Of a DNA stretch of 64,000 nucleotides, positions 1 to 64,000 are shown piece after piece. The notes under the pieces were generated by a model. It saw only the letters and a program-made list of their open reading frames with translations, searched no databases and was not told where the DNA came from. The number at the start of each line of letters is the position of its first letter. The stretch's first letter is position 1. This DNA is from Ilumatobacter fluminis. GTDB taxonomy: Bacteria > Actinomycetota > Acidimicrobiia > Acidimicrobiales > Ilumatobacteraceae. The position numbers and the translations under genes were made by a program. The stretch lies in assembly GCF_004364865.1 (NCBI RefSeq), contig NZ_SOAU01000001.1, forward strand, positions 4,062,001 to 4,126,000, given 5' to 3'.

Positions 1-2253
1 GCTCGGGGTGGTGTACCTCACCCGGTCGCCCTGTACCGCGACGGTGGCGCCGGTCTCGGACCGCACCTCGACGATCGTCAGCGGGTCGTTGTCCGGGTCG
101 GAGTCGTTGGCCAACACGTCGATGAGCTGTGTCGTCCCCACCACCGCCGACGCTGCGTCGGCGTTGGCGATCGGGGGACGGTTCGGCTCGACCTCGGCGA
201 TCACGGCGACGAGCACCGAGCCGACCACCTCGTGACCGTTGCCGTCGTCGACCCGATACGTGAACGGCACGAGCGACGCCGACCCGGCGTTCGCGGTGAT
301 GAGCAGATCGGCGCCGGAGACGGCGACGTCGAGGCCGGGCGGCAACGGACCGGGCACGGTCAGCAGCAGCCGGTCGCCGTCGGGGTCTCGGTCGTTCGCC
401 AAGACCGACAAGGTGAACTCGGTACCTCGTCGCACGCGGATCGCATCGGGCCGGGTGATCGGGGGACGGTTCTCGTCGGTCGGCTGGGCGATGTCGACCG
501 AGACCGTCACCGGCTCCCCTTCGGCGCCGAGCGAGTCGATCGGCCGATAGGTGAACGACACGGTGCCGCTCGACCGGCCGTCCGGCACGAACTCGAGGCC
601 CTGGAGGCCGCTCGGAGCCGGCACCTCCTGCACCGTGCCGCCGACCTCGGGCGGGGTGAACGACCCGATCCGGAGCGCGTCGCGTTCGGGGTCGACGTCG
701 TTCAACAGCACATCGACGATCACCGACGCACCCGGGCCTGTCTCGGCGGTGTCGGGCGTGCCGATGGGTGCCTGGTTCGGGGCGTCGATGGGGAGGAGGT
801 CGATGATCACCTCGGCCGAATCCTCGGTGCCGTTGCCGTCGGCGATCGTGTACTCGAACCGCTCGCTCCCGACGAAGCCGCTGTCGGGCCGATACGCAAC
901 CGTGGTCGCGCTCACGATCTCGACGGTGCCGTTCGCCGCCTCCCCGACGCCCACCAGGGCGATCGCTTCACCGTCGGGGTCGTAGTCGTTCGCCGTGACC
1001 GGGATCTGGATCTGTGCGCCGGCTCGGGCCGTGACCGGGTCGTCGACGGCTCGGGGCGGGTCGTCGATCCCGTTGTCGTCGGGGGGCCGCTCGATCTCGT
1101 TGTCGCTGTCGGCGGCGCGGCCGCCGACCTCACTGCCGGTGCCCTCCTCGATGACCTCACCCGACTCACCGAGCAGCGGCGCATCGACACCGCTCTTCAC
1201 CATCGAGTTGATGCCCCACGGATTGATCGCCCAGACGCGGTCCCCGTCGGTTTCGTCGACCCACACCAGGTCGGTCGACGCCGTCACGGCGAGATCATCG
1301 GCGGCGATCGATTCGGCGACGGTGTCGTCGAGCACGGCCCCGGCCCGCCAGTCGATCCGGACGATCTCGGCGGGAGCCCGACGCACCAGCGCCGCCGCAT
1401 CGCCGGCGACCGCGAACTGATCGGCCCCGTCGGCGTCGAGGCCGGCGATGGTCCGCTCCACGTCGATGCCACCGGCGCCGATGCACCACAGATCGTCGTT
1501 CACGACGATCCATCCGCAGTCGGCTCGCGGGCCGGGGGTCTGGAGCACGACCTCGCTCGTGTCGGCGTCGGTCGGGAGTGCCGTCCAGTCGCCGTCGTCG
1601 AACCGGACCCGGCGACGGTCGGCGTCGAGCAGGAGGGGGCGGTTGCCGACCAGGGTGAAGCGCGCATCGGAGAGTCCCGAGGCGAGCACCTGCTCGCTGG
1701 CCGACGTGATGCGCGAGAACCGGCCCGCAGCGATGGTCCACACGGCGCCGTCGGCCGAGATCTGGGTCTGATCGCCGTCGCCGGCGGCGCCGACCTCGAA
1801 CGGCAGTGCCTCACCGTTCGGTGGCACGACGACGGCGTCGGCCGTGGCACGGTCGACGGCGACGAGCCCGGCCTGACCGACGTTGATCACCGAGGTCGGC
1901 TCGCCGACCAAACCGACCGGCTGCGGCGGGCCGAGCCGGAGATTGACGGCGTCGACCGAACGAACGGAACCGGCGTTGCGATCGACGAGTACGACGGCAC
2001 CAGCCGACTGCGCCAGCTCGAGGACGCCGCCGCCGGCCTCGGTCGCGAGTCGCGCCACCGATCTGCCGGCGAACCCGTCGATGAGCACGATCTCACCGGC
2101 GTTGCCGACGAACCAGCGGGTGGCGCGCGGCACGGTTGCATCGACCGCCTCGAAGCCGTCGGCACGCACGACGACCACGACGGTGGTCAACACCGCCGCG
2201 ACAGCCGCCAGCACCGCCCAGGCTCGACGCCACGACACGCCGTGGTCCAGCAC
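1..2253 (-). CDS. Ig-like/cadherin-like repeat surface protein (C-terminus cut off by window)
   Basis: The reading frame is open from a GTG at 2253 to the first base of the window, giving 751 codons with no stop, so the C-terminus is missing. Residues about 8-27 form one hydrophobic segment (AWAVLAAVAAVLTTVVVVV), a signal anchor. Residues about 30-390 are a variable, probably beta-rich region without a family I recognise. From about 400 onward come four or more repeats of roughly 90-100 residues, each carrying the cadherin-like/Ig-like motif VLANDSDPDNDPL or close variants (ANDYDPDGE, LLNDVDPERD, LANDRDPDGD). Such Asp-rich repeats typically bind Ca2+ in large bacterial surface proteins. It follows hspR on the same strand after 117 bp. 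An adhesin or cell-surface role is inference. The start is uncertain because no clear ribosome site is visible. Confidence 0.8.
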   Translation of the reverse strand, partial: MLDHGVSWRRAWAVLAAVAAVLTTVVVVVRADGFEAVDATVPRATRWFVGNAGEIVLIDGFAGRSVARLATEAGGGVLELAQSAGAVVLVDRNAGSVRSVDAVNLRLGPPQPVGLVGEPTSVINVGQAGLVAVDRATADAVVVPPNGEALPFEVGAAGDGDQTQISADGAVWTIAAGRFSRITSASEQVLASGLSDARFTLVGNRPLLLDADRRRVRFDDGDWTALPTDADTSEVVLQTPGPRADCGWIVVNDDLWCIGAGGIDVERTIAGLDADGADQFAVAGDAAALVRRAPAEIVRIDWRAGAVLDDTVAESIAADDLAVTASTDLVWVDETDGDRVWAINPWGINSMVKSGVDAPLLGESGEVIEEGTGSEVGGRAADSDNEIERPPDDNGIDDPPRAVDDPVTARAGAQIQIPVTANDYDPDGEAIALVGVGEAANGTVEIVSATTVAYRPDSGFVGSERFEYTIADGNGTEDSAEVIIDLLPIDAPNQAPIGTPDTAETGPGASVIVDVLLNDVDPERDALRIGSFTPPEVGGTVQEVPAPSGLQGLEFVPDGRSSGTVSFTYRPIDSLGAEGEPVTVSVDIAQPTDENRPPITRPDAIRVRRGTEFTLSVLANDRDPDGDRLLLTVPGPLPPGLDVAVSGADLLITANAGSASLVPFTYRVDDGNGHEVVGSVLVAVIAEVEPNRPPIANADAASAVVGTTQLIDVLANDSDPDNDPLTIVEVRSETGATVAVQGDRVRYTTPS

Positions 2254-2369
2254 GGGATCAGTCTGCCAGCGCCACCGTCGGCCACGACGTCAGGTCGGAT
2301 GCGCGTCGACACAAGCTTCGGTCAAGTGCTTCGCCACCGAGCGCGCGAGTGGGCTGCGCCGGCCAGGGT

Positions 2370-2762
2370 TCAGTCGTCGAAGATCTTCGGGCGTTCGCCG
2401 AACACGGCGACGGCCTGACGCAGCGGAACGAGGTCGCGTCGCTGACGGCGTTCGGCCTCGTCGACGGCGTGTCGGGCGGTCGCACGGGCCTGCTCCAGCT
2501 CACGTCGGAGGCGCTCGTTCTCGGCCTCGAGCTCCATCACACGCCGGATGCCTTCGAGGTTCATGCCCTGTTCGGCGAGGTCGGCGATGCGCTGGAGTCG
2601 TTCGATGTCTTCGTCGCTGTACCGGCGGTTGCCACCCTGGGTACGGGCCGGTTGCACCAGGCCGCGGCGTTCGTAGATGCGCAACGTCTGGGGGTGCATC
2701 CCGGCGAGCTCTGCAGCGACCGAGATGACGTAGACGGCTTGTGTGCGGGTTCGGGCACTCAT
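2370..2762 (-). CDS. hspR: HspR, MerR-family heat-shock repressor
   Basis: This 130-residue MerR-type protein has an N-terminal winged helix (residues about 10-78) with VAAELAGMHPQTLRIYERRGL, followed by GGNRRYSDEDIERLQRI. A long charged coiled coil (about 75-115) follows. The last gene of a dnaK-grpE-dnaJ-hspR operon is the standard actinobacterial arrangement, where HspR binds HAIR inverted repeats and DnaK acts as co-repressor. HAIR-like sites are visible upstream of dnaK here (6555-6575 and 6619-6639), which supports the assignment directly. It starts at an ATG 18 bp after the dnaJ stop with a GAGGA site about 10 nt upstream. Confidence 0.95.
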   Translation of the reverse strand: MSARTRTQAVYVISVAAELAGMHPQTLRIYERRGLVQPARTQGGNRRYSDEDIERLQRIADLAEQGMNLEGIRRVMELEAENERLRRELEQARATARHAVDEAERRQRRDLVPLRQAVAVFGERPKIFDD

Positions 2763-2780
2763 GTCGTTCGGGTCTCCTCG

Positions 2781-3917
2781 TCAGCTCCTGGGGTTCACCG
2801 TAGTCGCCGCGGCGAGCTGCTCGATCGCTGCTCGCTCGTCGTCGGTGAGTTCGGTCGGGACGACGACGTCGACCGTCACGATCAGGTCGCCGGTCTGGGT
2901 GCCCGACTTCTTGCTGGTGGTGGTGATGCCCTTGCCCTTCACCCGGTGACGGGAGCCGGACTGCGTCCCGGGCTTGAGCTTGAGGTTCACCGGTGTTCCG
3001 TCGAGCGTCGGCACCTCGATCGTGCCGCCGAGTGCGGCCTCAGCGAAGGTGATCGGGACGTGCACCGTGAGGTTGTTGCCCGATCGGCCGAACCGTTCGT
3101 GGGCCTGCACGTTGATCTCGACGAGCAGGTCGCCCGCCGGGCCACCGCCGCGTCCGGGAGCGCCCCGGCCCTTGAGGCGGATCGTCTGCCCGTCGGACAC
3201 GCCGGCGGGGATGCGGACCTTGACCTCGCGGGGTCGCCGTTCGACGCCCGACCCGTGACACGTCGGACACGGGTCGGGGATCACCGTGCCGCGACCTTGG
3301 CAGTTGCGGCACGGCGAGGAGAACGAGAACAAGCCCTGGTTGTCGTCGACGACGCCGCGTCCGCCGCACACCCCGCACGCAACCGGCTGGGTGCCGGGCT
3401 TGGCGCCCGAGCCCGAGCAGGTCGAGCACTGGGCATCGCTCGTGAGATAGAGCGTGGTCGTGAGACCGGTCGCTGCATCGTCGAAGTCGAGGCTGAGTTG
3501 TGCGGTCAGGTCGGCACCGCGTTGCGGGCCCGCCGCACCGTTGCGACCGCGGCCGCCGCGGGCCTGGCCGAACATCTGACCGAGCAGGTCGCCGATGTCG
3601 CCGCCACCCATGTCGCCGACGTTGAACGAGAACCCGCCCGGGCCACCGGAGGGGCCGCCCCCGCCGAATCCGCCCATGGGACCGAGTCGACGGACCTCGT
3701 CGTACTCCTTGCGCTTGGCTTCGTCGCCGAGCACGTCGTACGCCGCGGAGACGTCCTTGAACTTCTCCTCGGCCGCCGAGTCGCCCGGATTCTGATCAGG
3801 ATGCAACTCCCGAGCCAGCTTCCGATACGCCTTCGTGATGTCCTTCTGCGAGGCGTCAACCGAGACACCCAGCACGTCGTAATAGTTTTTCTCGAACCAC
3901 TCGCGTTGAGCTGTCAC
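2781..3917 (-). CDS. dnaJ: DnaJ co-chaperone (type I Hsp40)
   Basis: DnaJ stimulates the ATPase of DnaK and delivers unfolded substrates. The 378-residue product has the N-terminal J domain with the invariant HPD (LHPDQNPG), a Gly/Phe-rich region, and four CxxCxGxG zinc modules (CSTCSGSG, CGVCGGRG, CRNCQGRG, CPTCHGSG), then the two C-terminal substrate-binding domains. All type I hallmarks are present. I chose the GTG at 3917 because a perfect AGGAGG at 3927-3932 sits 9 nt upstream. The in-frame TTG at 3923 would leave only 3 nt. It lies between grpE and hspR in the heat-shock operon, 136 bp after grpE. Confidence 0.96.
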   Translation of the reverse strand: MTAQREWFEKNYYDVLGVSVDASQKDITKAYRKLARELHPDQNPGDSAAEEKFKDVSAAYDVLGDEAKRKEYDEVRRLGPMGGFGGGGPSGGPGGFSFNVGDMGGGDIGDLLGQMFGQARGGRGRNGAAGPQRGADLTAQLSLDFDDAATGLTTTLYLTSDAQCSTCSGSGAKPGTQPVACGVCGGRGVVDDNQGLFSFSSPCRNCQGRGTVIPDPCPTCHGSGVERRPREVKVRIPAGVSDGQTIRLKGRGAPGRGGGPAGDLLVEINVQAHERFGRSGNNLTVHVPITFAEAALGGTIEVPTLDGTPVNLKLKPGTQSGSRHRVKGKGITTTSKKSGTQTGDLIVTVDVVVPTELTDDERAAIEQLAAATTVNPRS

Positions 3918-3991
3918 GGCCAATCACCTCCTAGGGGCCGTCATCATGAACGCTCCAAGCCTCGCTGCGCTCGGCGTCGCTGTCACAGAGA

Positions 3992-4010
3992 CCTCGCACC
4001 CGATGCGAGG
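3992..4010. other. Short hairpin in the grpE-dnaJ intergenic gap
   Basis: CCTCGCA and TGCGAGG form a perfect 7-bp stem with a 5-nt loop inside the only sizeable gap of the heat-shock operon. It has no T-tract. It could be an mRNA processing or attenuation element that lowers dnaJ-hspR expression relative to dnaK-grpE. That role is inference. Confidence 0.35.
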
Positions 4011-4053
4011 ACTACAGCGTCCCCGACACCAGGTGGGTGGTCACCGTGTCTGT

Positions 4054-4664
4054 TCAATCCGTGGTGCGGACCATGGCTGGCCTGAGGGTTTTGCCTTGCC
4101 AGGTGTAGCCGGACCTCAGGACTTCGGCGACGATCGTCTCGCCGCCGTTGCCGGGCTGGTGGGCCACGGCTTCGGCCAATTCGGGGTCGAAGGGCTGGTC
4201 GGCGAGATCGAGCGGCTCGAGGCCGACCTTCTTCAACTCGCCGATCAGCTGGTTGAGCAGCGGGCCGATCTCGTCGGGATGCTGCACGTAGGCCGCCTCG
4301 GCCGCGTCGAGCACCGGCAGCAGCGCATTTGCCAGCTTGCCCGTGGCCCGTTCGACCTCGAGGTTCTGCTGGTTGGTGGCACGCTTGCGGAAGTTCTCGA
4401 AGTCGGCCTGCTGGCGCATCGCCAGCTGGCGGAGCCGGTCGACCTCGGCGAGGAGTTCGGCGCTGTCGGCCTCGACGGCCTCGGCGCTCCCCTCCTCGAC
4501 GGCGGCATCGTCGTCGATGTCGGCGACATCGCCGTCGCCGAACCCGGTGGGGCCGTCACCGAGGAGCGCCGACGCGTCGTCGGGCACCTCGATGCGCGGC
4601 ACCTCACCGGTGTAGTCGTCGACCTCGGACCCACGCTCGTCGTCGGGGTTCGTGGCGTCGTCGC

Positions 4665-4668
<4 letters not shown>
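4054..4668 (-). CDS. grpE: GrpE nucleotide-exchange factor
   Basis: GrpE releases ADP from DnaK during the chaperone cycle. The 204-residue protein has an acidic disordered N-terminus (residues 1-65), a long coiled coil (about 66-105), then the family core with [23 protein letters not shown], and the C-terminal [18 protein letters not shown] typical of GrpE. The ATG overlaps the dnaK stop by 4 nt (4665-4668), indicating translational coupling. It belongs to the HspR-controlled dnaK operon. Confidence 0.96.
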
Positions 4669-6521
<1,853 letters not shown>

Positions 6522-6554
6522 GTGGGGTTTCTCCTGTTGGGGTCGGGGGAAGAA

Positions 6555-6575
6555 CTTGCGTGAACTGGACTCAAC
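6555..6575. promoter_or_regulatory. HAIR-like HspR operator 1
   Basis: The site reads CTTGCGT-N7-ACTCAAC, matching the known HspR consensus CTTGAGT-N7-ACTCAAG at 12 of 14 positions with the correct 7-nt spacer. It overlaps the predicted -10 box of dnaK. Confidence 0.85.
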
Positions 6576-6602
6576 TCTATGAGCACCACTCCCCACCGCC
6601 AA
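6574..6602 (-). promoter_or_regulatory. Predicted dnaK promoter
   Basis: On the minus strand a TTGGCG -35 hexamer (6597-6602) is followed after exactly 17 bp by TAGAGT (6574-6579). Both lie between or overlap two HAIR-like operators, so HspR bound there would block RNA polymerase. Transcription would start about 45 nt upstream of the dnaK ATG. Confidence 0.6.
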
Positions 6603-6618
6603 CCCCCCAGTCAGGAAA

Positions 6619-6639
6619 GTTGAGTCATCATGACTCAGG
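6619..6639. promoter_or_regulatory. HAIR-like HspR operator 2
   Basis: The site reads GTTGAGT-N7-ACTCAGG, again 12 of 14 consensus positions with the 7-nt spacer. It lies 64 bp upstream of HAIR 1, just upstream of the -35 box. Two sites flanking the promoter fit cooperative HspR repression. Confidence 0.85.
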
Positions 6640-6702
6640 TTTCGTCCGGCGATTCAGCCCGACCTCAGGACACCCGACGAATGGTGTCGATTCGCTGCGT
6701 CG

Positions 6703-7119
6703 TCAGGACTGGTCGAGGTTCTCGGGGCCGAACGAGTCGGGCAGCAGGTCGGCCATCGAGTAGGTCGTGCGCACACCGTCGGGGCCGGCGGCGTGGATCA
6801 CGGTGTCACCGGTGGCGAACTCGCGGATCTTCTGCCGGCAGCCGCCACAGGGCGTCGACAAGGCGTCACCCTCGCACACCGTCACGATCGTGACGATCTC
6901 ACGTTCCCCCGCCGACGCCATCGCGGCGATCGCGCTGGCCTCGGCACACATGCCTTCCGGATACGCGGCATTCTCGACGTTCGCGCCGACGAACACGCGG
7001 CCCGACGGCGTGACGAGCGCGGCGCCGACGGGGAAGTGCGAGTACGGCACGTGGGCTCGTTGCTGCACCTGCACGGCGAGCGAAAGCAGTTCGTCAACGG
7101 ACGTCGATCCTGCGGGCAT
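6703..7119 (-). CDS. cdd: Cytidine deaminase
   Basis: It deaminates cytidine and deoxycytidine to (deoxy)uridine in pyrimidine salvage. The 138-residue size is right for the small tetrameric, zinc-dependent class. The catalytic CAEASAI (Cys plus Glu) and the second zinc motif PCGGCRQ are present, as are the substrate residues in GANVENAAYPEG. The ATG at 7119 follows a TACGAT -10-like hexamer by 6 nt, so the mRNA is probably leaderless. It is transcribed divergently from the GNAT gene across only 27 bp. Confidence 0.95.
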   Translation of the reverse strand: MPAGSTSVDELLSLAVQVQQRAHVPYSHFPVGAALVTPSGRVFVGANVENAAYPEGMCAEASAIAAMASAGEREIVTIVTVCEGDALSTPCGGCRQKIREFATGDTVIHAAGPDGVRTTYSMADLLPDSFGPENLDQS

Positions 7120-7125
7120 ACCGCG

Positions 7126-7131
7126 ATCGTA
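7126..7131 (-). promoter_or_regulatory. -10 box of leaderless cdd promoter
   Basis: TACGAT on the minus strand ends 6 nt before the cdd ATG. It overlaps by 2 nt a TACGGT (7130-7135) on the plus strand that may serve the divergent acetyltransferase gene. Confidence 0.55.
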
Positions 7132-7146
7132 CGGTGCCGGGGTGGA

Positions 7147-7632
7147 ATGATGTTGCACGTGCAGCCGTACTTCCGTGACGCCGTCCAGGGTGACCTCCCT
7201 GCGATCGCCACGATCATGCGCGGCGCTGCACCCCACGACCCGGCGCAGATGCGAGCCACTCCCGACACCTACCGGCGGGTGCTCGACCAAATCGACCGCC
7301 ACGACGGCTGCTACCTCCTCGTGGGCGAGTACGACAACCAGATCGGCGCCGTGCTCGAGATGGTCGTGTTCCCCACCCTCTCGGGCTGCGGGCGCACTGC
7401 CGAGATCGTCGGCGTCTGGACCGCCGAGTCGTTCCGCACGTCGGGTCTCGACGGCATGCTGCTCGATCATGCGATCGAGCGGGCGAGCGACCTGGGCTGC
7501 ACGCGGTTGCAGGTGATGTCGGGTGGCGGCAGACGGCACGAGCACGCGTTCTGGGAACGGGCGGGCTTCATCCACCTCGACGTCGGCTACGTCCGCACCA
7601 CCGACCAGCGCCACCTCCGTCGCATCAGCTGA
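7147..7632 (+). CDS. GNAT-family N-acetyltransferase
   Basis: This 161-residue protein has the GNAT fold. VQPYFRDAVQGDLPAIATIM is the typical N-terminal strand and helix, and EIVGVWTAESFRTSGLDGMLLDHAIERASDLGC is the acetyl-CoA-binding motif A region with a degenerate R/Q-x-x-G-x-G/A loop (RTSGLDG). HEHAFWERAGF is the usual C-terminal motif B. It transfers an acetyl group to an amine; the substrate cannot be read from sequence. Two ATGs in a row (7147, 7150) can start it. Its 3' end overlaps the convergent AI-2E-type permease gene by 8 bp. Confidence 0.85.
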   Translation: MMLHVQPYFRDAVQGDLPAIATIMRGAAPHDPAQMRATPDTYRRVLDQIDRHDGCYLLVGEYDNQIGAVLEMVVFPTLSGCGRTAEIVGVWTAESFRTSGLDGMLLDHAIERASDLGCTRLQVMSGGGRRHEHAFWERAGFIHLDVGYVRTTDQRHLRRIS

Positions 7633-8728
7633 CCGGCGGGTCGACGCCCTCGCCGAGCACCATCTCCGGATCTCGGAGACGCTTCGCCACCGCCATACCG
7701 AGCGCCAGCGCCGGTGCGGACAACATCGCTCCGAGCAGACCGGCAATGGCGACGCCGGTGACGCTGGAAACGATGCTCGACAGCGGGTGCAGCTTCAACC
7801 GATCACTCGTGAGCCGGTTACCGACCAGGGTCTGGATGATGTTCTGGGCGATGAGCACGACCGCCAACATGATCCAGACGTCCGCGGTCGACCCGGAGCC
7901 GAGCGCGATCAGCAGCACGAATCCACCCGACACGATCGCCCCGAGGTACGGCACGTAGCTCATCAGGAAGGTGACCACGACCGCCGACGCGACGAGCGGC
8001 AAACCGAGCAGCACCATCGCGCTGCCGATGACCGCGGTGATGATCACGCTCGTGACGGTGAGCGCGCCGAACCCACGACGGACGACGGACACGGCATCGT
8101 CGATGATGAGCACGCCCATCGGTTCCGACACGCCGAGGTGTCGAGCCAACCAGCCACGCACCGTCGTCCAGTCGACGAGGATGTAGTAGACCATGAACAG
8201 CGCGAGGAACGCGCCGATCCCGAACGCCACCGCACTCGAGAAGATCGTCGTCGCCCACGAGGCGGCACCGGCGAAGATCGGACGCCCCTGATCCTCGACC
8301 TCGTCGACGAGCGCACCGGCGTCGGAGGTGAACCCGCCGTCGGGCAGCCACGAGTCGATCTGGTCCACGCCGTCGGACATCACCGCCCGGATCTCGATCG
8401 CTTCGTCCACGACGCCGTTCACGGTCACGAAGAGCGCCACGAAGCCCAGCACCAACAGTGCGGCGATCAAGCCGAGCGCGGCCACCTGCCGAGGGACCCG
8501 GTGCCGCTCGAGTCGAGCAACGAGGGGCGCGCAGAGCGTGCCGACGACGGCAGCCAGCACGAGCGGGACGACCAGACCGCTGAAGGCGACGACCAGGGTG
8601 TAGGTCATCGACACGGCGAGCAGGATGCCGACGTACCGCCAGGCGGTCGATCCCCACTCCCGGACGCGTTCGCGGGTCGGGTGTTCGCGTGGCGGTATCG
8701 ACGAGGCGGGTCGGTCGTCCGTCGTCAC
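7625..8728 (-). CDS. AI-2E family (PerM/YdiK-type) membrane transporter
   Basis: This 367-residue integral membrane protein has about eight hydrophobic segments, starting near residue 30 (YVGILLAVSMTYTLVVAFSGLVVPL), with a soluble part (about 115-165) after the third and the family-typical LMSYVPYLGAIVSGGFVLL in the second half. Members export small molecules or act in Na+(Li+)/H+ exchange; the substrate here is unknown. The GTG start at 8728 has a GGGGTGG stretch upstream. It overlaps the convergent acetyltransferase gene by 8 bp. Confidence 0.88.
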   Translation of the reverse strand: MTTDDRPASSIPPREHPTRERVREWGSTAWRYVGILLAVSMTYTLVVAFSGLVVPLVLAAVVGTLCAPLVARLERHRVPRQVAALGLIAALLVLGFVALFVTVNGVVDEAIEIRAVMSDGVDQIDSWLPDGGFTSDAGALVDEVEDQGRPIFAGAASWATTIFSSAVAFGIGAFLALFMVYYILVDWTTVRGWLARHLGVSEPMGVLIIDDAVSVVRRGFGALTVTSVIITAVIGSAMVLLGLPLVASAVVVTFLMSYVPYLGAIVSGGFVLLIALGSGSTADVWIMLAVVLIAQNIIQTLVGNRLTSDRLKLHPLSSIVSSVTGVAIAGLLGAMLSAPALALGMAVAKRLRDPEMVLGEGVDPPVS

Positions 8729-8808
8729 ACCGAGCCACCCCGCGCCATCGCGGGATCATACGTCCGCCCACGGCCCGGCGTGCGCAGCACCGAGCGGCGC
8801 CTGGCGTG

Positions 8809-10554
8809 TCAGACGGACAGGAGGCCGGCGGTGACGAGGGCGCAGCTGACGGTGAGGGGGAAGCCGAGTCGGGTGAAGTCGGTGAACCGGTAGCCGCCGA
8901 GGCCGTACACCATGAGGTTCGTCTGGTAGCCGATCGGGGTCAGGAACGAGCACGACGCGCCGACGAGCACGGCGATCGCGAAATCGCGTGGGTCGCCGCC
9001 GACACCGGCGGCGGCCGCCATGCCGATCGGCACCATCAGCGCCGCAGCGCCACTGTTCGAGAGCACCTCGGTGAGCAGCTGTGTGGCGACGATCGTGACG
9101 AGCAGGAGTCCGAAGGTGCCCCACGACGAACCGAGCGAGACGAGCCGGTCGGCGATCTCGGCGGCGAGACCGGTGCTCGCCGCCGCGTTGCCGAGGCTGA
9201 TCGACATGGCGATCGTGAGCACCACATTGAGGTCGACGGCGCGTCGGGCCTCCGAGGGGCCGAGGACCCGACCGAGCACCATCACGGCCGCTGCGAGCGC
9301 CGATGCCGCGAGCAGGGTGAGTACGCCCGTCGCCGCGAGCGCGAGCATGCCGACGAACGCGAGCGCAGCGACCCACGCCCGGGCCCGCCTCGGGGGTGGC
9401 GGTTCGTCGACCGACGAGACCAGCGCGAAGTCGCCGTGCTCGCGCCAACGACGACCGAAGTCGTCGCCCGCCAACACGAGCAACACGTCGCCGGCGTTGA
9501 TCGGGATCGTCCCGAGCTTGCCGCGCAACTCCTCGTCGGCACGGTGTACGGCGAGCACGGCGGCGCCGTAGCGACCGCGGAAACCGGCGTCTTTCAGAGT
9601 GCGGCCCGACAGGTCGGACCGCGGCGCAACGACTGCTTCGTAGAGGCGACTGCCGGGGCCGGCTGCGTCGATCACGTGCGGCTGCTCGGCCGACTGAAGT
9701 CCGGCGACGTCCTGGAGATCGATCACTCGCGTGACGTCGCCGACGAAGTAGAGGCGATCGCCTCCCGTCACCTCGGTCTCGGGGCGGGCGGTGACGACGC
9801 CACCGGCACGCTCGATGGCCGCCAGGTACATCCCGTCGAGATGTCGCAACCCGGCGGTCGAGACCGTCTGCCCGTCGAGCGGCCCACCCGGAGCGACGAC
9901 CATCTGCAGCTGGAAGTTGCGCGCCGTCGCTCGCATCGACTCACCGGCTGCGGTGCGGTTGCGGAGCAGGAAGGGCGTGGCGATCGCCAGGACGGCGACG
10001 CCGACGAGCGCCACCGGCAGTCCGACTCGGGTCACCTCGAACATGCCGAGTGGTTCGTCGCCGGCCGACCGGATTGCGTCGGACACGACGAGGTTCGTCG
10101 ACGTACCGAGCAAGGTGATGACGCCGCCCAAGATGCTCGCGAACGACAGCGGCATCAGCAGGGCCGACGCCGATCGGCCGTTCGATCGCGACCACCGGAT
10201 CGCACGCGGTGCTGCGAGCGCGACGAGCGGCGTGTTCGGGACGAAGGCGGACATGGCGGCGGTCGTGCCGGCGAGACGGGCGATCGTGTTGCGCTTGCCG
10301 AACAGCAGGCGGTCGATCACCAGCGACAGTGCGCCGGTGGCGGCGACACCGCCCGCAACGACGTACAGGAGCGCGATCGTCGCCGTCGCCGGGCTCGAGA
10401 GTCCGGACAGCGCGACGTCGTCCTCGATCGCTCCGGACACGAGGAGGAACGCGACGCTGGCGCCCATCGCGGCCACGGCCGGGACGCGATCGGTCGCCGC
10501 GATCGCCACGACGGCCAACACCGTCGCGAGCACGAGCCATGCATCGACACTCAC
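8809..10554 (-). CDS. SLC13/DASS-type anion permease with paired TrkA-C domains
   Basis: The 581-residue protein has an N-terminal membrane half (residues about 5-195), two cytosolic TrkA-C (RCK-C) regulatory domains in the middle (about 210-370; motifs VTGGDRLYFVGD and INAGDVLLVLAGDD), and a second membrane half. FVPNTPLVAL and LLGTSTNLVVSD in the first half, and NSGAAALMVPIG and LTPIGYQTNLMVYG in the second, are the duplicated helical-hairpin signatures of Na+-coupled sulfate/dicarboxylate carriers. Sulfate or a dicarboxylate is the likely substrate. An upstream in-frame extension to 10716 is rejected: it would run through the palindromic repeat element. The GTG at 10554 sits 8 nt after TAGAAT. 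Confidence 0.9.
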   Translation of the reverse strand: MSVDAWLVLATVLAVVAIAATDRVPAVAAMGASVAFLLVSGAIEDDVALSGLSSPATATIALLYVVAGGVAATGALSLVIDRLLFGKRNTIARLAGTTAAMSAFVPNTPLVALAAPRAIRWSRSNGRSASALLMPLSFASILGGVITLLGTSTNLVVSDAIRSAGDEPLGMFEVTRVGLPVALVGVAVLAIATPFLLRNRTAAGESMRATARNFQLQMVVAPGGPLDGQTVSTAGLRHLDGMYLAAIERAGGVVTARPETEVTGGDRLYFVGDVTRVIDLQDVAGLQSAEQPHVIDAAGPGSRLYEAVVAPRSDLSGRTLKDAGFRGRYGAAVLAVHRADEELRGKLGTIPINAGDVLLVLAGDDFGRRWREHGDFALVSSVDEPPPPRRARAWVAALAFVGMLALAATGVLTLLAASALAAAVMVLGRVLGPSEARRAVDLNVVLTIAMSISLGNAAASTGLAAEIADRLVSLGSSWGTFGLLLVTIVATQLLTEVLSNSGAAALMVPIGMAAAAGVGGDPRDFAIAVLVGASCSFLTPIGYQTNLMVYGLGGYRFTDFTRLGFPLTVSCALVTAGLLSV

Positions 10555-10562
10555 AGCCCGGC

Positions 10563-10568
10563 ATTCTA
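10563..10568 (-). promoter_or_regulatory. -10 box of the SLC13-type permease gene
   Basis: TAGAAT lies 8 nt upstream of the chosen GTG start, fitting near-leaderless transcription and supporting this start over the longer reading frame. Confidence 0.5.
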
Positions 10569-10622
10569 CGTATTCTCCACCGTTTCGGTAGACAATTCTC
10601 CGAGACGCCGGCGAACCAGGTG

Positions 10623-10705
10623 GTCGGACGATGTCAGACATCATCCGACGCCGGGTCTCCGGGCGCCGCGAACAACCTGTCGGATGATGTCTGACATCGT
10701 CCGAC
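10623..10705. repeat. Paired 27-bp palindrome element, copy 1
   Basis: Arm A (10623-10649) and arm B (10679-10705) are exact reverse complements of 27 bp, separated by 29 bp. Each arm is itself a 13-1-13 palindrome with one mismatch, starting GTCGG, centred on GTCWGAC and ending CCGAC. It begins 8 nt after the stop of the M14 peptidase gene, where it could act as a terminator. The same architecture recurs at 12416 and 18520. Confidence 0.85.
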
Positions 10706-10712
10706 GTTTTCG

Positions 10713-12377
10713 TCACTCGAGGGTGACGGTCACCGCGGCGCGGCCGGCCCTCGGATGGGCGGCGGTCGCTGTGAGTTGGGTGCCGGCGGGGGCGCTGACG
10801 ACGAACGTGGCGAGCACCCGGTCGGGCGTGCCGTCGTGACCATTCCGGAAGCGCAACGCCGACCGGCCGTCGAGTTGGCCGAACTCACGACGAGCCGGGC
10901 CGTCGACCACCGCTCCCCCGCTCACCTCGACGGCGAGCGGCAGCACCAGGTTCTCCTTGGCGGCGAGCGCACTCACCTGCGTCGGGAGCCAGCCGGTGTT
11001 GGCGACACCCACGTCGACGCGCCACGCGTCGTCGCCGAGCGCGGTCACCCGCCGATGCACGATCTCGATCCGGGGCGAGCACAACGCCTGGTGCACGGCG
11101 AAGTCGGCGTGCGCGGTGACCTCGTCACGAAGCAGGTGCGCCGGCGGGTTCGTCCAGGTCGTGAGGTCGTTCCAGCCGCCGATCTCGACCGAGCCGAGCT
11201 GCGGGTGCTCGAACTCGTACCAGTCGACGTAGCCGTCGGGATGATGCTCGTCGCACCAGCGGAGCACGGCGAGCGCTTCGGCGTCGGTCGGGCCGGTGTA
11301 CCAGAAGTGGGTCGACTGTTTCGTCCCCGTCGCGGCGTGCACGATGTCCCAGTACTCGGTGGTCCATCCGAACACCCCGAGGTGCTCGTACGCCCAGTCG
11401 TCGGAGGCGCCGCTCATCGTCTCCGACTTGTCCCACGTGAAGTCCTCGTAGACGGAGTGCACCGGGTACGAGGTGAGCACCTCGCCCCGTTCGCCCAGCT
11501 GCTTCCAGACCCAGACGTCGAACTGGTCGAGCGACGAGTCGGCGCGAGTCGACGACGGTCGGAGCAGCACGCCACCACTCGTGTGGTAGGCGTTGAACCC
11601 GCAGATGTTGGGTCGGGCGATCATCGCCCGCACGAGCGCGTCGATCTCCGGCTCACTGAGCGGATGGTCGCCGCTGCCGGGGATCTTGGTGCCCCAGCCC
11701 GCCGGATAGTTGCGGTTCATGTCGAGGCCCTCGGTCGGCCGAGGAGTCGGCACCGTGAAGCCGTCGTGGTCGGCGACCGTGCCCTCGTCCATGAGTCGGT
11801 ACGTGGCCGTACCGGTCGGCGCGCCCTCCGCGGGAACCGGCACCATCAGGCGGGCGTCGTCGTGATGCGGCATCCATGCCCCGTGCGGGTCGACCACACG
11901 CATCTGGAGGACGCGACCGTTGCCGTCGACGTCACCGCCGCGATGCCCAATGGGCTGGTGACCGTCACGCCACGGCCAGGGACGCACGCTCGACCGACGG
12001 AAGGTCGGCACGTCGGCCATTGCCCACTCGGCGCCGTCGGGGTTGACGCGCGGCACCACGTAGAAGGTCCGGGTCTCCAGCGCCCGGGTGATCGTGTCGT
12101 CGTTGCCGTGCCCCGACACCAGTCGATGGATCAGGTGGCACGCAGCAACGCTCGCCGTCAGTTCGACCGAGTGGATGTTCGCGTCGACCCAGTGCGCCGG
12201 CTTGGTGTCGTGCGCGCCCGTGCGCTGGTCGGTGACAGTGACCAGCCACAGATCGCGGCCCTCGTGCGAGCGACCGTAGGTCTCCAGCGAGACCAACCCC
12301 GGGTGTGTCTCGGCCACCCCTTGGAGCCACGCGACCAGCTCGTCGTACCGGAGAAAGCGATCGAAGTCGTACTGCAC
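10713..12377 (-). CDS. M14-family zinc carboxypeptidase
   Basis: This 554-residue protein belongs to the M14 metallocarboxypeptidases. The zinc ligands H69 and E72 are in ANIHSVELT. The substrate-binding segment RVNPDGAEWAM and NRNYPAGWG follow, then FNAYHTSGGVLLRP with the third zinc His, and a catalytic Glu candidate in TTEYWD. The C-terminal ~150 residues form a beta-rich add-on. No signal peptide is visible, so it is probably cytosolic. It removes C-terminal residues or cleaves peptidoglycan-type peptides; the substrate is not known. The GTG start is 6 nt after TACGAT (leaderless). It is divergent from gpmI. Confidence 0.88.
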   Translation of the reverse strand: MQYDFDRFLRYDELVAWLQGVAETHPGLVSLETYGRSHEGRDLWLVTVTDQRTGAHDTKPAHWVDANIHSVELTASVAACHLIHRLVSGHGNDDTITRALETRTFYVVPRVNPDGAEWAMADVPTFRRSSVRPWPWRDGHQPIGHRGGDVDGNGRVLQMRVVDPHGAWMPHHDDARLMVPVPAEGAPTGTATYRLMDEGTVADHDGFTVPTPRPTEGLDMNRNYPAGWGTKIPGSGDHPLSEPEIDALVRAMIARPNICGFNAYHTSGGVLLRPSSTRADSSLDQFDVWVWKQLGERGEVLTSYPVHSVYEDFTWDKSETMSGASDDWAYEHLGVFGWTTEYWDIVHAATGTKQSTHFWYTGPTDAEALAVLRWCDEHHPDGYVDWYEFEHPQLGSVEIGGWNDLTTWTNPPAHLLRDEVTAHADFAVHQALCSPRIEIVHRRVTALGDDAWRVDVGVANTGWLPTQVSALAAKENLVLPLAVEVSGGAVVDGPARREFGQLDGRSALRFRNGHDGTPDRVLATFVVSAPAGTQLTATAAHPRAGRAAVTVTLE

Positions 12378-12383
12378 GGCGTG

Positions 12384-12389
12384 ATCGTA
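12384..12389 (-). promoter_or_regulatory. -10 box of leaderless M14 peptidase promoter
   Basis: TACGAT on the minus strand lies 6 nt before the GTG start at 12377. Palindrome element copy 2 begins 27 bp further upstream. Confidence 0.5.
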
Positions 12390-12415
12390 CGCCCGCCGAA
12401 CGACGTCCGGCTGAT

Positions 12416-12498
12416 GTCGGTTGGGGTCAGACCTCGTCCGACACCCTGACCGCTTCCGCCGGCCAGCACCCGTCGGATGAGGTCTGACCCCAACCGAC
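12416..12498. repeat. Paired 27-bp palindrome element, copy 2
   Basis: Arms 12416-12442 and 12472-12498 are 27 bp each, reverse complements with one mismatch, and separated by 29 bp, exactly as in copy 1. The arm sequence differs from copies 1 and 4 at several positions, but changes in one arm are matched in the other. This copy lies between divergent genes (M14 peptidase and gpmI), so it cannot be a simple 3' terminator. Confidence 0.85.
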
Positions 12499-12542
12499 GG
12501 TCACGGACGAACGGCCCGGTGATTGTCCCCACAGGCGATGGG

Positions 12543-12548
12543 TACCAT
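12543..12548 (+). promoter_or_regulatory. -10 box of leaderless gpmI promoter
   Basis: TACCAT ends 8 nt before the ATG at 12557 and only 2 nt before the alternative ATG at 12551. The downstream ATG is therefore the better start. Confidence 0.5.
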
Positions 12549-12556
12549 CGATGGTG

Positions 12557-14203
12557 ATGTCCCTCCATCTCGATCGTCACCCCTCGTTCTCCGGGCGTCC
12601 TGGCCCCGTCCTCCTCGTCATCGCCGACGGCGTCGGTGTGGCACCGGAAGGGCCGAGCAACGCCGTCACCGTGGCCGACACGCCGCACCTCGACGAACTC
12701 ACCGAGAGCGAGCTCGCCACCCAACTCGCCGCGCACGGTCCGGCCGTCGGCCTGCCGACCGACGACGACATGGGCAACAGCGAGGTCGGCCACAACGCCC
12801 TCGGCGCAGGTCGGGTGTTCGCCCAGGGCGCCAAGCTCGTCAACAAGGCGATCGAGTCGGGCGCGATCTTCGAATCGAAGGTGTGGAAGGGCGCCGTCGA
12901 ACACGGCCGCAGTGCCACGATGCACTTCGTCGGGCTGCACTCCGACGGCAACGTGCACTCCCACAACGAACACCTCTACGCCATGCTGCGCCACGCCGCC
13001 GACGAGGGCGTCACCAGTGCTGCCGTCCACATCCTGCACGACGGCCGCGACGTGCCCTCGCAGTCGGCGCTCGAGTACATCGAGCGCACCGAGCAGGTGC
13101 TGGCCGAGATCAACGCGGCCGGCGGCCGCAACTTCCGCATCGCCTCGGGCGGCGGACGGATGTACATCACGATGGACCGCTACGAGGCCGACTGGCCCAT
13201 GGTCGAGCGCGGCTATCGCGCCCACGTGTGGGGCGAGGGACGTCGCTTCTCGTCGGCGAAGCAAGCCGTCGAGACGATGTACGACGAGGCTCGCGCCGGC
13301 GGCAAGGAGCCGAGCGACCAGTACCTGCGCGAGTTCGTCGTCGCCGATGCAAACGGCCCGGTCGGCACCGTCGCCGACGGTGACGCGGTCATCGTCTACA
13401 ACTTCCGCGGCGACCGGGCGATCGAGATCTCGCGAGCGTTCGAGGAGGACGACTTCGACGTGTTCTCCCGACAGGGCCCGAACGGTGAGAACGCACCGTC
13501 GGTGTACTTCGCCGGCATGTTGCAGTACGACGGCGACGCCCTCGTGCCGAAGCAGTACCTCGTCGCTCCCCCGTCGATCGACCGGACGATGAGCCACTAC
13601 CTCTGTGCCGAAGGCGTTCGGTCGTTCGCCGTGTCGGAGACGCAGAAGTACGGGCACGTCACCTACTTCTGGAACGGCAACCGCTCCGGCTACATCGACG
13701 AGACGCTCGAGACCTACGTCGAGATCCCGTCCGACAACGTCGAGTTCGACACCACACCGGCGATGAAGGTGCGGGAGATCACCGACGAGGTCATCGACCT
13801 GTTGCGGTCGGGCGAGTACGACTTCGGGCGACTCAACTTCCCGTCGGGCGACATGGTCGGCCACACCGGCAACCTCGACGCCACCGTCGAGGCCATGGCC
13901 GTCATCGACGAATGCATGGCCAAGCTCGTGGCGGTGATCGACGAACTCGACGGGGTGCTCGTGTACACCGCCGATCACGGCAACGCCGACGTCATGTACA
14001 CCGAGAAGGACGGTGTGCGGTCGCCGAAGACGTCGCACACCCTCAGCCCGGTCCCGTTCGCGATCCACGACCCGAACTACGACGGCGAGTACCACGTCGC
14101 TCCCCCGGCGCACCCGGGTCTCGCGAACGTCGCGGCGACCCTGCTGAACCTGATGGGGTTCGAGGCGCCCGACGACTACGAGCCGAGCATCATCCAGTTC
14201 TGA
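12557..14203 (+). CDS. gpmI: 2,3-bisphosphoglycerate-independent phosphoglycerate mutase
   Basis: It interconverts 3- and 2-phosphoglycerate in glycolysis and gluconeogenesis with two metal ions (usually Mn2+). The 548-residue product has the family start VLLVIADGVGV, the phosphoserine motif MGNSEVGHN (Ser75), the phosphotransferase-domain insert, and the late metal ligands in NFPSGDMVGHTGNLDA and YTADHGNADVM. Length is slightly above the usual ~510. Start 12557 was chosen for its spacing to a TACCAT -10 box; ATG 12551 is the alternative. It faces the M14 gene across palindrome copy 2. Confidence 0.96.
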   Translation: MSLHLDRHPSFSGRPGPVLLVIADGVGVAPEGPSNAVTVADTPHLDELTESELATQLAAHGPAVGLPTDDDMGNSEVGHNALGAGRVFAQGAKLVNKAIESGAIFESKVWKGAVEHGRSATMHFVGLHSDGNVHSHNEHLYAMLRHAADEGVTSAAVHILHDGRDVPSQSALEYIERTEQVLAEINAAGGRNFRIASGGGRMYITMDRYEADWPMVERGYRAHVWGEGRRFSSAKQAVETMYDEARAGGKEPSDQYLREFVVADANGPVGTVADGDAVIVYNFRGDRAIEISRAFEEDDFDVFSRQGPNGENAPSVYFAGMLQYDGDALVPKQYLVAPPSIDRTMSHYLCAEGVRSFAVSETQKYGHVTYFWNGNRSGYIDETLETYVEIPSDNVEFDTTPAMKVREITDEVIDLLRSGEYDFGRLNFPSGDMVGHTGNLDATVEAMAVIDECMAKLVAVIDELDGVLVYTADHGNADVMYTEKDGVRSPKTSHTLSPVPFAIHDPNYDGEYHVAPPAHPGLANVAATLLNLMGFEAPDDYEPSIIQF

Positions 14204-14267
14204 CACCCGACTCGCAGTCGCCGCAGACGAAGGACGCACGGCCCTACAGACCACGTTCCGTGGGCGC

Positions 14268-14273
14268 TACTGT
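14268..14273 (+). promoter_or_regulatory. -10 box of leaderless promoter for the cNMP-binding protein
   Basis: TACTGT is followed after 7 nt by the ATG at 14281, which fixes the short start and excludes the longer overlapping frame that runs back into gpmI. Confidence 0.55.
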
Positions 14274-14280
14274 GCGCACC

Positions 14281-14706
14281 ATGGCGTCCAAGTCGGAGAA
14301 GATCGAGCACCTGAGCAACCTGCCGCTGCTGGCGGGATGCAGCAAGAAGGAACTCGACCAGATCGCCCGAGCCGGCGACGAGATCGAGGTGCCTGCCGGC
14401 ACCCTGCTCGTCGATCAGGGTCAGACGGGTCGTGAGGCGTTCGTGATCATGGCGGGCGACGTCACGATCAAGCGCAACGGCCGCAAGGTCGCCACGGCCG
14501 GGCCGGGCGACATCGTCGGCGAGATGTCGCTGCTCGATCACGGGCCTCGCACGGCGTCGGCGTTCTGCGATTCCGATTGCTCCCTGTTCGTGCTCGACCA
14601 GCGCCACTTCCGTGCGGTGCTCGAACAGCACCCGTCGATCGCCCTCAAGATGCTCGGCGTGCTCGCCGGTCGGGTCCGCGACCTCGACCGCCAGTCGTTC
14701 GGCTGA
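14281..14706 (+). CDS. Cyclic-nucleotide-binding-domain protein without DNA-binding domain
   Basis: The 141-residue protein is a single Crp-type cNMP-binding fold: LPLLAGCSKKELDQIARAGDEIEVPAGTLLVDQGQ, then GREAFVIMAGDV, the phosphate-binding cassette GDIVGEMSLLDHGPRTASAF (Gly-Glu and Arg-Thr/Ala positions present), and a C-terminal helix. No helix-turn-helix follows, so it is not a Crp-like activator. It may be a stand-alone sensor or partner for another protein. It sits 105 bp before the Fe-S oxidoreductase gene on the same strand, but a link is inference. Confidence 0.85.
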   Translation: MASKSEKIEHLSNLPLLAGCSKKELDQIARAGDEIEVPAGTLLVDQGQTGREAFVIMAGDVTIKRNGRKVATAGPGDIVGEMSLLDHGPRTASAFCDSDCSLFVLDQRHFRAVLEQHPSIALKMLGVLAGRVRDLDRQSFG

Positions 14707-14811
14707 TCTCACCGCCGACCCGTCCAGCCCGTCCGAGGGCGCTCGACGCCCTCGACGATGTCCGGCTGCATGTGAGTCCTGGCGGTACTGGCGAGTAGCT
14801 TGTTGGTCGCC

Positions 14812-17163
14812 ATGAGCACGCACGACGCTTCCAACGACCAGCAGGCCGACAAGCGCATCCGGCCGTACCAGCTCGCCATTGCGCTGGGCTGCGGCATCGC
14901 CCTGTTCACGGTGATCTCCGGCATCGTGCCGATGATCACCGGCTGGCACAACGACAACGAATGGCACCGCGAGGTGTTCGGCAACATCCCCGGCCCGATC
15001 AAGGTGGCGTTCTACACCGTGATCCCGCTGGTGCTGGTGTGGGGTTCGTTCGAGTTCGCCAAGCGGATCAAGAACTGGGAGCGCGGTGCGCCCGCCCAGC
15101 GCCGCACCACCAAGAAGAACGCCAAGAAGCGCGCCGAGGACTACCGCGCCGGTGTGTACATGCAGACGCTCCTGCGCGACTCGGCTGCCGGGCTCATGCA
15201 CTCGATGATCTACTTCGGCTTCCTGGTGCTGCTCGGCGTCACCACCACGCTCGAGATCGACCACCAGCTCCCCGAGGATCTCAAGTTCCTGCACGGTCGC
15301 ACCTATCAGGCCTACGCCTTCGTGGGCGACGCCGCCGGCCTCGTCTTCACGGTCGGCGTGACCTGGGCGATCCTGCGCCGCTACATCCAGAAGCCGTACC
15401 GAATCCGGATCAAGTCGAAGATGGACCACGTCCTCGGTCTGGGCAGCCTGTTCGTGATCGGTGTCAGCGGGTTCGGCGCCGAGATGTTCCGCATCGCCCT
15501 CGGCACCGCCCAGGGCGAGGACATGGAGTTCGAGCAGTGGAGCTTCATCGGCTACCCGCTCAGCCAGACCGTCGACGGCATGAGCGTCGGCTCGCTCGAG
15601 ACGTGGCACCAGGCGTGGTGGATCCTCCACGTCGTCGCGTTCATCGTCTTCCTGGCGATCCTGCCGCTCACCATGCTGCGCCACATGTTCACGTCGCCGC
15701 TCAACATGTACCTGCGCGACAAGGACCGCCCGAAGGGCGCCATGAAGCCGATGCCGAACCTGATGGAGACCGAACTGGAGTCGTTCGGTGCCTCGGTCGT
15801 CGAGGACTTCACGTGGAAGCAGCTGCTCGACACCGACGCCTGCACCATGTGCGGACGCTGCACCAGCGTCTGCCCGGCGCACGCCACCGGCAAGCCGCTC
15901 GACCCGCGCGAGATCGTCCTCAAGACCGGTGAGGTCATGGCGGCGTCGGCCGACGCCAACGTCACCCCGCCGCTCAACACCGACAGCGAGATCACGATCA
16001 GCTCGAACAGCCTGTTCGACCGCATCACGCCCGAAGAGGTGTGGAGCTGCACCACGTGCAAGGCGTGCGACGAGGTCTGCCCGGTCAACATCGAGATCCT
16101 CGACAAGATCCTCGACATGCGGCGCTACCTGTCGCTGATGGAGTCGAACTTCCCCACCGAGCTGGGCAACGCCTACCGCTCGATGGAGAACCAGATGAAC
16201 CCGTGGGGCATGAACCAGGGCGAGCGTGCCGACTGGGCCGACGACCTCGGTCACGTGAAGGTTGTCGACCCGGGCGAGCCGTTCGAGGCCGAGTACCTGT
16301 ACTGGGTCGGCTGCGCCGGCAGCTTCGACGACAAGAACAAGAAGGTCACCCAGTCGATGGCCAAGCTGCTCACCCGTGCGGGCATCGAGGTCGCCATCCT
16401 CGGCCCGTCCGAGATGTGCACCGGCGACTCGGCCCGTCGCTCCGGCAACGAGTACCTGTTCCAGATGCTCGCCATGCCGAACATCGAGATGCTCAACGGC
16501 ATGGGCGTGAAGAAGATCATCACCCAGTGCCCGCACTGCTTCAACACGCTCCTCAACGAGTACCCGCAGCTCGGCGGCAACTACGAGGTCGTCCACCACA
16601 CCTCGCTGCTCGAGCAGTTGATCGACGAGGGCAAGCTCGACGTGTCGAGCGCCACCCTCGAGGAGCGCATCACGTACCACGACTCGTGCTACCTCGGACG
16701 CCACAACGACATCTACATGTCGCCTCGCAAGGTCGTCGGCTCGATCAAGGGCATCGAGGTCGTCGAGATGGGTCGCAACGGCACCAAGGGCATGTGCTGT
16801 GGCGCCGGCGGCGCCCGCATGTGGATGGAGGAGTCGATCGGCACGAAGGTCAACGACGAGCGTGCGCTCGAGGCGATCAGCACCGGAGCGACCCGTGTCG
16901 CCACCGCCTGCCCGTTCTGCTACATCATGCTCGACGACGGTGTGAAGGCGGCGGGCAAGGACGACGACGAGGTCAAGGTCGCCGACCTGGCGATCCACGT
17001 GCTCGACGCGATCGAAGAGGGTGAGCGGATGGCCGCCAAGCAGGAGGCGCACCTGAACAAGCCGTTCACCGAGCCGGTGCGCGGCATCGCCGCCCACGGC
17101 GTCGGCTCCCCCGCCCCCGCCGACGAGGTCGGCGAAACCCCCATCGAAGTACGCGACACCTGA
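14812..17163 (+). CDS. Membrane cytochrome b / 4Fe-4S / CCG-domain oxidoreductase
   Basis: This 783-residue fusion starts with about five membrane helices of NarI/heterodisulfide-reductase gamma type (residues about 20-285), with His residues placed as heme b ligands. Two 4Fe-4S clusters follow (CTMCGRCTSVCPAHA near residue 345 and CTTCKACDEVCPVN near 420). Two cysteine-rich CCG domains, as in HdrB, GlpC and LutA, close it (CPHCFN; YHDSCYLGRHNDIY; MCCGAGGARMW; CPFCYIML). It probably moves electrons between a cytosolic donor and the quinone pool. It resembles actinobacterial Fe-S oxidoreductases described near acyl-CoA or electron-transfer-flavoprotein metabolism; the exact donor is unknown. 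ATG 14812 is preferred over an upstream TTG. Confidence 0.88.
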   Translation: MSTHDASNDQQADKRIRPYQLAIALGCGIALFTVISGIVPMITGWHNDNEWHREVFGNIPGPIKVAFYTVIPLVLVWGSFEFAKRIKNWERGAPAQRRTTKKNAKKRAEDYRAGVYMQTLLRDSAAGLMHSMIYFGFLVLLGVTTTLEIDHQLPEDLKFLHGRTYQAYAFVGDAAGLVFTVGVTWAILRRYIQKPYRIRIKSKMDHVLGLGSLFVIGVSGFGAEMFRIALGTAQGEDMEFEQWSFIGYPLSQTVDGMSVGSLETWHQAWWILHVVAFIVFLAILPLTMLRHMFTSPLNMYLRDKDRPKGAMKPMPNLMETELESFGASVVEDFTWKQLLDTDACTMCGRCTSVCPAHATGKPLDPREIVLKTGEVMAASADANVTPPLNTDSEITISSNSLFDRITPEEVWSCTTCKACDEVCPVNIEILDKILDMRRYLSLMESNFPTELGNAYRSMENQMNPWGMNQGERADWADDLGHVKVVDPGEPFEAEYLYWVGCAGSFDDKNKKVTQSMAKLLTRAGIEVAILGPSEMCTGDSARRSGNEYLFQMLAMPNIEMLNGMGVKKIITQCPHCFNTLLNEYPQLGGNYEVVHHTSLLEQLIDEGKLDVSSATLEERITYHDSCYLGRHNDIYMSPRKVVGSIKGIEVVEMGRNGTKGMCCGAGGARMWMEESIGTKVNDERALEAISTGATRVATACPFCYIMLDDGVKAAGKDDDEVKVADLAIHVLDAIEEGERMAAKQEAHLNKPFTEPVRGIAAHGVGSPAPADEVGETPIEVRDT

Positions 17164-17183
17164 CCGTCAACTCCTGACCGCGA

Positions 17184-17229
17184 GGGGTCGGATACGTTTC
17201 GTCGGTTCCGACGAAACGTATCCGACCCC
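17184..17229 (+). terminator. Perfect 46-bp hairpin between the Fe-S oxidoreductase gene and glgC
   Basis: Two 22-bp arms (17184-17205 and 17208-17229) are exact reverse complements separated by TT. The arms begin GGGGTCGGATACG. It starts 20 nt after the upstream stop codon and has no real T-tract, so it is a candidate rho-independent-like terminator or palindromic element. It ends 15 bp before the glgC -10 box, so it may also influence glgC. Confidence 0.7.
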
Positions 17230-17243
17230 TTGTGTGCGTTGGG

Positions 17244-17249
17244 TACCGT
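17244..17249 (+). promoter_or_regulatory. -10 box of leaderless glgC promoter
   Basis: TACCGT ends 6 nt before GTG 17256 and supports that start over the in-frame GTG at 17232. Confidence 0.5.
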
Positions 17250-17255
17250 GGGGGT

Positions 17256-18500
17256 GTGGTTCCCAATGTGCTCTCGATGGTGTTGGCCGGGGGTGAAGGC
17301 AAGCGCCTCGCCCCACTCACTCGGGACCGGGCGAAACCCGCCGTGCCGTTCGGCGGGCACTACCGACTGATCGACTTCGTCCTCTCGAACCTCGTCAACG
17401 GCGGGTTCCGACGGATCGTCGTCCTCACCCAGTACAAGAGCCACAGCCTCGACGTGCACCTGTCCCGCACGTGGACGCTCGCCCACCTGCTCGGCAACTA
17501 CGTGGTCGGCATCCCGGCGCAGATGCGTCGTGGACCCCACTGGTACTCCGGTTCGGCCGATGCGATCTTCCAGAACCTCAACCTGCTCGACGACGAGCGG
17601 CCGACGCACGTGCTCGTGTTCGGCGCCGACCACATCTACCGAATGGACCCGCGTCAGATGCTCGAGCAGCATCTCGACACCGGCGCCGGTCTGACGGTCG
17701 CCGCGCTCCGAGTGCCGCGCAGCGAGGCCGACCAGTTCGGGGTGATCGACGTCGGCGAGGGCACCAAGATCAAGCAGTTCCTGGAGAAGCCGTCCGATCC
17801 GCCCGGTCTGCCCGACGCTCCCGATCAGACGCTGGCGTCGATGGGCAACTATCTGTTCGACGCCGACCTGCTGCGCGAACTCGTGAGCAGCGACGCCACC
17901 AGCGAGTCGAGTCGGCACGACATGGGCGGCGACATCGTGCCGGCCGTGGTCGCAGCCGGTGACGCCCACGTGTACGACTTCTCGACGAACGAGGTCCCCG
18001 GGGCGATGGAGGAGAACCGCGGCTACTGGCGCGACGTCGGCACGTTGCAGGCGTACTTCGACGCCCACATGGATCTGGTCGCCCCCGACCCGAGCTTCAG
18101 CCTCTACAACTACCAGTGGCCCATCCACACGAGCGGGCGGCTGTTCCCGCCGATGAAGGTGACCGAGGCGAGTCGACAGCCCTCGACACTCGCGAACACG
18201 ATGATGTGCAGCGGATCGATCGTGTCGGGCTCGTCGGTGCAGGAGGCGGTGCTGTCGCCCGGCGTCCGTGTGCACGACCGGTGCGAGATCGAGAAGGCGA
18301 TCCTGCTCGACGGGGTCGAGGTCGGCGCCGGCGCTCAGCTCCGGAACGTGATCCTCGACAAGGGTGTCAGGGTGCCGGCCGGCTACCAGATCGGCCTCGA
18401 CCCGGCGCTCGACCGCGAGCGGTTCGCCGACCGCAAGGGCTGCGTCGTGACCGACGAAGGCCTGGTCGTGGTCGGCAAAGCCGAGAAACTCCCCGACTGA
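17256..18500 (+). CDS. glgC: Glucose-1-phosphate adenylyltransferase
   Basis: It makes ADP-glucose from glucose-1-phosphate and ATP, the committed step of bacterial glycogen (or GlgM-route) synthesis. The 414-residue protein has the nucleotide-binding loop [14 protein letters not shown], the KPAVPFGG motif, [34 protein letters not shown] and a C-terminal left-handed beta-helix. Length matches the family. It converges with glgX, so synthesis and debranching genes are neighbours; palindrome copy 4 separates the two stops. Confidence 0.96.
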
Positions 18501-18519
18501 CCCGCGCCGGTCGGTCGAT

Positions 18520-18601
18520 GTCGGTTGATGTCAGACATCAACCGACAGGACTGCGGAGCGTCGCATCTCGAATGGTCGGTTGATGTCTGACATCAACCGA
18601 C
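18520..18601. repeat. Paired 27-bp palindrome element, copy at glgC/glgX junction
   Basis: Arms 18520-18546 and 18575-18601 are 27 bp each with a 28-bp spacer. Each arm is a perfect 13-1-13 palindrome, and the arms are exact reverse complements of each other. It fills the gap between the convergent stops of glgC (18500) and glgX (18606), a position fitting a bidirectional terminator. Confidence 0.85.
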
Positions 18602-18605
18602 GGGA

Positions 18606-20759
<2,154 letters not shown>

Positions 20760-20892
20760 GGTGTCGTGTTCCCGGGGTGGAGGGATCGGGAAACGGTACA
20801 CCCGCTGCAACCGCTTTCGGGCAACGGCGGCGGCCGCCGACCACGCTCCGTGACCGACTTCAGCCGAGCTGTCATCCCGCCGATGAAGAGGC

Positions 20893-21168
20893 ATGCTGCG
20901 ACCTGCGACGACGGATGCCCTCGACCGCTTGATCGCGTCGGCCTTCGACGTCGATCGGGAGCTCGACATGGCGCTCGTCCAGCTCGGCGTGTTGCCGCCG
21001 CTCGACCTGTCGGTGATCCGCTCCTGGCTCACCCTCGACGGGGTCGGCGTGCGTGCCCGCTGCAACAGTGACGGTCACCGCATCATCGACGTGCTCGTCG
21101 AGCGACGGATCGTCGCCAGCATCGGCCACGACGGTGCCGTCGAGTTGCCCTTCGCCGCCTCAGCCTGA
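20893..21168 (+). CDS. Hypothetical 91-residue protein
   Basis: A small acidic protein I do not recognise. It opens with a helical stretch (ALDRLIASAFDVDRELDMALVQLGVLPPLDLSVIRSWL) and ends in short beta-like segments. There is no signal peptide, membrane helix or metal motif. It is divergent from glgX across 133 bp, and its 3' end overlaps xylB by 9 bp. Amino-acid composition looks like real coding sequence, but support is modest. Confidence 0.55.
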   Translation: MLRPATTDALDRLIASAFDVDRELDMALVQLGVLPPLDLSVIRSWLTLDGVGVRARCNSDGHRIIDVLVERRIVASIGHDGAVELPFAASA

Positions 21169-22584
21169 GATCGCGGCATAGTGCCGCCGTCGCTCGGTGG
21201 CGTCACACGCCGGTTCGACGACCGTGCCGGTACCGAGACGCCACCGGTCGGTGACCGTATCGATCTCGTCGCCGCTCACGACGGCGGCTGCCTGCACGGC
21301 GCTGCCTGCGGCGACCGTTTCGTCGGTCGACGGAACGGTCACCGGACGACCGAGCAGGTCGGCGCAACGCTGACGGTACGCGACCGACCGTGATCCTCCG
21401 CCGACGAGGAAGGTGCGTCCGTCGATGGTCGCACCGACCGAACGGATCGCCTCCACGCCGTACAGCACGCTGCACAACACGCCGTCGTGCGCGGCGAGTG
21501 CGAGCTGTTCTCGGGTGGTCGCGTTGGTGAGGCCGTGGAACGTACCCGTGGCATCGGGCAGGTTCGGGGTGCGCTCGCCGTCGAAGTACGGCACGAGCAT
21601 CGTCGGGCCGGGGTCGTCGACCGCGTCCATGGCGAGTGCGCCCAACCCGGGTGCGTCGGTGCCGAGCCAGCGTGCGACCGTGTCGGTGACCTTGGTTGCG
21701 TTGAGGGTGCAGACGAGCGGGAGGAACGCTCCCGTCGCCGAGGCGAACCCCGCCACGGCACCGGACGGGTCGTGGGTGGGGTTGGAGGAGACGGCGAACA
21801 CGACGCCCGACGTGCCGAGCGAGACCGCGACGTCGCCGGCCCGCAGCCCGAGACCCAGTGCGGCGCCCATGTTGTCACCGGTGCCGGGCCCGACGATCAC
21901 GCCGTCGGGTAGCTCGAGTTCGGCGGCCGCCTCCGCGGTGATCCGACCAGCCGCCTCGGTCGGCCCCAGCACGGTCGGCAGCGCGCCGGGCCAGTCGCCG
22001 ACCGCTGCGGCGAGGAACTCGTCGACGGTCCGGTCGGACACCGGGTCGTACCAGCCGCTGCCCGATGCGTCGCCGCGGTCGGTCACGTGCTCGCCCGTGA
22101 GCCGCCAGGTGAGGTAGTCGTGCGGCAGCATCACCCGCGTCGCACGCTGCAGGGCCTCCGGCTCGTGCGCGGCAACCCAGGCCAGCTTGGAGATGGTGAA
22201 CGAGGCGACCGGCACCGAGCCGGTTCGACGAGCCCACGTGTCGGCGCCGAACCGTTCGACCAGGGCGGCGGCGTCGGGTGCCGATGTCGTGTCGTTCCAC
22301 AGCTTTGCGGCGCGCACCGGGTCGCCTCGTTCGTCGAGGATCACACAGCCGTGTTGCTGCCCGGCGACCGACACGGCGACGACATCGCGTCGCACCTCGC
22401 CGAGCGATCGGGTGGCCGCGACGAGCGCGTCCCACCACGCACGCGGGTCTTGCTCGGAGACCGGTGGCGTGGTGACCGGATGGCGGGCGGTGCCGGACGC
22501 GACCACCTCACCGGTGTCGAGCCGACGCGCCTCGACCTTGACCGACTGGGTCGACGAGTCGATCCCCAGGACGATGGCGGTCAT
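21160..22584 (-). CDS. xylB: Xylulokinase
   Basis: It phosphorylates D-xylulose to xylulose-5-phosphate for the pentose phosphate pathway. The 474-residue FGGY-family protein begins IVLGIDSSTQSVKVEARRLDTG (phosphate-1 loop) and has AGQQHGCVILDERG, the LTGEHVTDRGDASGSGWYD segment, GPGTGDNMGAALGLG and VAVSLGTSGVVFAVS (phosphate-2), then LVGGGSRSVAYRQRCADLLGRPV. These are xylulokinase rather than glycerol-kinase signatures. ATG overlaps the preceding cysteine-hydrolase stop (22581-22584), and xylA lies just beyond, so this is a xylose-catabolic operon end. Confidence 0.93.
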   Translation of the reverse strand: MTAIVLGIDSSTQSVKVEARRLDTGEVVASGTARHPVTTPPVSEQDPRAWWDALVAATRSLGEVRRDVVAVSVAGQQHGCVILDERGDPVRAAKLWNDTTSAPDAAALVERFGADTWARRTGSVPVASFTISKLAWVAAHEPEALQRATRVMLPHDYLTWRLTGEHVTDRGDASGSGWYDPVSDRTVDEFLAAAVGDWPGALPTVLGPTEAAGRITAEAAAELELPDGVIVGPGTGDNMGAALGLGLRAGDVAVSLGTSGVVFAVSSNPTHDPSGAVAGFASATGAFLPLVCTLNATKVTDTVARWLGTDAPGLGALAMDAVDDPGPTMLVPYFDGERTPNLPDATGTFHGLTNATTREQLALAAHDGVLCSVLYGVEAIRSVGATIDGRTFLVGGGSRSVAYRQRCADLLGRPVTVPSTDETVAAGSAVQAAAVVSGDEIDTVTDRWRLGTGTVVEPACDATERRRHYAAISG

Positions 22585-23144
22585 CCGCTGCCGCCGGAGA
22601 AGTCGACATCGGCGGCTGCGACCGTGCCTGCCTCGCGCCCCGGCGCGCTCTGGAACTTCCAGTAGAGGTTGGTGTGGGCGATGACCTGTTCGGGCGCCGG
22701 CGCACCCCACTCCGACAGGTCTTCGGTGGTGTGGGCGTCGCCGACCAGGAGCGCGTCGTACCCCCGGGCGAGCGCTCCGTGCAGGGTGGAACGCACGCAC
22801 ATGTCGGTCTGTGCGCCGGTGACGATGAGCCTGCCGACGCCGAGATCGGCGAGCCGTTCCTCGAAGTCGGTGGCTTCGAACGAATCGCCGTACTGCTTGT
22901 ACACGATCGGCTCGTCCGGAGCGGGTGCGAGTTCGGGCACGATCTGCCACTCGTCGGAGTCGCGGGCGAGTTCGTCGTCGTCGTGCTGGACCCAGACGAC
23001 GGGTACCGACGCGTCGCGCGCCCGGTCGACGAGGTCGCCGATCGCCGCCACGACCTCGTCGCGGCGGACGGCTCCGCCGACGACGCCGGTCTGGACGTCG
23101 ATCACGACGAGTGCGGAGTTGGGGCGATCGGTCAGTGTCGTCAT
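22581..23144 (-). CDS. Isochorismatase-like cysteine hydrolase
   Basis: The 187-residue protein has the full catalytic triad of the isochorismatase/nicotinamidase superfamily: Asp16 (VVIDVQ), Lys83 (VYKQYGDSF) and Cys116 (TGAQTDMCVRST). The cis-peptide region just before Cys is conserved. Substrates in the family include nicotinamide, isochorismate and ureidoacrylate; none is indicated here. It sits between xylA and xylB and is coupled to xylB by a 4-nt overlap, unusual for a xylose operon. Confidence 0.9.
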   Translation of the reverse strand: MTTLTDRPNSALVVIDVQTGVVGGAVRRDEVVAAIGDLVDRARDASVPVVWVQHDDDELARDSDEWQIVPELAPAPDEPIVYKQYGDSFEATDFEERLADLGVGRLIVTGAQTDMCVRSTLHGALARGYDALLVGDAHTTEDLSEWGAPAPEQVIAHTNLYWKFQSAPGREAGTVAAADVDFSGGSG

Positions 23145-23193
23145 GACGTCACCGTACATCCGTTCGACCGCCCGGTCGAGAGGCGCTGCACGA

Positions 23194-24531
23194 TCAGCTG
23201 GCGGTGTCGATGTGGCGGGCGACGAGCCGCTCGAGCAGTTCCTGGCGGCCCGACACCGGCTGCGGTTCGTGGCCCGAGGCGACCAAGTCGTCGTGGATCT
23301 CCTGCAGGCTGATCTTGCCGTCGAGGATCTCGCGTGCCTCCGGTGTGTCCCAGCCCGCGTACCGCTCGGCACGGCGGCGATCGAGTTCGCCCTCGTCGAT
23401 GATCGACTGGGCGACGAGCAACGACTTGGCGAGGGTGTCCATCGCGCCGATGTGGGCGATGAACAGATCGTCGCGGCTGATCGACTGACGCCGGATCTTG
23501 CAGTCGAACATCATGCCGCCGGTCGTGAAGCCACCGCCGCGCATGATCTCCAACATGCCGAGCGACATGTCCTCGACCGAGGTCGGGAACAGGTCGAGAT
23601 CCCAGCCGAGCCGGTCGTCGCCTGCGTTCGCGTCGACCGATCCGAAGATGCCGGCGCCCACGGCCGTCGCGACCTCGTGGTGGAAGTCGTGTCCCGACAG
23701 GGTGGCGTGGTTGACCTCGATGTTGACCTTGATCTCGTCTTCGAGCCCGTACTTCTGCAGGAATGCGAACACCGTCGCGACGTCGTAGTCGTACTGGTGC
23801 TTCGTGGGCTCCATCGGCTTCGGCTCGATCAGCAGCGTGCCCTCGAATCCGATGTCGTACTTGTGCTGCACGACCATGTTCATGAACCGACCCATCTGAT
23901 CGAGCTCACGCGACATGTCGGTGTTCAGCAGCGTCTCGTAGCCCTCACGACCACCCCACAGCACATAGTTCGCACCGCCCAACTCGTGCGTCTTCTGCAT
24001 GCAGTGCGCCACCTGTGCCGCTGCGTAGCGGAACAGGTCGGGGTCGGGATTCGTCGACGCTCCCGACATGAACCGTGGATGCGAGAACGCGTTGGTCGTG
24101 CCCCACAGCAGTTCGACGCCGGTGTCGGCCATCTTCTGACCGGCGTAGTCGACCATCTCGTCGAAGTACCGACACGTCTCCGCGAACGTCGCGCCCGCCG
24201 GAGCGATGTCGATGTCGTGGAACGAGAAGTACGGCGTGCCGAGCTTGGCGAAGAACTCGAACGCGGCGTCCATCTTCATGCGCGCCGCCTCCATCGGGTC
24301 GAGACCGGGTGCCACGGACGGGTGCCACGGACGGTCGAGCGTGCCGGCACCGAAGATGTCGAAGCCGTCCCACGCGAACGAATGCCAGTAGCAGACACCG
24401 AACCGCAGGTGCTCGGCCATCGTTCGGTCACCCACCACCCGATCCGGCTGATACCACCGGAACGCCAATGGGTCAGCCGACGCCGGCCCCCCGAACGGAA
24501 TCGAATCGACAGTGTCGAAGAACTCGGTCAT
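23194..24531 (-). CDS. xylA: Xylose isomerase (class II-like length)
   Basis: It converts D-xylose to D-xylulose using two divalent metal ions. The 445-residue protein begins EFFDTVDSIPFGGPASADPLAFRWY, with catalytic His in FSFHDIDIAP, metal ligands in LLIEPKPMEPTKHQYDYD, IEVNHATLSGHDFHHE and GSVDANAGDDRLGWDLDLFPT. The long N-terminus and ~440-residue length are class II (E. coli-like), not the ~390-residue class I of Streptomyces. GAGGAGTAGCC precedes the ATG. Confidence 0.95.
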   Translation of the reverse strand: MTEFFDTVDSIPFGGPASADPLAFRWYQPDRVVGDRTMAEHLRFGVCYWHSFAWDGFDIFGAGTLDRPWHPSVAPGLDPMEAARMKMDAAFEFFAKLGTPYFSFHDIDIAPAGATFAETCRYFDEMVDYAGQKMADTGVELLWGTTNAFSHPRFMSGASTNPDPDLFRYAAAQVAHCMQKTHELGGANYVLWGGREGYETLLNTDMSRELDQMGRFMNMVVQHKYDIGFEGTLLIEPKPMEPTKHQYDYDVATVFAFLQKYGLEDEIKVNIEVNHATLSGHDFHHEVATAVGAGIFGSVDANAGDDRLGWDLDLFPTSVEDMSLGMLEIMRGGGFTTGGMMFDCKIRRQSISRDDLFIAHIGAMDTLAKSLLVAQSIIDEGELDRRRAERYAGWDTPEAREILDGKISLQEIHDDLVASGHEPQPVSGRQELLERLVARHIDTAS

Positions 24532-24612
24532 GGCTACTCCTCGATGGGATGGGCGGCGTCGGGCGACGCCGGGGTCGGTCGGTGTGGTGTCGGGTCGTCG
24601 ACGAAGAGAATG

Positions 24613-25536
24613 TCATGACGAACCGTAGAGGAAACTCGGATCGGGCGTGTCGCCTCGGACGATGGCGGCGACCGCGGTCGCCGGCCCGAGGCAGAGGCGT
24701 CGATAGGTCGTGTCGGTGAGCGCGGCGACATGCGGCGTGACGAGCACGTCGGCGCGTGTCAGCAGCGGCTCGGCTCGGGGCGGTTCCGGATCCCAGACGT
24801 CGGCGGCGTATCCAGCAGGACGGCCGGCGTCGAGCGCATTCTCGAGCGCCGTGTGGTCGACGATGGGGCCGCGTGCGGTGTTCACCAGGAGCGACCCCGG
24901 CCGCATCGTGGCCAGGCGTTCGGCGTCGAGGAGACCGCGGGTCTCGGGCGTGAGTGCCGTGCAGATCTGCACGACGTCGCTCGTCGCCAGCACCTGGTCG
25001 AGCGGGAGCGTCGGAACGGCGGCGTCGCCGCGACCCGACCACGCGACCACATCCATCTCGAATGCGGCGGCGAGCTGTGCGACACGCTTCCCGATACGGC
25101 CCAGTCCGAGCACGCCGAGACGTCGGCCGGCGAGCTCGGTCCCGACGTAGCCGTCACGGATCGCCCACTCATCGGTCGCAGTTGCCGCCGACAGCTGATG
25201 CACACGCCGAGCGAGGGCGAGCATCAACATGATCGCGTGCTCGGCGACCGCCGTGGTCGTGACGCCAGGGGCATGGACGACGTCGACGCCTCGTTCCTCG
25301 GCGGCCGCCAGGTCGATGTTGTCGAGGCCGGCACCGCACCGGGCGACGACCCGCACGGACGGCAACGACTCGAACAGCTGTCGGTCGACACGCCCGAGAC
25401 CGCGCGTCAGCACGGCCACGACTGCGGCCCGGTCGACGTCGGGGAACGTCGTCGGGGTGTCGGCAAGGACGACGTCGGCGACGGCGCGCAGCGCAGCCTC
25501 GGCATCGGGGTGCAGCGTTTCGAGCAGGACGATCAC
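24613..25536 (-). CDS. D-2-hydroxyacid dehydrogenase (NAD-binding)
   Basis: The 307-residue protein is of the phosphoglycerate dehydrogenase-like family. The NAD loop GLGRIGKRVAQ is in the middle (near residue 145). Catalytic Arg is in VNTARGPIVD, catalytic Glu is expected in the DVWDPEPP segment, and His in TPHVAAL. It lacks a C-terminal ACT domain, so it is not classical SerA. It probably reduces or oxidises a sugar-derived 2-keto or 2-hydroxy acid within this catabolic block. GTG start; the VOC gene ends 6 bp upstream. Confidence 0.88.
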   Translation of the reverse strand: MIVLLETLHPDAEAALRAVADVVLADTPTTFPDVDRAAVVAVLTRGLGRVDRQLFESLPSVRVVARCGAGLDNIDLAAAEERGVDVVHAPGVTTTAVAEHAIMLMLALARRVHQLSAATATDEWAIRDGYVGTELAGRRLGVLGLGRIGKRVAQLAAAFEMDVVAWSGRGDAAVPTLPLDQVLATSDVVQICTALTPETRGLLDAERLATMRPGSLLVNTARGPIVDHTALENALDAGRPAGYAADVWDPEPPRAEPLLTRADVLVTPHVAALTDTTYRRLCLGPATAVAAIVRGDTPDPSFLYGSS

Positions 25537-25542
25537 GACGGC

Positions 25543-25956
25543 TCAGGTGTTCGGAGTTGCGTAGGGACGGTCGAAGAAGTCGGCGGCGATCGGCTGGTCG
25601 GCGTCGCACGCGATCTCGATCAGGTTGCCGGCGGGGTCACGCACGAACAGCTGCATCACGCCGGTCGGCAACCGACGCGCCGGGCCCCATGTCGCCGTGT
25701 CGATGACCCCGGCTCGCTCGGCCCGGGCGACCACACCGTCGAAGTCGTCGACACGGAGACAGAAGTGAGCCCGTTCCGGGCGCCGATCGAGCAGCTCGTT
25801 GACGTGGAGTTCCTGGCCGTCGGCGAACCCGAAGAACTGGGCGGGAAAACCGAGATCGGGGGTGGCGATCAGCGGCAGGCCGAGCACGTCGCGGTAGAAG
25901 GTCGTGGCAGCGGCGAGGTCGTCGACCATCAGGTTGACGTGTTGGATCGAGGTCAT
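25543..25956 (-). CDS. VOC-family (glyoxalase/dioxygenase-like) protein
   Basis: A 137-residue vicinal-oxygen-chelate protein with paired beta-alpha-beta-beta-beta modules. HVNLMVDDLAAATTFYRDVLGLPL opens it; metal-ligand candidates are His in QHVNL and HFCLRVDD and Glu in GNLIEIAC. FVRDPAGNLIEIA is the typical last strand. Members isomerise, epimerise or cleave diverse small molecules. Its ATG overlaps the enolase-superfamily gene stop by 4 nt, so the two are translated together. Confidence 0.85.
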   Translation of the reverse strand: MTSIQHVNLMVDDLAAATTFYRDVLGLPLIATPDLGFPAQFFGFADGQELHVNELLDRRPERAHFCLRVDDFDGVVARAERAGVIDTATWGPARRLPTGVMQLFVRDPAGNLIEIACDADQPIAADFFDRPYATPNT

Positions 25957-27128
25957 GTTGCTCCGATCAGAACGGTGAACGCGTCGAGTGCGTCCGGGTC
26001 GGGGTCGACGCCGAAGCCGGGGCGGGTCGGCGGTCTCATCGCGCCGTCGACCGGCGCCGGCACACCGTCGCCGAGTTCGTGAAGGAAGGGGTTCGCGCCG
26101 AGCGAGTACTCGATCACCCGGGCGCTCGGGCTCGAGAAGGCGAGCGTCACGCCGGCGACGAACGACAACGCCGATCCCCAACAATGGGGTGCCAGTTCGA
26201 GTTGGTGGGTCTCGACGAGCGCCGCGATCCGGCGCCCTTCGGTGGGTCCACCGCAGATCGCCAGGTCGGGCTGGAGGACGTCGACCGTGTCGCGGTCGAT
26301 CAGCTCGGCGAAGTCGAACCTCGTGAACTCGCTCTCGCCGGCGGCGATCGGGACCAGCCCAGCGGCACGGACGCGGGCGGCACCGTCGCGGTCGTCGGGC
26401 GACACGGGCTCCTCGAACCACCGGACGCGATACGGCTCGACGGCGCGGGCGAAGGCGAGTGCATCAGTGGCGGTGAACGTGCCGTGGGCATCGACCATCA
26501 GATCGACGTCGTCGCCGAGCCCGTCGCGGGCAGCGGCGACCCGGGCGACGCTGGTCGCCACGTCGCCGTCCATCACCCCGACCCTCATCTTGACGGCGCC
26601 GAAGCCGCGCTTCGTGTAGCCGGCGAGCTGTGCCCCGATCCCGTCGGCGTCGGCCCACCCTCCGCTCGCGTACGCGGGCAGGTCGGCCCGACGCGGTCCA
26701 CCCCACAGGGTCAGGACGGGCACGCCGAGCGATCGACCTGCGATGTCCCACAGCGCCATGTCGATACCGCTGATCGCGCTGATATGGGTGCCGCGCCTGG
26801 CGAGCACCGGCATCGTGCGACCGGTGTCGGCGGCATGGTGGTCGCGCACACCGTGATACAGCGATTCCCAGATGGCCGTGATGTGCCGGGCGTCGCGCCC
26901 GATGATCGCCGGACCGAGCTCGTGCTCGATCGCTGCGACGAGCGCAGCGCACGAGCCGGCGCTCCCGACTGCCGCCTTGGCCTCACCCCACCCGACCGTT
27001 CCGTCGTCGGTCTCGATCTCGACGAGTGCCGTGTCGAAGCTCGCGACCCGACCGAAGTCGGACACGTGCTGACGTTCGGTCGGAATCGGGGCGTGGAGCC
27101 AGCGGGCGCTCACCCGCACGATCTTCAT
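25953..27128 (-). CDS. Mandelate racemase/muconate lactonizing enzyme family (sugar-acid dehydratase-like)
   Basis: The 391-residue enolase-superfamily protein has the N-terminal capping domain, then a barrel with Lys in GAVKMRVGVMDGD, metal ligands Asp in LMVDAHGTF, Glu in RWFEEPVSPDD and Glu in IAAGESEFTRFD, and a late His in LAPHCWGSALS. This fits acid-sugar dehydratases or racemases that abstract a proton alpha to a carboxylate. The exact sugar acid cannot be assigned. ATG 27128 is chosen over the extended frame to 27215. It lies between the VOC gene and an isomerase gene in one transcription direction. Confidence 0.9.
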   Translation of the reverse strand: MKIVRVSARWLHAPIPTERQHVSDFGRVASFDTALVEIETDDGTVGWGEAKAAVGSAGSCAALVAAIEHELGPAIIGRDARHITAIWESLYHGVRDHHAADTGRTMPVLARRGTHISAISGIDMALWDIAGRSLGVPVLTLWGGPRRADLPAYASGGWADADGIGAQLAGYTKRGFGAVKMRVGVMDGDVATSVARVAAARDGLGDDVDLMVDAHGTFTATDALAFARAVEPYRVRWFEEPVSPDDRDGAARVRAAGLVPIAAGESEFTRFDFAELIDRDTVDVLQPDLAICGGPTEGRRIAALVETHQLELAPHCWGSALSFVAGVTLAFSSPSARVIEYSLGANPFLHELGDGVPAPVDGAMRPPTRPGFGVDPDPDALDAFTVLIGAT

Positions 27129-27132
27129 GGCG

Positions 27133-28020
27133 TCACGAGATGAGCGGCAGGATCGTGGTCGCACACTTCTCGACGAGCATGTCGTAGAACGACTCCGAGA
27201 GCAGGCTGCTGCCATGGTCGATGATGAACTGCATCTCCTCCGGGCTGATGTCGACCGGTTCGGTCTCGACCGCCTCGGGGAACGGGTTGGCCGGCGTGCG
27301 ATCGATCGGCGCGACGAACTCGACCGTGAGCGCGCCGTCGTAGCGGATCTCCTGCAGCGCGCCGATGATGCTGGGCCAGTCGAAGGCGCCCATGCCCGCC
27401 GCCATCCGGTTGTTGTCGGCGACGTGGAAGTCGTAGAGCCGTGAGCCGGCCGCGCGGATCGCGCCGAGGAAGTCGACCTCCTCGATGTTCATGTGGAACG
27501 CGTCGAGGCAGATGCCGACATCGGGTCCGATCTCGTCGGCGAGGGCGAGCGCCTGCGCGCCGCGATTGACGAAGTGGGTCTCGAATCGGTTGAGACCCTC
27601 GATCGCCATCCGCACGCCGAGCCGGTTGGCGTGCTCGTGGATCTCTTGAAGGCTCTCGACGGCCCACGCCCACTCCTCCTCCGGCGTGCCGTCGGGCACG
27701 ATCTTGCCGACCGTGCTCGGCACGATGGTGATCTCCTCGCCGTCGAGCTCGTGCACCATCGTGACGCAGTCCTTGACGTATTGGACGCTCATGGCGCGCT
27801 GGTCCGGATTCTTCGCGCACAGGTTGCGCTCGCCGAGCGTGAGCGTGACGGCACCCCAGCACCGCAGGCCGTAGTGGTCGAGCTGGCCCCGAACGGTCTT
27901 GGTGTCGTACTGATCGGGCTCGCCCTTGATCTCGATGCTCTCGTAACCACATCGCTTGAGTCGCGCGAGCGTGACCTCGAGCGGCTCGGATCGCATCCAG
28001 TTGTGCATCGACATGTGCAT
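27133..28020 (-). CDS. Sugar phosphate isomerase/epimerase (TIM barrel), 295 aa
   Basis: This xylose-isomerase-like TIM barrel (AP endonuclease 2 fold) has metal-site residues expected in AIEGLNRFETHF, ICLDAFHMNIEE, YDFHVADNNR and LTVEFVAP. The family covers epimerases and isomerases for sugars, inosose and hydroxypyruvate. Start MHMSMHNW at 28020 is supported by a strong GAGGAGGGGG 6 nt upstream; the frame extends further up without support. It is the first of two such enzymes in the block (the other at 28523-29767). Confidence 0.88.
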   Translation of the reverse strand: MHMSMHNWMRSEPLEVTLARLKRCGYESIEIKGEPDQYDTKTVRGQLDHYGLRCWGAVTLTLGERNLCAKNPDQRAMSVQYVKDCVTMVHELDGEEITIVPSTVGKIVPDGTPEEEWAWAVESLQEIHEHANRLGVRMAIEGLNRFETHFVNRGAQALALADEIGPDVGICLDAFHMNIEEVDFLGAIRAAGSRLYDFHVADNNRMAAGMGAFDWPSIIGALQEIRYDGALTVEFVAPIDRTPANPFPEAVETEPVDISPEEMQFIIDHGSSLLSESFYDMLVEKCATTILPLIS

Positions 28021-28072
28021 GTCGTTCCCCCTCCTCAGGTGGTGATCGGCCGCCCCCACGACGGCCGTCGGA

Positions 28073-28480
28073 TCAGGTCGGGCGTAGTGACGCCCACGGT
28101 TCTTCGGTCGAGCAGTCGACCGCCTCGTAGCCGTTCGGGCCGAAGCTGGGCCCGAGAACGACGAACAGTCGGACGGGTTCGCGGGCGTCGGTGGGCACGA
28201 AGCTCGCGTGTACCTGTCCCATCGGGATGAACGCGGAGTCGCCGGCGGTCAGGAACTTGCGCTCGCGGCCGATCCATTGTTCGACGGTGCCGCTGCGGAC
28301 CAGGATGATCTCCTCCTGGTTCGGGTGGGTGTGGAAGTCGTGTCCCTTCCCGATGTCGAGCTTGACGTCGAGGACGCACATCTTCGACGCGTCGGCAACG
28401 TTCTGGGGACGCACGACCCAACCGGTCGACCCCCAGTCGAGTTGCTCCCACTCGACGTCGTCCACACACATGAAACACAT
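28073..28480 (-). CDS. Cupin-domain protein
   Basis: A 135-residue single cupin. Motif 1 is GHDFHTHPNQEEIILVRSG (two His and Glu as metal ligands) and motif 2 is SAFIPMGQVHASFVP with the third His. The N-terminal MCFMCVDDVEWEQLDWG is unusual. Cupins of this size next to sugar isomerases are often sugar-acid isomerases or ligand sensors; the role here is unknown. It lies between two TIM-barrel isomerase genes. Confidence 0.85.
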   Translation of the reverse strand: MCFMCVDDVEWEQLDWGSTGWVVRPQNVADASKMCVLDVKLDIGKGHDFHTHPNQEEIILVRSGTVEQWIGRERKFLTAGDSAFIPMGQVHASFVPTDAREPVRLFVVLGPSFGPNGYEAVDCSTEEPWASLRPT

Positions 28481-28522
28481 TCGTTCGTCCTCGATCCTTC
28501 CGCTCGTCTCGTCCGGTCCGTC

Positions 28523-29767
28523 TCAGCTCCGGTATGCCTCGCGCCCGACGCCCTGCACGGGAATGCCTTGCGAGGCGAGCACGTCGTGCTGCAGCGAGTA
28601 CATCGCCGCCGCCGCCTCGTCGATGTGGCGCGTGAAGGCCATCGATCCCTGGAGGATCGGCTTCAGGAGCTCCTTCTCCTGCACACGTGCGAGTGGGTAC
28701 TCGTGCTCGACGATCAGCGGGGTGGTGCTGATGTCGAGGTCGAGCAACTCGCGGACGGCGAGCTGGTGGTCGAGCCAGTCGACGGTGCGGTTCTGGAGGT
28801 AGGCGAGCGGGTCGTGCCGGGCGGTGCCCGGCAACTCGTGCTCGCACAGGACGGTCTGGATCTTCCACGAGTTCGCCTGGTCGGCGGGGTTCTCCGAGAC
28901 GTGGCCGTCGACCCAGTCGCCGCGCTCCATCGTCTGGCCGCCGTACCCCCAGGCGCTGACGCCGCGAGCGTCGACGACCTGGCCCTTGACGTGCAGCCCG
29001 GCGACGAGGAAGTCGTACCCCTCGTCCTTCAGGTACTGGAACATCGACCGGGTGTCCTGGCCCATCAGCACCGAGTGGGACGGGTCGTAGTGGACCCGGA
29101 ACTGATCGCCGACACCGTTGCGCTCGCAGATCCGGTGGAGGGCGATCCACGCCGCCGGCGTGTAGCCGATGTTGTTGTGGAAGTGGTCGGACGGCGTCCA
29201 GCCCGGCATCGGGCACTGTTCGACGCGGTACTGGAGCCCACGGTCCTTGGCCGCCTGCAGCAACGGCACGAACGTCTGCTCGAACTCGATCAGGTTCTGA
29301 TCCATCGACTTCGACTGGTCACGCCCGACGAAGCCGCACACGGCCGGCACCCCGAGCAGCACCGCCGTATCCATCACCCGGAGCATGAAGTCGACCTTGC
29401 TCTGCCGGATCGACGCGTCCTCGTGGAGGAGATTGTCGAAGTAGGCGATGTCGGCGATGGTCACGCCGGTCTCGTCGATGGCGGCCTGCACCCGCTTGGC
29501 TCGGGTCTCGTCGAACGGGTCGCGTAGGTCGAGCGTGTTGGCGACCGGGTCGAGCATGGCCTCGGGGGGCACGTCGGCGAGCGATGGGTGCACCGCAGCG
29601 GAGAGTTCGATGCAGTCGGCGCCGAGTTCGGCGGCGAACTCCAGCCATTCCTCGATCGCCAGATCGGGATCGGGGTCGCGTCGCTCGCGTGGGGTCAGCT
29701 CCTGGAGTGCGGCGGTGAGCACACCGACCGGCATGGTCTCCGGGGCGAAGGGTCGTGGTTCGGGCAT
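28523..29767 (-). CDS. Sugar phosphate isomerase/epimerase (TIM barrel), 414 aa
   Basis: A longer AP-endonuclease-2-fold TIM barrel. Visible features are [72 protein letters not shown] (metal Asp/His), [10 protein letters not shown] and [15 protein letters not shown] (metal Glu/His). About 100 residues longer than usual, with insertions near the active site. The start at 29767 has GGAGAACC upstream; the upstream extended frame overlaps the next gene and is rejected. Probably acts on a sugar or cyclitol intermediate together with the dehydrogenase encoded 19 bp upstream. Confidence 0.87.
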
Positions 29768-29786
29768 GTGGTTCTCCTTCTCGGGG

Positions 29787-30965
29787 TCAGCGGCTGAGGT
29801 CGACGGGGCGGTGTTCACGGGCGGAGACGATCGCTGCGTCGAGCACACGCTGGGTGTTGAGGGCGTCGGCGAAGTCGGGCATCGGCACGAGCGGCTCCTT
29901 CCCGGCGAGCATCGCCACGATGTCGGCGGCCTGGTTGACGAATCCGTGCTCGTACCCGAGGCCGTGACTGTCGGGCCACCAGGCATCGGCGTACGGGTGG
30001 CCGTCGCCGCCACGCGTGACGTCGATCGTGCGCCAGCCCGCCGTGGCGCCGTCCTCGTTGTCGTAGAACCCGAGCTCGTTCATGCGCTCGAAGTCGAAGC
30101 GCAGCGCGCCCCGCTCACCGTGGATCTCGAACCGGTTGGCGTTGTGATAGCCGGTCGCGAGGCGCGACGCCTCGAACGAGGCCAGTCCTCCGCCGCTCAG
30201 GCGACCGAGGAACATGACGGCGTCGTCGACCGTGCTCGTGCCGGTCGCCGCCCCGCTCCCGGCACCGGCTCCGGCGATCTCACCGCCGGTGCTCTCGGCC
30301 AGGGCGCGTTCGGTGATGAAGGTGTGTTCGATCGCGCCGTCGACCGAGACGATCTCCTCGCCCGTGACGAAGCGAACGGCGTCGATGATGTGGGCGTTCA
30401 GGTCGCCGTGGGCGCCCGATCCGGCGATGTCGCCCTGGAAGCGCCACACGAGTGGTGTGTCCGGCCCGCCCCAACTCTGGAGATAGCACGCTCGGGCGTG
30501 GTAGATCCGTCCCAGGCCACCGGATGCCACGATGCGGTGCGCCAGAGCGACGGCCGGGACGCGGCGGTAGTTGTACCAGACGAACGTCTTGGCCGATGAT
30601 GCTGCGGCTGCGGCGACCATCGCCTCGGCGTCGGCCAGGGTGCCGGCGAGCGGCTTCTCGCAGACGACGTGCTTGCCGGCCTCGAGCGCGGCGATCGCCT
30701 GCTCGGCGTGCACGTGGTTCGGAGTCGCGATGTCGATCAGGTCGACGTCGGCATCGGCGACGGCGGTTCGCCAGTCGGTGGTCGTGTTGGCCCACCCCCA
30801 CCGCTCGGCGAACTCGCGGAGCTCGACCTCGTTGCGGCCGGCGACGGTGTGCATGACCGGGTTCCGTGCGACATCGAAGAACCGACCGACGTTGAGCCAG
30901 GCGTTCGAGTGGGCACGGCCCATGAACTTCGACCCGATGAGGGCGATGTTGAGCTGGTCGGTCAC
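29787..30965 (-). CDS. Gfo/Idh/MocA-family NAD(P)-dependent oxidoreductase
   Basis: The 392-residue protein has an N-terminal Rossmann fold ([17 protein letters not shown], degenerate GxGxxG), the family signature VCEKPLAGT with catalytic Lys, and the C-terminal alpha/beta domain ([18 protein letters not shown]). Members oxidise sugars or inositols at a ring or chain hydroxyl. A good AGGAGG precedes the GTG start. A Gly/Ala/Thr-rich insert ([15 protein letters not shown]) near residue 235 is odd and may be a surface loop. Confidence 0.9.
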
Positions 30966-31005
30966 GAGTGGTTCCTCCTGGGAGTCGTGGGCGCTGCGAT
31001 CGGGG

Positions 31006-31755
31006 TCATGCGTCGACTCCGAGGTAGCGGCGTTGCAGTTCCGGATCGGCGCGCAGTTCGGTGGCGGTGGTCTCGGCGTCGAGTCGTCCGGAGACCATGA
31101 CGAGTTGCCGTTCCGCGATCTCGGTCGCGGCGCGAAGGTTCTGTTCGACGACGAGTACGGCGACGCCCTCGTCGACGAGACGGTGAACGGCGTCGATCAG
31201 CGAGTCGACGATCGTGGGGGCGAGCCCCTCGGACGGCTCGTCCATCACGACGATGCGTCCGTTCAGCAGCAGCGCCCGTCCCACCGCCAGCATCTGCTGC
31301 TCGCCGCCCGACAGTTCGGCACCGCCGTTGCGGCGACGTTGGGCAAGGCGCGGGAACAGTTCGTAGACGGCATCGGGCGTCCACCGCTTCCCGCGCGTCC
31401 CCTTGGCGAGCATCGCCAGGTGTTCGTCGACGGTGAGCGACGGGAACAACCGTCGGCCCTGCGGCACGTACGACATGCCGCGCTTGGCGATCTTCTCGGG
31501 AGTGGCACCGTCGAGGCGATCGTCGCCGAGGGTGACGGTTCCGGCCGTGGGGCGGAGCAGACCCGTGAGTGCGTTGCACAACGTCGTCTTGCCCATGCCG
31601 TTGCGGCCGATGATGCAGACCGACTCGACCCCCATCGAGAACGAGACGTGGTCGAGCACCTGGGAGGCGCCGTAGCCGGCGCAGAGCCCGTCGACGCTGA
31701 GCAGCGTGTCGGTCCCTGCAAGGGCGGCGTCGGAGCGAGCGCTGAGGTCGGTCAT
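31006..31755 (-). CDS. livF: LIV-type ABC transporter ATPase LivF
   Basis: One of two ATPases of a branched-chain amino acid/HAAT-type importer. The 249-residue protein has Walker A IGRNGMGKTT, Q-loop YVPQGRRLFPSLTV, signature LSGGEQQM, Walker B IVVMDEPSEGLAP and H-loop-type VVEQN. The degenerate Walker A and EPSEGLAP are characteristic of LivF. ATG overlaps livG's stop (31752-31755) and has GAGGGAG upstream. Given the sugar-catabolic neighbours, the transported compound may be a sugar acid, amide or similar rather than Leu/Ile/Val. Confidence 0.93.
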   Translation of the reverse strand: MTDLSARSDAALAGTDTLLSVDGLCAGYGASQVLDHVSFSMGVESVCIIGRNGMGKTTLCNALTGLLRPTAGTVTLGDDRLDGATPEKIAKRGMSYVPQGRRLFPSLTVDEHLAMLAKGTRGKRWTPDAVYELFPRLAQRRRNGGAELSGGEQQMLAVGRALLLNGRIVVMDEPSEGLAPTIVDSLIDAVHRLVDEGVAVLVVEQNLRAATEIAERQLVMVSGRLDAETTATELRADPELQRRYLGVDA

Positions 31756-32540
31756 GAATCTCCCTCCCGACCGAGGTAGATCTCGTGGACGAGCGGGTCG
31801 TGCCGGATCTCGTCGGGGGTGCCGCCTGCGACGAGCACACCGTCCGCCATGACGACGACGCGGTCGGCGACCCGCAGGGCGACGTCCATGTCGTGTTCGA
31901 TGAGGAGCAGCGTCAGCTCCGGCTCGAGCTGTTCGATGAGCTCGACGAGTCGTTCGCGTTCGCCGCGGGACAGCCCGGACGCCGGTTCGTCGAGCAGCAT
32001 GATCTCGGGATCCGAGGCCAAGGCCATGCCGATCTCGAGCTGACGTCGCTGGCCGTGTGACAGGTCGGCGACCTTGGTGTCGACGAACGGTGCGAGCCAG
32101 ACGCGACGTGCGATCGCACGAGCGCCGTCGCGCAGTTCGGCGTCGCGCCGGCCACGCCACCACGACAGGTGGCGTCGCTGCTTGCCGGTCTGCGACAGGT
32201 ACAGGTTGTCTTCGACGGTGAGGTCGTTGAACAGCCGGGTCTTCTGGTAGGTGCGGGCGACGCCGAGCCCCGGCCGCATCCGCGACGGCGACATGGTGCA
32301 GTCACGGCCCTGCAGCACGACCGTGCCGCGTGTCGGGACGATGTCGCCGGCGATGACGTTGAACAGGGTCGTCTTGCCCGCACCGTTGGGGCCGAGCACG
32401 GCGAGTCGCTCGCCGTGCCCGACCTCCAGGTCGATCCCCTCGAGGGCGAGAAGACCACCGAAGGCGACGGCGATCGATCGCAGGCTGACGACCGGCTGGT
32501 CGTTCCTCGTCGGTCGATTCGTCGTGGTGTCGGTGGTCAT
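31752..32540 (-). CDS. livG: LIV-type ABC transporter ATPase LivG
   Basis: The second ATPase of the importer, 262 residues: Walker A LGPNGAGKTTLFNVIAG, Q-loop ARTYQKTRLFNDLTVEDN (typical LivG), signature LSHGQRRQLEIGMA, Walker B IMLLDEPASGLSRGE and H-loop LIEHDMDVAL. LSHGQ and the conserved ARTFQ-like segment mark LivG. GAGAGGAGCGAG precedes the ATG; it follows the binding-protein gene by 51 bp. Confidence 0.94.
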   Translation of the reverse strand: MTTDTTTNRPTRNDQPVVSLRSIAVAFGGLLALEGIDLEVGHGERLAVLGPNGAGKTTLFNVIAGDIVPTRGTVVLQGRDCTMSPSRMRPGLGVARTYQKTRLFNDLTVEDNLYLSQTGKQRRHLSWWRGRRDAELRDGARAIARRVWLAPFVDTKVADLSHGQRRQLEIGMALASDPEIMLLDEPASGLSRGERERLVELIEQLEPELTLLLIEHDMDVALRVADRVVVMADGVLVAGGTPDEIRHDPLVHEIYLGREGDS

Positions 32541-32591
32541 CTCGCTCCTCTCGGGGTCGGTGGTGGGGGTAGGTCGAACGCCGTCAGGCGT

Positions 32592-34169
32592 TCACTCCTG
32601 GGGGACGCCGTCGACGACCGGGATGGAGTTGCCGGCCCACGGCAGGTCGCGGGTCTCGCACGACGGGTTGTCGCGGTCGGGCGGCGGCGTATCGGCGCTG
32701 AACGTGCCGCCGAAGCTCTGATCGACACCCGGGATGAGTGCGACCGTCTCGGCCACGACGTCGCCGGACTCGTCGTCGAGAACGAGCTGCTGCACGTAGG
32801 TGGTGATGATGCCCTGACGGTTCTCGTCGAGGGTGACGTCGCCGTACGGGGCCTCCAGGGTCATGCTCGACAGCTCGGCACGAAGCGCCGAGTGATTGTC
32901 GGACAGGTCGCCACCGACGGCTTCGAGGGCCTGGTTCAGTGCCTTGCCGGCGACGTAGTACCCGTAGCCGAACCCGAAGCTGAGGGCGACCGACGGCGGG
33001 CTGTCCTCACCACCGGCAGCACCGGCCGGGAAGCTCTCCCACGTCGCATCGGCGCTCTCGAGGTACGCCGTGATCTCCGGCGACTCGATGTCGGCCGGGT
33101 ACGAGGCGAAGCCACCGACGTAGGCACCCGCGATATCTGGTCCCAGTGCCGACGCCAGGGCCGGGCTGAAGAACAGGTTGCCGGCGTGCTGGTCGCCCGT
33201 GAGGTCGCCCTTGGCGTTGACGAACGCCTCCAGCGATGCGTTGGTGCCGGTACCGCCGACCACCCAGAAGTAGCCGTCGACCTCGTCGGGGTCGGGTAAC
33301 TGCTGGACGAAGGACGAGTAGTCGGTCGTGCCGAGCGGCGGGAAGACCCGTGAGACGACCTCGCCACCGACGCCGCAGAAGTCGGCGATGAAGCCGGCCG
33401 CGGACGTCCAGCCGAAGCTGTAGTCGTCGGCGATGACCGCAGCGGTCTCCCACCCGGCGACGTTGTGCAGGATGTCGCCGATGCCGGCGTTCCACTGGGC
33501 GCCGTCACCGTGGAAGCGGAAGTAGTTCGGCGCCTGGACCTGCAGGGTCGTCTCCTGTGCGCCGGCGATGCCGTCGATGAAGGTGACCTCGGGGTGGTCC
33601 TTCGCGTAGTTCGCGACGGCGATCGACTCGTCGCCCGACAGCGGTCCGATCACGACCTCAGCGCCCTCTTGTTCGACGAGGGTGCGCACCTCCTGGATGA
33701 TCCGGTCGGCGGTGTCGTCACCACAGCCGATGCCGACGAGCTCGATGTCGAGTCCGGCGACGTTGGCGCCGGTGAACCCGTCGAGCGCCGTGGTCGTCGA
33801 GTTGGGCGTGGCGCCGCCGTCCTCGACGAACGCCAGCGTCGCACCGGCGACGACGTCTTCGTTGAAACCGCCGAAGGCGCCTTCGCACTCGGCGAGGATG
33901 CCGACCTTGAGCGTGCCTCCGGCACCCTCGTCGGCAGGCTCGTCGCCACCGTCGTCGGCGGGCTCGTCGCCACCGTCGTCGGCAGGCTCGTCGCCACCGT
34001 CGTCGGCAGGCTCGTCGTCACCGTCGTCGGCGGGTTCTTCGGCCTCTGCCGGCTCGTCGGCCGGTTCGGCGTCGTCGTCGTCGCCACCGCAAGCTGCAGC
34101 GACGAGCGACAGGGTCGCGGCGAGCGCTACGGCAATGCGCAGCGGACGCCTCCTGGTGTGGTTGGTCAT
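32592..34169 (-). CDS. LIV-type (Leu/Ile/Val-BP-like) substrate-binding lipoprotein
   Basis: The extracytoplasmic receptor of the LIV-type importer, 525 residues. A lipoprotein signal peptide ends SLVAAACGG (Cys about residue 27). An acidic linker of repeated DEPADDGG octads follows (about 45-85), then a type I periplasmic-binding fold (KVGILAECEGAFGGFNEDVVAGATLAF onward). The linker probably spaces the receptor from the membrane. ATG overlaps the livM stop (34166-34169). GAGGGGAG lies upstream. Confidence 0.92.
   Translation of the reverse strand: MTNHTRRRPLRIAVALAATLSLVAAACGGDDDDAEPADEPAEAEEPADDGDDEPADDGGDEPADDGGDEPADDGGDEPADEGAGGTLKVGILAECEGAFGGFNEDVVAGATLAFVEDGGATPNSTTTALDGFTGANVAGLDIELVGIGCGDDTADRIIQEVRTLVEQEGAEVVIGPLSGDESIAVANYAKDHPEVTFIDGIAGAQETTLQVQAPNYFRFHGDGAQWNAGIGDILHNVAGWETAAVIADDYSFGWTSAAGFIADFCGVGGEVVSRVFPPLGTTDYSSFVQQLPDPDEVDGYFWVVGGTGTNASLEAFVNAKGDLTGDQHAGNLFFSPALASALGPDIAGAYVGGFASYPADIESPEITAYLESADATWESFPAGAAGGEDSPPSVALSFGFGYGYYVAGKALNQALEAVGGDLSDNHSALRAELSSMTLEAPYGDVTLDENRQGIITTYVQQLVLDDESGDVVAETVALIPGVDQSFGGTFSADTPPPDRDNPSCETRDLPWAGNSIPVVDGVPQE
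33927..34040 (-). repeat. Tandem 24-bp repeats coding the DEPADDGG linker
   Basis: Roughly four and a half copies of a 24-bp unit differing at a few positions encode an acidic octapeptide repeat in the binding protein. Slippage here could change tether length. Confidence 0.8.
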
Positions 34170-35260
34170 CGGATACTCCCCTCCGTGTTGTGAGATGGGA
34201 CGGCGGAGCGCCCCGTCGGACCGCCATCGGCGGTCGCGAGCTGTGCGTCGGGCGGCTGCGGTGCAGCGTCGTCCGAGCGGCGGAATCGGGCCATCCAGTC
34301 GCGGCAGCGGACGGCGATGCCGACGAGGCCGTCGGGCGACAGCAGCATCACCAGCAGGACGACGAGGCCGACGACGGTGTTGAAGCGGGCCTCGGTCAGC
34401 CCGATCGTGTCGGCGAACGGCAGATTCCTCATGTAGTTGTTGGCCATCACGAACACGAACGCGCCGAGCCAGGCGCCTTCGAGATGGGCGATGCCGCCGA
34501 TCACCGCGATGATCAGCAGGTCGAGCGTGGGACCGATCGAGATCGACGTCGGGTCGATCTGGCCGTTCCACCAGATGTTCAGCACGCCGGCGACGCCGGC
34601 CACGAAGCCCGCCAGTGCGAACGCCAGGGTGCGGTGCAACGCGACGTTGAAGCCGAGCGACGACATGCGAACCGGATCGTCACGGACGCCTTGCAGCGCC
34701 ATGCCGAACGGTGTCGTCGACACGTACCGCAGCCCGACGTAGGCGACGATCGACAACACGACCGCGGCGTAGTAGAGCCGGGTCGGGTGCCCGTCGAACA
34801 AACCGGGCGGGTCGATGCCGGTGATGCCACCGAACCCCGAGAACGTGGTCACCTGTCCGAAGAAGTAGAAACCGATGACGGCGTAGGTCATCGTCAGCAT
34901 CAAGAAGTAGATGCCGCTCGTGCGGGCCGACAGTGCGCCGAGCAGCAGGGCGACGGCCGTGGTGACGACGAGCGCGAACACCACGGCGACCCACGGGTGC
35001 CAGCCGAGCTTCATGCCCTTCGAGCCGGCCTCGCCGACGGCATTGCCGACCATGAAGCCGGCGATCCCGAACATCAGCAGCTGGGCGAGCGAGACCATGC
35101 CGCCGTACGCCGACAAGAAGGCGATGGTCGACGCCGCGAGGCCGAGCATCACGGTGCGGGTCATCACGAACGACACGAAGAAGTCGGAGCCGAACAACGG
35201 CAGTGCGATCAGGACGATCGCGGTCAGTGCGACGGCGATGTCGCGCGGTGAGCGGCTCAT
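34166..35260 (-). CDS. livM: LIV-type ABC transporter permease LivM
   Basis: A 364-residue membrane permease with 8-10 hydrophobic segments and the family features LAQLLMFGIAGFMVGNAVGEAGSKG, LSARTSGIYFLMLTMTYAVIGFYFF and GMALQGVRDDPVRMSSLGFNV (the EAA-like coupling loop), with VIGGIAHLEGAWLGAFVFV near the C-terminus. The last 40 residues are a hydrophilic tail. It overlaps livH and the binding-protein gene by 4 nt each, so the components are translationally linked. Confidence 0.92.
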   Translation of the reverse strand: MSRSPRDIAVALTAIVLIALPLFGSDFFVSFVMTRTVMLGLAASTIAFLSAYGGMVSLAQLLMFGIAGFMVGNAVGEAGSKGMKLGWHPWVAVVFALVVTTAVALLLGALSARTSGIYFLMLTMTYAVIGFYFFGQVTTFSGFGGITGIDPPGLFDGHPTRLYYAAVVLSIVAYVGLRYVSTTPFGMALQGVRDDPVRMSSLGFNVALHRTLAFALAGFVAGVAGVLNIWWNGQIDPTSISIGPTLDLLIIAVIGGIAHLEGAWLGAFVFVMANNYMRNLPFADTIGLTEARFNTVVGLVVLLVMLLSPDGLVGIAVRCRDWMARFRRSDDAAPQPPDAQLATADGGPTGRSAVPSHNTEGSIR

Positions 35261-36363
35261 GCTTCCCGTCCGAACAGTCCGTACGGCCGGACCGCCAGCA
35301 CGAGGGCGAGCAGCACGAACGTGAAGATGATGGCGTAGAAGGTGTAGTCACTCGGCAGATACGCCGGGGCGAAGGCGATCACCATGCCGTAGAGCAGTGA
35401 GCCGGCGACGGCGCCCTTGATCGATCCGAGTCCGCCGACGATGACGACGATGAGTGAGTTGAGCAACCACTGACCGTCCGTGCCGGGCGCCACACCGGCG
35501 AACGAGGCACCCATGACGCCGCCCATCCCGGCGAGGAAGGCTCCGACGAAGAAGGTGACACCGAAGACGACGGTGATGTTGATGCCGAGCGCCCGGACCA
35601 TCTCCTGGTCGTCGACACCGGCGCGGATGACCATGCCCATGCGGGTGTGGTTCAGCCAGAGCCAGAGGGCGATCCCGACGCAGAGGGCGAGGGCGAGCAT
35701 GAACAGTCGGCTGAGTGCATAGCGCTCGCCGGCGATCTCGAAGAACTGGGTGACGGCGCCGGGCCACACCACCCGCTGCGCCAACCCGCCGAAGTGGGCC
35801 AACATCTGGTCGGCGAGGATGACGGAGACAGCAAGGGTGATGAGTGCCTGGCGCAGGTCTTGGCCCTGGTTCCAGCGCAGGAGCAGCTGCTGCATCACGA
35901 TGCCGACGACGGCGACGACCATCGACCCGATCAGCAACGGGACGACCCATTGGAGGATGCCGACGTCGCCCGCTTCGATGTTGCGGTCCTTGCCGACCAT
36001 CGACTGTTGGATCTCGATCGCCACGTAGGCCGACAGCAGGAACAGCGAACCGTGCGCCATGTTCACGGTGCGCATCAGGCCGAACACGAGCGTGAATCCC
36101 GACGCGACGACGAACAGCAGGCCTGCGAACGTCAACCCGTCGAGCAAGGTCACGATGAACTCACCGGGCTCGTCGACGGCGGCGCCGGCGGAGGTGCCGC
36201 GAGCGATGAACAGCACCCAGAGGGCCACGAAGACGCCGACCGCCCAGACGAACCACGTCGACAGTGGCCGCGATCGTGTCACACCCGATCGGCTCGCGAT
36301 CGGTGGTTCGGTCACGTGCGTGATGTCGGTGGCGCCGCTGGAGCGCGCCGGTTCCGAGTCCAC
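35257..36363 (-). CDS. livH: LIV-type ABC transporter permease LivH
   Basis: The partner permease, 368 residues, with about eight membrane segments after a ~40-residue N-terminal extension. FAGLLFVVASGFTLVFGLMRTVNMAHGSLFLLSAYVA is the LivH signature, and RAGVDDQEMVRALGINI is the coupling loop. I chose GTG 36363 because GAGAGGGGAC lies about 8 nt upstream; GTG 36387 is an alternative. A TACTGT -10 box (36409-36414) and the 22-bp motif at 36473-36494 are upstream, so livH may begin the transport and catabolic transcript. Confidence 0.9.
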   Translation of the reverse strand: MDSEPARSSGATDITHVTEPPIASRSGVTRSRPLSTWFVWAVGVFVALWVLFIARGTSAGAAVDEPGEFIVTLLDGLTFAGLLFVVASGFTLVFGLMRTVNMAHGSLFLLSAYVAIEIQQSMVGKDRNIEAGDVGILQWVVPLLIGSMVVAVVGIVMQQLLLRWNQGQDLRQALITLAVSVILADQMLAHFGGLAQRVVWPGAVTQFFEIAGERYALSRLFMLALALCVGIALWLWLNHTRMGMVIRAGVDDQEMVRALGINITVVFGVTFFVGAFLAGMGGVMGASFAGVAPGTDGQWLLNSLIVVIVGGLGSIKGAVAGSLLYGMVIAFAPAYLPSDYTFYAIIFTFVLLALVLAVRPYGLFGREA

Positions 36364-36408
36364 TGGAAGTTGTCCCCTCTCTCGCACGACCCCCGTGCGA
36401 TGGCGACG

Positions 36409-36414
36409 ACAGTA
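36409..36414 (-). promoter_or_regulatory. Predicted -10 box of livH promoter
   Basis: TACTGT on the minus strand, about 45 nt before the GTG at 36363, would give a short leader containing the ribosome site. The conserved 22-bp motif is centred about 80 bp upstream of the expected transcription start. Confidence 0.4.
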
Positions 36415-36472
36415 CGGACGCCGTCGACGTGCTCGGAAGGGGCATCCGAGCGATTTCGGGGGGCCCGCTGGA

Positions 36473-36494
36473 GGGGGCGCGAACGGACTAGTTC
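36473..36494 (+). promoter_or_regulatory. 22-bp conserved motif upstream of livH (regulator-site candidate 1)
   Basis: The sequence contains CGCGAACGGACTAGTTC preceded by five G. It matches the site at 39005-39026 (opposite strand) at 20 of 22 positions. Both sites flank the two-component gene pair, suggesting they are bound by the NarL-type regulator. Confidence 0.55.
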
Positions 36495-36586
36495 GGGCGG
36501 TGCGTCAGGGTTCTCGGGGACGAGCGGGCGCGCGCGACCACGACCTGACGATGTCGGTGGTCTCGTCGGCGGTCGTGCCGAGGCGG

Positions 36587-37234
36587 TCAGTCGGCGACGG
36601 CCTCGGCCATCGCACCACGCCGGGCGGTGAGGATCATCGCAGCCGCCTCGGTCCGCGTCTGCGCGTGCAGCTTGCTCAAGATGTTGCTCACGTGATTCTT
36701 CACGGTGAAGATGCTCAGGCTCAGCTCGTTCGCGATCTCGGCATTGGTGCGCCCCTCGGCGACGAGGTCGGCGATCTCGGTCTCACGAGCGGTGAGCATG
36801 TCGAGCGCCCCGTCGGGTGTGGTCGGACGTTGAGCGAGCGCTCGTGTCACCTCGGGTGAGAAGGTGTCGTGTCCGAGCGAGACGTTGCGGACCGCATGGA
36901 CGAGCGAGTCGGTGTCGACCGACTTCACGAGGTAGCCGTTCGCGCCGGCGTCGAGCGCCTCCTGGATGCGCGAACGCTCGAAGAAGCTCGTCAGGGCCAC
37001 GATGCCGAGTCGGTCGTCGGCGGCGCGCAGACGACGGATCGCCTCGAGGCCGCCGATGCCGGGCATCACCATGTCGATCACGACGACGTCGGGTCGCAGG
37101 TCGGCGACGAGCTCGAGTGCTGCTTCGCCGGTGGACGCCTCGCCGACCACCTCGATCTCGGCCGTCGAGGCGAGGCAGGCGGTGACGCCTTCACGCAACA
37201 GGTCGTGGTCGTCGGCGATCACTACTCGGATCAT
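36587..37234 (-). CDS. NarL/LuxR-family response regulator
   Basis: The 215-residue protein has a receiver domain with phospho-acceptor Asp54 (VVVIDMVMPG), acidic Asp8/Asp9, Thr82 and Lys104. A LuxR-type helix-turn-helix follows (about 145-205: LTARETEIADLVAEGRTNAEIANELSLSIFTVKNHVSNILSKL). ATG overlaps the kinase stop by 4 nt (37231-37234), so the two form a cognate pair. Likely targets are the kinase gene itself and the liv operon, as both carry the same 22-bp motif (inference). Confidence 0.94.
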   Translation of the reverse strand: MIRVVIADDHDLLREGVTACLASTAEIEVVGEASTGEAALELVADLRPDVVVIDMVMPGIGGLEAIRRLRAADDRLGIVALTSFFERSRIQEALDAGANGYLVKSVDTDSLVHAVRNVSLGHDTFSPEVTRALAQRPTTPDGALDMLTARETEIADLVAEGRTNAEIANELSLSIFTVKNHVSNILSKLHAQTRTEAAAMILTARRGAMAEAVAD

Positions 37235-38946
37235 GGAAGTCCCTCCGGACGTCGGTAGACGAGGCGTACGACGGTGCCACCGCCGACGCGGCTGTCGAGT
37301 GACAGACGGGCACCGATGGAGTCGGCGCGTTCGCGCATGATCGCGACGCCGAGATGACCGCTCGGCACCTGCTCGACGTCGAACCCACGCCCGTCGTCGA
37401 CGACGCACAGCTCGACGACGGGGCCGTCGGTGAGGCGGACCTCGACCGATGTCGCCTCGGCGTGCTGGGTGACGTTGCGGAGCGCCTCTTGTGCCACGCG
37501 GTAGAAGGTGTGGTGCGCGTCCTGATCGAGTTGGACGTTGGCCAGGTCGACGCGCAGCTGCAACGTGCGGCGACACTCGAGCGCCGAGATCAGATAGTTG
37601 ATGAGTTCGTCGAGACCGACCTCGGTCAGATCGTCGGGGCGCAGCTCGAGCAGCAGGGCACGCATCTCGGAGAGCGCGCCGCGCGACAGACGGTGGAGCC
37701 GGTCGACGCGCTCACGGATCGGGTCGTCGTCGCCGAGTTCGCGCAGCAACGACTCGGCGGTCAGCGCCGACGTCCACAAGGTCTGGTTCACGGCGTCGTG
37801 GAGTTCGTGCGCGAGCCGTTGCCGCTCCTCGGCCGCCGCGACCTCGGTGGCGGTGCGTGCCAGCCGGGCGTTGGAAACGGCGGCACCGGCCTGATCGGCG
37901 ACCGCGCCGAGCCGCTCGGCGTGGCTCGCGGTGTAGAACCCGTGCACGGCGCTCTCGACGAACAGGAAACCCATCAACTGGTCGGCGACGCTGATCCGGG
38001 CACCGAGCGTCGAACGGGCGGCGCCGAGCGCATCCATCGGTTCGTCGATGATGATCGGACCTTCGTCGACACCGAGCCGGCGCAGGATCGACAGCTGGGA
38101 GTAGAGCCCCTCGAGCCGCTCGTGTCGGACCTCGCCATAACCGAAGCTCGCACGATGGTTCGCGTTGCGGATCTCACCGTCGGCGTCGACGAGCACGACC
38201 GCAATCAGGTCGGCCGACACGACCCGTTCGACGCCGGTGACGACCTGACGAAGCACTTCGTCGAGGTCGAGTGTCGACGTCATCGCCGCAGCGGTGTCGC
38301 GCAACGCCTCGGCGTACGCCCGCTGGAGTCGTTCCTCCGCTTGGAGCCGCACGCGGTCCTCGACCTCACGTCGGAGCGACTCGTTGGCCAGCACCAGCTG
38401 GGCGGTGCGCTGCTGCACTCGTTCGTCGAGTTCGTCGAGGGTTCGCTGGAGCTCCTCCTCGGCGCGGCGCCGGTTCGTGATGTCCTCGAACGTGCCGAGC
38501 ACACCGATCACGCGACCGTCGAGGTCGCACAACGGAACCTTGTTCGTCTGGAGCCAACGTTCCTCGCCGGCGGCGCTGCGGAGTTGCTCGATGATGCCGA
38601 ACGCCGGCTCGCCGGTTTCGATGACGTGCTTGTCCCAGTCGATGAACCAGTCGGCGCTGAACGCTTGACTGTCGGCCCACGGCATGTCGCGGTCGGACAT
38701 GCCGACCAGCAGGTTCGGCTCGACGCCGGCGAACCGGGCGAACACCTTGTTGCATCCCATGTAGCACGAGTTCAGGTCTTTCCAGAACACGGCGTTCGCC
38801 ATCGAGTCCATGAGGATCTGGAGCATCTGCTGGCTCGCGGCGAGCGCGTCGGTGCCGGACAGTTCGCCCTGCAACAGACGGGCGTACATGTCCCGGACCT
38901 GCGCAGCGCGCAGCTCCATCGAAGCGCTGGTTCCCCCCGAACCCAC
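37231..38946 (-). CDS. PAS-GAF sensor histidine kinase (NarX/DesK class)
   Basis: A cytosolic sensor kinase of 571 residues. A PAS domain (about 25-150: MDSMANAVFWKDLNSCYMGCNKVFARFAG, ending FEDITNRRRAEEEL) leads into a coiled coil (about 150-205) and a GAF domain (about 210-365). The HisKA_3 dimerisation helix has the phospho-acceptor His in ERQRLAHELHDAVNQTL (near 380). The ATPase domain has N box AQEALRNVTQHAEA and G1 box VDDGRGFDVE. No membrane segment is present, so it senses an internal signal. GTG 38946 is preferred since TACGAT ends 7 nt upstream; ATG 38955 overlaps that box. Confidence 0.92.
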   Translation of the reverse strand: MGSGGTSASMELRAAQVRDMYARLLQGELSGTDALAASQQMLQILMDSMANAVFWKDLNSCYMGCNKVFARFAGVEPNLLVGMSDRDMPWADSQAFSADWFIDWDKHVIETGEPAFGIIEQLRSAAGEERWLQTNKVPLCDLDGRVIGVLGTFEDITNRRRAEEELQRTLDELDERVQQRTAQLVLANESLRREVEDRVRLQAEERLQRAYAEALRDTAAAMTSTLDLDEVLRQVVTGVERVVSADLIAVVLVDADGEIRNANHRASFGYGEVRHERLEGLYSQLSILRRLGVDEGPIIIDEPMDALGAARSTLGARISVADQLMGFLFVESAVHGFYTASHAERLGAVADQAGAAVSNARLARTATEVAAAEERQRLAHELHDAVNQTLWTSALTAESLLRELGDDDPIRERVDRLHRLSRGALSEMRALLLELRPDDLTEVGLDELINYLISALECRRTLQLRVDLANVQLDQDAHHTFYRVAQEALRNVTQHAEATSVEVRLTDGPVVELCVVDDGRGFDVEQVPSGHLGVAIMRERADSIGARLSLDSRVGGGTVVRLVYRRPEGLP

Positions 38947-38953
38947 GTCGTGC

Positions 38954-38959
38954 ATCGTA
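38954..38959 (-). promoter_or_regulatory. -10 box of leaderless histidine-kinase promoter
   Basis: TACGAT on the minus strand, 7 nt before GTG 38946. The conserved 22-bp motif lies about 58-80 bp upstream of the start point, a position usual for an activator or autoregulator. Confidence 0.45.
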
Positions 38960-39004
38960 GACCGAGCGCTCGCTCGTCCGGGAGGCCCGGCGACCGGGAA
39001 ATGG

Positions 39005-39026
39005 GAACTAGTTCTTTCGCGCCCCC
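39005..39026 (-). promoter_or_regulatory. 22-bp conserved motif upstream of the histidine kinase (candidate 2)
   Basis: Read on the minus strand it contains CGCGAAAGAACTAGTTC preceded by five G, ending in the perfect palindrome GAACTAGTTC. It differs from the livH-upstream copy at two positions. Confidence 0.55.
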
Positions 39027-39217
39027 CGTTCGGACGACACCACATCCCTCCGACGGCCCTTCAGGCGCGTCTCGACCGTCGCTACGGTCACGACCATCGT
39101 GCCGCCGACGTTGCGGCCGGTCGTCGGACGCGACGGGGAACGTTCGACGACACCCGCCCGATCGTCCCCGATCAACCCGGCCGGGACTCGCCCACCTGGG
39201 CGACGACTGGGAGCACC

Positions 39218-39256
39218 GGGCCCATCGCCATGACCCCCAGTCACGGCGATGGGCCC
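39218..39256 (+). promoter_or_regulatory. Hairpin in the leader of the secreted ThuA-dehydrogenase gene
   Basis: GGGCCCATCGCC (39218-39229) and its exact complement (39245-39256) form a 12-bp stem around a 15-nt loop, 262 nt upstream of ATG 39519. No T-tract follows. It could be a transcript terminator facing the kinase promoter or a leader structure. Confidence 0.4.
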
Positions 39257-39518
39257 GTCTCGCGCGACCCCGCCGGGCAGTTCGCCGAGCCGCTCCTCGA
39301 GCGCGTCGCCCAACCGGTCTAGCGCGTTGGGACCATGACCAAGGAGGGATTGCGTCCAGGCCGCGCCGGGTGCGACGTTGACGGCGGGGCATCACCGATG
39401 TCCGAGTCAGCGGGTCTGGGGGGTCCGACACCACGTGCGTCGACGACGCGCGTCGTCGTGCGCCGCACTCGGACCCAGGGGCGTCCCACCGTTCCGACGG
39501 ATAACGAGAGGGGATCCC

Positions 39519-42500
39519 ATGAACACGAGACGTCGTCTCGTCGCGATGGTCGCCGCACTGGCGACCACACTCGGCCTGTTGGTCGTGCCGGTGACACCGG
39601 CCGCGGCCCAAGAGGCAACCGACCATTCCATCCTGGTCTTTTCGAAGACCGCGGCGTTCCGCCACGGCTCGATCGAGACCGGGGTCCAAGCCATCGAGGA
39701 CCTCGGTGCTGCGAACGGGGTCACGGTCGATGCGACCGAGGACGCCACCGCGTTCACCGAGGAGAACCTGAGCCAGTACTCGGCGGTCATCTGGATGTCG
39801 ACGACCGGCGACGTCCTGAACGCCGACCAGCAGGCCGCGTTCGAGTCGTACATCCAGTCGGGTGGCGGCTACGTCGGCATCCACGCCGCATCCGACACCG
39901 AGTACAGCTGGCCATGGTACGCCGACCTGGTCGGCGCATACTTCGCCGGCCACCCGGCCGTCCAGGAGGCGACGGTCGTCACGGAGGATCACGTCCACCC
40001 GTCGACCGCCCACCTCGACACCGAGTGGGCCCGCACCGACGAGTGGTACAACTTCGATCGCAACCCGCGTGTCGACGTCCACGTGCTCCAGTCACTCGAC
40101 GAGAGCACGTACAACGCCGGAGGATCGGCGATGGGTATCGACCATCCGATCACCTGGTGCCACGACTACGACGGCGGACGTTCCTGGTTCACCGGGCACG
40201 GCCACACCAACGCAACGTTCGCAGAGCCCGACTTCCTCGACCTCCTGTGGGGCGGCATCGAGTACGCCGCCGGCATCGCCGCCGGCGACTGCGGCGCCAC
40301 CGACTGGGACAACTTCCAGAAGGTCACGCTGGACGACAACACGAGCAACCCGATGACGCTCGAGGTCGCACCCGACGGCCGGGTCTTCTACATCGACCGG
40401 AACGGGGCGGTGCGGATCATCCACACCGACGGCAGCATCACGCAGGCCGGCTCGGTCGACGTGTACACGGGCCAGGAGTTCGGCCTGATCGGGCTCGCGC
40501 TCGATCCCGACTTCGAGAACAACGGCTTCATCTACCTCACCTACTCGCCCGACGACGGCATACCGCACGACCAGGTGTCGCGCTTCACGATGGTCGGCGA
40601 CACCTTCGACACCGCGACCGAGGTCGTCGTGCTCGACATCCCGACCCAGCGCGATCAGTGCTGCCACGCCGGCGGCGAGATCGAGTTCGACAGCCAGGGG
40701 AACCTCTACATCGCGACCGGTGACAACACGAACCCCTTCGCGTCGAGCGGCTACGCGCCGATCGACGAGCGCGACGGACGTTCGGCATGGGACGCCCAGG
40801 GCACCTCCGCGAACTCCAACGCCCTGATGGGCAAGGTGCTGCGCATCACCCCGCAACCCGACGGCAGCTACACGATCCCGGACGGGAACCTGTTCGACGA
40901 GGCACTCGACACCGACGACCTGACCCGTCCCGAGATCTACGCAATGGGCTTCCGGAATCCGTTCCGGATCGGCATCGACCCGCTGACCGACAAACTGCTC
41001 CTCGCCGACTACGGACCCGACGCCGGCAGCGCCAACGCGAACCGTGGCCCCGACGGCCGCGTCGAGTGGAACATCGTCGACCAGCCGGGCTTCTACGGAT
41101 GGCCGTACTGCGTCGGTGACAACACGCCGTACATCGACTTCGACTTCGAGACGAGCACGTCCGGCAGCGCCTTCGACTGCACGAACGGTCCGGTCAACGA
41201 CTCGCCGAACAACACCGGCATCAGCCAGCTCCCGGCTCCGATCGCGGCCGACCAGTGGTACGGCAAGTCGTCGACGGGCACGCCGGAGATCGGCACCGGC
41301 GGCGCGCCGATGGCCGGACCCGTCTACCGCTACGACCCGGCGAGCACGTCGGAGGTCAAGTGGCCCGAGTACTGGGACGGCAAGGCGATCTTCGGCGAGT
41401 GGAACCGGACGACGAACGGCATGTTCTCGTTCCAGGTCGACGACGACGTCGACGGCGTCGAGAAGATCAATCAGATGTTCCCCGGCGACACCTTCCGTCG
41501 ACTGATGGCGTTCGACTTCGGACCCGACGGCGCCCTGTACTTCATCGAGTGGGGCTCCGGCTTCGGCGGCAACAACGCCGACTCCGGCATCTACCGCATG
41601 GAGTACGCCGGCAACGCCCGGACCCCGATCGCCCGACTCACCGCCGACGTCACCAACGGCCCCCTCCCGCTCGAGGTGAACTTCGCCTCGACCGGTTCGT
41701 ACGACCCCGACGGCGGCCCGGTCACGACCGAGTGGGACTTCGACGGTGACGGCACGACCGACTCGACCGACCCGAACCCGACCCACACGTACACCGTCGC
41801 CGGCGACTACCAGGCTCGCCTGATCGTCACCGACGACGAAGGCGTGACGGCGTCGTCGACCGTCACGATCACCGCCGGCAACACCGCACCGGTGATCACC
41901 ATCGACACCCCGCCCAACGGCGGCTTCATGTCGTTCGGCGACACGATCTCGTACAGCGTGACCGTCACCGACGCCGAGGACGGAACGATCGACTGCGATC
42001 GGGTGATCACCCAACCCGCACTCGGGCACGACGAACACGCCCACGGGTACGAGCAGTACGCCGGCTGCAGCGGCAGCTTCCCGATTCCGGGTGACACGGG
42101 CCACGTCGGCGCCAACATCTTCGGCATCGTCACGGTCACCTACACCGACGACGGCGGCGCCAACGGCGCCGGCAGCCTGACGACCCAGGAGATCGTCGAA
42201 CTCCGGCTGCGCCACACCGAAGCCGAGTACTTCGCCGAGACCGGCAGGGTCGCCGGCGGCGTCGGCACCGACAACCCCGGTGTCCAGACCGAGGGCACGA
42301 CCGACGTCGGTGGTGGCCAGAACATCGGCTTCATCCAGGACGGCGACTGGTGGTCGCTCGAACCGGCGAACCTGACCGGCATCGACACCGTCGACGTGCG
42401 AATCGCGTCGGCCCGCTCGGGTGGCGTCCTCGAGATCCGCACCGATGCACCGGACGGCCCGCTCGTCGGGTCGACGACGATCACCGGCACCGGTGGTTGG

Positions 42501-45500
42501 CAGTCGTGGCAGACCGTCACGATCGACCTCGACGACGACGTCACGAGCGACAGCGTGTACTTCGTCGCCGACGCACCGTCGGGCGACACGGGCTACCTGT
42601 TCAACGTCAACTGGATGGAGTTCCAGGGCGTCGGCGTGAGCGAGAACCGTGCTCCCGCGGTGTCGGTTTCGGCGACCCCCGTCGAGGGCACCGCCCCGCT
42701 GGAGGTGGCGTTCACGGCGACGGCCACCGACCCGGACGGGGACACCGACCTCTCCTACGACTGGACGTTCGGCGACGGAGCCGTCGGGACGGGCGAGAAC
42801 CCGACCCACGTGTACGGCAGCCCGGGCGACTACACCGCCACGGTCACCGTGACCGACCCGAGCGGCGCCGCCGGCACCGCCTCGATCGATGTCTCGGTCA
42901 CCCCGGGCGCGATCGACGAGTGCTTGGCGGGACGGTCGGACGACTTCCTCGGTTCGCTGCTCGACACCGATCGGTGGACCGTGGTCCGAGAGAGCCAGGA
43001 GCTGCGGGTCGAGGACTCGCATCTGGTGATCCCGCTGACGGCCACCGACATCTACGGCGCCAACAACACCGACACCCCGAACATCGTGCTGCAGCCGCTT
43101 CCGAGCGGCGCCGTGACGATCACCACGAAGGTGACCGGCCGGTTCTACGACGCGTACGAACAGGGCGGCCTGATCCTCTACCAGGACGACGACAACTACA
43201 TGAAGTTCGTCTTCGAGGGTCGCACGACCAGTGGTGAGAACGCCGCCAACCGGGTGTTCCAGTTCGTGTCGGAGGCCGATGGTTCGCCGAACGAGACCAA
43301 CTCGCCGGCCGTCGGCGCCGGGTTCCCCGACACGGCGTACCTCCAGCTGCGCATCGACGCCGCCGGCATCGTCGAGGGATTCCACTCCACCGACGGCGTC
43401 ACCTGGACGAGCATGGGAGTGACCGGCGACGTGTCCGGCTACACCCACGCCCAGATGGGGTTGATGGCACTCGCCGGCAACAACCGGAACGAGGACGAGG
43501 AAGCGTCGTTCGACTGGTTCTCGGTGACGCCCGACGACACCGCCGGATCGGCCGGTCCGAACGACGAGTTCGACGGTACGACGCTCGACCTGTGTCGATG
43601 GAATCGCAGCGTCCGACTCGACGACACCGCCTACGCCGTCACCGACGGTGCGCTGGTGCTCGAGACGGGCAACGGTGACATCTACCAGGGCACGGCGACG
43701 GATCCGACCAACTTCATCCTGCAGGATCAGCCCGGCGACGAGTGGACGGTCGAGACCAAGCTCGACACGTCGCAGCTCGCCGAGCGGTACCAGCAGGCCG
43801 GTCTGATGGTCTACGTCGACGACGACCACTACGTGAAGTGGAACATGCTCGCCACGAACACGGCTGGCAACGCCGTGACGACCAACCTCGAGTTCCGGAA
43901 CGAGATCGACGGCACCATCGCCGGCCCGAACTCGAACGTGAACGGGGTGGCACGTGGCGACCTGTGGCTGCGGTTGAGTCGGTCGGGTGACACGTTCTCG
44001 GCGTCGTACTCGCTCGACGGCACGACGTGGACGGACGCGGCGAACCCCGTGACGAACGCCCTCGTGGCGGCGAACGGCGCCGTCGGTGTGTTCACGATCG
44101 GCACCAACCAGTCGGCACCGGTGCCGGTGGCGTTTGACTACTTCCGGGTGGTCGAGGAGCCGGTGGACACCACGCCGCCGGCGATCTCGGCGAGCCTGCA
44201 CGGCGCCTTCACGGGAACGATCCTTCCCGCCGTCGGTTCCGACCTCGCCGGCTCGGCCGAGATGATCGTCACCTCGACCCAGACGACGATGACGGCCGAC
44301 CTCACCGGCCTCGAACCCGAAGGCGAGTTCTCTGCGCACCTCCACGTCGGCACCTGTGCCGCCGTCGAGGCGCACTACATGGACGACCCCGACGGTCCGA
44401 TGGCACCACCCAACGAGTTGTGGCTGCGCGATCCGGGCCAGAACACGTTCGTCGCCGACAGCAGCGGCGCTGCATCGCCGAGCGGTGATGCGCCGTGGGC
44501 GGCGCGGTCGACGGCGCAGGCCGTGATGGTCCACGCCGGCGACACGGGACTGCCCCGTGGGTGCGCCACCCTCGACACCTCGTCGGGTGAGGTCCAGGTG
44601 GTGCTCGATGCCGCTGACGACCTGCCGGGCCAGGTGTACGTCGAGTACCGCGTCGGCGGCGGCGAGTGGAGCGAGTACACGACGGCCGTGACCGTCTCGG
44701 AGCCCGGCGACCACGTCGTCGAGTTCCGGGCGTCGGACACCGCCGGCAACGTCAGCGAGGTCGGGACGGCGACGTTCTCGATCCGCGCACCGCTCACCCT
44801 CGACGCGGTCACCGTCGACCCGGCGACGCCTGACGGCGCCGACGGCTGGTACGTCGGTCCGGTCACGGTCGCCGGTGTCGCGAGCGACCCGGCCGCCACG
44901 GTCGAGTTCTCGGTCGACGGCGCTCCGTTCGCCGCCGGCGACGACGGCTCGGTCGTCGTGGGCGGCGACGGTGCCCACACGGTCGCGGTGCGGGCGGTTC
45001 GTGGTGACGAGACGACCGATTCGACGACGGTCGAGTTCGCGATCGACGCCACGGCGCCGGTCGTCACGGTCGACGGTGTCGCCGACGGCGGAAGCGCCGG
45101 CAACGCGGGAGCCGTCGCCGTGTCGGCGGAGGACGCCACGAGCGGCGTCGCCTCGCTGACGGTGGCCCTCGACGGGGTCACCGTCGGGACCGAGTTCGGG
45201 CTCGACGGCCTGGCGCTCGGTCAGCACACGCTGACGGCCACCGCCGTCGACGTGGCCGGCAACGCAACGACATCGACCATCGTGTTCACAGTGGTGACGT
45301 CGTACGGCGACATCGACGCCCTCATCACCCGCTATGTCGACGAGGGCCGGCTCGACCCGGCCACCGCCGACAGCCTGCGAGGCGACCTCGACAAGTCGCT
45401 CGGCTTCGCCGAGCGCGGCAAGTCGAAGCAGGCCAAGCAGTGGGTGCAGCGGGCGATCGACACCGCCGTCGGCATCCCCGACGCCGGCGTGCGCGGCGTG

Positions 45501-45539
45501 CTCGTGAGCTCGCTCACCGACCTGTACCAGCAGGTGTAG
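39519..45539 (+). CDS. Secreted ThuA / sugar-dehydrogenase / PKD / CBM6 / FIMAH mosaic protein
   Basis: A 2006-residue exported protein. A Sec signal peptide ends PAAAQ (about residue 31). Approximate parts: ThuA-like domain 34-245 (HSILVFSKTAAFRHGSI; GGGYVGIHAASDTEY); six-bladed glucose/sorbosone dehydrogenase propeller 268-690 (FGLIGLALDPDF; GKVLRITPQPDGS; MGFRNPFRIGIDP); PKD 700-784; CBM6-like 900-1035; PKD 1044-1128; two concanavalin-like modules 1134-1337 and 1347-1544; CHRD-like 1552-1694 with FSAHLHVGTC; Ig-like modules 1705-1925; FIMAH-like C-terminus 1928-2000. It may oxidise and bind polysaccharide-derived sugars outside the cell. GAGAGGGG precedes the ATG. The upstream in-frame extension lacks a signal peptide and is rejected. 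Confidence 0.9.
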   Translation: MNTRRRLVAMVAALATTLGLLVVPVTPAAAQEATDHSILVFSKTAAFRHGSIETGVQAIEDLGAANGVTVDATEDATAFTEENLSQYSAVIWMSTTGDVLNADQQAAFESYIQSGGGYVGIHAASDTEYSWPWYADLVGAYFAGHPAVQEATVVTEDHVHPSTAHLDTEWARTDEWYNFDRNPRVDVHVLQSLDESTYNAGGSAMGIDHPITWCHDYDGGRSWFTGHGHTNATFAEPDFLDLLWGGIEYAAGIAAGDCGATDWDNFQKVTLDDNTSNPMTLEVAPDGRVFYIDRNGAVRIIHTDGSITQAGSVDVYTGQEFGLIGLALDPDFENNGFIYLTYSPDDGIPHDQVSRFTMVGDTFDTATEVVVLDIPTQRDQCCHAGGEIEFDSQGNLYIATGDNTNPFASSGYAPIDERDGRSAWDAQGTSANSNALMGKVLRITPQPDGSYTIPDGNLFDEALDTDDLTRPEIYAMGFRNPFRIGIDPLTDKLLLADYGPDAGSANANRGPDGRVEWNIVDQPGFYGWPYCVGDNTPYIDFDFETSTSGSAFDCTNGPVNDSPNNTGISQLPAPIAADQWYGKSSTGTPEIGTGGAPMAGPVYRYDPASTSEVKWPEYWDGKAIFGEWNRTTNGMFSFQVDDDVDGVEKINQMFPGDTFRRLMAFDFGPDGALYFIEWGSGFGGNNADSGIYRMEYAGNARTPIARLTADVTNGPLPLEVNFASTGSYDPDGGPVTTEWDFDGDGTTDSTDPNPTHTYTVAGDYQARLIVTDDEGVTASSTVTITAGNTAPVITIDTPPNGGFMSFGDTISYSVTVTDAEDGTIDCDRVITQPALGHDEHAHGYEQYAGCSGSFPIPGDTGHVGANIFGIVTVTYTDDGGANGAGSLTTQEIVELRLRHTEAEYFAETGRVAGGVGTDNPGVQTEGTTDVGGGQNIGFIQDGDWWSLEPANLTGIDTVDVRIASARSGGVLEIRTDAPDGPLVGSTTITGTGGWQSWQTVTIDLDDDVTSDSVYFVADAPSGDTGYLFNVNWMEFQGVGVSENRAPAVSVSATPVEGTAPLEVAFTATATDPDGDTDLSYDWTFGDGAVGTGENPTHVYGSPGDYTATVTVTDPSGAAGTASIDVSVTPGAIDECLAGRSDDFLGSLLDTDRWTVVRESQELRVEDSHLVIPLTATDIYGANNTDTPNIVLQPLPSGAVTITTKVTGRFYDAYEQGGLILYQDDDNYMKFVFEGRTTSGENAANRVFQFVSEADGSPNETNSPAVGAGFPDTAYLQLRIDAAGIVEGFHSTDGVTWTSMGVTGDVSGYTHAQMGLMALAGNNRNEDEEASFDWFSVTPDDTAGSAGPNDEFDGTTLDLCRWNRSVRLDDTAYAVTDGALVLETGNGDIYQGTATDPTNFILQDQPGDEWTVETKLDTSQLAERYQQAGLMVYVDDDHYVKWNMLATNTAGNAVTTNLEFRNEIDGTIAGPNSNVNGVARGDLWLRLSRSGDTFSASYSLDGTTWTDAANPVTNALVAANGAVGVFTIGTNQSAPVPVAFDYFRVVEEPVDTTPPAISASLHGAFTGTILPAVGSDLAGSAEMIVTSTQTTMTADLTGLEPEGEFSAHLHVGTCAAVEAHYMDDPDGPMAPPNELWLRDPGQNTFVADSSGAASPSGDAPWAARSTAQAVMVHAGDTGLPRGCATLDTSSGEVQVVLDAADDLPGQVYVEYRVGGGEWSEYTTAVTVSEPGDHVVEFRASDTAGNVSEVGTATFSIRAPLTLDAVTVDPATPDGADGWYVGPVTVAGVASDPAATVEFSVDGAPFAAGDDGSVVVGGDGAHTVAVRAVRGDETTDSTTVEFAIDATAPVVTVDGVADGGSAGNAGAVAVSAEDATSGVASLTVALDGVTVGTEFGLDGLALGQHTLTATAVDVAGNATTSTIVFTVVTSYGDIDALITRYVDEGRLDPATADSLRGDLDKSLGFAERGKSKQAKQWVQRAIDTAVGIPDAGVRGVLVSSLTDLYQQV

Positions 45540-45554
45540 CAAGTCCCCCCGCCT

Positions 45555-45592
45555 GGTCGCCCCCGCCCGTTCTTCTCCCGGCGGGGGCGACC
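45555..45592. terminator. Hairpin terminator 1 between the secreted-protein gene and dcd
   Basis: A perfect 13-bp stem (GGTCGCCCCCGCC and its complement) with a 12-nt loop, 16 nt after the stop of the upstream gene. It has no long T-run. Confidence 0.8.
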
Positions 45593-45612
45593 CGAGCGGA
45601 GTACCGCCACGG

Positions 45613-45644
45613 AACGGGCCCCGGTCACACGACCGGGGCCCGTT
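45613..45644. terminator. Hairpin terminator 2 between the secreted-protein gene and dcd
   Basis: A perfect 14-bp stem (AACGGGCCCCGGTC and complement) with an ACAC loop, 6 nt before the convergent dcd stop. The arms end in AA/TT, so it can work for both strands. Confidence 0.85.
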
Positions 45645-45649
45645 CGCGC

Positions 45650-46219
45650 TCAGTCGAAGTTCTCGAAGTAGCGACTCGGGGTCGGGCCACGCTGACCCTG
45701 GTACTTCGAGCCCTGGGCGCCGCTGCCGTAGGGGTGGTCGGCCGGTGTGGTCATCTGCATGAAGCTGACCTGGCCGATCTTCATGCCCGCGTACAGCGTG
45801 ATCGGCAGGCTGGCGACGTTCGCCAACTCGAGGGTGATGTGACCGTCGAAGCCCGAGTCGAGAAAACCCGCGGTGCTGTGAATGAGAAGACCGAGCCGCC
45901 CGAGCGACGACTTGCCCTCGACGCGCCCGACCAGATCGTCGGGGACCGCGATCCGTTCGAGTGTCGCCCCGAGGACGAACTCGCCCGGGTGCAGCATGAA
46001 CGCCTCACTCCCGTCATCGGGGATCTCCACGAGTTCGGTCAGGTCGCGCTGGTCCTGCTTGACGTCGATCACGCCGGCCGTGTGGTTCCGGAACACGCGG
46101 AACAGGTTGGAGATCCGCACGTCGATCGACGACGGCTGGATCAGCGACGGGTCGAACGGGTCGATCACGATCCGTCCGGCGTCGATCTGTTCGCGCATGG
46201 TGCGGTCTGAGAGGATCAC
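45650..46219 (-). CDS. dcd: dCTP deaminase
   Basis: It deaminates dCTP (the bifunctional type also hydrolyses dUTP) to feed dTTP synthesis. The 189-residue trimeric-dUTPase-fold protein has [69 protein letters not shown] (catalytic Glu), [21 protein letters not shown] and the C-terminal [16 protein letters not shown]. The GTG at 46219 matches the family start and lies 8 nt after TAACGT. It converges with the 2006-residue protein gene. Confidence 0.95.
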
Positions 46220-46227
46220 GAGCCCGC

Positions 46228-46233
46228 ACGTTA
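46228..46233 (-). promoter_or_regulatory. -10 box of near-leaderless dcd promoter
   Basis: TAACGT on the minus strand ends 8 nt before the dcd GTG. Confidence 0.45.
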
Positions 46234-46340
46234 GTGACTGTGGACGTCGGCACCGTCCGGTCGCAGCGCTGCCACCGCCGACATCCACGCCCAGAAGCGG
46301 GCACGGGTCGGCACCGACTGACATGTTGACACGGGGCACG

Positions 46341-46366
46341 AGTTTGTCGCAGCCTTGGAGAAACCC
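46341..46366 (-). promoter_or_regulatory. ROK-repressor operator candidate upstream of its own gene
   Basis: Read on the minus strand it contains AGGCTGCGACAAAC with TTTCTC on the other side. It agrees with the site at 47665-47690 at 19 of 26 positions, including AGGCT-R-CGACAAAC. It starts 9 bp after a TTGACA (46326-46331), so binding would cover the promoter spacer or -10 region. Confidence 0.65.
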
Positions 46367-46424
46367 GTGTCTACCGCGGGTCGTCCGGCGGGCCAGGGCG
46401 TGCCGCCGGTGATCGTCGTCGCAC

Positions 46425-47654
46425 ATGAGCAACACCAACGCCACCGGGGCGAGAAGCGAATCGGTTCGCCTGATGAACCAGTCCGTCGTGCTGCGCGCCG
46501 TCCACCTGGCCGGTGAACAGAGCCGGTCGGCGCTGGTCCCTGCGACCGACCTGACGCGCGGCGCCGTCGGCACGATCGTCGGCGACCTGGTCGGCCTCGG
46601 TCTCCTCGAGGAAGAACGGGCGATGTCCGACGGCAGCCCGGGTCGGCCGTCGACCCTCGTCCGACCGAGCGGTCGAGCCGTCGTCATCGCCTTCGACCTC
46701 CGGGTCGAGACGATCGCAGTCGGCGTCTTCACGCTCGGCGGCAGGCGACTCGCCGGCACCAGGATCTCTCGCGACCACGATCGAGGACCGGAACACACGG
46801 TCGACGAACTCGCCGTCATCGCCCGTGGACTGCTCGAGCTCCTGCCGGCCGACACCGTCGTCCACGGGGTCGGGGCGGCGATCGCCGGCCTGGTTCGTCA
46901 CGACGACCAACTCGTGGTGAGCGGCCCCAACCTCGGCTGGCGCGACGTCCCCCTCGGTGACTTGCTCCGCGATCGGCTGGGCCCCGACATCCATGTGGCG
47001 GTCGGCAACGACGCCGACCTCGGCGCGCTCGCGGAGAGCCGGCGCGGCGCGGCGGTCGGACTCGACGATCTGGTCTACATCTCCGGCGAGGTCGGCATCG
47101 GCGGCGGCATGATCGTCGGAGGACGCCCACTCATCGGATCGGCCGGTTGCTCGGGCGAGGTCGGCCACATTCCCGTCAATCCGATCGGGATCGACTGCAA
47201 CTGCGGATCGATCGGCTGCTGGGAGACCGAAGCGGGCGACCACGCGCTGTTCCGTCGGGTCGGCCGTCCCGACGTCGTCGGGAGCGCCGCGATCGAGGCG
47301 ATCGTGCGCGACGCGATCGCAGGCGACCGGAAGGTGCTGGCCGCGATCGACGAGCAGGCCCGGTGGATCGCCTTCGGACTCGCCGGGATCATCAACGTGT
47401 TCGACCCCGACATGGTGGTGCTCGGAGGATCGCTCGCTCGGCTCCACCCGCACATCGCAGCGACGCTCGACCGCGAACTCGACCGGCGGGTCTTCGACGT
47501 CATCCGCTCGCGGGTGCGCGTCGTGCCGAGCGCGCTCGGCATCGACTCGATGCTCATCGGGGCGGCCGAGTGGGCCTGGGACCGGGTCCTGACCGAACCC
47601 GCTCACGCCGCGAACGGCGTCGCCGTGCCGAAGATCGTCCGCCGTATCGCTTGA
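46425..47654 (+). CDS. ROK-family transcriptional repressor (XylR/NagC type)
   Basis: The 409-residue protein has an N-terminal winged helix (about 12-75: [46 protein letters not shown]). The ROK sugar-kinase-like domain follows, with [44 protein letters not shown] and the zinc motif [10 protein letters not shown]. It probably binds xylose or a related sugar and releases DNA. It precedes the XylF-like binding-protein gene by 178 bp, and both upstream regions share an operator-like sequence, indicating autoregulation and control of uptake. Confidence 0.92.
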
Positions 47655-47690
47655 CAAGAACAGGCGTTTTGTCAGAGGCTACGACAAACG
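47651..47690 (+). promoter_or_regulatory. Promoter -35 and ROK operator upstream of the XylF-like gene
   Basis: A consensus TTGACA (47651-47656) is followed after 8 bp by an imperfect inverted repeat (47665-47690) with arms TTTGTC and GACAAA around AGAGGCTAC. This GTTTGTC/GACAAAC pattern resembles known XylR-type ROK operators. It matches the site in front of the ROK gene. No perfect -10 hexamer is visible; GAGGCT at 18-bp spacing is the best. Confidence 0.65.
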
Positions 47691-47832
47691 TCAGCTGACT
47701 CGGCCGAGAGAGGGGTGGCCGAATCGTGCAGGCACGTCGGGGGACGGGTCTCGCACGGCGCCCCGGCTCGTTGCCGACGAGCCGACGAACGATCTGTCGG
47801 CCGAACGGTCGGCACGTCCAGAAGGGGGACAC

Positions 47833-49980
47833 ATGAGAAGCAGCCTGAAGAAGGGCGCCGTGCTCGTCGCGGCACTCTCGCTCGTCGCAGCAGCATGCGG
47901 CGACGACGATGACGGTGGCGACACCACCGACGCGCCGGACGATTCCGGCGACGACGCAGACGCCGGTGACGACGGCGACTCGGGCGACTCGGGCGACGAC
48001 GGGGACTCCGGCGATGCGGCCGGCGGCAAGGTGGGGTTCATCTTGCCGGACTCGGCGTCGTCGGCTCGTTGGGAGGACTTCGATCGTCCGTTGATCGAAG
48101 CTGCGTGTGACGAGGCCGGGATCGAGTGCCTGATCCAGAACGCCGAAGGCGACAAGGACAACATGGCCACGATCGCCGACCAGATGATCGCCGACGGCAT
48201 CGGCGTGCTCGCGATCGTGAACCTCGACTCCGAGTCCGGCGCCGCGATCCAGGAAAAGGCCGCCGCGGCCGGCGTGAAGAACATCGACTACGACCGTCTC
48301 ACCCTCGGCGGCTCCGCCGACGTGTACGTCAGCTTCGACAACGTCGCCGTCGGAACCACCCAGGGCGAAGGCCTGATCGAATGCTTCGGTGGCGACACCG
48401 AAGGCAAGCGGATCATCCAGCTCCACGGTTCACCGACCGACAACAACGCGACCCTGTTCCGTGAGGGCTACCAGGCCGCCATCGAAGGCGCCGGGTTCGA
48501 AACCGTCGGCGAAGAAGCCGTGCCCGACTGGGACAACGCCCAGGGCGGCGTCATCTTCGAGCAGCTCCTGACCGCCGCCGGCGGCCAGGTCGACGGTGTC
48601 CTCGTCGCCAACGACGGCCTGTCGCTCGCCGCGCAGGCAGTGCTCGCCGACAACGGCCTCACCCTGCCGACCACGGGCCAGGACGCCACCGTCGACGGAC
48701 TCCGCGCCATCCTCCAGGGCACCCAGTGCATGACCGTCTACAAGCCCGTCGTCGTCGAGGCCGAAGCCGCGGTCGCCGCCGCGGTCGCGCTCCTCAACGA
48801 CGAAGCACCCGACACCGACGCCACCATCGACAACGAGAACGGCGAGATCCCGTTCGTCCAAGGCGAAGTCACCGGCATCTTCATCGACAACATCAACGTC
48901 CCCATCGACGACGGCTTCGTCAGCGCCGCCGACGTGTGTGCCGGTCTCGAGGACCTGTGCGCCGAGGCGGGCATCTCGACCGACGGTTCGTCGGGTGACG
49001 ATGGCGACGAGGGTGCGTCGGCGGACGGCAAGGTGGGGTTCATCTTGCCGGACTCGGCGTCGTCGGCTCGTTGGGAGGACTTCGATCGTCCGTTGATCGA
49101 AGCTGCGTGTGACGAGGCCGGGATCGAGTGCCTGATCCAGAACGCCGAAGGCGACAAGGACAACATGGCCACGATCGCCGACCAGATGATCGCCGACGGC
49201 ATCGGCGTGCTCGCGATCGTGAACCTCGACTCCGAGTCCGGCGCCGCGATCCAGGAAAAGGCCGCCGCGGCCGGCGTGAAGAACATCGACTACGACCGTC
49301 TCACCCTCGGCGGCTCCGCCGACGTGTACGTCAGCTTCGACAACGTCGCCGTCGGAACCACCCAGGGCGAAGGCCTGATCGAATGCTTCGGTGGCGACAC
49401 CGAAGGCAAGCGGATCATCCAGCTCCACGGTTCACCGACCGACAACAACGCGACCCTGTTCCGTGAGGGCTACCAGGCCGCCATCGAAGGCGCCGGGTTC
49501 GAAACCGTCGGCGAAGAAGCCGTGCCCGACTGGGACAACGCCCAGGGCGGCGTCATCTTCGAGCAGCTCCTGACCGCCGCCGGCGGCCAGGTCGACGGTG
49601 TCCTCGTCGCCAACGACGGCCTGTCGCTCGCCGCGCAGGCGGTGCTGTCCGACAACGGCCTCACCCTGCCGACCACGGGCCAGGACGCCACCGTCGACGG
49701 ACTCCGCGCCATCCTCCAGGGCACCCAGTGCATGACCGTCTACAAGCCCGTCGTCGTCGAGGCCGAAGCCGCGGTCGCCGCCGCGGTCGCGCTCCTCAAC
49801 GACGAAGCACCCGACACCGGCGCCACCATCGACAACGAGAACGGCGAGATCCCGTTCGTCCAAGGCGAAGTCACCGGCATCTTCATCGACAACATCAACG
49901 TCCCCATCGACGACGGCTTCGTCAGCCGTGACGATGTGTGCGACGGCATCGAGGACGCCTGCGAGGCCGCAGGCCTCTAG
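47833..49980 (+). CDS. xylF: XylF-like sugar-binding lipoprotein with two near-identical ligand domains
   Basis: The 715-residue lipoprotein has signal AALSLVAAACGDDDD, an acidic linker (about 24-63), then two type I sugar-binding domains, residues 65-364 and 399-698, joined by an acidic linker. Both carry the XylF hallmark YDRLTLGGSADVYVSFDNVAVG. Over 300 residues they differ only at two positions (LADNG/LSDNG, DTDAT/DTGAT). The normal family member has one domain (~330 residues). After each core a diverged tail follows (DVCAGLEDLCAEAG and DVCDGIEDACEAAG). Xylose is the likely ligand. A GAAGGGGG ribosome site precedes ATG 47833. Confidence 0.93.
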   Translation: MRSSLKKGAVLVAALSLVAAACGDDDDGGDTTDAPDDSGDDADAGDDGDSGDSGDDGDSGDAAGGKVGFILPDSASSARWEDFDRPLIEAACDEAGIECLIQNAEGDKDNMATIADQMIADGIGVLAIVNLDSESGAAIQEKAAAAGVKNIDYDRLTLGGSADVYVSFDNVAVGTTQGEGLIECFGGDTEGKRIIQLHGSPTDNNATLFREGYQAAIEGAGFETVGEEAVPDWDNAQGGVIFEQLLTAAGGQVDGVLVANDGLSLAAQAVLADNGLTLPTTGQDATVDGLRAILQGTQCMTVYKPVVVEAEAAVAAAVALLNDEAPDTDATIDNENGEIPFVQGEVTGIFIDNINVPIDDGFVSAADVCAGLEDLCAEAGISTDGSSGDDGDEGASADGKVGFILPDSASSARWEDFDRPLIEAACDEAGIECLIQNAEGDKDNMATIADQMIADGIGVLAIVNLDSESGAAIQEKAAAAGVKNIDYDRLTLGGSADVYVSFDNVAVGTTQGEGLIECFGGDTEGKRIIQLHGSPTDNNATLFREGYQAAIEGAGFETVGEEAVPDWDNAQGGVIFEQLLTAAGGQVDGVLVANDGLSLAAQAVLSDNGLTLPTTGQDATVDGLRAILQGTQCMTVYKPVVVEAEAAVAAAVALLNDEAPDTGATIDNENGEIPFVQGEVTGIFIDNINVPIDDGFVSRDDVCDGIEDACEAAGL
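48025..48924 (+). repeat. 900-bp direct repeat, first copy
   Basis: Codes for ligand domain 1 of the double XylF-like protein. It matches 49027-49926 at constant offset 1002 bp; I counted four differing bases, two of them changing amino acids. Confidence 0.93.
49027..49926 (+). repeat. 900-bp direct repeat, second copy
   Basis: Codes for ligand domain 2. Identity drops abruptly at both edges: the following ~51 bp of homologous tail is only about 65% identical to the equivalent stretch after copy 1. Confidence 0.93.
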
Positions 49981-50004
49981 GCGCCGACGCGTGCCGTGAC
50001 ACCC

Positions 50005-50036
50005 GGGGTGGTCGCCTCGCCCGAGGCGACCACCCC
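50005..50036 (+). terminator. Hairpin between the XylF-like and XylG-like genes
   Basis: A perfect 15-bp stem (GGGGTGGTCGCCTCG and its complement) with a 2-nt loop, 24 nt after the binding-protein stop. As in other sugar transporter operons it may terminate most transcripts or protect the 3' end, giving more binding protein than ATPase and permease. Confidence 0.75.
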
Positions 50037-50147
50037 GACGTGTGTCCGGGCGCAGTCATCCGACGGATTTCGTCCGCTCGGTACGCTCGTGAGTCGGGGG
50101 CGTTCCGGGAAGATCGCCGACTCGTCTACTGAGGGGGACCCGCACCC

Positions 50148-50924
50148 ATGAGTGCTGACACTCCGCTCCTCGAAGTGAGGGGCGTCAACAAGTCGTTCGG
50201 ACCGGTACACGTCCTGCACGACGTCGACTTCACCGTGTACCCGGGCACCGTCACCGCGTTGATCGGCGACAACGGCGCCGGCAAGTCGACGCTGGTGAAG
50301 AGCATCACCGGCATCTACGGCTGCGACTCGGGCCGGTTCCGGTTCGAAGGGAACGACGTCGAGATCGACGGGCCTCGCGACGCCGCCGAGCTCGGGATCG
50401 AGGTCGTGTACCAGGACCTCGCGCTGTGCGAGAACCTCGACATCGTCCAGAACATGTTCCTCGGCCGCGAGCGGTTGTCGAAGGGCCTGCTCGACGAGCA
50501 CTCGATGGAACAGGCCGCACGCGACACCCTCGCCGGGCTCGGCGTTCGCACGGTCAAGAGCGTCCGCCAGCTCGTGTCGTCGCTGTCGGGCGGTCAACGC
50601 CAGACGGTCGCCATTGCGAAGGCCGTGCTCTGGAACTCGAAGGTCGTGCTCCTCGACGAGCCGACCGCGGCGCTCGGCGTCGCCCAGACCCGCCAGGTGC
50701 TCGACCTGGTCCGCCGGCTCGCCGAGCAGGGCCTCGGCGTCGTGCTGATCTCGCACAACATGAACGAGGTCCTCGAGGTGTCCGACCGTGTCGCCTGCAT
50801 GTATCTCGGCCGGGTCGTGGCCGACGTCGAGGTCGACGACGCGACCACCCGAGAGTTCCTCGTCGAACTGATCACGTCCGGCCGCTCGGGCGACGTCGGC
50901 CTGCACGAGGAGGCGACCGTCTGA
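50148..50924 (+). CDS. xylG: Sugar ABC transporter ATPase, single-module XylG-like
   Basis: A 258-residue ATPase with Walker A IGDNGAGKSTLVKSI, Q-loop VYQDLALCENLDIVQNMFLGRE (typical of carbohydrate uptake class 2), signature LSGGQRQTVAIA, Walker B VVLLDEPTAALG and H-loop LISHNM. Classical XylG/RbsA is a ~500-residue fusion of two such modules; this has only one, so a homodimer is expected. TGAGGGGGACCC lies upstream. It follows the binding-protein gene and overlaps the permease gene by 1 nt (TGATG). Confidence 0.9.
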   Translation: MSADTPLLEVRGVNKSFGPVHVLHDVDFTVYPGTVTALIGDNGAGKSTLVKSITGIYGCDSGRFRFEGNDVEIDGPRDAAELGIEVVYQDLALCENLDIVQNMFLGRERLSKGLLDEHSMEQAARDTLAGLGVRTVKSVRQLVSSLSGGQRQTVAIAKAVLWNSKVVLLDEPTAALGVAQTRQVLDLVRRLAEQGLGVVLISHNMNEVLEVSDRVACMYLGRVVADVEVDDATTREFLVELITSGRSGDVGLHEEATV

Positions 50925-52255
50925 TGAGCGACGTCACGACCGCCACCACCCCCGGAGACGACGACGCCGGCAGCAGCGCGGCCGCCGACTCCCCCATCGC
51001 CACCCAGGCTGCGAGCGACTTCGCGCTCGACACCGCACCGCGCGACCTGCGCGGAGCGATCGACGACTCGATCGCCCGTCTCAAGGGCGGCCAGCTCGGC
51101 TCACTGCCTGCGATCCTCGCCATCATCGTGCTCGTCACGGTGTTCGGCGCCGTCAGCCCCGACAGCTTTCTGTCGAAGATCAACTTCGCGAACTTCCTCG
51201 AACAGTCGTCCGCGGTCATCGTGATCGCAATGGCGGTGACCTTCGTCCTGCTCCTCGGCGAGATCGACCTGGCCGCCGGATTCACCGCCGGTGTGTCGGC
51301 CGCCGTCCTCGCGACGCGACTCGAGGAATGGTCGCTGATACCGGCGTTGATCGCGTCGATGTTGGTGGCCATGCTGCTCGGGTCGTTCACCGGATTCATG
51401 GTCGCCCGCGTCGGCATCCCGTCGTTCGTGGTGACGCTCGCGAACTTCCTGCTCTTCCAGGGCATCCTGCTGCAGCTCGTCCGCCAGGGCGGCAGTGTGC
51501 GGATCGACAACCAGATCGTGAAAGACATGGTCGGCGGTTCGATGAGCCCGGCCGTCTCGTGGATCTTCACCGTCACCACGCTCGTGCTCTACGGCATCTC
51601 CCTCGTCCGCCGTCAGCGGATGTCGCACGGTGCGGTCCCCGTGTCGCTCATCGCGATCAAGTGGGGCCTCGCTGCCGTCGGCGCTGCCGTCGTCACCGTG
51701 ATCCTCAACCAGAACCGTGCCTTCCCGAACGCCCCCGCACCGATCGAGGGCATGCCCTACGTCGTACCGCTCGTGCTCGTCCTGTTGCTCGTCCTCACGT
51801 TCATCCTGACCCGAACCCGCTATGGGCGACACCTCTATGCCGTCGGCGGCAACGCCGAGGCGGCGCGGCGTGCCGGCATCAACGTGACCCGTATTCGGCT
51901 GTCGGCCTTCACGGCAACGGGGCTGATCGCCGGCATCGGCGGCATGTTCCTCGCCTCGCGCGTCAACTCGGTCGACCCGAACACCGGTGCCAACGACACC
52001 TTGTTGCTGGCGGTCGGCGCCGCGGTGATCGGCGGCACGTCGTTGTTCGGCGGCCAGGGCCGGATGCTCAACGCCGTGCTCGGCGGCTTCGTGCTCGCGC
52101 TCATCCCGAACGGTCTGACACTCGTCGGCAAGCAGGACATCCCGGGTTTCGGCGAGGTCGACTTCGGCAGCTCCGGCATCAAGTTCATGTGCGCCGGGCT
52201 CGCCCTGCTGCTGGCATCGAGCGTCGACGCACTGAGCCGCAAGCGAGGTACCTGA
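50924..52255 (+). CDS. xylH: Sugar ABC transporter permease, XylH-like
   Basis: A 443-residue permease of the ribose/xylose/galactose class with about 10 membrane segments after an acidic ~55-residue N-terminus. LLLGEIDLAAGFTAGVSAAV, RVGIPSFVVTLANFLLFQG, GRHLYAVGGNAEAARRAGINV (coupling loop) and GAAVIGGTSLFGGQGRMLNAVLGG are family signatures. GAGGAGGCG lies before ATG 50924, which overlaps the ATPase stop. It completes the xylFGH-type importer. Confidence 0.92.
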   Translation: MSDVTTATTPGDDDAGSSAAADSPIATQAASDFALDTAPRDLRGAIDDSIARLKGGQLGSLPAILAIIVLVTVFGAVSPDSFLSKINFANFLEQSSAVIVIAMAVTFVLLLGEIDLAAGFTAGVSAAVLATRLEEWSLIPALIASMLVAMLLGSFTGFMVARVGIPSFVVTLANFLLFQGILLQLVRQGGSVRIDNQIVKDMVGGSMSPAVSWIFTVTTLVLYGISLVRRQRMSHGAVPVSLIAIKWGLAAVGAAVVTVILNQNRAFPNAPAPIEGMPYVVPLVLVLLLVLTFILTRTRYGRHLYAVGGNAEAARRAGINVTRIRLSAFTATGLIAGIGGMFLASRVNSVDPNTGANDTLLLAVGAAVIGGTSLFGGQGRMLNAVLGGFVLALIPNGLTLVGKQDIPGFGEVDFGSSGIKFMCAGLALLLASSVDALSRKRGT

Positions 52256-52295
52256 CCCGTTCGAGACGCGGTCCTGCACCGACGGTGGCGAGCGC

Positions 52296-52301
52296 TACCG
52301 T
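52296..52301 (+). promoter_or_regulatory. -10 box of leaderless PaiB-like gene promoter
   Basis: TACCGT is followed after 7 nt by GTG 52309, fixing this start. Confidence 0.5.
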
Positions 52302-52308
52302 CGGCGAC

Positions 52309-52932
52309 GTGTACGAACCACAGGCCTTCCGGGAGCATCGGGACGATGTCGTCCTCGACCTCGTTCGCACCGCAGGCTTCGGCCACCTCGTCGTCACCCA
52401 CGACGGTGCCCTCACGTCGACGCCGGTGCCGTTCGTGGCCGACGACGAACTCACAACAGTGCGAGCCCACCTCGCCCGCCCGAACAGTGTCTGGCGAGCG
52501 GCGCCGTGCGACGCCCTGCTGATCGTGCCGGTCACCGACGCCTACGTGTCACCGGGCTGGTATCCGAGCAAGGCCGAGCACGGCCGGGTCGTCCCGACGT
52601 GGAACTACGAGGTCGTCCACCTCCACGGTCGGCTGGTCGCCCACGACGACGCCGAGTGGGTGCGCCGTCAGATCACCGCCCTCACCGACACGAACGAGGC
52701 AGCCTTCCCCTCCCCGTGGGCCGTCACCGACGCGCCGGACGACCACATCACCAAGCTCGTCCGGGCCATCGTCGGCGTCGAACTGACGGTCGACCGGGTC
52801 GATGCGAAGCGCAAGCTGAGCCAGAACCGCGGCGACGACGATCGGGCCGGCGTTCGGCGCGGGCTGGGCGAACGAGACGATCGTTCCCGAGCAGTAGCGT
52901 CGGCGATGGAGGAGCACGAGGAGGACCAGTGA
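52309..52932 (+). CDS. FMN-binding negative transcriptional regulator (PaiB family)
   Basis: The 207-residue protein begins YEPQAFREHRDDVVLDLVRTAGFGHLVV and contains the split-barrel flavin-binding features of PaiB: VPFVADD, LRAHLARPN-type (TVRAHLARPNSVW), and YVSPGWYPSKAEHGRVVPTWNYEVVHLHG. Related Bacillus PaiB affects sporulation and protease genes, but many members are probably flavin enzymes. The C-terminal ~30 residues are charged and disordered-looking. Its stop overlaps the ATG of the TrmO-like gene by 1 nt. Confidence 0.9.
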   Translation: MYEPQAFREHRDDVVLDLVRTAGFGHLVVTHDGALTSTPVPFVADDELTTVRAHLARPNSVWRAAPCDALLIVPVTDAYVSPGWYPSKAEHGRVVPTWNYEVVHLHGRLVAHDDAEWVRRQITALTDTNEAAFPSPWAVTDAPDDHITKLVRAIVGVELTVDRVDAKRKLSQNRGDDDRAGVRRGLGERDDRSRAVASAMEEHEEDQ

Positions 52933-53399
52933 TGGAGACCGGGATCGAGCCGATCGGGTACGTCGTCGGCAGCCGAGCGCAGCGCCAGGACGACAACTGG
53001 GACGCCGAGGTGTCGGTCATCCGTCTCGCGGTCCGCTTCGGTCGCGACACCACCGCCGGCCTCGCCGACTTCTCCCACGTCGAGGTGGTGTTCCGCTTCC
53101 ACGGCGTCTCCGACGACGAGGTGACCGTCGACGCCCGACATCCACGTAACAACGAGGCCTGGCCGAAAGTCGGCATCTTCGCCCAACGAGCCAGCAAGCG
53201 CCCGAACCGGATCGGCGTGACGATGTGCCGCCTCGTGCAGGTCGACGGCACCCACGTGCACGTGCGTGGACTCGACGCGATCGACGGGACGCCGGTGCTC
53301 GATATCAAGCCGGTGATGGCCGAGTTCCTCCCACGTGGGGAGGTTCGTCAACCCGAGTGGTCGCACGAGCTGATGCGCAGCTACTGGTCGACCGACTGA
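52932..53399 (+). CDS. TrmO/TsaA-family tRNA (N6-threonylcarbamoyladenosine37) methyltransferase
   Basis: The 155-residue protein belongs to the YaeB/TrmO SAM-binding beta-barrel family. IEPIGYVVGSRAQRQDDNWD, LADFSHVEVVFRFHG, HPRNNEAWPKVGIFAQRASKRPNRIGVTMCRLV and VRGLDAIDGTPVLDIKPVMAEF are the usual blocks. The E. coli enzyme methylates t6A37 in threonine tRNA. It lacks the C-terminal extension of E. coli TrmO, as do many short bacterial members, so the exact substrate is uncertain. It ends 11 bp from the convergent YihY gene. Confidence 0.87.
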   Translation: METGIEPIGYVVGSRAQRQDDNWDAEVSVIRLAVRFGRDTTAGLADFSHVEVVFRFHGVSDDEVTVDARHPRNNEAWPKVGIFAQRASKRPNRIGVTMCRLVQVDGTHVHVRGLDAIDGTPVLDIKPVMAEFLPRGEVRQPEWSHELMRSYWSTD

Positions 53400-53410
53400 C
53401 GGCCGAACCG

Positions 53411-54466
53411 TTACTGCAGTTCGCCGAGGGTGTCGGCCTTCACGGCGCCCCGCTCGCCCATCGGCTGATCGCCACCGACAGTCGTGTCGTGGGCGGTCTG
53501 GTGCTCCATCTCCGCGTTGATCTCGGCACCGAGCAGGATCACGACCGCAGTGAGCCAGAGCCAGAACAAGGCGATGATCACGCCGGCGAGCGAGCCGTAC
53601 GTCTCGTTGTACGACCCGAACTGGCCGACATAGAAGCGGAACCCGAGCGTCACGGCGATCCAGGCGACCACAGCGAAGACCGAACCGACCGACACCCACC
53701 GCCAGCGTGCGGCACTGCGATCCGGGCCGAGGCGGTAGAGCACCGCCAGGGCGAGCATGAAGCTGATCGCGAGACCGGGCCAGATGAGGATGTTCAGGAT
53801 CCGGCGGGTGCCGATACCGAGCGCCGACGCATCGATGATCTGTGGCAACGCCACCACCATGAAGACGGCGAAGGCGACGTAGAGGATCGCGCCGAACGTC
53901 AGCACGAGGGAAGCACCCTTGCGGGCGAACCAGCTGCGTGTCTCTTCTTCGTCGTAGGCGATGTTGATCGTGTTGACCAGCTGTCCGATCGCTCCGGAGG
54001 CAGACCAGATCGACAAGACGACACCGACCACGAGACCGAACGACAGCGAGCCCGAGGACGATTCGCTGATCGTGGCGAGCTGATCCGACAGCAGCGACTG
54101 CGCTTCGGACGGCAGCGCCCCGAACAAGTCCTCGATGACTTCCTGCGGATCGTCGCCCTGGGCGACCAGCCCGAGAATCGAGACGAGCGCCGCCATGGCC
54201 GGGATGAGGGCCAGGAACGCATAAAACGCAACGGCTGCGGCGGCCATCCCGACGTGGTCGTTGCCCCATTCGTCCTTCACACGGAGCGCTACGTCGCGCC
54301 AGCCACGCCAGGGCATCTTCAGGGGGTTGGTGGCGGCCCTGCCGTGCTCGTCGTCGCGCACGTCGTTGACGTCGTCGGGCACCATCGGCGCCGTCACGTC
54401 GACGACGTCGTCGCGGGACGGCACGTCGTCGGTGTCGGTTTCGTCGTTGCGGTGAAGGATCGACAT
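53411..54466 (-). CDS. YihY/BrkB-family inner-membrane protein
   Basis: The 351-residue protein has a disordered acidic N-terminus (about 1-55), then six membrane helices. Family hallmarks are DHVGMAAAAVAFYAFLALIPAMAALVSILGLV, WSASGAIGQLVNTINIAYDEEETRSWFARKG, LNILIWPGLAISFMLALAVLYRLGP, and the C-terminal SYNETYGSLAGVIIALFWLWLTAVVILLGAEINAEME. Often called ribonuclease BN by mistake; function is unknown, possibly transport or envelope homeostasis. Confidence 0.93.
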   Translation of the reverse strand: MSILHRNDETDTDDVPSRDDVVDVTAPMVPDDVNDVRDDEHGRAATNPLKMPWRGWRDVALRVKDEWGNDHVGMAAAAVAFYAFLALIPAMAALVSILGLVAQGDDPQEVIEDLFGALPSEAQSLLSDQLATISESSSGSLSFGLVVGVVLSIWSASGAIGQLVNTINIAYDEEETRSWFARKGASLVLTFGAILYVAFAVFMVVALPQIIDASALGIGTRRILNILIWPGLAISFMLALAVLYRLGPDRSAARWRWVSVGSVFAVVAWIAVTLGFRFYVGQFGSYNETYGSLAGVIIALFWLWLTAVVILLGAEINAEMEHQTAHDTTVGGDQPMGERGAVKADTLGELQ

Positions 54467-54545
54467 CGACGGGTACGTACCCGTCGACGAAGCGGCTCAA
54501 TCGAACCGGCTTCCGCCCGATGGTCGAATCCGCGAGGATGGCGCC

Positions 54546-55598
54546 GTGACACAGGTGGCGCTCGAGCACGTGACCGTCCGCAGGCAGAGCAACACCATCC
54601 TCGACGATGTCTCGCTCGAGGCATCGCCGGGCTCGCTGACCGTGGTGATCGGACCGTCCGGAGCGGGCAAGACGTCTTTGCTGCGGACCATCACCGGGCT
54701 CGATCCGGTCGACTCCGGCACGATCCGGTTCGACGATGTCGATGTGACCGGAGCGTCGCCGAGCCAACGGAACACCTCGTTCGTGCCGCACGAACCGGCA
54801 CTCCTCGGCGTGCGCAGTGTCGCCCGGAACATCGCCATGCCGCTGGAAGCACGCCAGCAGACCGCGACCGAGATCGCCGATCGCATCGGCGTCCAGACCC
54901 ACAGCCTTCGCATCGGCCATCTCCTGACGCGCAGTGCAGCCGAACTCTCGGCGGGCGAGGCACAGATGGTGCAGGTCGCCCGTGCTCTCGTGCACATGCC
55001 CGACGTGTTACTCCTCGATGAGCCGTTCGCCGCGATCGAGGGTGAACGATCGGCGGTGCTGCGTCGCGAGTTGCGCTACTTGCAGCTTGAGTTCGGGGTC
55101 ACCACCTTCATGGCAACGAACGACCCTGCCGACGTCGCCGACGTCGCCGACCGGATCGTCGTGATGGAACAGGGCCGGATGGTGCAGGTGGGCACATTCG
55201 CCCAGGTGTTCGAGCATCCGAGAACTGCGGCGTCGGCCGTCCTCACGGGCGACGCGTCCATCGACCGAGTGTCCGTCGAACCCGACGGCGGCGGCGCATG
55301 GCTCGTCCACCCCGATTTCCGGGTCCGCGCCTGGGCGTCGAACGTTCGGGCTCACGCCGGGCGAGATCTGCTGATGATCACCCGGCCCGAGTGGTGGCAG
55401 CCGACGGTCGGTGCCGGCGATGTCGCCGGCACCGTGGTGCGGACGATGACGTGGTCGGGCGCCGCCACCACGACGGTCGACATCGGCGGCCGGGAGATCG
55501 TCGTCCGTCAGCCGGTCGGTGACGTCGGCGAGCGGGTCCGCCTCAAGCTCCAGCGGTGGGTCCTGCTCGACCCGCTCGATGGCTTCGCCATCCGGTGA
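54546..55598 (+). CDS. Orphan MalK/UgpC-like ABC transporter ATPase with TOBE domain
   Basis: A 350-residue ATPase. Walker A is IGPSGAGKTSLLRTI, followed by a short Q-loop region FVPHEPALLGVRSVARNIAMPL. The signature is SAGEAQMVQVARAL, where SAGEAQ replaces LSGGQ. Walker B is VLLLDEPFAAIE, and H-loop His is replaced by Asn (FMATNDP). A C-terminal TOBE-like region (about 240-350) matches the MalK class. No permease or binding protein is adjacent, so it may serve several sugar importers. The altered signature and missing H-loop His are odd for an active importer ATPase. Confidence 0.85.
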   Translation: MTQVALEHVTVRRQSNTILDDVSLEASPGSLTVVIGPSGAGKTSLLRTITGLDPVDSGTIRFDDVDVTGASPSQRNTSFVPHEPALLGVRSVARNIAMPLEARQQTATEIADRIGVQTHSLRIGHLLTRSAAELSAGEAQMVQVARALVHMPDVLLLDEPFAAIEGERSAVLRRELRYLQLEFGVTTFMATNDPADVADVADRIVVMEQGRMVQVGTFAQVFEHPRTAASAVLTGDASIDRVSVEPDGGGAWLVHPDFRVRAWASNVRAHAGRDLLMITRPEWWQPTVGAGDVAGTVVRTMTWSGAATTTVDIGGREIVVRQPVGDVGERVRLKLQRWVLLDPLDGFAIR

Positions 55599-55641
55599 AG
55601 CGAGCGCTATCCTGACCCACTCCTGCGGCAACGCAGGACAC

Positions 55642-55712
55642 GCGGATGTAGTTCAATGGTAGAACCTCAGCTTCCCAAGCTGATGACGCGGGTTCGATTC
55701 CCGTCATCCGCT
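55642..55712 (+). tRNA. tRNA-Gly (anticodon CCC)
   Basis: The sequence folds into a full cloverleaf: acceptor GCGGATG/CATCCGC, D arm GTTC...GAAC, anticodon stem TCAGC/GCTGA with loop TTCCCAA (anticodon CCC at 55674-55676), and T arm with loop TTCGATT. Discriminator is T; CCA is not encoded. It reads GGG glycine codons. A TATCCT hexamer at 55608-55613 may be its -10 box. Confidence 0.96.
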
Positions 55713-55791
55713 CTCCGGGGCATTCACTGACGAGTGGGTGCCTCTCGCACGACCGACTGCGGCGACCAGGGCGCGGGTCGGCCGATCCTGT

Positions 55792-56397
55792 TCAGACCGG
55801 TGTCGGGTCGGGCGGGTCGCCCTGGCCACGGCGACGCGATGTCGCCGCACGGAGGTTGCGGCCGAGGCGACGAGCGACGCGGTACAGCACGAAAGCCGCT
55901 GCGATCGACAGCACGGTCAACAGCGCGACGACGGCGACGGCGAGTTCCGGGCGGGCAATGGCGATCGCCATCACCGCGGCCGCGAGCCCGTCCTCGGCCA
56001 GGCTGACCACGACGTTCGACGCCGGTTCGGGCGACGAGTTGACGACGAGCCTCGTCGACGCTTTTGCGCTGTGGCTGCTCAACGCCAGGAGTACGCCGGA
56101 CGCAGCGAGCGCGGGAGTCGACCAGGCCGTGTCGGTCGCCGTCGCCATCAGGAGTCCACCGATCGCCGGCCGGACGAACGTGTGGACACCGTCCCAGACC
56201 GTGTCGAGAAGGGCGATCTTGTCGATGACGAACTCGACGCAGAACAGCACGACCGCCGTGGCGATCACCCACCACTGCTCGACGAACGACGGAGCGTCGA
56301 CCCAGTCGAAGCGACCGGCGAGACCGAGCACCGCCAGAACGCCGTACACGCTGATACCCGACGACCACCCCGCCCCCATCGCCGTGCCGATATCCAC
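55792..56397 (-). CDS. DUF4126-family membrane protein
   Basis: A 201-residue protein with four or five membrane segments. GAGWSSGISVYGVLAVLGLAGRF at the start and WDGVHTFVRPAIGGLLMATAT, LLALSSHSAKASTRLVVNSSPEPASNVVVSLAEDG in the middle match the DUF4126 pattern. Function is unknown. GTG start with TAGACC 6 nt upstream. Divergent from the RDD-protein gene over 243 bp, in which I see no gene. Confidence 0.85.
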   Translation of the reverse strand: MDIGTAMGAGWSSGISVYGVLAVLGLAGRFDWVDAPSFVEQWWVIATAVVLFCVEFVIDKIALLDTVWDGVHTFVRPAIGGLLMATATDTAWSTPALAASGVLLALSSHSAKASTRLVVNSSPEPASNVVVSLAEDGLAAAVMAIAIARPELAVAVVALLTVLSIAAAFVLYRVARRLGRNLRAATSRRRGQGDPPDPTPV

Positions 56398-56640
56398 CGC
56401 GACGGTCTAGCAGCACCAGGCGGCCGCTTCGGCCTCGATCCGCGCCACCGCCCGCCCTGGCGGCCGACAACTCCGAATCATTCGTCATCGATCTCACCCC
56501 GACGATCTCCACGACCTTCCGCTGATCTCGTCGCTGAAACCGTCGCCGACGGTTGACCTCCCGGTCTGACAGGATTCCATTCCGGCAACGACGAACACGG
56601 ATCCCGTCGATCGGCGGGAGACGTCGACCGGACACTCCTG

Positions 56641-57153
56641 ATGAACACCGAACCACGAACGGGCTATCAGCCGCTCGACGCACCACACCGGCCGAGGTAC
56701 CGGTCGGCGCCGTTCGTGCAGCGCGCCGGCGCGCTCGTGCTCGACGCCGTGGTGGCGTTCGTCTGTGTGCCGGTCCCGGTGCAGGTCTACTTCCTGCTGA
56801 CCGGTCGCGGCGGACTCCAGTGCACGTGGAACGACAACACGGAGGTCTGTCTCACCGATCCGGCCGACGCACGGTTGAGCCGGATCATGTTCTGGACGCT
56901 CGCCACCGTCTTCGCGCTGGCGTTCAGCTGGGCGGTCAGCCGCCGTCGGACGCTCGGGCAGGCGGCAGTCGGGATCCGCGTCGCCGATGCCACCACCGGC
57001 GCGCCGGTGTCGTTCGGACGTGCCACCGTTCGGACGCTCGCCATGGTGGTGAGCCTCGTGCCGCTCGGGCTCGGGTTCTGGTGGGCCCTGGTCGACAGAG
57101 ACCGGCGCACGTGGCACGACCTGATCGCCCGCACCACGGCGATCGCCGTCTGA
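56641..57153 (+). CDS. RDD-family membrane protein
   Basis: The 170-residue protein shows the RDD pattern: QRAGALVLDAVVAFVCV (Arg-Asp in the first helix), a second helix FWTLATVFALAFSWAV, RRTLGQAAVGIRVAD, and a third helix LAMVVSLVPLGLGFWWALVDRDRRTWHDLIARTTAI, ending with the conserved DRRTWHD. RDD proteins are small polytopic proteins, some linked to ion transport or protein insertion. Role here unknown. Weak ribosome site. Confidence 0.9.
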   Translation: MNTEPRTGYQPLDAPHRPRYRSAPFVQRAGALVLDAVVAFVCVPVPVQVYFLLTGRGGLQCTWNDNTEVCLTDPADARLSRIMFWTLATVFALAFSWAVSRRRTLGQAAVGIRVADATTGAPVSFGRATVRTLAMVVSLVPLGLGFWWALVDRDRRTWHDLIARTTAIAV

Positions 57154-57184
57154 TTGCGACCGACCGAGTGCGTCGGCGGCGGCG

Positions 57185-58111
57185 CTACCAGGTGACGTCT
57201 GCGCAGCCGACGTGGCTGCTCGGTTCGACCTGGAAGGTGCCGTGGGTGATGCCGTAGCGGTCGGCGAGGAGGTGGCGAGCCTGGTCGAGGACCCCGTGCG
57301 TGTCGGCGTCGTCGGTGACCATCAGGTGCGCCGACGCCGCATCCATGTCCGAGGTCAGCGTCCACACGTGCAGGTCGTGCACGTCGACCACGTCATCGAG
57401 GCCGGCGAGTCGATCGGCGAGTTCGTCGATGTCGACGCCCTCGGGCGCCGCCTGGAGCAAGATACGCACGGCCCGCCGGCCGAGATGCCAGGTGCGGGGC
57501 AGGATCCAGAGTCCGATCGCGGCACCGATGACCGGGTCGACCCAGGCCCATCCGAAGAGTTGGAGCAGGACGGCGGCGACGATCACGCCGACCGATCCGA
57601 CGGTGTCGGCGAGCACCTCGAGATAGGCACCCTCGACATTGAGCGATTCCTTCGAGCCCGCTCGTAGCAGGAGGAAGGCGACGATGTTCGCGAGCAACCC
57701 CAAGGCGGCGACGACGAGCATGGGGGTGCCCAGCACTTCGGGACCGTCGGTCAGTCGACGTGCCGCCTCGATCAGGACCCAGAACGCGACACCGAACAAC
57801 AACAGGGCGTTGACGAAGGCTGCCAGGATCTCGAGTCGGTACAACCCGAACGTGTGCCTCGACCGCGCCTCGTCGCGCCGACGCTCGAATCGCGAGGCCA
57901 GCTGGATCGCGGCCAACGCCATGCCGATGCCGATCACATCCGTGAGCATGTGGGCGGCGTCGGACAGGAGCGCGAGCGAGTTCGTCCAGATGCCGGCGAC
58001 GGCCTCGACGACGAAGAAGCCGCCGATCAGCACAAAGGCGGCGACGAGTCGCCCCTTGTGACGCTCCCCCGCTCGCTCGAGCCCGGCACCGTGATCGTGG
58101 TCGTGGCCCAT
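57185..58111 (-). CDS. Cation diffusion facilitator (CzcD/ZitB-like metal exporter)
   Basis: The 308-residue exporter has a His-rich N-terminus (MGHDHDHGAG), six membrane helices and a C-terminal metal-sensing domain. The transport site motifs are SLALLSDAAHMLTDV (HxxxD, helix II) and SLNVEGAYLEVLADTVGSVGV (helix V; here the usual second HxxxD His is Leu/Val-Asp). VHDLHVWTLTSD is in the cytosolic domain. Probably exports Zn2+, Co2+ or Cd2+. Start overlaps the arsR stop by 1 nt, so regulator and exporter form one operon. Confidence 0.93.
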   Translation of the reverse strand: MGHDHDHGAGLERAGERHKGRLVAAFVLIGGFFVVEAVAGIWTNSLALLSDAAHMLTDVIGIGMALAAIQLASRFERRRDEARSRHTFGLYRLEILAAFVNALLLFGVAFWVLIEAARRLTDGPEVLGTPMLVVAALGLLANIVAFLLLRAGSKESLNVEGAYLEVLADTVGSVGVIVAAVLLQLFGWAWVDPVIGAAIGLWILPRTWHLGRRAVRILLQAAPEGVDIDELADRLAGLDDVVDVHDLHVWTLTSDMDAASAHLMVTDDADTHGVLDQARHLLADRYGITHGTFQVEPSSHVGCADVTW

Positions 58112-58491
58112 CAGCCCTCGTTCCCGAGGTGAGCGACGTGTTCGCGTGAGATGTCGAGCAGCATCCGGACGTGGGCGTCGTCGAGTCGGTAGATGATGTT
58201 GCGGCCCTCACGGCGATTGCGAACGACGCCGGCATTGCGCAGCAGCCGCATCGCCTGCGACACCTTCGTCTCGGACGTGTCGACCACCGCTGCGATGTCG
58301 TGTACACACAACTCGCCCGCTTCCAAGAGGGCGAACAGGATCCGGACCCGGGTCGGGTCGCCCAACAGCCGGAAGAGCGACGCCAGATCGGCAGCGACCT
58401 CGACGTCGATGAGCGCGTTGGCCACCGAATCGACCCGACCCGGCTGATCGGCCGAACAACGGCCACTCTTCGCCATCACCGAAACCTGCAT
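58111..58491 (-). CDS. ArsR/SmtB-family metal-responsive repressor
   Basis: The 126-residue winged-helix protein has LFRLLGDPTRVRILFALLEAGELCVHDIAAVVDTSETKVSQAMRLLRNAGVV. Its C-terminal alpha-5 helix DAHVRMLLDISREHVAH carries the Asp/His...His/His pattern of Zn(II)-type alpha-5 sites. Cys in ELCVHD and CSADQ near the N-terminus could form another site. It should repress itself and the CDF exporter until Zn or Co rises. Start 58491 fits a TTGACG-N17-TATCTT promoter 7 nt upstream; the longer frame would include the promoter. Confidence 0.92.
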   Translation of the reverse strand: MQVSVMAKSGRCSADQPGRVDSVANALIDVEVAADLASLFRLLGDPTRVRILFALLEAGELCVHDIAAVVDTSETKVSQAMRLLRNAGVVRNRREGRNIIYRLDDAHVRMLLDISREHVAHLGNEG

Positions 58492-58498
58492 ATGTGTG

Positions 58499-58527
58499 AA
58501 GATATCAACGATGATGTCGGTCGTCAA
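58499..58527 (-). promoter_or_regulatory. Leaderless arsR-czcD promoter
   Basis: TTGACG (58522-58527), 17-bp spacer, TATCTT (58499-58504), then 7 nt to ATG 58491: the best promoter match in the window. An ATAT-N8-ATAT dyad (58490-58505) overlaps the -10 and start point and may be the ArsR operator. Confidence 0.7.
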
Positions 58528-58622
58528 CCGGCAAAGCCGCCCACCACGACCGCCACAATTCCGGTGTGCGAGGATCGCCGCATGCCTGCGAACGCAACCA
58601 CCCCACCGGCCGGAGATCCGAC

Positions 58623-59432
58623 GTGACGGCCATCGAGAACGGCGTCGCCGTGATCACCGGAGCCGCCAGCGGTATCGGCCTCGCCACGGCGAAGCGGCTC
58701 GCACGAGCGGGCATGCACGTGGTGTTCGCCGACGTCGACCGGGCGCGGCTGACCAATGCCGTCGACGAGGTCGCAGCGCTCGGCCCGGAGCCGATGCCGT
58801 TCGTCACCGACGTGACCTCGCTCTCTTCCGTCGAGGCCCTGGCCGACGCCGCGTACGACCGGTTCGGACGCGTCGATGTCCTGTTCAACAACGCCGGCGT
58901 GGCCGTGACCGGTCCGATCTCGGAGATGACCCACGATGACTGGCGCTGGACGATCGACGTCGATCTGTGGGGCCCGATCCACGGCGTGGAAGCGTTCCTC
59001 CCCCGAATGATCGAGCAGGGCGGGCCGAGTCACATCGTGAACACCTCGTCGTTCGCCGGCATGGTGCCGAACGTCGAGCTCGGTCCGTATTGCGTCGCCA
59101 AGTACGGCGTCGTCGCACTCAGCGAGGTGCTCGCACGCGAATGCCGTGAGCACGACATCGGCGTGTCGGTCGTGTGCCCGATGCGGATCGAGAGCGACAT
59201 CGACCGATCGGCCCGCAACCGGCAGGACAGCTACGGCGGCGCCCCGGACCACCTCGATCTCGATCTCGACGACGAACAGCTGGCCGGCCGGATGCTCGGT
59301 GCCGACGAGGTCGCCGAACAGGTCCTCGATGCGATCAGGACACGACGCCTCTACGTCTTCACACACGAGGAAAGCCGTGCGTTCATCCGCCGTCGCTTCG
59401 ACAGGATCGACGCGGCGTTCGACGCGCGATGA
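58623..59432 (+). CDS. Short-chain dehydrogenase/reductase (SDR)
   Basis: The 269-residue classical SDR has the cofactor loop TGAASGIGLATAKRL, the acidic FADVDRARL (Asp after strand 2, favouring NAD), NNAGV, catalytic Ser in IVNTSSFAG and Tyr/Lys in PYCVAKYGVVALSE. The C-terminal region ends RAFIRRRFDRIDAAF, as in SDRs acting on alcohols or lipids. The substrate is unknown. GTG start at 58623. It is followed after 7 bp by the alpha/beta hydrolase gene, so the two are likely co-transcribed. Confidence 0.9.
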   Translation: MTAIENGVAVITGAASGIGLATAKRLARAGMHVVFADVDRARLTNAVDEVAALGPEPMPFVTDVTSLSSVEALADAAYDRFGRVDVLFNNAGVAVTGPISEMTHDDWRWTIDVDLWGPIHGVEAFLPRMIEQGGPSHIVNTSSFAGMVPNVELGPYCVAKYGVVALSEVLARECREHDIGVSVVCPMRIESDIDRSARNRQDSYGGAPDHLDLDLDDEQLAGRMLGADEVAEQVLDAIRTRRLYVFTHEESRAFIRRRFDRIDAAFDAR

Positions 59433-59439
59433 TGCCCGC

Positions 59440-60315
59440 ATGACGTCGCAGCAGTCCTCGTTCACCTCCGCCGCAGACGGCACCGAGATCGCCACCACCG
59501 AGTGGACCGACGTCGAGGGAGACCCTCGCGGCGTCGTCCAGATCGCGCACGGCCTCGCCGAACACGGCGCCCGCTACGACCGCTTCGCCCGCGCCCTCAA
59601 CGCCGCCGGCTTCCAGGCGTTCGCGACCGACCATCGCGGGCACGGCCGGACCGGGCAGCACGACCTCGGACGGTTCGGCGCCCCCGGTTTCGACGGGCTC
59701 GCCGCCGACGTGGCGCAGTACGGCGCCCAGCTGACCGATGCGCACCCCGGCCTCCCGGTGTTCCTGTTCGGCCACTCCATGGGTTCGTTCGCGTCGCAGA
59801 TGGTCATGATCGACTCGTCCGAGCAGTACGCCGGCGTCGTCCTGTCGGGCTCGACCGCGATGGACGCCCTCGCGGCGGCGATGGCGAACGCTCCCGCCGA
59901 CGCTCCGGCGGGGCTCGAGGCGTTCAACGCCGGCTTCGAACGCCGCACGGGCTACGAGTGGTTGTCGCGCGACGAGGCCGAGGTCGACGCGTACGTCGCC
60001 GACCCGTGGTGTGGGTTCGACGTGCCCGACGAGACGATGCCCCTGCTGTTCGGGCCGGCCGAGCGGCTCTCCCTCCCTTCGGAGCTCGGCAAGATCCGCG
60101 GCGACCTGCCGGTCCTGATCGCATCCGGCAGCGACGACCCCCTTGCCGGCGGCGGCCAGCTGGTCGAACTGCTCGGCCAGCGGTATCGGGACGCCGGCAT
60201 CGCCGACGTCACCGTCACGGTCTACCCGGGCGCCCGCCACGAGATCCTCAACGAGACCAACCGCGACGAGGTCACCGCCGACGTCGTCGGCTGGCTGACT
60301 GCGCACGCCGACTGA
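59440..60315 (+). CDS. Alpha/beta hydrolase (monoacylglycerol lipase-like)
   Basis: The 291-residue protein shows VVQIAHGLAEHGARYDRFARALNAAGF (oxyanion HGLAEH), FATDHRGHGRTG, the nucleophile elbow LFGHSMGSF, acid Asp in IASGSDDPLAGGG and catalytic His in YPGARHEILNE. This is the serine aminopeptidase/monoacylglycerol lipase subgroup (Hydrolase_4). No signal peptide. It likely cleaves a lipid or ester product and pairs with the SDR. Confidence 0.92.
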   Translation: MTSQQSSFTSAADGTEIATTEWTDVEGDPRGVVQIAHGLAEHGARYDRFARALNAAGFQAFATDHRGHGRTGQHDLGRFGAPGFDGLAADVAQYGAQLTDAHPGLPVFLFGHSMGSFASQMVMIDSSEQYAGVVLSGSTAMDALAAAMANAPADAPAGLEAFNAGFERRTGYEWLSRDEAEVDAYVADPWCGFDVPDETMPLLFGPAERLSLPSELGKIRGDLPVLIASGSDDPLAGGGQLVELLGQRYRDAGIADVTVTVYPGARHEILNETNRDEVTADVVGWLTAHAD

Positions 60316-60487
60316 CCGGCAGGCACGCCTCGCTCGACGAGGCCCGAGCACGGCCACCAGGGACGGTGCCGTCACAACGCTCGTCGGCAACGCTCGCCTC
60401 TGAGCGCTCGGCATCCTCCGAATGGATGACCACCCAATCCACCGAAGGGGGGACGTTTCCCACCCCCTCTTCCCGCAGAGTGGCACC

Positions 60488-61309
60488 GTGGCATTCGCAC
60501 TCGCACAATCGACCGGCCGACCCGGCAACCGCTCGTTGGCGGTGCGCGCTGCGGCGGAGCTGGCGATCGCCGCGGCGGTGTTCGGCGTGTACCGGTTCGG
60601 GCGGGTCATCACGAACGACTCGGTCACCGCCGCCACCGCGAACGCGCAACGGGTCATCGACGCGCAGCGATGGTTCGGCTGGACGGCCGAGCTGACGGTG
60701 CAGCGGCGCGTCCTCGATGTGCCCGGCCTGATCGAGTTCCTCAACCACTTCTACGTCGCCGTGCACTTCCCTGCCACCGTGGCCTTCCTCGTCTGGGCCT
60801 TCGCCCGCCACCGCGACCGCTACCCGGCGATCCGGAATTGGTTCGTCGGGGTGACGATGGCGGCGATGGCAATCCACGTCGCCTTCCCACTCGCGCCTCC
60901 TCGGATGCTCGACGGGTACGTCGACACACTGCGTGTGTTCGGGCCCAGCATCTACCCCGAGGATCCGAGTCGATCGGTGGCGAACCAGTTCGCCGCCATG
61001 CCCTCGCTGCACTTCGGGTGGGCGTTGATGGTGGCCGTGGGGATCATCGTCCTCACCTCCAGCCGGTACCGGTGGTGGTGGCTCGCCCACCCTGCCGTCA
61101 CGCTGCTGGCGATCGTCGCAACCGGCAACCACTACCTCTTGGACGCCGCGGTCGCCGCTGCGCTCGCCGCCGTCGTCGGATCATGGACGCTGCGCCGGCG
61201 CGGCAACGACAGGGCGTCGTCCGGGCGTCACCTCGAATCGCCGCGTGACGGAGATCGGTTCGATGCCGTCGGGCAACCCCCATCCGAGCACCGCGCGGCC
61301 AGATCCTGA
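60488..61309 (+). CDS. PAP2-like membrane phosphatase/transferase
   Basis: A 273-residue protein with about five membrane helices. The PAP2_3 pattern is seen in FLNHFYVAVHFPATVAFLVW, PLAPPRMLDGYVDTL, AAMPSLHFGWALMVAVG (catalytic SxxH) and IVATGNHYLLDAAVAA (GxxxxxD with His). This subgroup includes inositol phosphosphingolipid-synthase-like and lipid phosphate enzymes. The frame extends up to ATG 60422, but the first 22 residues look non-coding. Its 3' end overlaps the convergent tetR gene by 82 bp. Confidence 0.87.
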   Translation: MAFALAQSTGRPGNRSLAVRAAAELAIAAAVFGVYRFGRVITNDSVTAATANAQRVIDAQRWFGWTAELTVQRRVLDVPGLIEFLNHFYVAVHFPATVAFLVWAFARHRDRYPAIRNWFVGVTMAAMAIHVAFPLAPPRMLDGYVDTLRVFGPSIYPEDPSRSVANQFAAMPSLHFGWALMVAVGIIVLTSSRYRWWWLAHPAVTLLAIVATGNHYLLDAAVAAALAAVVGSWTLRRRGNDRASSGRHLESPRDGDRFDAVGQPPSEHRAARS

Positions 61310-61971
61310 ACCCGACGCGACATGGCCTGCTTGATCTGAGCCAGTTCCGTCGGACCGATGTCGTCCCACCCGAGAATCTGCATCGAGACCGGCCGCCCAT
61401 TGGTGAACGCAACCAGATCGGCGATCAGGAGCAGCGCCTCGAGCTGAGCCTCGTCGCTCGGCGAGCCCGGTTCACAGCGCCACATGACCTGGATGAGTTG
61501 CGCGACCAACTCGGTCCCCGGCCGCCAGATGTGCTCGTGCAAGAAGCGCGCCGCCTCGCCCTGCTCGCTCATCTCGCGAAAGACGAAACCGGCCCACGAC
61601 CGGGCGGTCGGGTCGGAGATCAAGAGGTCGGCCAACCCGTCCATCAGAGCGCTCAACAGATCGGCGGCTTCCTCCGGGCTCGCCCGCCGCTCCAGACCCC
61701 GCAGAGCGTCAGCGCGCAGTGCGCCGACCTGCTCTCGGTAGCCCTCGACCACGAGCTCGGCACACGCTCGGTACAGCAGTTCTTTCGAGCCGAAGTGGTA
61801 GTTGATCGCAGGCTGATTGACCCCGGCGGCCTTGGCGATCTCGCGCGTGCTGGCGCCATCGAGTCCTCGGGCACCGAAGATGGGAAACGCGGCCGACAGG
61901 ATCGCCTGCCGAGTCAGCGCCGACTTGGCGTACTCTCCCCGCCGGCGCTGGTCAGCGGCGCGGTCGCCCAT
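61228..61971 (-). CDS. TetR-family transcriptional regulator
   Basis: The 247-residue protein has an N-terminal helix-turn-helix (about 18-65: TRQAILSAAFPIFGARGLDGASTREIAKAAGVNQPAINYHFGSKELLYRA) and a C-terminal ligand domain like the CerR/DUF1956 group (ARSWAGFVFREMSEQGEAARFLHEHIWRP). The tail after about 215 is charged and overlaps the PAP2 gene. It is encoded 51 bp after the MpaB-family gene and likely controls it. Confidence 0.9.
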   Translation of the reverse strand: MGDRAADQRRRGEYAKSALTRQAILSAAFPIFGARGLDGASTREIAKAAGVNQPAINYHFGSKELLYRACAELVVEGYREQVGALRADALRGLERRASPEEAADLLSALMDGLADLLISDPTARSWAGFVFREMSEQGEAARFLHEHIWRPGTELVAQLIQVMWRCEPGSPSDEAQLEALLLIADLVAFTNGRPVSMQILGWDDIGPTELAQIKQAMSRRVQDLAARCSDGGCPTASNRSPSRGDSR

Positions 61972-62022
61972 GATGGCGCCGCGGCTCGGTATCGACAGAT
62001 GGCGCGGCGAGAAGAGTCGTAC

Positions 62023-63384
62023 TCACGCCGCCTGAGCGTACTTGGAGGCGTCGGTGACGAAGTCGGCGTGGCCGTATGACTCGAGCTGTTTCGCCAGTTT
62101 CCGCACCCGGTTCCGGTACGCGATCGGGCCGATCTTCGGAACCTTGACCAGCGCCTCGAACAGGTGAACCCGCGCGATTGCGTAGGCGTAGCCGATGGTG
62201 GCCGCCACGCGGTGGGTGCGCGTCACGTCGATGCCGAGCGACTGTGCCCGCTCGAAGTTCCCGTTCAGGAAGTTCTTCACGAGGAAGATCCTGGAGAACC
62301 CGTCTTCGCACCAGCGGTGCACGGCGTTGCCGAGGCCGGGTTGGTCGAACAGGTCCGCTTCCATGGTGGCGCGCAGCAAACTGCCACACGTCGCGTCGTC
62401 GAACTCGGAGCGCAACGTCGCCTGCCGCGTCAACCAGACGTCCCGGATCGCACGTGGTGAATCGGCGAGCAGTGCTTCGGGCAGTCCGAGGAGGTAGCAG
62501 CGGTAGCGGGCGAGTTCGACCCGTGCACGCTCTTGAGGTGTGAACTCCTCGCGCCCGGAACTCAACACCTTCAGCGACATGAGATACATGCCGAACATCC
62601 CGGCCGGCATCTGATCGACCTGTGGGATCGGGATGCCGTAGACGGCGGGGTCCCACCGGTCGCCGCGCATGAGGTTGAAGCGCACCATCGAGTGCATCAG
62701 GCGCACCTTGGCGGCGGCCTTGAACCCAGCGCCCGATCGTTCGAGCGCTCTGGGCATGATCGTCGACCCGAAGAAGCTCCCTGTCTCGAACGAGCGCTTT
62801 GCACTCCGCTTGCCCGAGAGCGTGCCGGTCAAGGCCATCGGGAGCGCCGAGTACTTGTTGACGAACGTCGCGAGCAGCCCGCCGCGCAGCGCGAGTGGAG
62901 CGACGTGCACGTAGTTGATCAGCTCCTGCCGTGCACCCTCTTCGACGAGATCACGATCGAGCCAGGCGGGAACGATCTCCATCTCGGTGATGAAGGCGTG
63001 CAGCTCCGGTGGCGCATCGGCCACAGCATCGATGCCGCTGTCGCAAGCGAGCTCGAGCATGTCGACCAAACGACGGAAGCCGAAATCGGGCATCAGGGCG
63101 GCGTACGCGTCGGCCGTCCGGTCGCCGGTCATCGTGTACAGGCGCATCAGCCCCACCAGATGCTCGTTCGCGAGCATCTCTTCGCGCTCCGCCAGAAAGC
63201 GCCGTGGCATCTCGGTCTTTGCGTCGATGTCGGTCGTGAATCGTTCCGGCTGGACGTCGAAGTCGATTCGTCCATAAATCGCAGGGACGAGGTCCGCCTG
63301 GTCGGCGGCGTCCGGAGCGAAGCCACTCGGAGCCGGAGAGACGTCGGGGTCCAACTCGTTGTCGATGCCAGGGAGTGAGCTCAT
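62023..63384 (-). CDS. MpaB/DUF2236-family oxygenase-like protein
   Basis: The 453-residue protein belongs to the DUF2236 family that includes latex-clearing protein Lcp and fungal MpaB. Visible blocks are LANEHLVGLMRLYTMTGD, INYVHVAPLALRGGLLATFVNKYSALPMALTGTL, AAAKVRLMHSMVRFNLMRGDRWDPAVYGIPIPQVDQM and FGMYLMSLKVLSSGREEFTPQERARVELARYRCYLLGLPEALL. Heme-binding His/Lys candidates are within these. No signal peptide. A lipid, sterol or terpenoid substrate is likely but unproven. The ATG abuts a GAGGAG with no spacer and lies 7 nt after TATATT, so translation is probably leaderless. Confidence 0.87.
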   Translation of the reverse strand: MSSLPGIDNELDPDVSPAPSGFAPDAADQADLVPAIYGRIDFDVQPERFTTDIDAKTEMPRRFLAEREEMLANEHLVGLMRLYTMTGDRTADAYAALMPDFGFRRLVDMLELACDSGIDAVADAPPELHAFITEMEIVPAWLDRDLVEEGARQELINYVHVAPLALRGGLLATFVNKYSALPMALTGTLSGKRSAKRSFETGSFFGSTIMPRALERSGAGFKAAAKVRLMHSMVRFNLMRGDRWDPAVYGIPIPQVDQMPAGMFGMYLMSLKVLSSGREEFTPQERARVELARYRCYLLGLPEALLADSPRAIRDVWLTRQATLRSEFDDATCGSLLRATMEADLFDQPGLGNAVHRWCEDGFSRIFLVKNFLNGNFERAQSLGIDVTRTHRVAATIGYAYAIARVHLFEALVKVPKIGPIAYRNRVRKLAKQLESYGHADFVTDASKYAQAA

Positions 63385-63391
63385 CTCCTCG

Positions 63392-63419
63392 AATATACAT
63401 CACTTGATACATTTTCAAC
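63392..63419 (-). promoter_or_regulatory. Leaderless promoter and TetR operator candidate before the MpaB-family gene
   Basis: TATATT (63392-63397) lies 7 nt before the ATG, with GTTGAA/TTGAAA 15-16 bp upstream. Between them ATGTAT-N6-ATGTAT and the dyad ATCA-AG-TGAT form an AT-rich stretch unlike its surroundings, a likely TetR-family operator. Confidence 0.55.
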
Positions 63420-63533
63420 TCGTCGATCGCAGGGCGATGCGAGTGATTGCAAAGTTCTGACGCCGCCGTACCGTTCCGACCTCCGAGGCGGATACGTTTC
63501 CGGCTGCAACCATCACATGATCCGGAGGTCAGC

Positions 63534-64000
63534 GTGTTGCTCGGTGTCGCGGCGATCATCGTCGGCGTGGCAGCCCTCGCTTGGGCCGCAGATCAGTTCG
63601 TCATCGGCGCGGCGCGAGTTGCACTCATCCGCAACGTGCCGTCACTCGTCGTCGGTGTCGTCATCGTCGGCTTCGGGACCAGTGCTCCCGAGTTGCTCGT
63701 GTCGGCCCTCGCCGTGCTCGACGACAACACGGCGGTCGCCGTGGGCAACGTCGTCGGGTCGAACCTGGCGAACCTCACCCTCCTGCTCGGCATCGGGGCG
63801 GTCATCGTCGCGCTCACCGTCGAATCGCGAACGGTCCGGCTCGAGGCCCCGCTCGTGCTCGCCGCGACGATCGCCTTTGCGCTCGCGGTGCAAGGCGGCA
63901 TCCAGCGGTGGGAGGGCGTGCTGCTCGTCGCCGGTCTCGCCGGCAGCCTCGTCGTCATCGCCCGCAAACCCGGGGCCGAGCCGACCGACGCCGTCGGCGA
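63534..64000 (+). CDS. CaCA-family sodium/calcium exchanger (N-terminal part, cut by window end)
   Basis: The open frame from GTG 63534 runs off the window. It reads LLGVAAIIVGVAALAWAADQFVIGAARVAL, then VGVVIVGFGTSAPELLVSALA and AVGNVVGSNLANLTLLLG, the alpha-1 repeat of CaCA exchangers (YrbG type), followed by further membrane helices. It should exchange Ca2+ for Na+ or H+. A GGAGG lies 5 nt before the GTG. The second alpha repeat would be beyond the window. Confidence 0.9.
   Translation, partial: MLLGVAAIIVGVAALAWAADQFVIGAARVALIRNVPSLVVGVVIVGFGTSAPELLVSALAVLDDNTAVAVGNVVGSNLANLTLLLGIGAVIVALTVESRTVRLEAPLVLAATIAFALAVQGGIQRWEGVLLVAGLAGSLVVIARKPGAEPTDAVG

Follow-up and report, generated by a model that had tools for sequence, protein, structure and literature searches.

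A two-domain receptor gene and its surroundings

We describe here a gene of Ilumatobacter fluminis that encodes a sugar receptor of ordinary kind in an unusual, tandem form. The window, by which we mean the whole 64,000-nucleotide stretch of DNA that was analysed, belongs to a genome labelled G000, or "own" in comparisons; its relatives are given G-numbers and their loci L-numbers. The features that concern us are as follows, with their basis in brackets.

46425..47654, plus strand: ROK-family regulator, upstream of the receptor gene (profile match)
47833..49980, plus strand: double XylF-like (CUT2) substrate-binding lipoprotein, 715 aa (open reading frame and profile matches)
47833..47898, plus strand: signal peptide with lipobox, ...LVAAAC (read in the translation)
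47899..48027, plus strand: linker joining the anchor to domain 1, acidic and of low complexity, about 43 residues (translation)
48028..48924, plus strand: domain 1 core; near-identical block 48024-48924 (repeat alignment)
48925..48978, plus strand: domain 1 tail AADVCAGLEDLCAEAGIS, its DNA 64.8% identical to that of the domain 2 tail (alignment; positional pattern with G002)
48979..49029, plus strand: inter-domain linker, 17 residues (translation)
49030..49926, plus strand: domain 2 core; near-identical block 49026-49926 (repeat alignment)
49927..49980, plus strand: domain 2 tail RDDVCDGIEDACEAAGL and stop (translation; tail site patterns)
50148..50924, plus strand: ABC ATPase with a single nucleotide-binding domain (NBD), 258 aa (profile match)
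50921..52255, plus strand: sugar permease, BPD_transp_2, 444 aa (profile match)
23194..24531, minus strand: xylose isomerase XylA, 621.3 against an equivalog cut-off of 533.25 (profile match)
21160..22950, minus strand: xylulokinase XylB, 432.7 against an equivalog cut-off of 380.25 (profile match)

The receptor matches Peripla_BP_4 (PF13407) in two stretches, with 313.4 bits against a gathering cut-off of 35.1, and each half covers profile positions 2-257 of 258, which bears out the initial annotation's reading of two complete sugar-binding domains in one lipoprotein. Following the lipobox rule, we take Cys22 to be the lipid anchor. The ROK gene adjoins the receptor gene in most of the relatives examined, in some of them on the opposite strand.

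The name XylF, also given by that annotation, is sound as a family resemblance but not as an equivalog assignment. A model of a single domain built with 35 sequences (pLDDT 94.3) has E. coli XylF (3ma0) as its best predicted fold match, with a TM score of 0.89 and 30% identity, and the best PDB match by sequence is likewise XylF (3m9w), but the whole two-domain protein reaches 327.0 bits against the 389.55 of the xylF equivalog TIGR02634. Each domain is thus predicted to share the fold of E. coli XylF and related CUT2/cluster-B proteins, from which the protein differs in carrying two domains per lipoprotein. An AlphaFold2 prediction of the full-length double, made from three double sequences only, gave a pLDDT of 36.2 and a pTM of 0.24, too low to place the two domains relative to each other. 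The motifs YDR, DNN, W, AND, GQD and YK are invariant in the 35 aligned rows (L064, which is close to identical with L063, was omitted here and from the neighbour trees below), and we presume that they are the positions aligned to the sugar contacts of XylF. D-xylose would be the likeliest sugar, and xylA and xylB, 23-27 kb from the receptor gene within the same window, lend this circumstantial weight.

Elsewhere in the window, a plus-strand gene (39378-45539) encodes an apparently secreted protein of 2053 residues with ThuA, GSDH sugar dehydrogenase, CBM6, two PKD and two GH43_C2 stretches, and the strand opposite it is open for 1816 codons. Near xylA and xylB, the minus-strand stretch 25953-30965 holds an enolase-superfamily enzyme, two xylose-isomerase-like TIM barrels, and an oxidoreductase that resembles levoglucosan dehydrogenase at a score below that model's cut-off.

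Cores, tails and the edges between them

Over 900 bp (48025-48924 against 49027-49926) the two domains differ at four bases (48639/49641, 48645/49647, 48646/49648 and 48818/49820), two of the changes being silent and two altering a residue (Ala to Ser and Asp to Gly); our recount returns exactly the four base and two residue differences first reported. The 54 bp that follow the cores are identical at 35 positions, and this 64.8% agrees with the earlier estimate of about 65%, while the 36 bp before the block, within a low-complexity Asp/Gly/Ser linker, match at 24 (66.7%). The copies agree at 309 consecutive sites among the 526 that vary among relatives or between the copies, a run that none of 10,000 shuffles reached, and chance is excluded as the source of the near-identical stretch. 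The two residue differences, at core positions 207 and 264, lie outside the invariant motifs that we take as the putative sugar pocket. Judged against the single G002 domain, domain 2 seems to carry the derived base at three of the four core differences and domain 1 at the remaining one, and four are too few to name the donor domain.

The block of near-identity runs from four bases before to 896 after the core start in the window gene, with the four differences inside it, and from six before to 895 after in G009, so that its edges are nearly fixed across species and fall near the same codons. The left edge is the point at which unlike linkers begin, and to the right there is a tail of about 51 bp followed by unrelated sequence. 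Because the tail is so short, pairing at the right edge would have little homology to draw on, and a tail that had once diverged would be expected to stay outside any exchange.

The double gene recurs among relatives. A search of 221 genomes of the family found some match in 68, many of them only to the lipoprotein leader or to a distant receptor, and 12 genomes, including that of the window, have a relative at at least 66% identity over at least 100 residues. The double is complete in G000, G009 and G196. In G002 it is partial, the contig starting inside domain 1 and continuing through the tail, the linker and the whole of domain 2, and in G003 and G194 contigs end inside the gene and leave a C-terminal piece with the domain 2-type tail SRDDVC, which suggests that these too are doubles. 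Complete single-domain genes are found in G111, G204 and G207. A scan of named genomes (80 loci) gave three doubles (L054, L055 and, in part, L056), which are G009, G196 and G002 again and are not independent. An order-wide search matched 66 of 397 genomes at 1e-40 and, among the best candidates of each genome (at most two), returned the window's own gene as the only double.

An assembly error, which had been named as the main alternative, would mean that assembly or polishing either duplicated a single domain or forced diverged domains alike. Near-identical 1-kb tandem repeats are difficult with short reads, the gene is indeed cut by a contig end in G002, G003 and G194, and just one complete double of the window type, out of three, comes from a single-contig genome. 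Against this, the window genome is one contig of 4,775,416 bases (4.78 Mb) that is 99.97% complete, and the same architecture, beside the same regulator gene, is found complete in G009 and G196 and in part in G002, where the sequence is specific to each species, the tails are distinct and the linkers differ; nor would a duplicated stretch of reads yield diverged tails common to another species. We therefore regard an artefact as very unlikely. We note that contig ends break the receptor gene in six of the 11 relatives (G002, G003, G194, G205, G206 and G208), and that in G205, G206 and G208 (L040, L043 and L039) the cut falls inside the core, as expected if these were doubles. The permease gene is also split in G207, is partial in G196 (337-444 of 444) and G206 (24-411) and was not found in G205, and contig breaks are no more than a hint of hidden doubles. 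Fragmented assemblies may break such double genes.

Comparison of the domains within and between species, the check that the initial annotation had proposed, finds doubles in relatives and cores that are closer within a gene than between species. Within one gene, the first 900 aligned bases of the two domains show seven differences in the window gene (three of them in the tail), four in G009 (three at the right edge) and 104 in G196, while the same domain differs between species at 54-55 sites for own and G002, 154-158 for own and G009, and 181-188 for own and G196. Silent sites behave in the same way, with a core dS of 0.0093 within the window gene against 0.22-0.23 (own/G002), 0.64-0.67 (own/G009) and 0.96-0.99 (own/G196) between species, so that the copies are closer to each other than to their orthologues with silent sites included, as in concerted evolution. 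The corresponding dS of the ATPase and permease genes is 0.55-0.64 for own/G002 and 0.77-0.98 for own/G009; the receptor gene is slow at silent sites, although this falls far short of explaining 0.0093. The own/G002 value of 0.22 in the receptor core, beside 0.55-0.64 in the neighbours, may reflect codon bias or exchange between species. In G009 the cores are identical over 890 consecutive bases and the tails differ at eight of 51.

Selection on the protein alone, keeping the domains alike with no recombination, would fit the small number of amino-acid differences and the constraint on the G196 pair, but there is almost no divergence at silent sites either (dS 0.0093 against 0.22-1.0 between species), and we find this explanation scarcely credible. 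An old duplication with no homogenisation fares no better. A tree of the cores was built from the domain pairs of own, G009 and G196, the second domain of G002 and 15 single-domain genes, leaving aside G113 and the pieces from G003 and G194. In it the domain pairs cluster by species, with supports of 99 for own, 100 for G009 and 99 for G196. Forcing the cores to group by position costs 611 log units (AU p=0.0002), and an old duplication without homogenisation is therefore rejected.

The tails tell a different history from the cores. Core sites that group by species and by position number 152 and 0 for own/G009, 122 and 0 for own/G196, and 94 and 1 for G009/G196; in the 51-bp tail the counts are 4 and 3, 3 and 3, and 1 and 3 respectively. 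For own and G002 the tail gives 0 sites by species and 14 by position, against 4 and 0 in the adjoining 69-bp piece of core. The cores thus follow species and the tails follow position, most clearly between own and G002. We regard this last comparison as decisive for own and G002: the duplication predates their split, and the cores were homogenised afterwards. For own, G009 and G196 the case for a duplication older than the species split is moderate. The patterns also support homogenisation in more than one lineage.

The G196 gene extends the range of outcomes. Its domains are 88.4% identical, and thus approach the normal divergence of orthologue domains that had been named as an outcome speaking against conversion, but its cores are still each other's closest kin (support 99). 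There is no sign in this pair of a recent or mosaic tract (longest run p=0.19, with 104 differences in 900), and its dN of 0.041 and dS of 0.479 (dN/dS about 0.085) indicate purifying selection. The divergence of the domains, together with the constraint that still acts on them, suggests that neither half is dispensable in G196. Exact identity would not seem to be required everywhere, and homogenisation has not been constant.

Age of the duplication and route of homogenisation

The reading that we favor, with a probability of about 0.78, is that of an older in-frame duplication whose cores have been homogenised by conversion, giving a lipid-anchored two-module receptor for the adjoining importer. 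An ordinary single-domain receptor gene would have been duplicated in tandem and in frame earlier than the divergence from G002; the simplest version has this happen a single time, ahead of the separation of all the double-bearing lineages.

That all the doubles go back to one duplication is the simplest reading of the sequences, with only moderate support. The ROK tree joins own, G003 and G009 (support 99) and then G196 (82), with the single-domain genes outside, and the tree of the ATPase and permease joins own, G003 and G002 (100), then G009 (73) and then G194 (32); owing to the coverage of each locus, G196 is only in the former tree and G002 and G194 only in the latter. All four doubles in which both tails can be read have SRDDVC in the domain 2 tail and S[AE][AD]D in the domain 1 tail, the SRDD tail having also served to class G003 and G194, and a similar SKDD occurs in three single-domain genes (L057, L063 and L064).

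The alternative is that the doubles of own, G002 and G003 arose independently of those of G009 and G196 and were homogenised to different degrees. The two groups, own/G002 and G009/G196, do stand apart in the core tree with single-domain genes between them (supports 42-72), the G009 tails are closer to each other (8/51 differ) than to those of the window gene (15-16/51), the linkers are unlike between the groups, and the Ilumatobacteraceae double CUT2 receptors repeatedly. However, the own tails differ at 18/51, about the tail-by-tail distance between own and G009, and the own duplication is therefore about as old as that split, while the ROK tree sets the own, G003, G009 and G196 genes apart from the single-domain ones. 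Homogenisation is needed whether there was one duplication or several, because tails and cores diverge so unequally in the same gene. We consider separate duplications unlikely.

As for the route, the two copies are direct repeats 1 kb apart, and recombination between them, in the simplest case gene conversion that depends on RecA, would have made the cores alike again, separately in the window-genome and G009 lineages and longer ago in that of G196. The non-homologous linkers on the left and the short diverged tail on the right would mark the ends of homology, which would account for the near-coincidence of the edges between species. Of the routes considered, gene conversion is the most probable; unequal exchange is a rival with chances below even. 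A crossover between domain 1 and domain 2 of sister chromosomes would give three-domain and one-domain alleles, and contraction back to two would homogenise the cores; the last tail stays last and the inner tails stay inner, which locks the tails to position. Unequal exchange thus predicts the same edges and the same pattern of cores by species and tails by position. Three-domain genes were seen neither among the loci searched with the core nor in the family search with PF13407, which gave 115 matches in 70 genomes (the best candidates of each genome, at most 11); this weighs weakly against it because such genes would assemble poorly. Of the initial proposal of recurrent gene conversion acting on an older duplication, the repeated homogenisation is upheld, whereas conversion as its agent shares its predictions with unequal exchange.

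The tandem receptor at work and doubling in the Ilumatobacteraceae

In the favored reading, the lipid-anchored receptor with its two ligand modules would serve the adjoining ABC importer, probably under the ROK regulator. The importer has a single type of permease and an ATPase with a single NBD; presumably each forms a dimer and the whole offers one docking site, at which two equal receptors on one anchor would alternate. Two equal modules per anchor may mean more receptor per transporter, and the pair may aid uptake. The single-NBD ATPase was considered as a companion of the doubling and rejected, since single-domain relatives carry the same kinds of ATPase and permease; the suggestion that a homodimeric transporter is the reason for the doubling falls with it, a single-NBD ATPase and a lone permease accompanying single-domain receptors as well.

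Several known systems share parts of this arrangement. In GlnPQ, tandem domains compete for docking and show no cooperativity in binding, and lengthening the linkers makes transport slower (PMC8025302). GlnPQ-type importers resemble the present case in having two binding domains covalently in series, with competition for one docking site expected, and differ in that their domains are fused to the permease and vary in specificity, whereas here they form a separate lipoprotein and are near-identical including silent sites (PMC8025302). The binding domains here are not fused to a transmembrane domain, the permease being a separate open reading frame (50921-52255). The OpuA pair comes from a dimerised permease-receptor fusion, unlike the tandem gene here. 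OpuA is alike in that two substrate-binding domains serve one importer (PMC11065425).

What we see combines the known use of tandem binding domains with the known concerted evolution of bacterial duplicates, and the homogenisation is well supported. Ubiquitin units are cleaved apart, are short and are often many, whereas the two 300-residue domains here are expected to work joined. Polyubiquitin genes are similar in having homogenised head-to-tail units in one reading frame (PMC10457151). Paralogues of the tufA/tufB type are closer within a genome than to their orthologues, silent sites included, as here; these are separate genes for which full-length homogenisation was studied, and here it acts within one gene, domain by domain and with the tails excluded (PMC6053082). 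Among the matches listed in openly licensed papers on tandem or duplicated binding domains, intragenic conversion, concerted evolution, and xylose or ABC uptake in Ilumatobacter, we found no report of this arrangement. Intragenic concerted evolution of two full-size globular domains in a bacterial transport receptor, with edges that nearly coincide between species, leaves a clean natural trace of the points at which recombination begins and ends within a protein.

Doubling is not confined to this receptor. A PF13407 search of the genus (10 genomes, 33 matches at 1e-15) found doubles in G000, G009 and G008, and one of the family at 1e-30 gave 115 matches in 70 of 221 genomes, representing 110 genes among the best candidates of each genome (at most 11). 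Five of these 110, with the cut gene of G002 counted as single, are double (G000, G009, G196, G008 and G113); they belong to three receptor lineages, and four have domains more than 99% identical. That of G008, a single-contig genome, is an RbsB-like double lipoprotein of 651 residues (L011:1384-3339, minus strand) with domains identical over 867 consecutive bases; it has a single-domain relative in G110 (L208) that is 53% identical, and both genes come after a permease gene. The third lineage is represented by G113 (L037:1465-3699, minus strand), XylF-like and about 42% identical to the window protein, with domains identical over 1022 bases. A sample of the phylum (110 genomes, 54 with matches) showed, among the matches listed, no paired matches in one open reading frame other than the window's. 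From the family and phylum counts, doubling recurs in the Ilumatobacteraceae and looks rare elsewhere, and that it appears in three receptor lineages is the most unexpected of our observations.

This recurrence raises the idea of a lineage habit, in which at least three CUT2 lineages were doubled separately and identity itself is favored, a tethered pair raising ligand capture or hand-over, so that recombination supplies the identical copies and selection keeps them; we entertain it tentatively, as rather improbable. The five doubles of the family, two of them in single-contig genomes, include recently homogenised and long-diverged pairs and, with their single-domain relatives, form a comparative set that bears on whether equal tandem receptors aid uptake or are a mere residue of recombination between direct repeats. 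As to the neighbours of the other doubles, a gene for Sugar-bind (PF04198) follows the receptor gene in G008, and an ABC ATPase gene lies downstream of that in G113.
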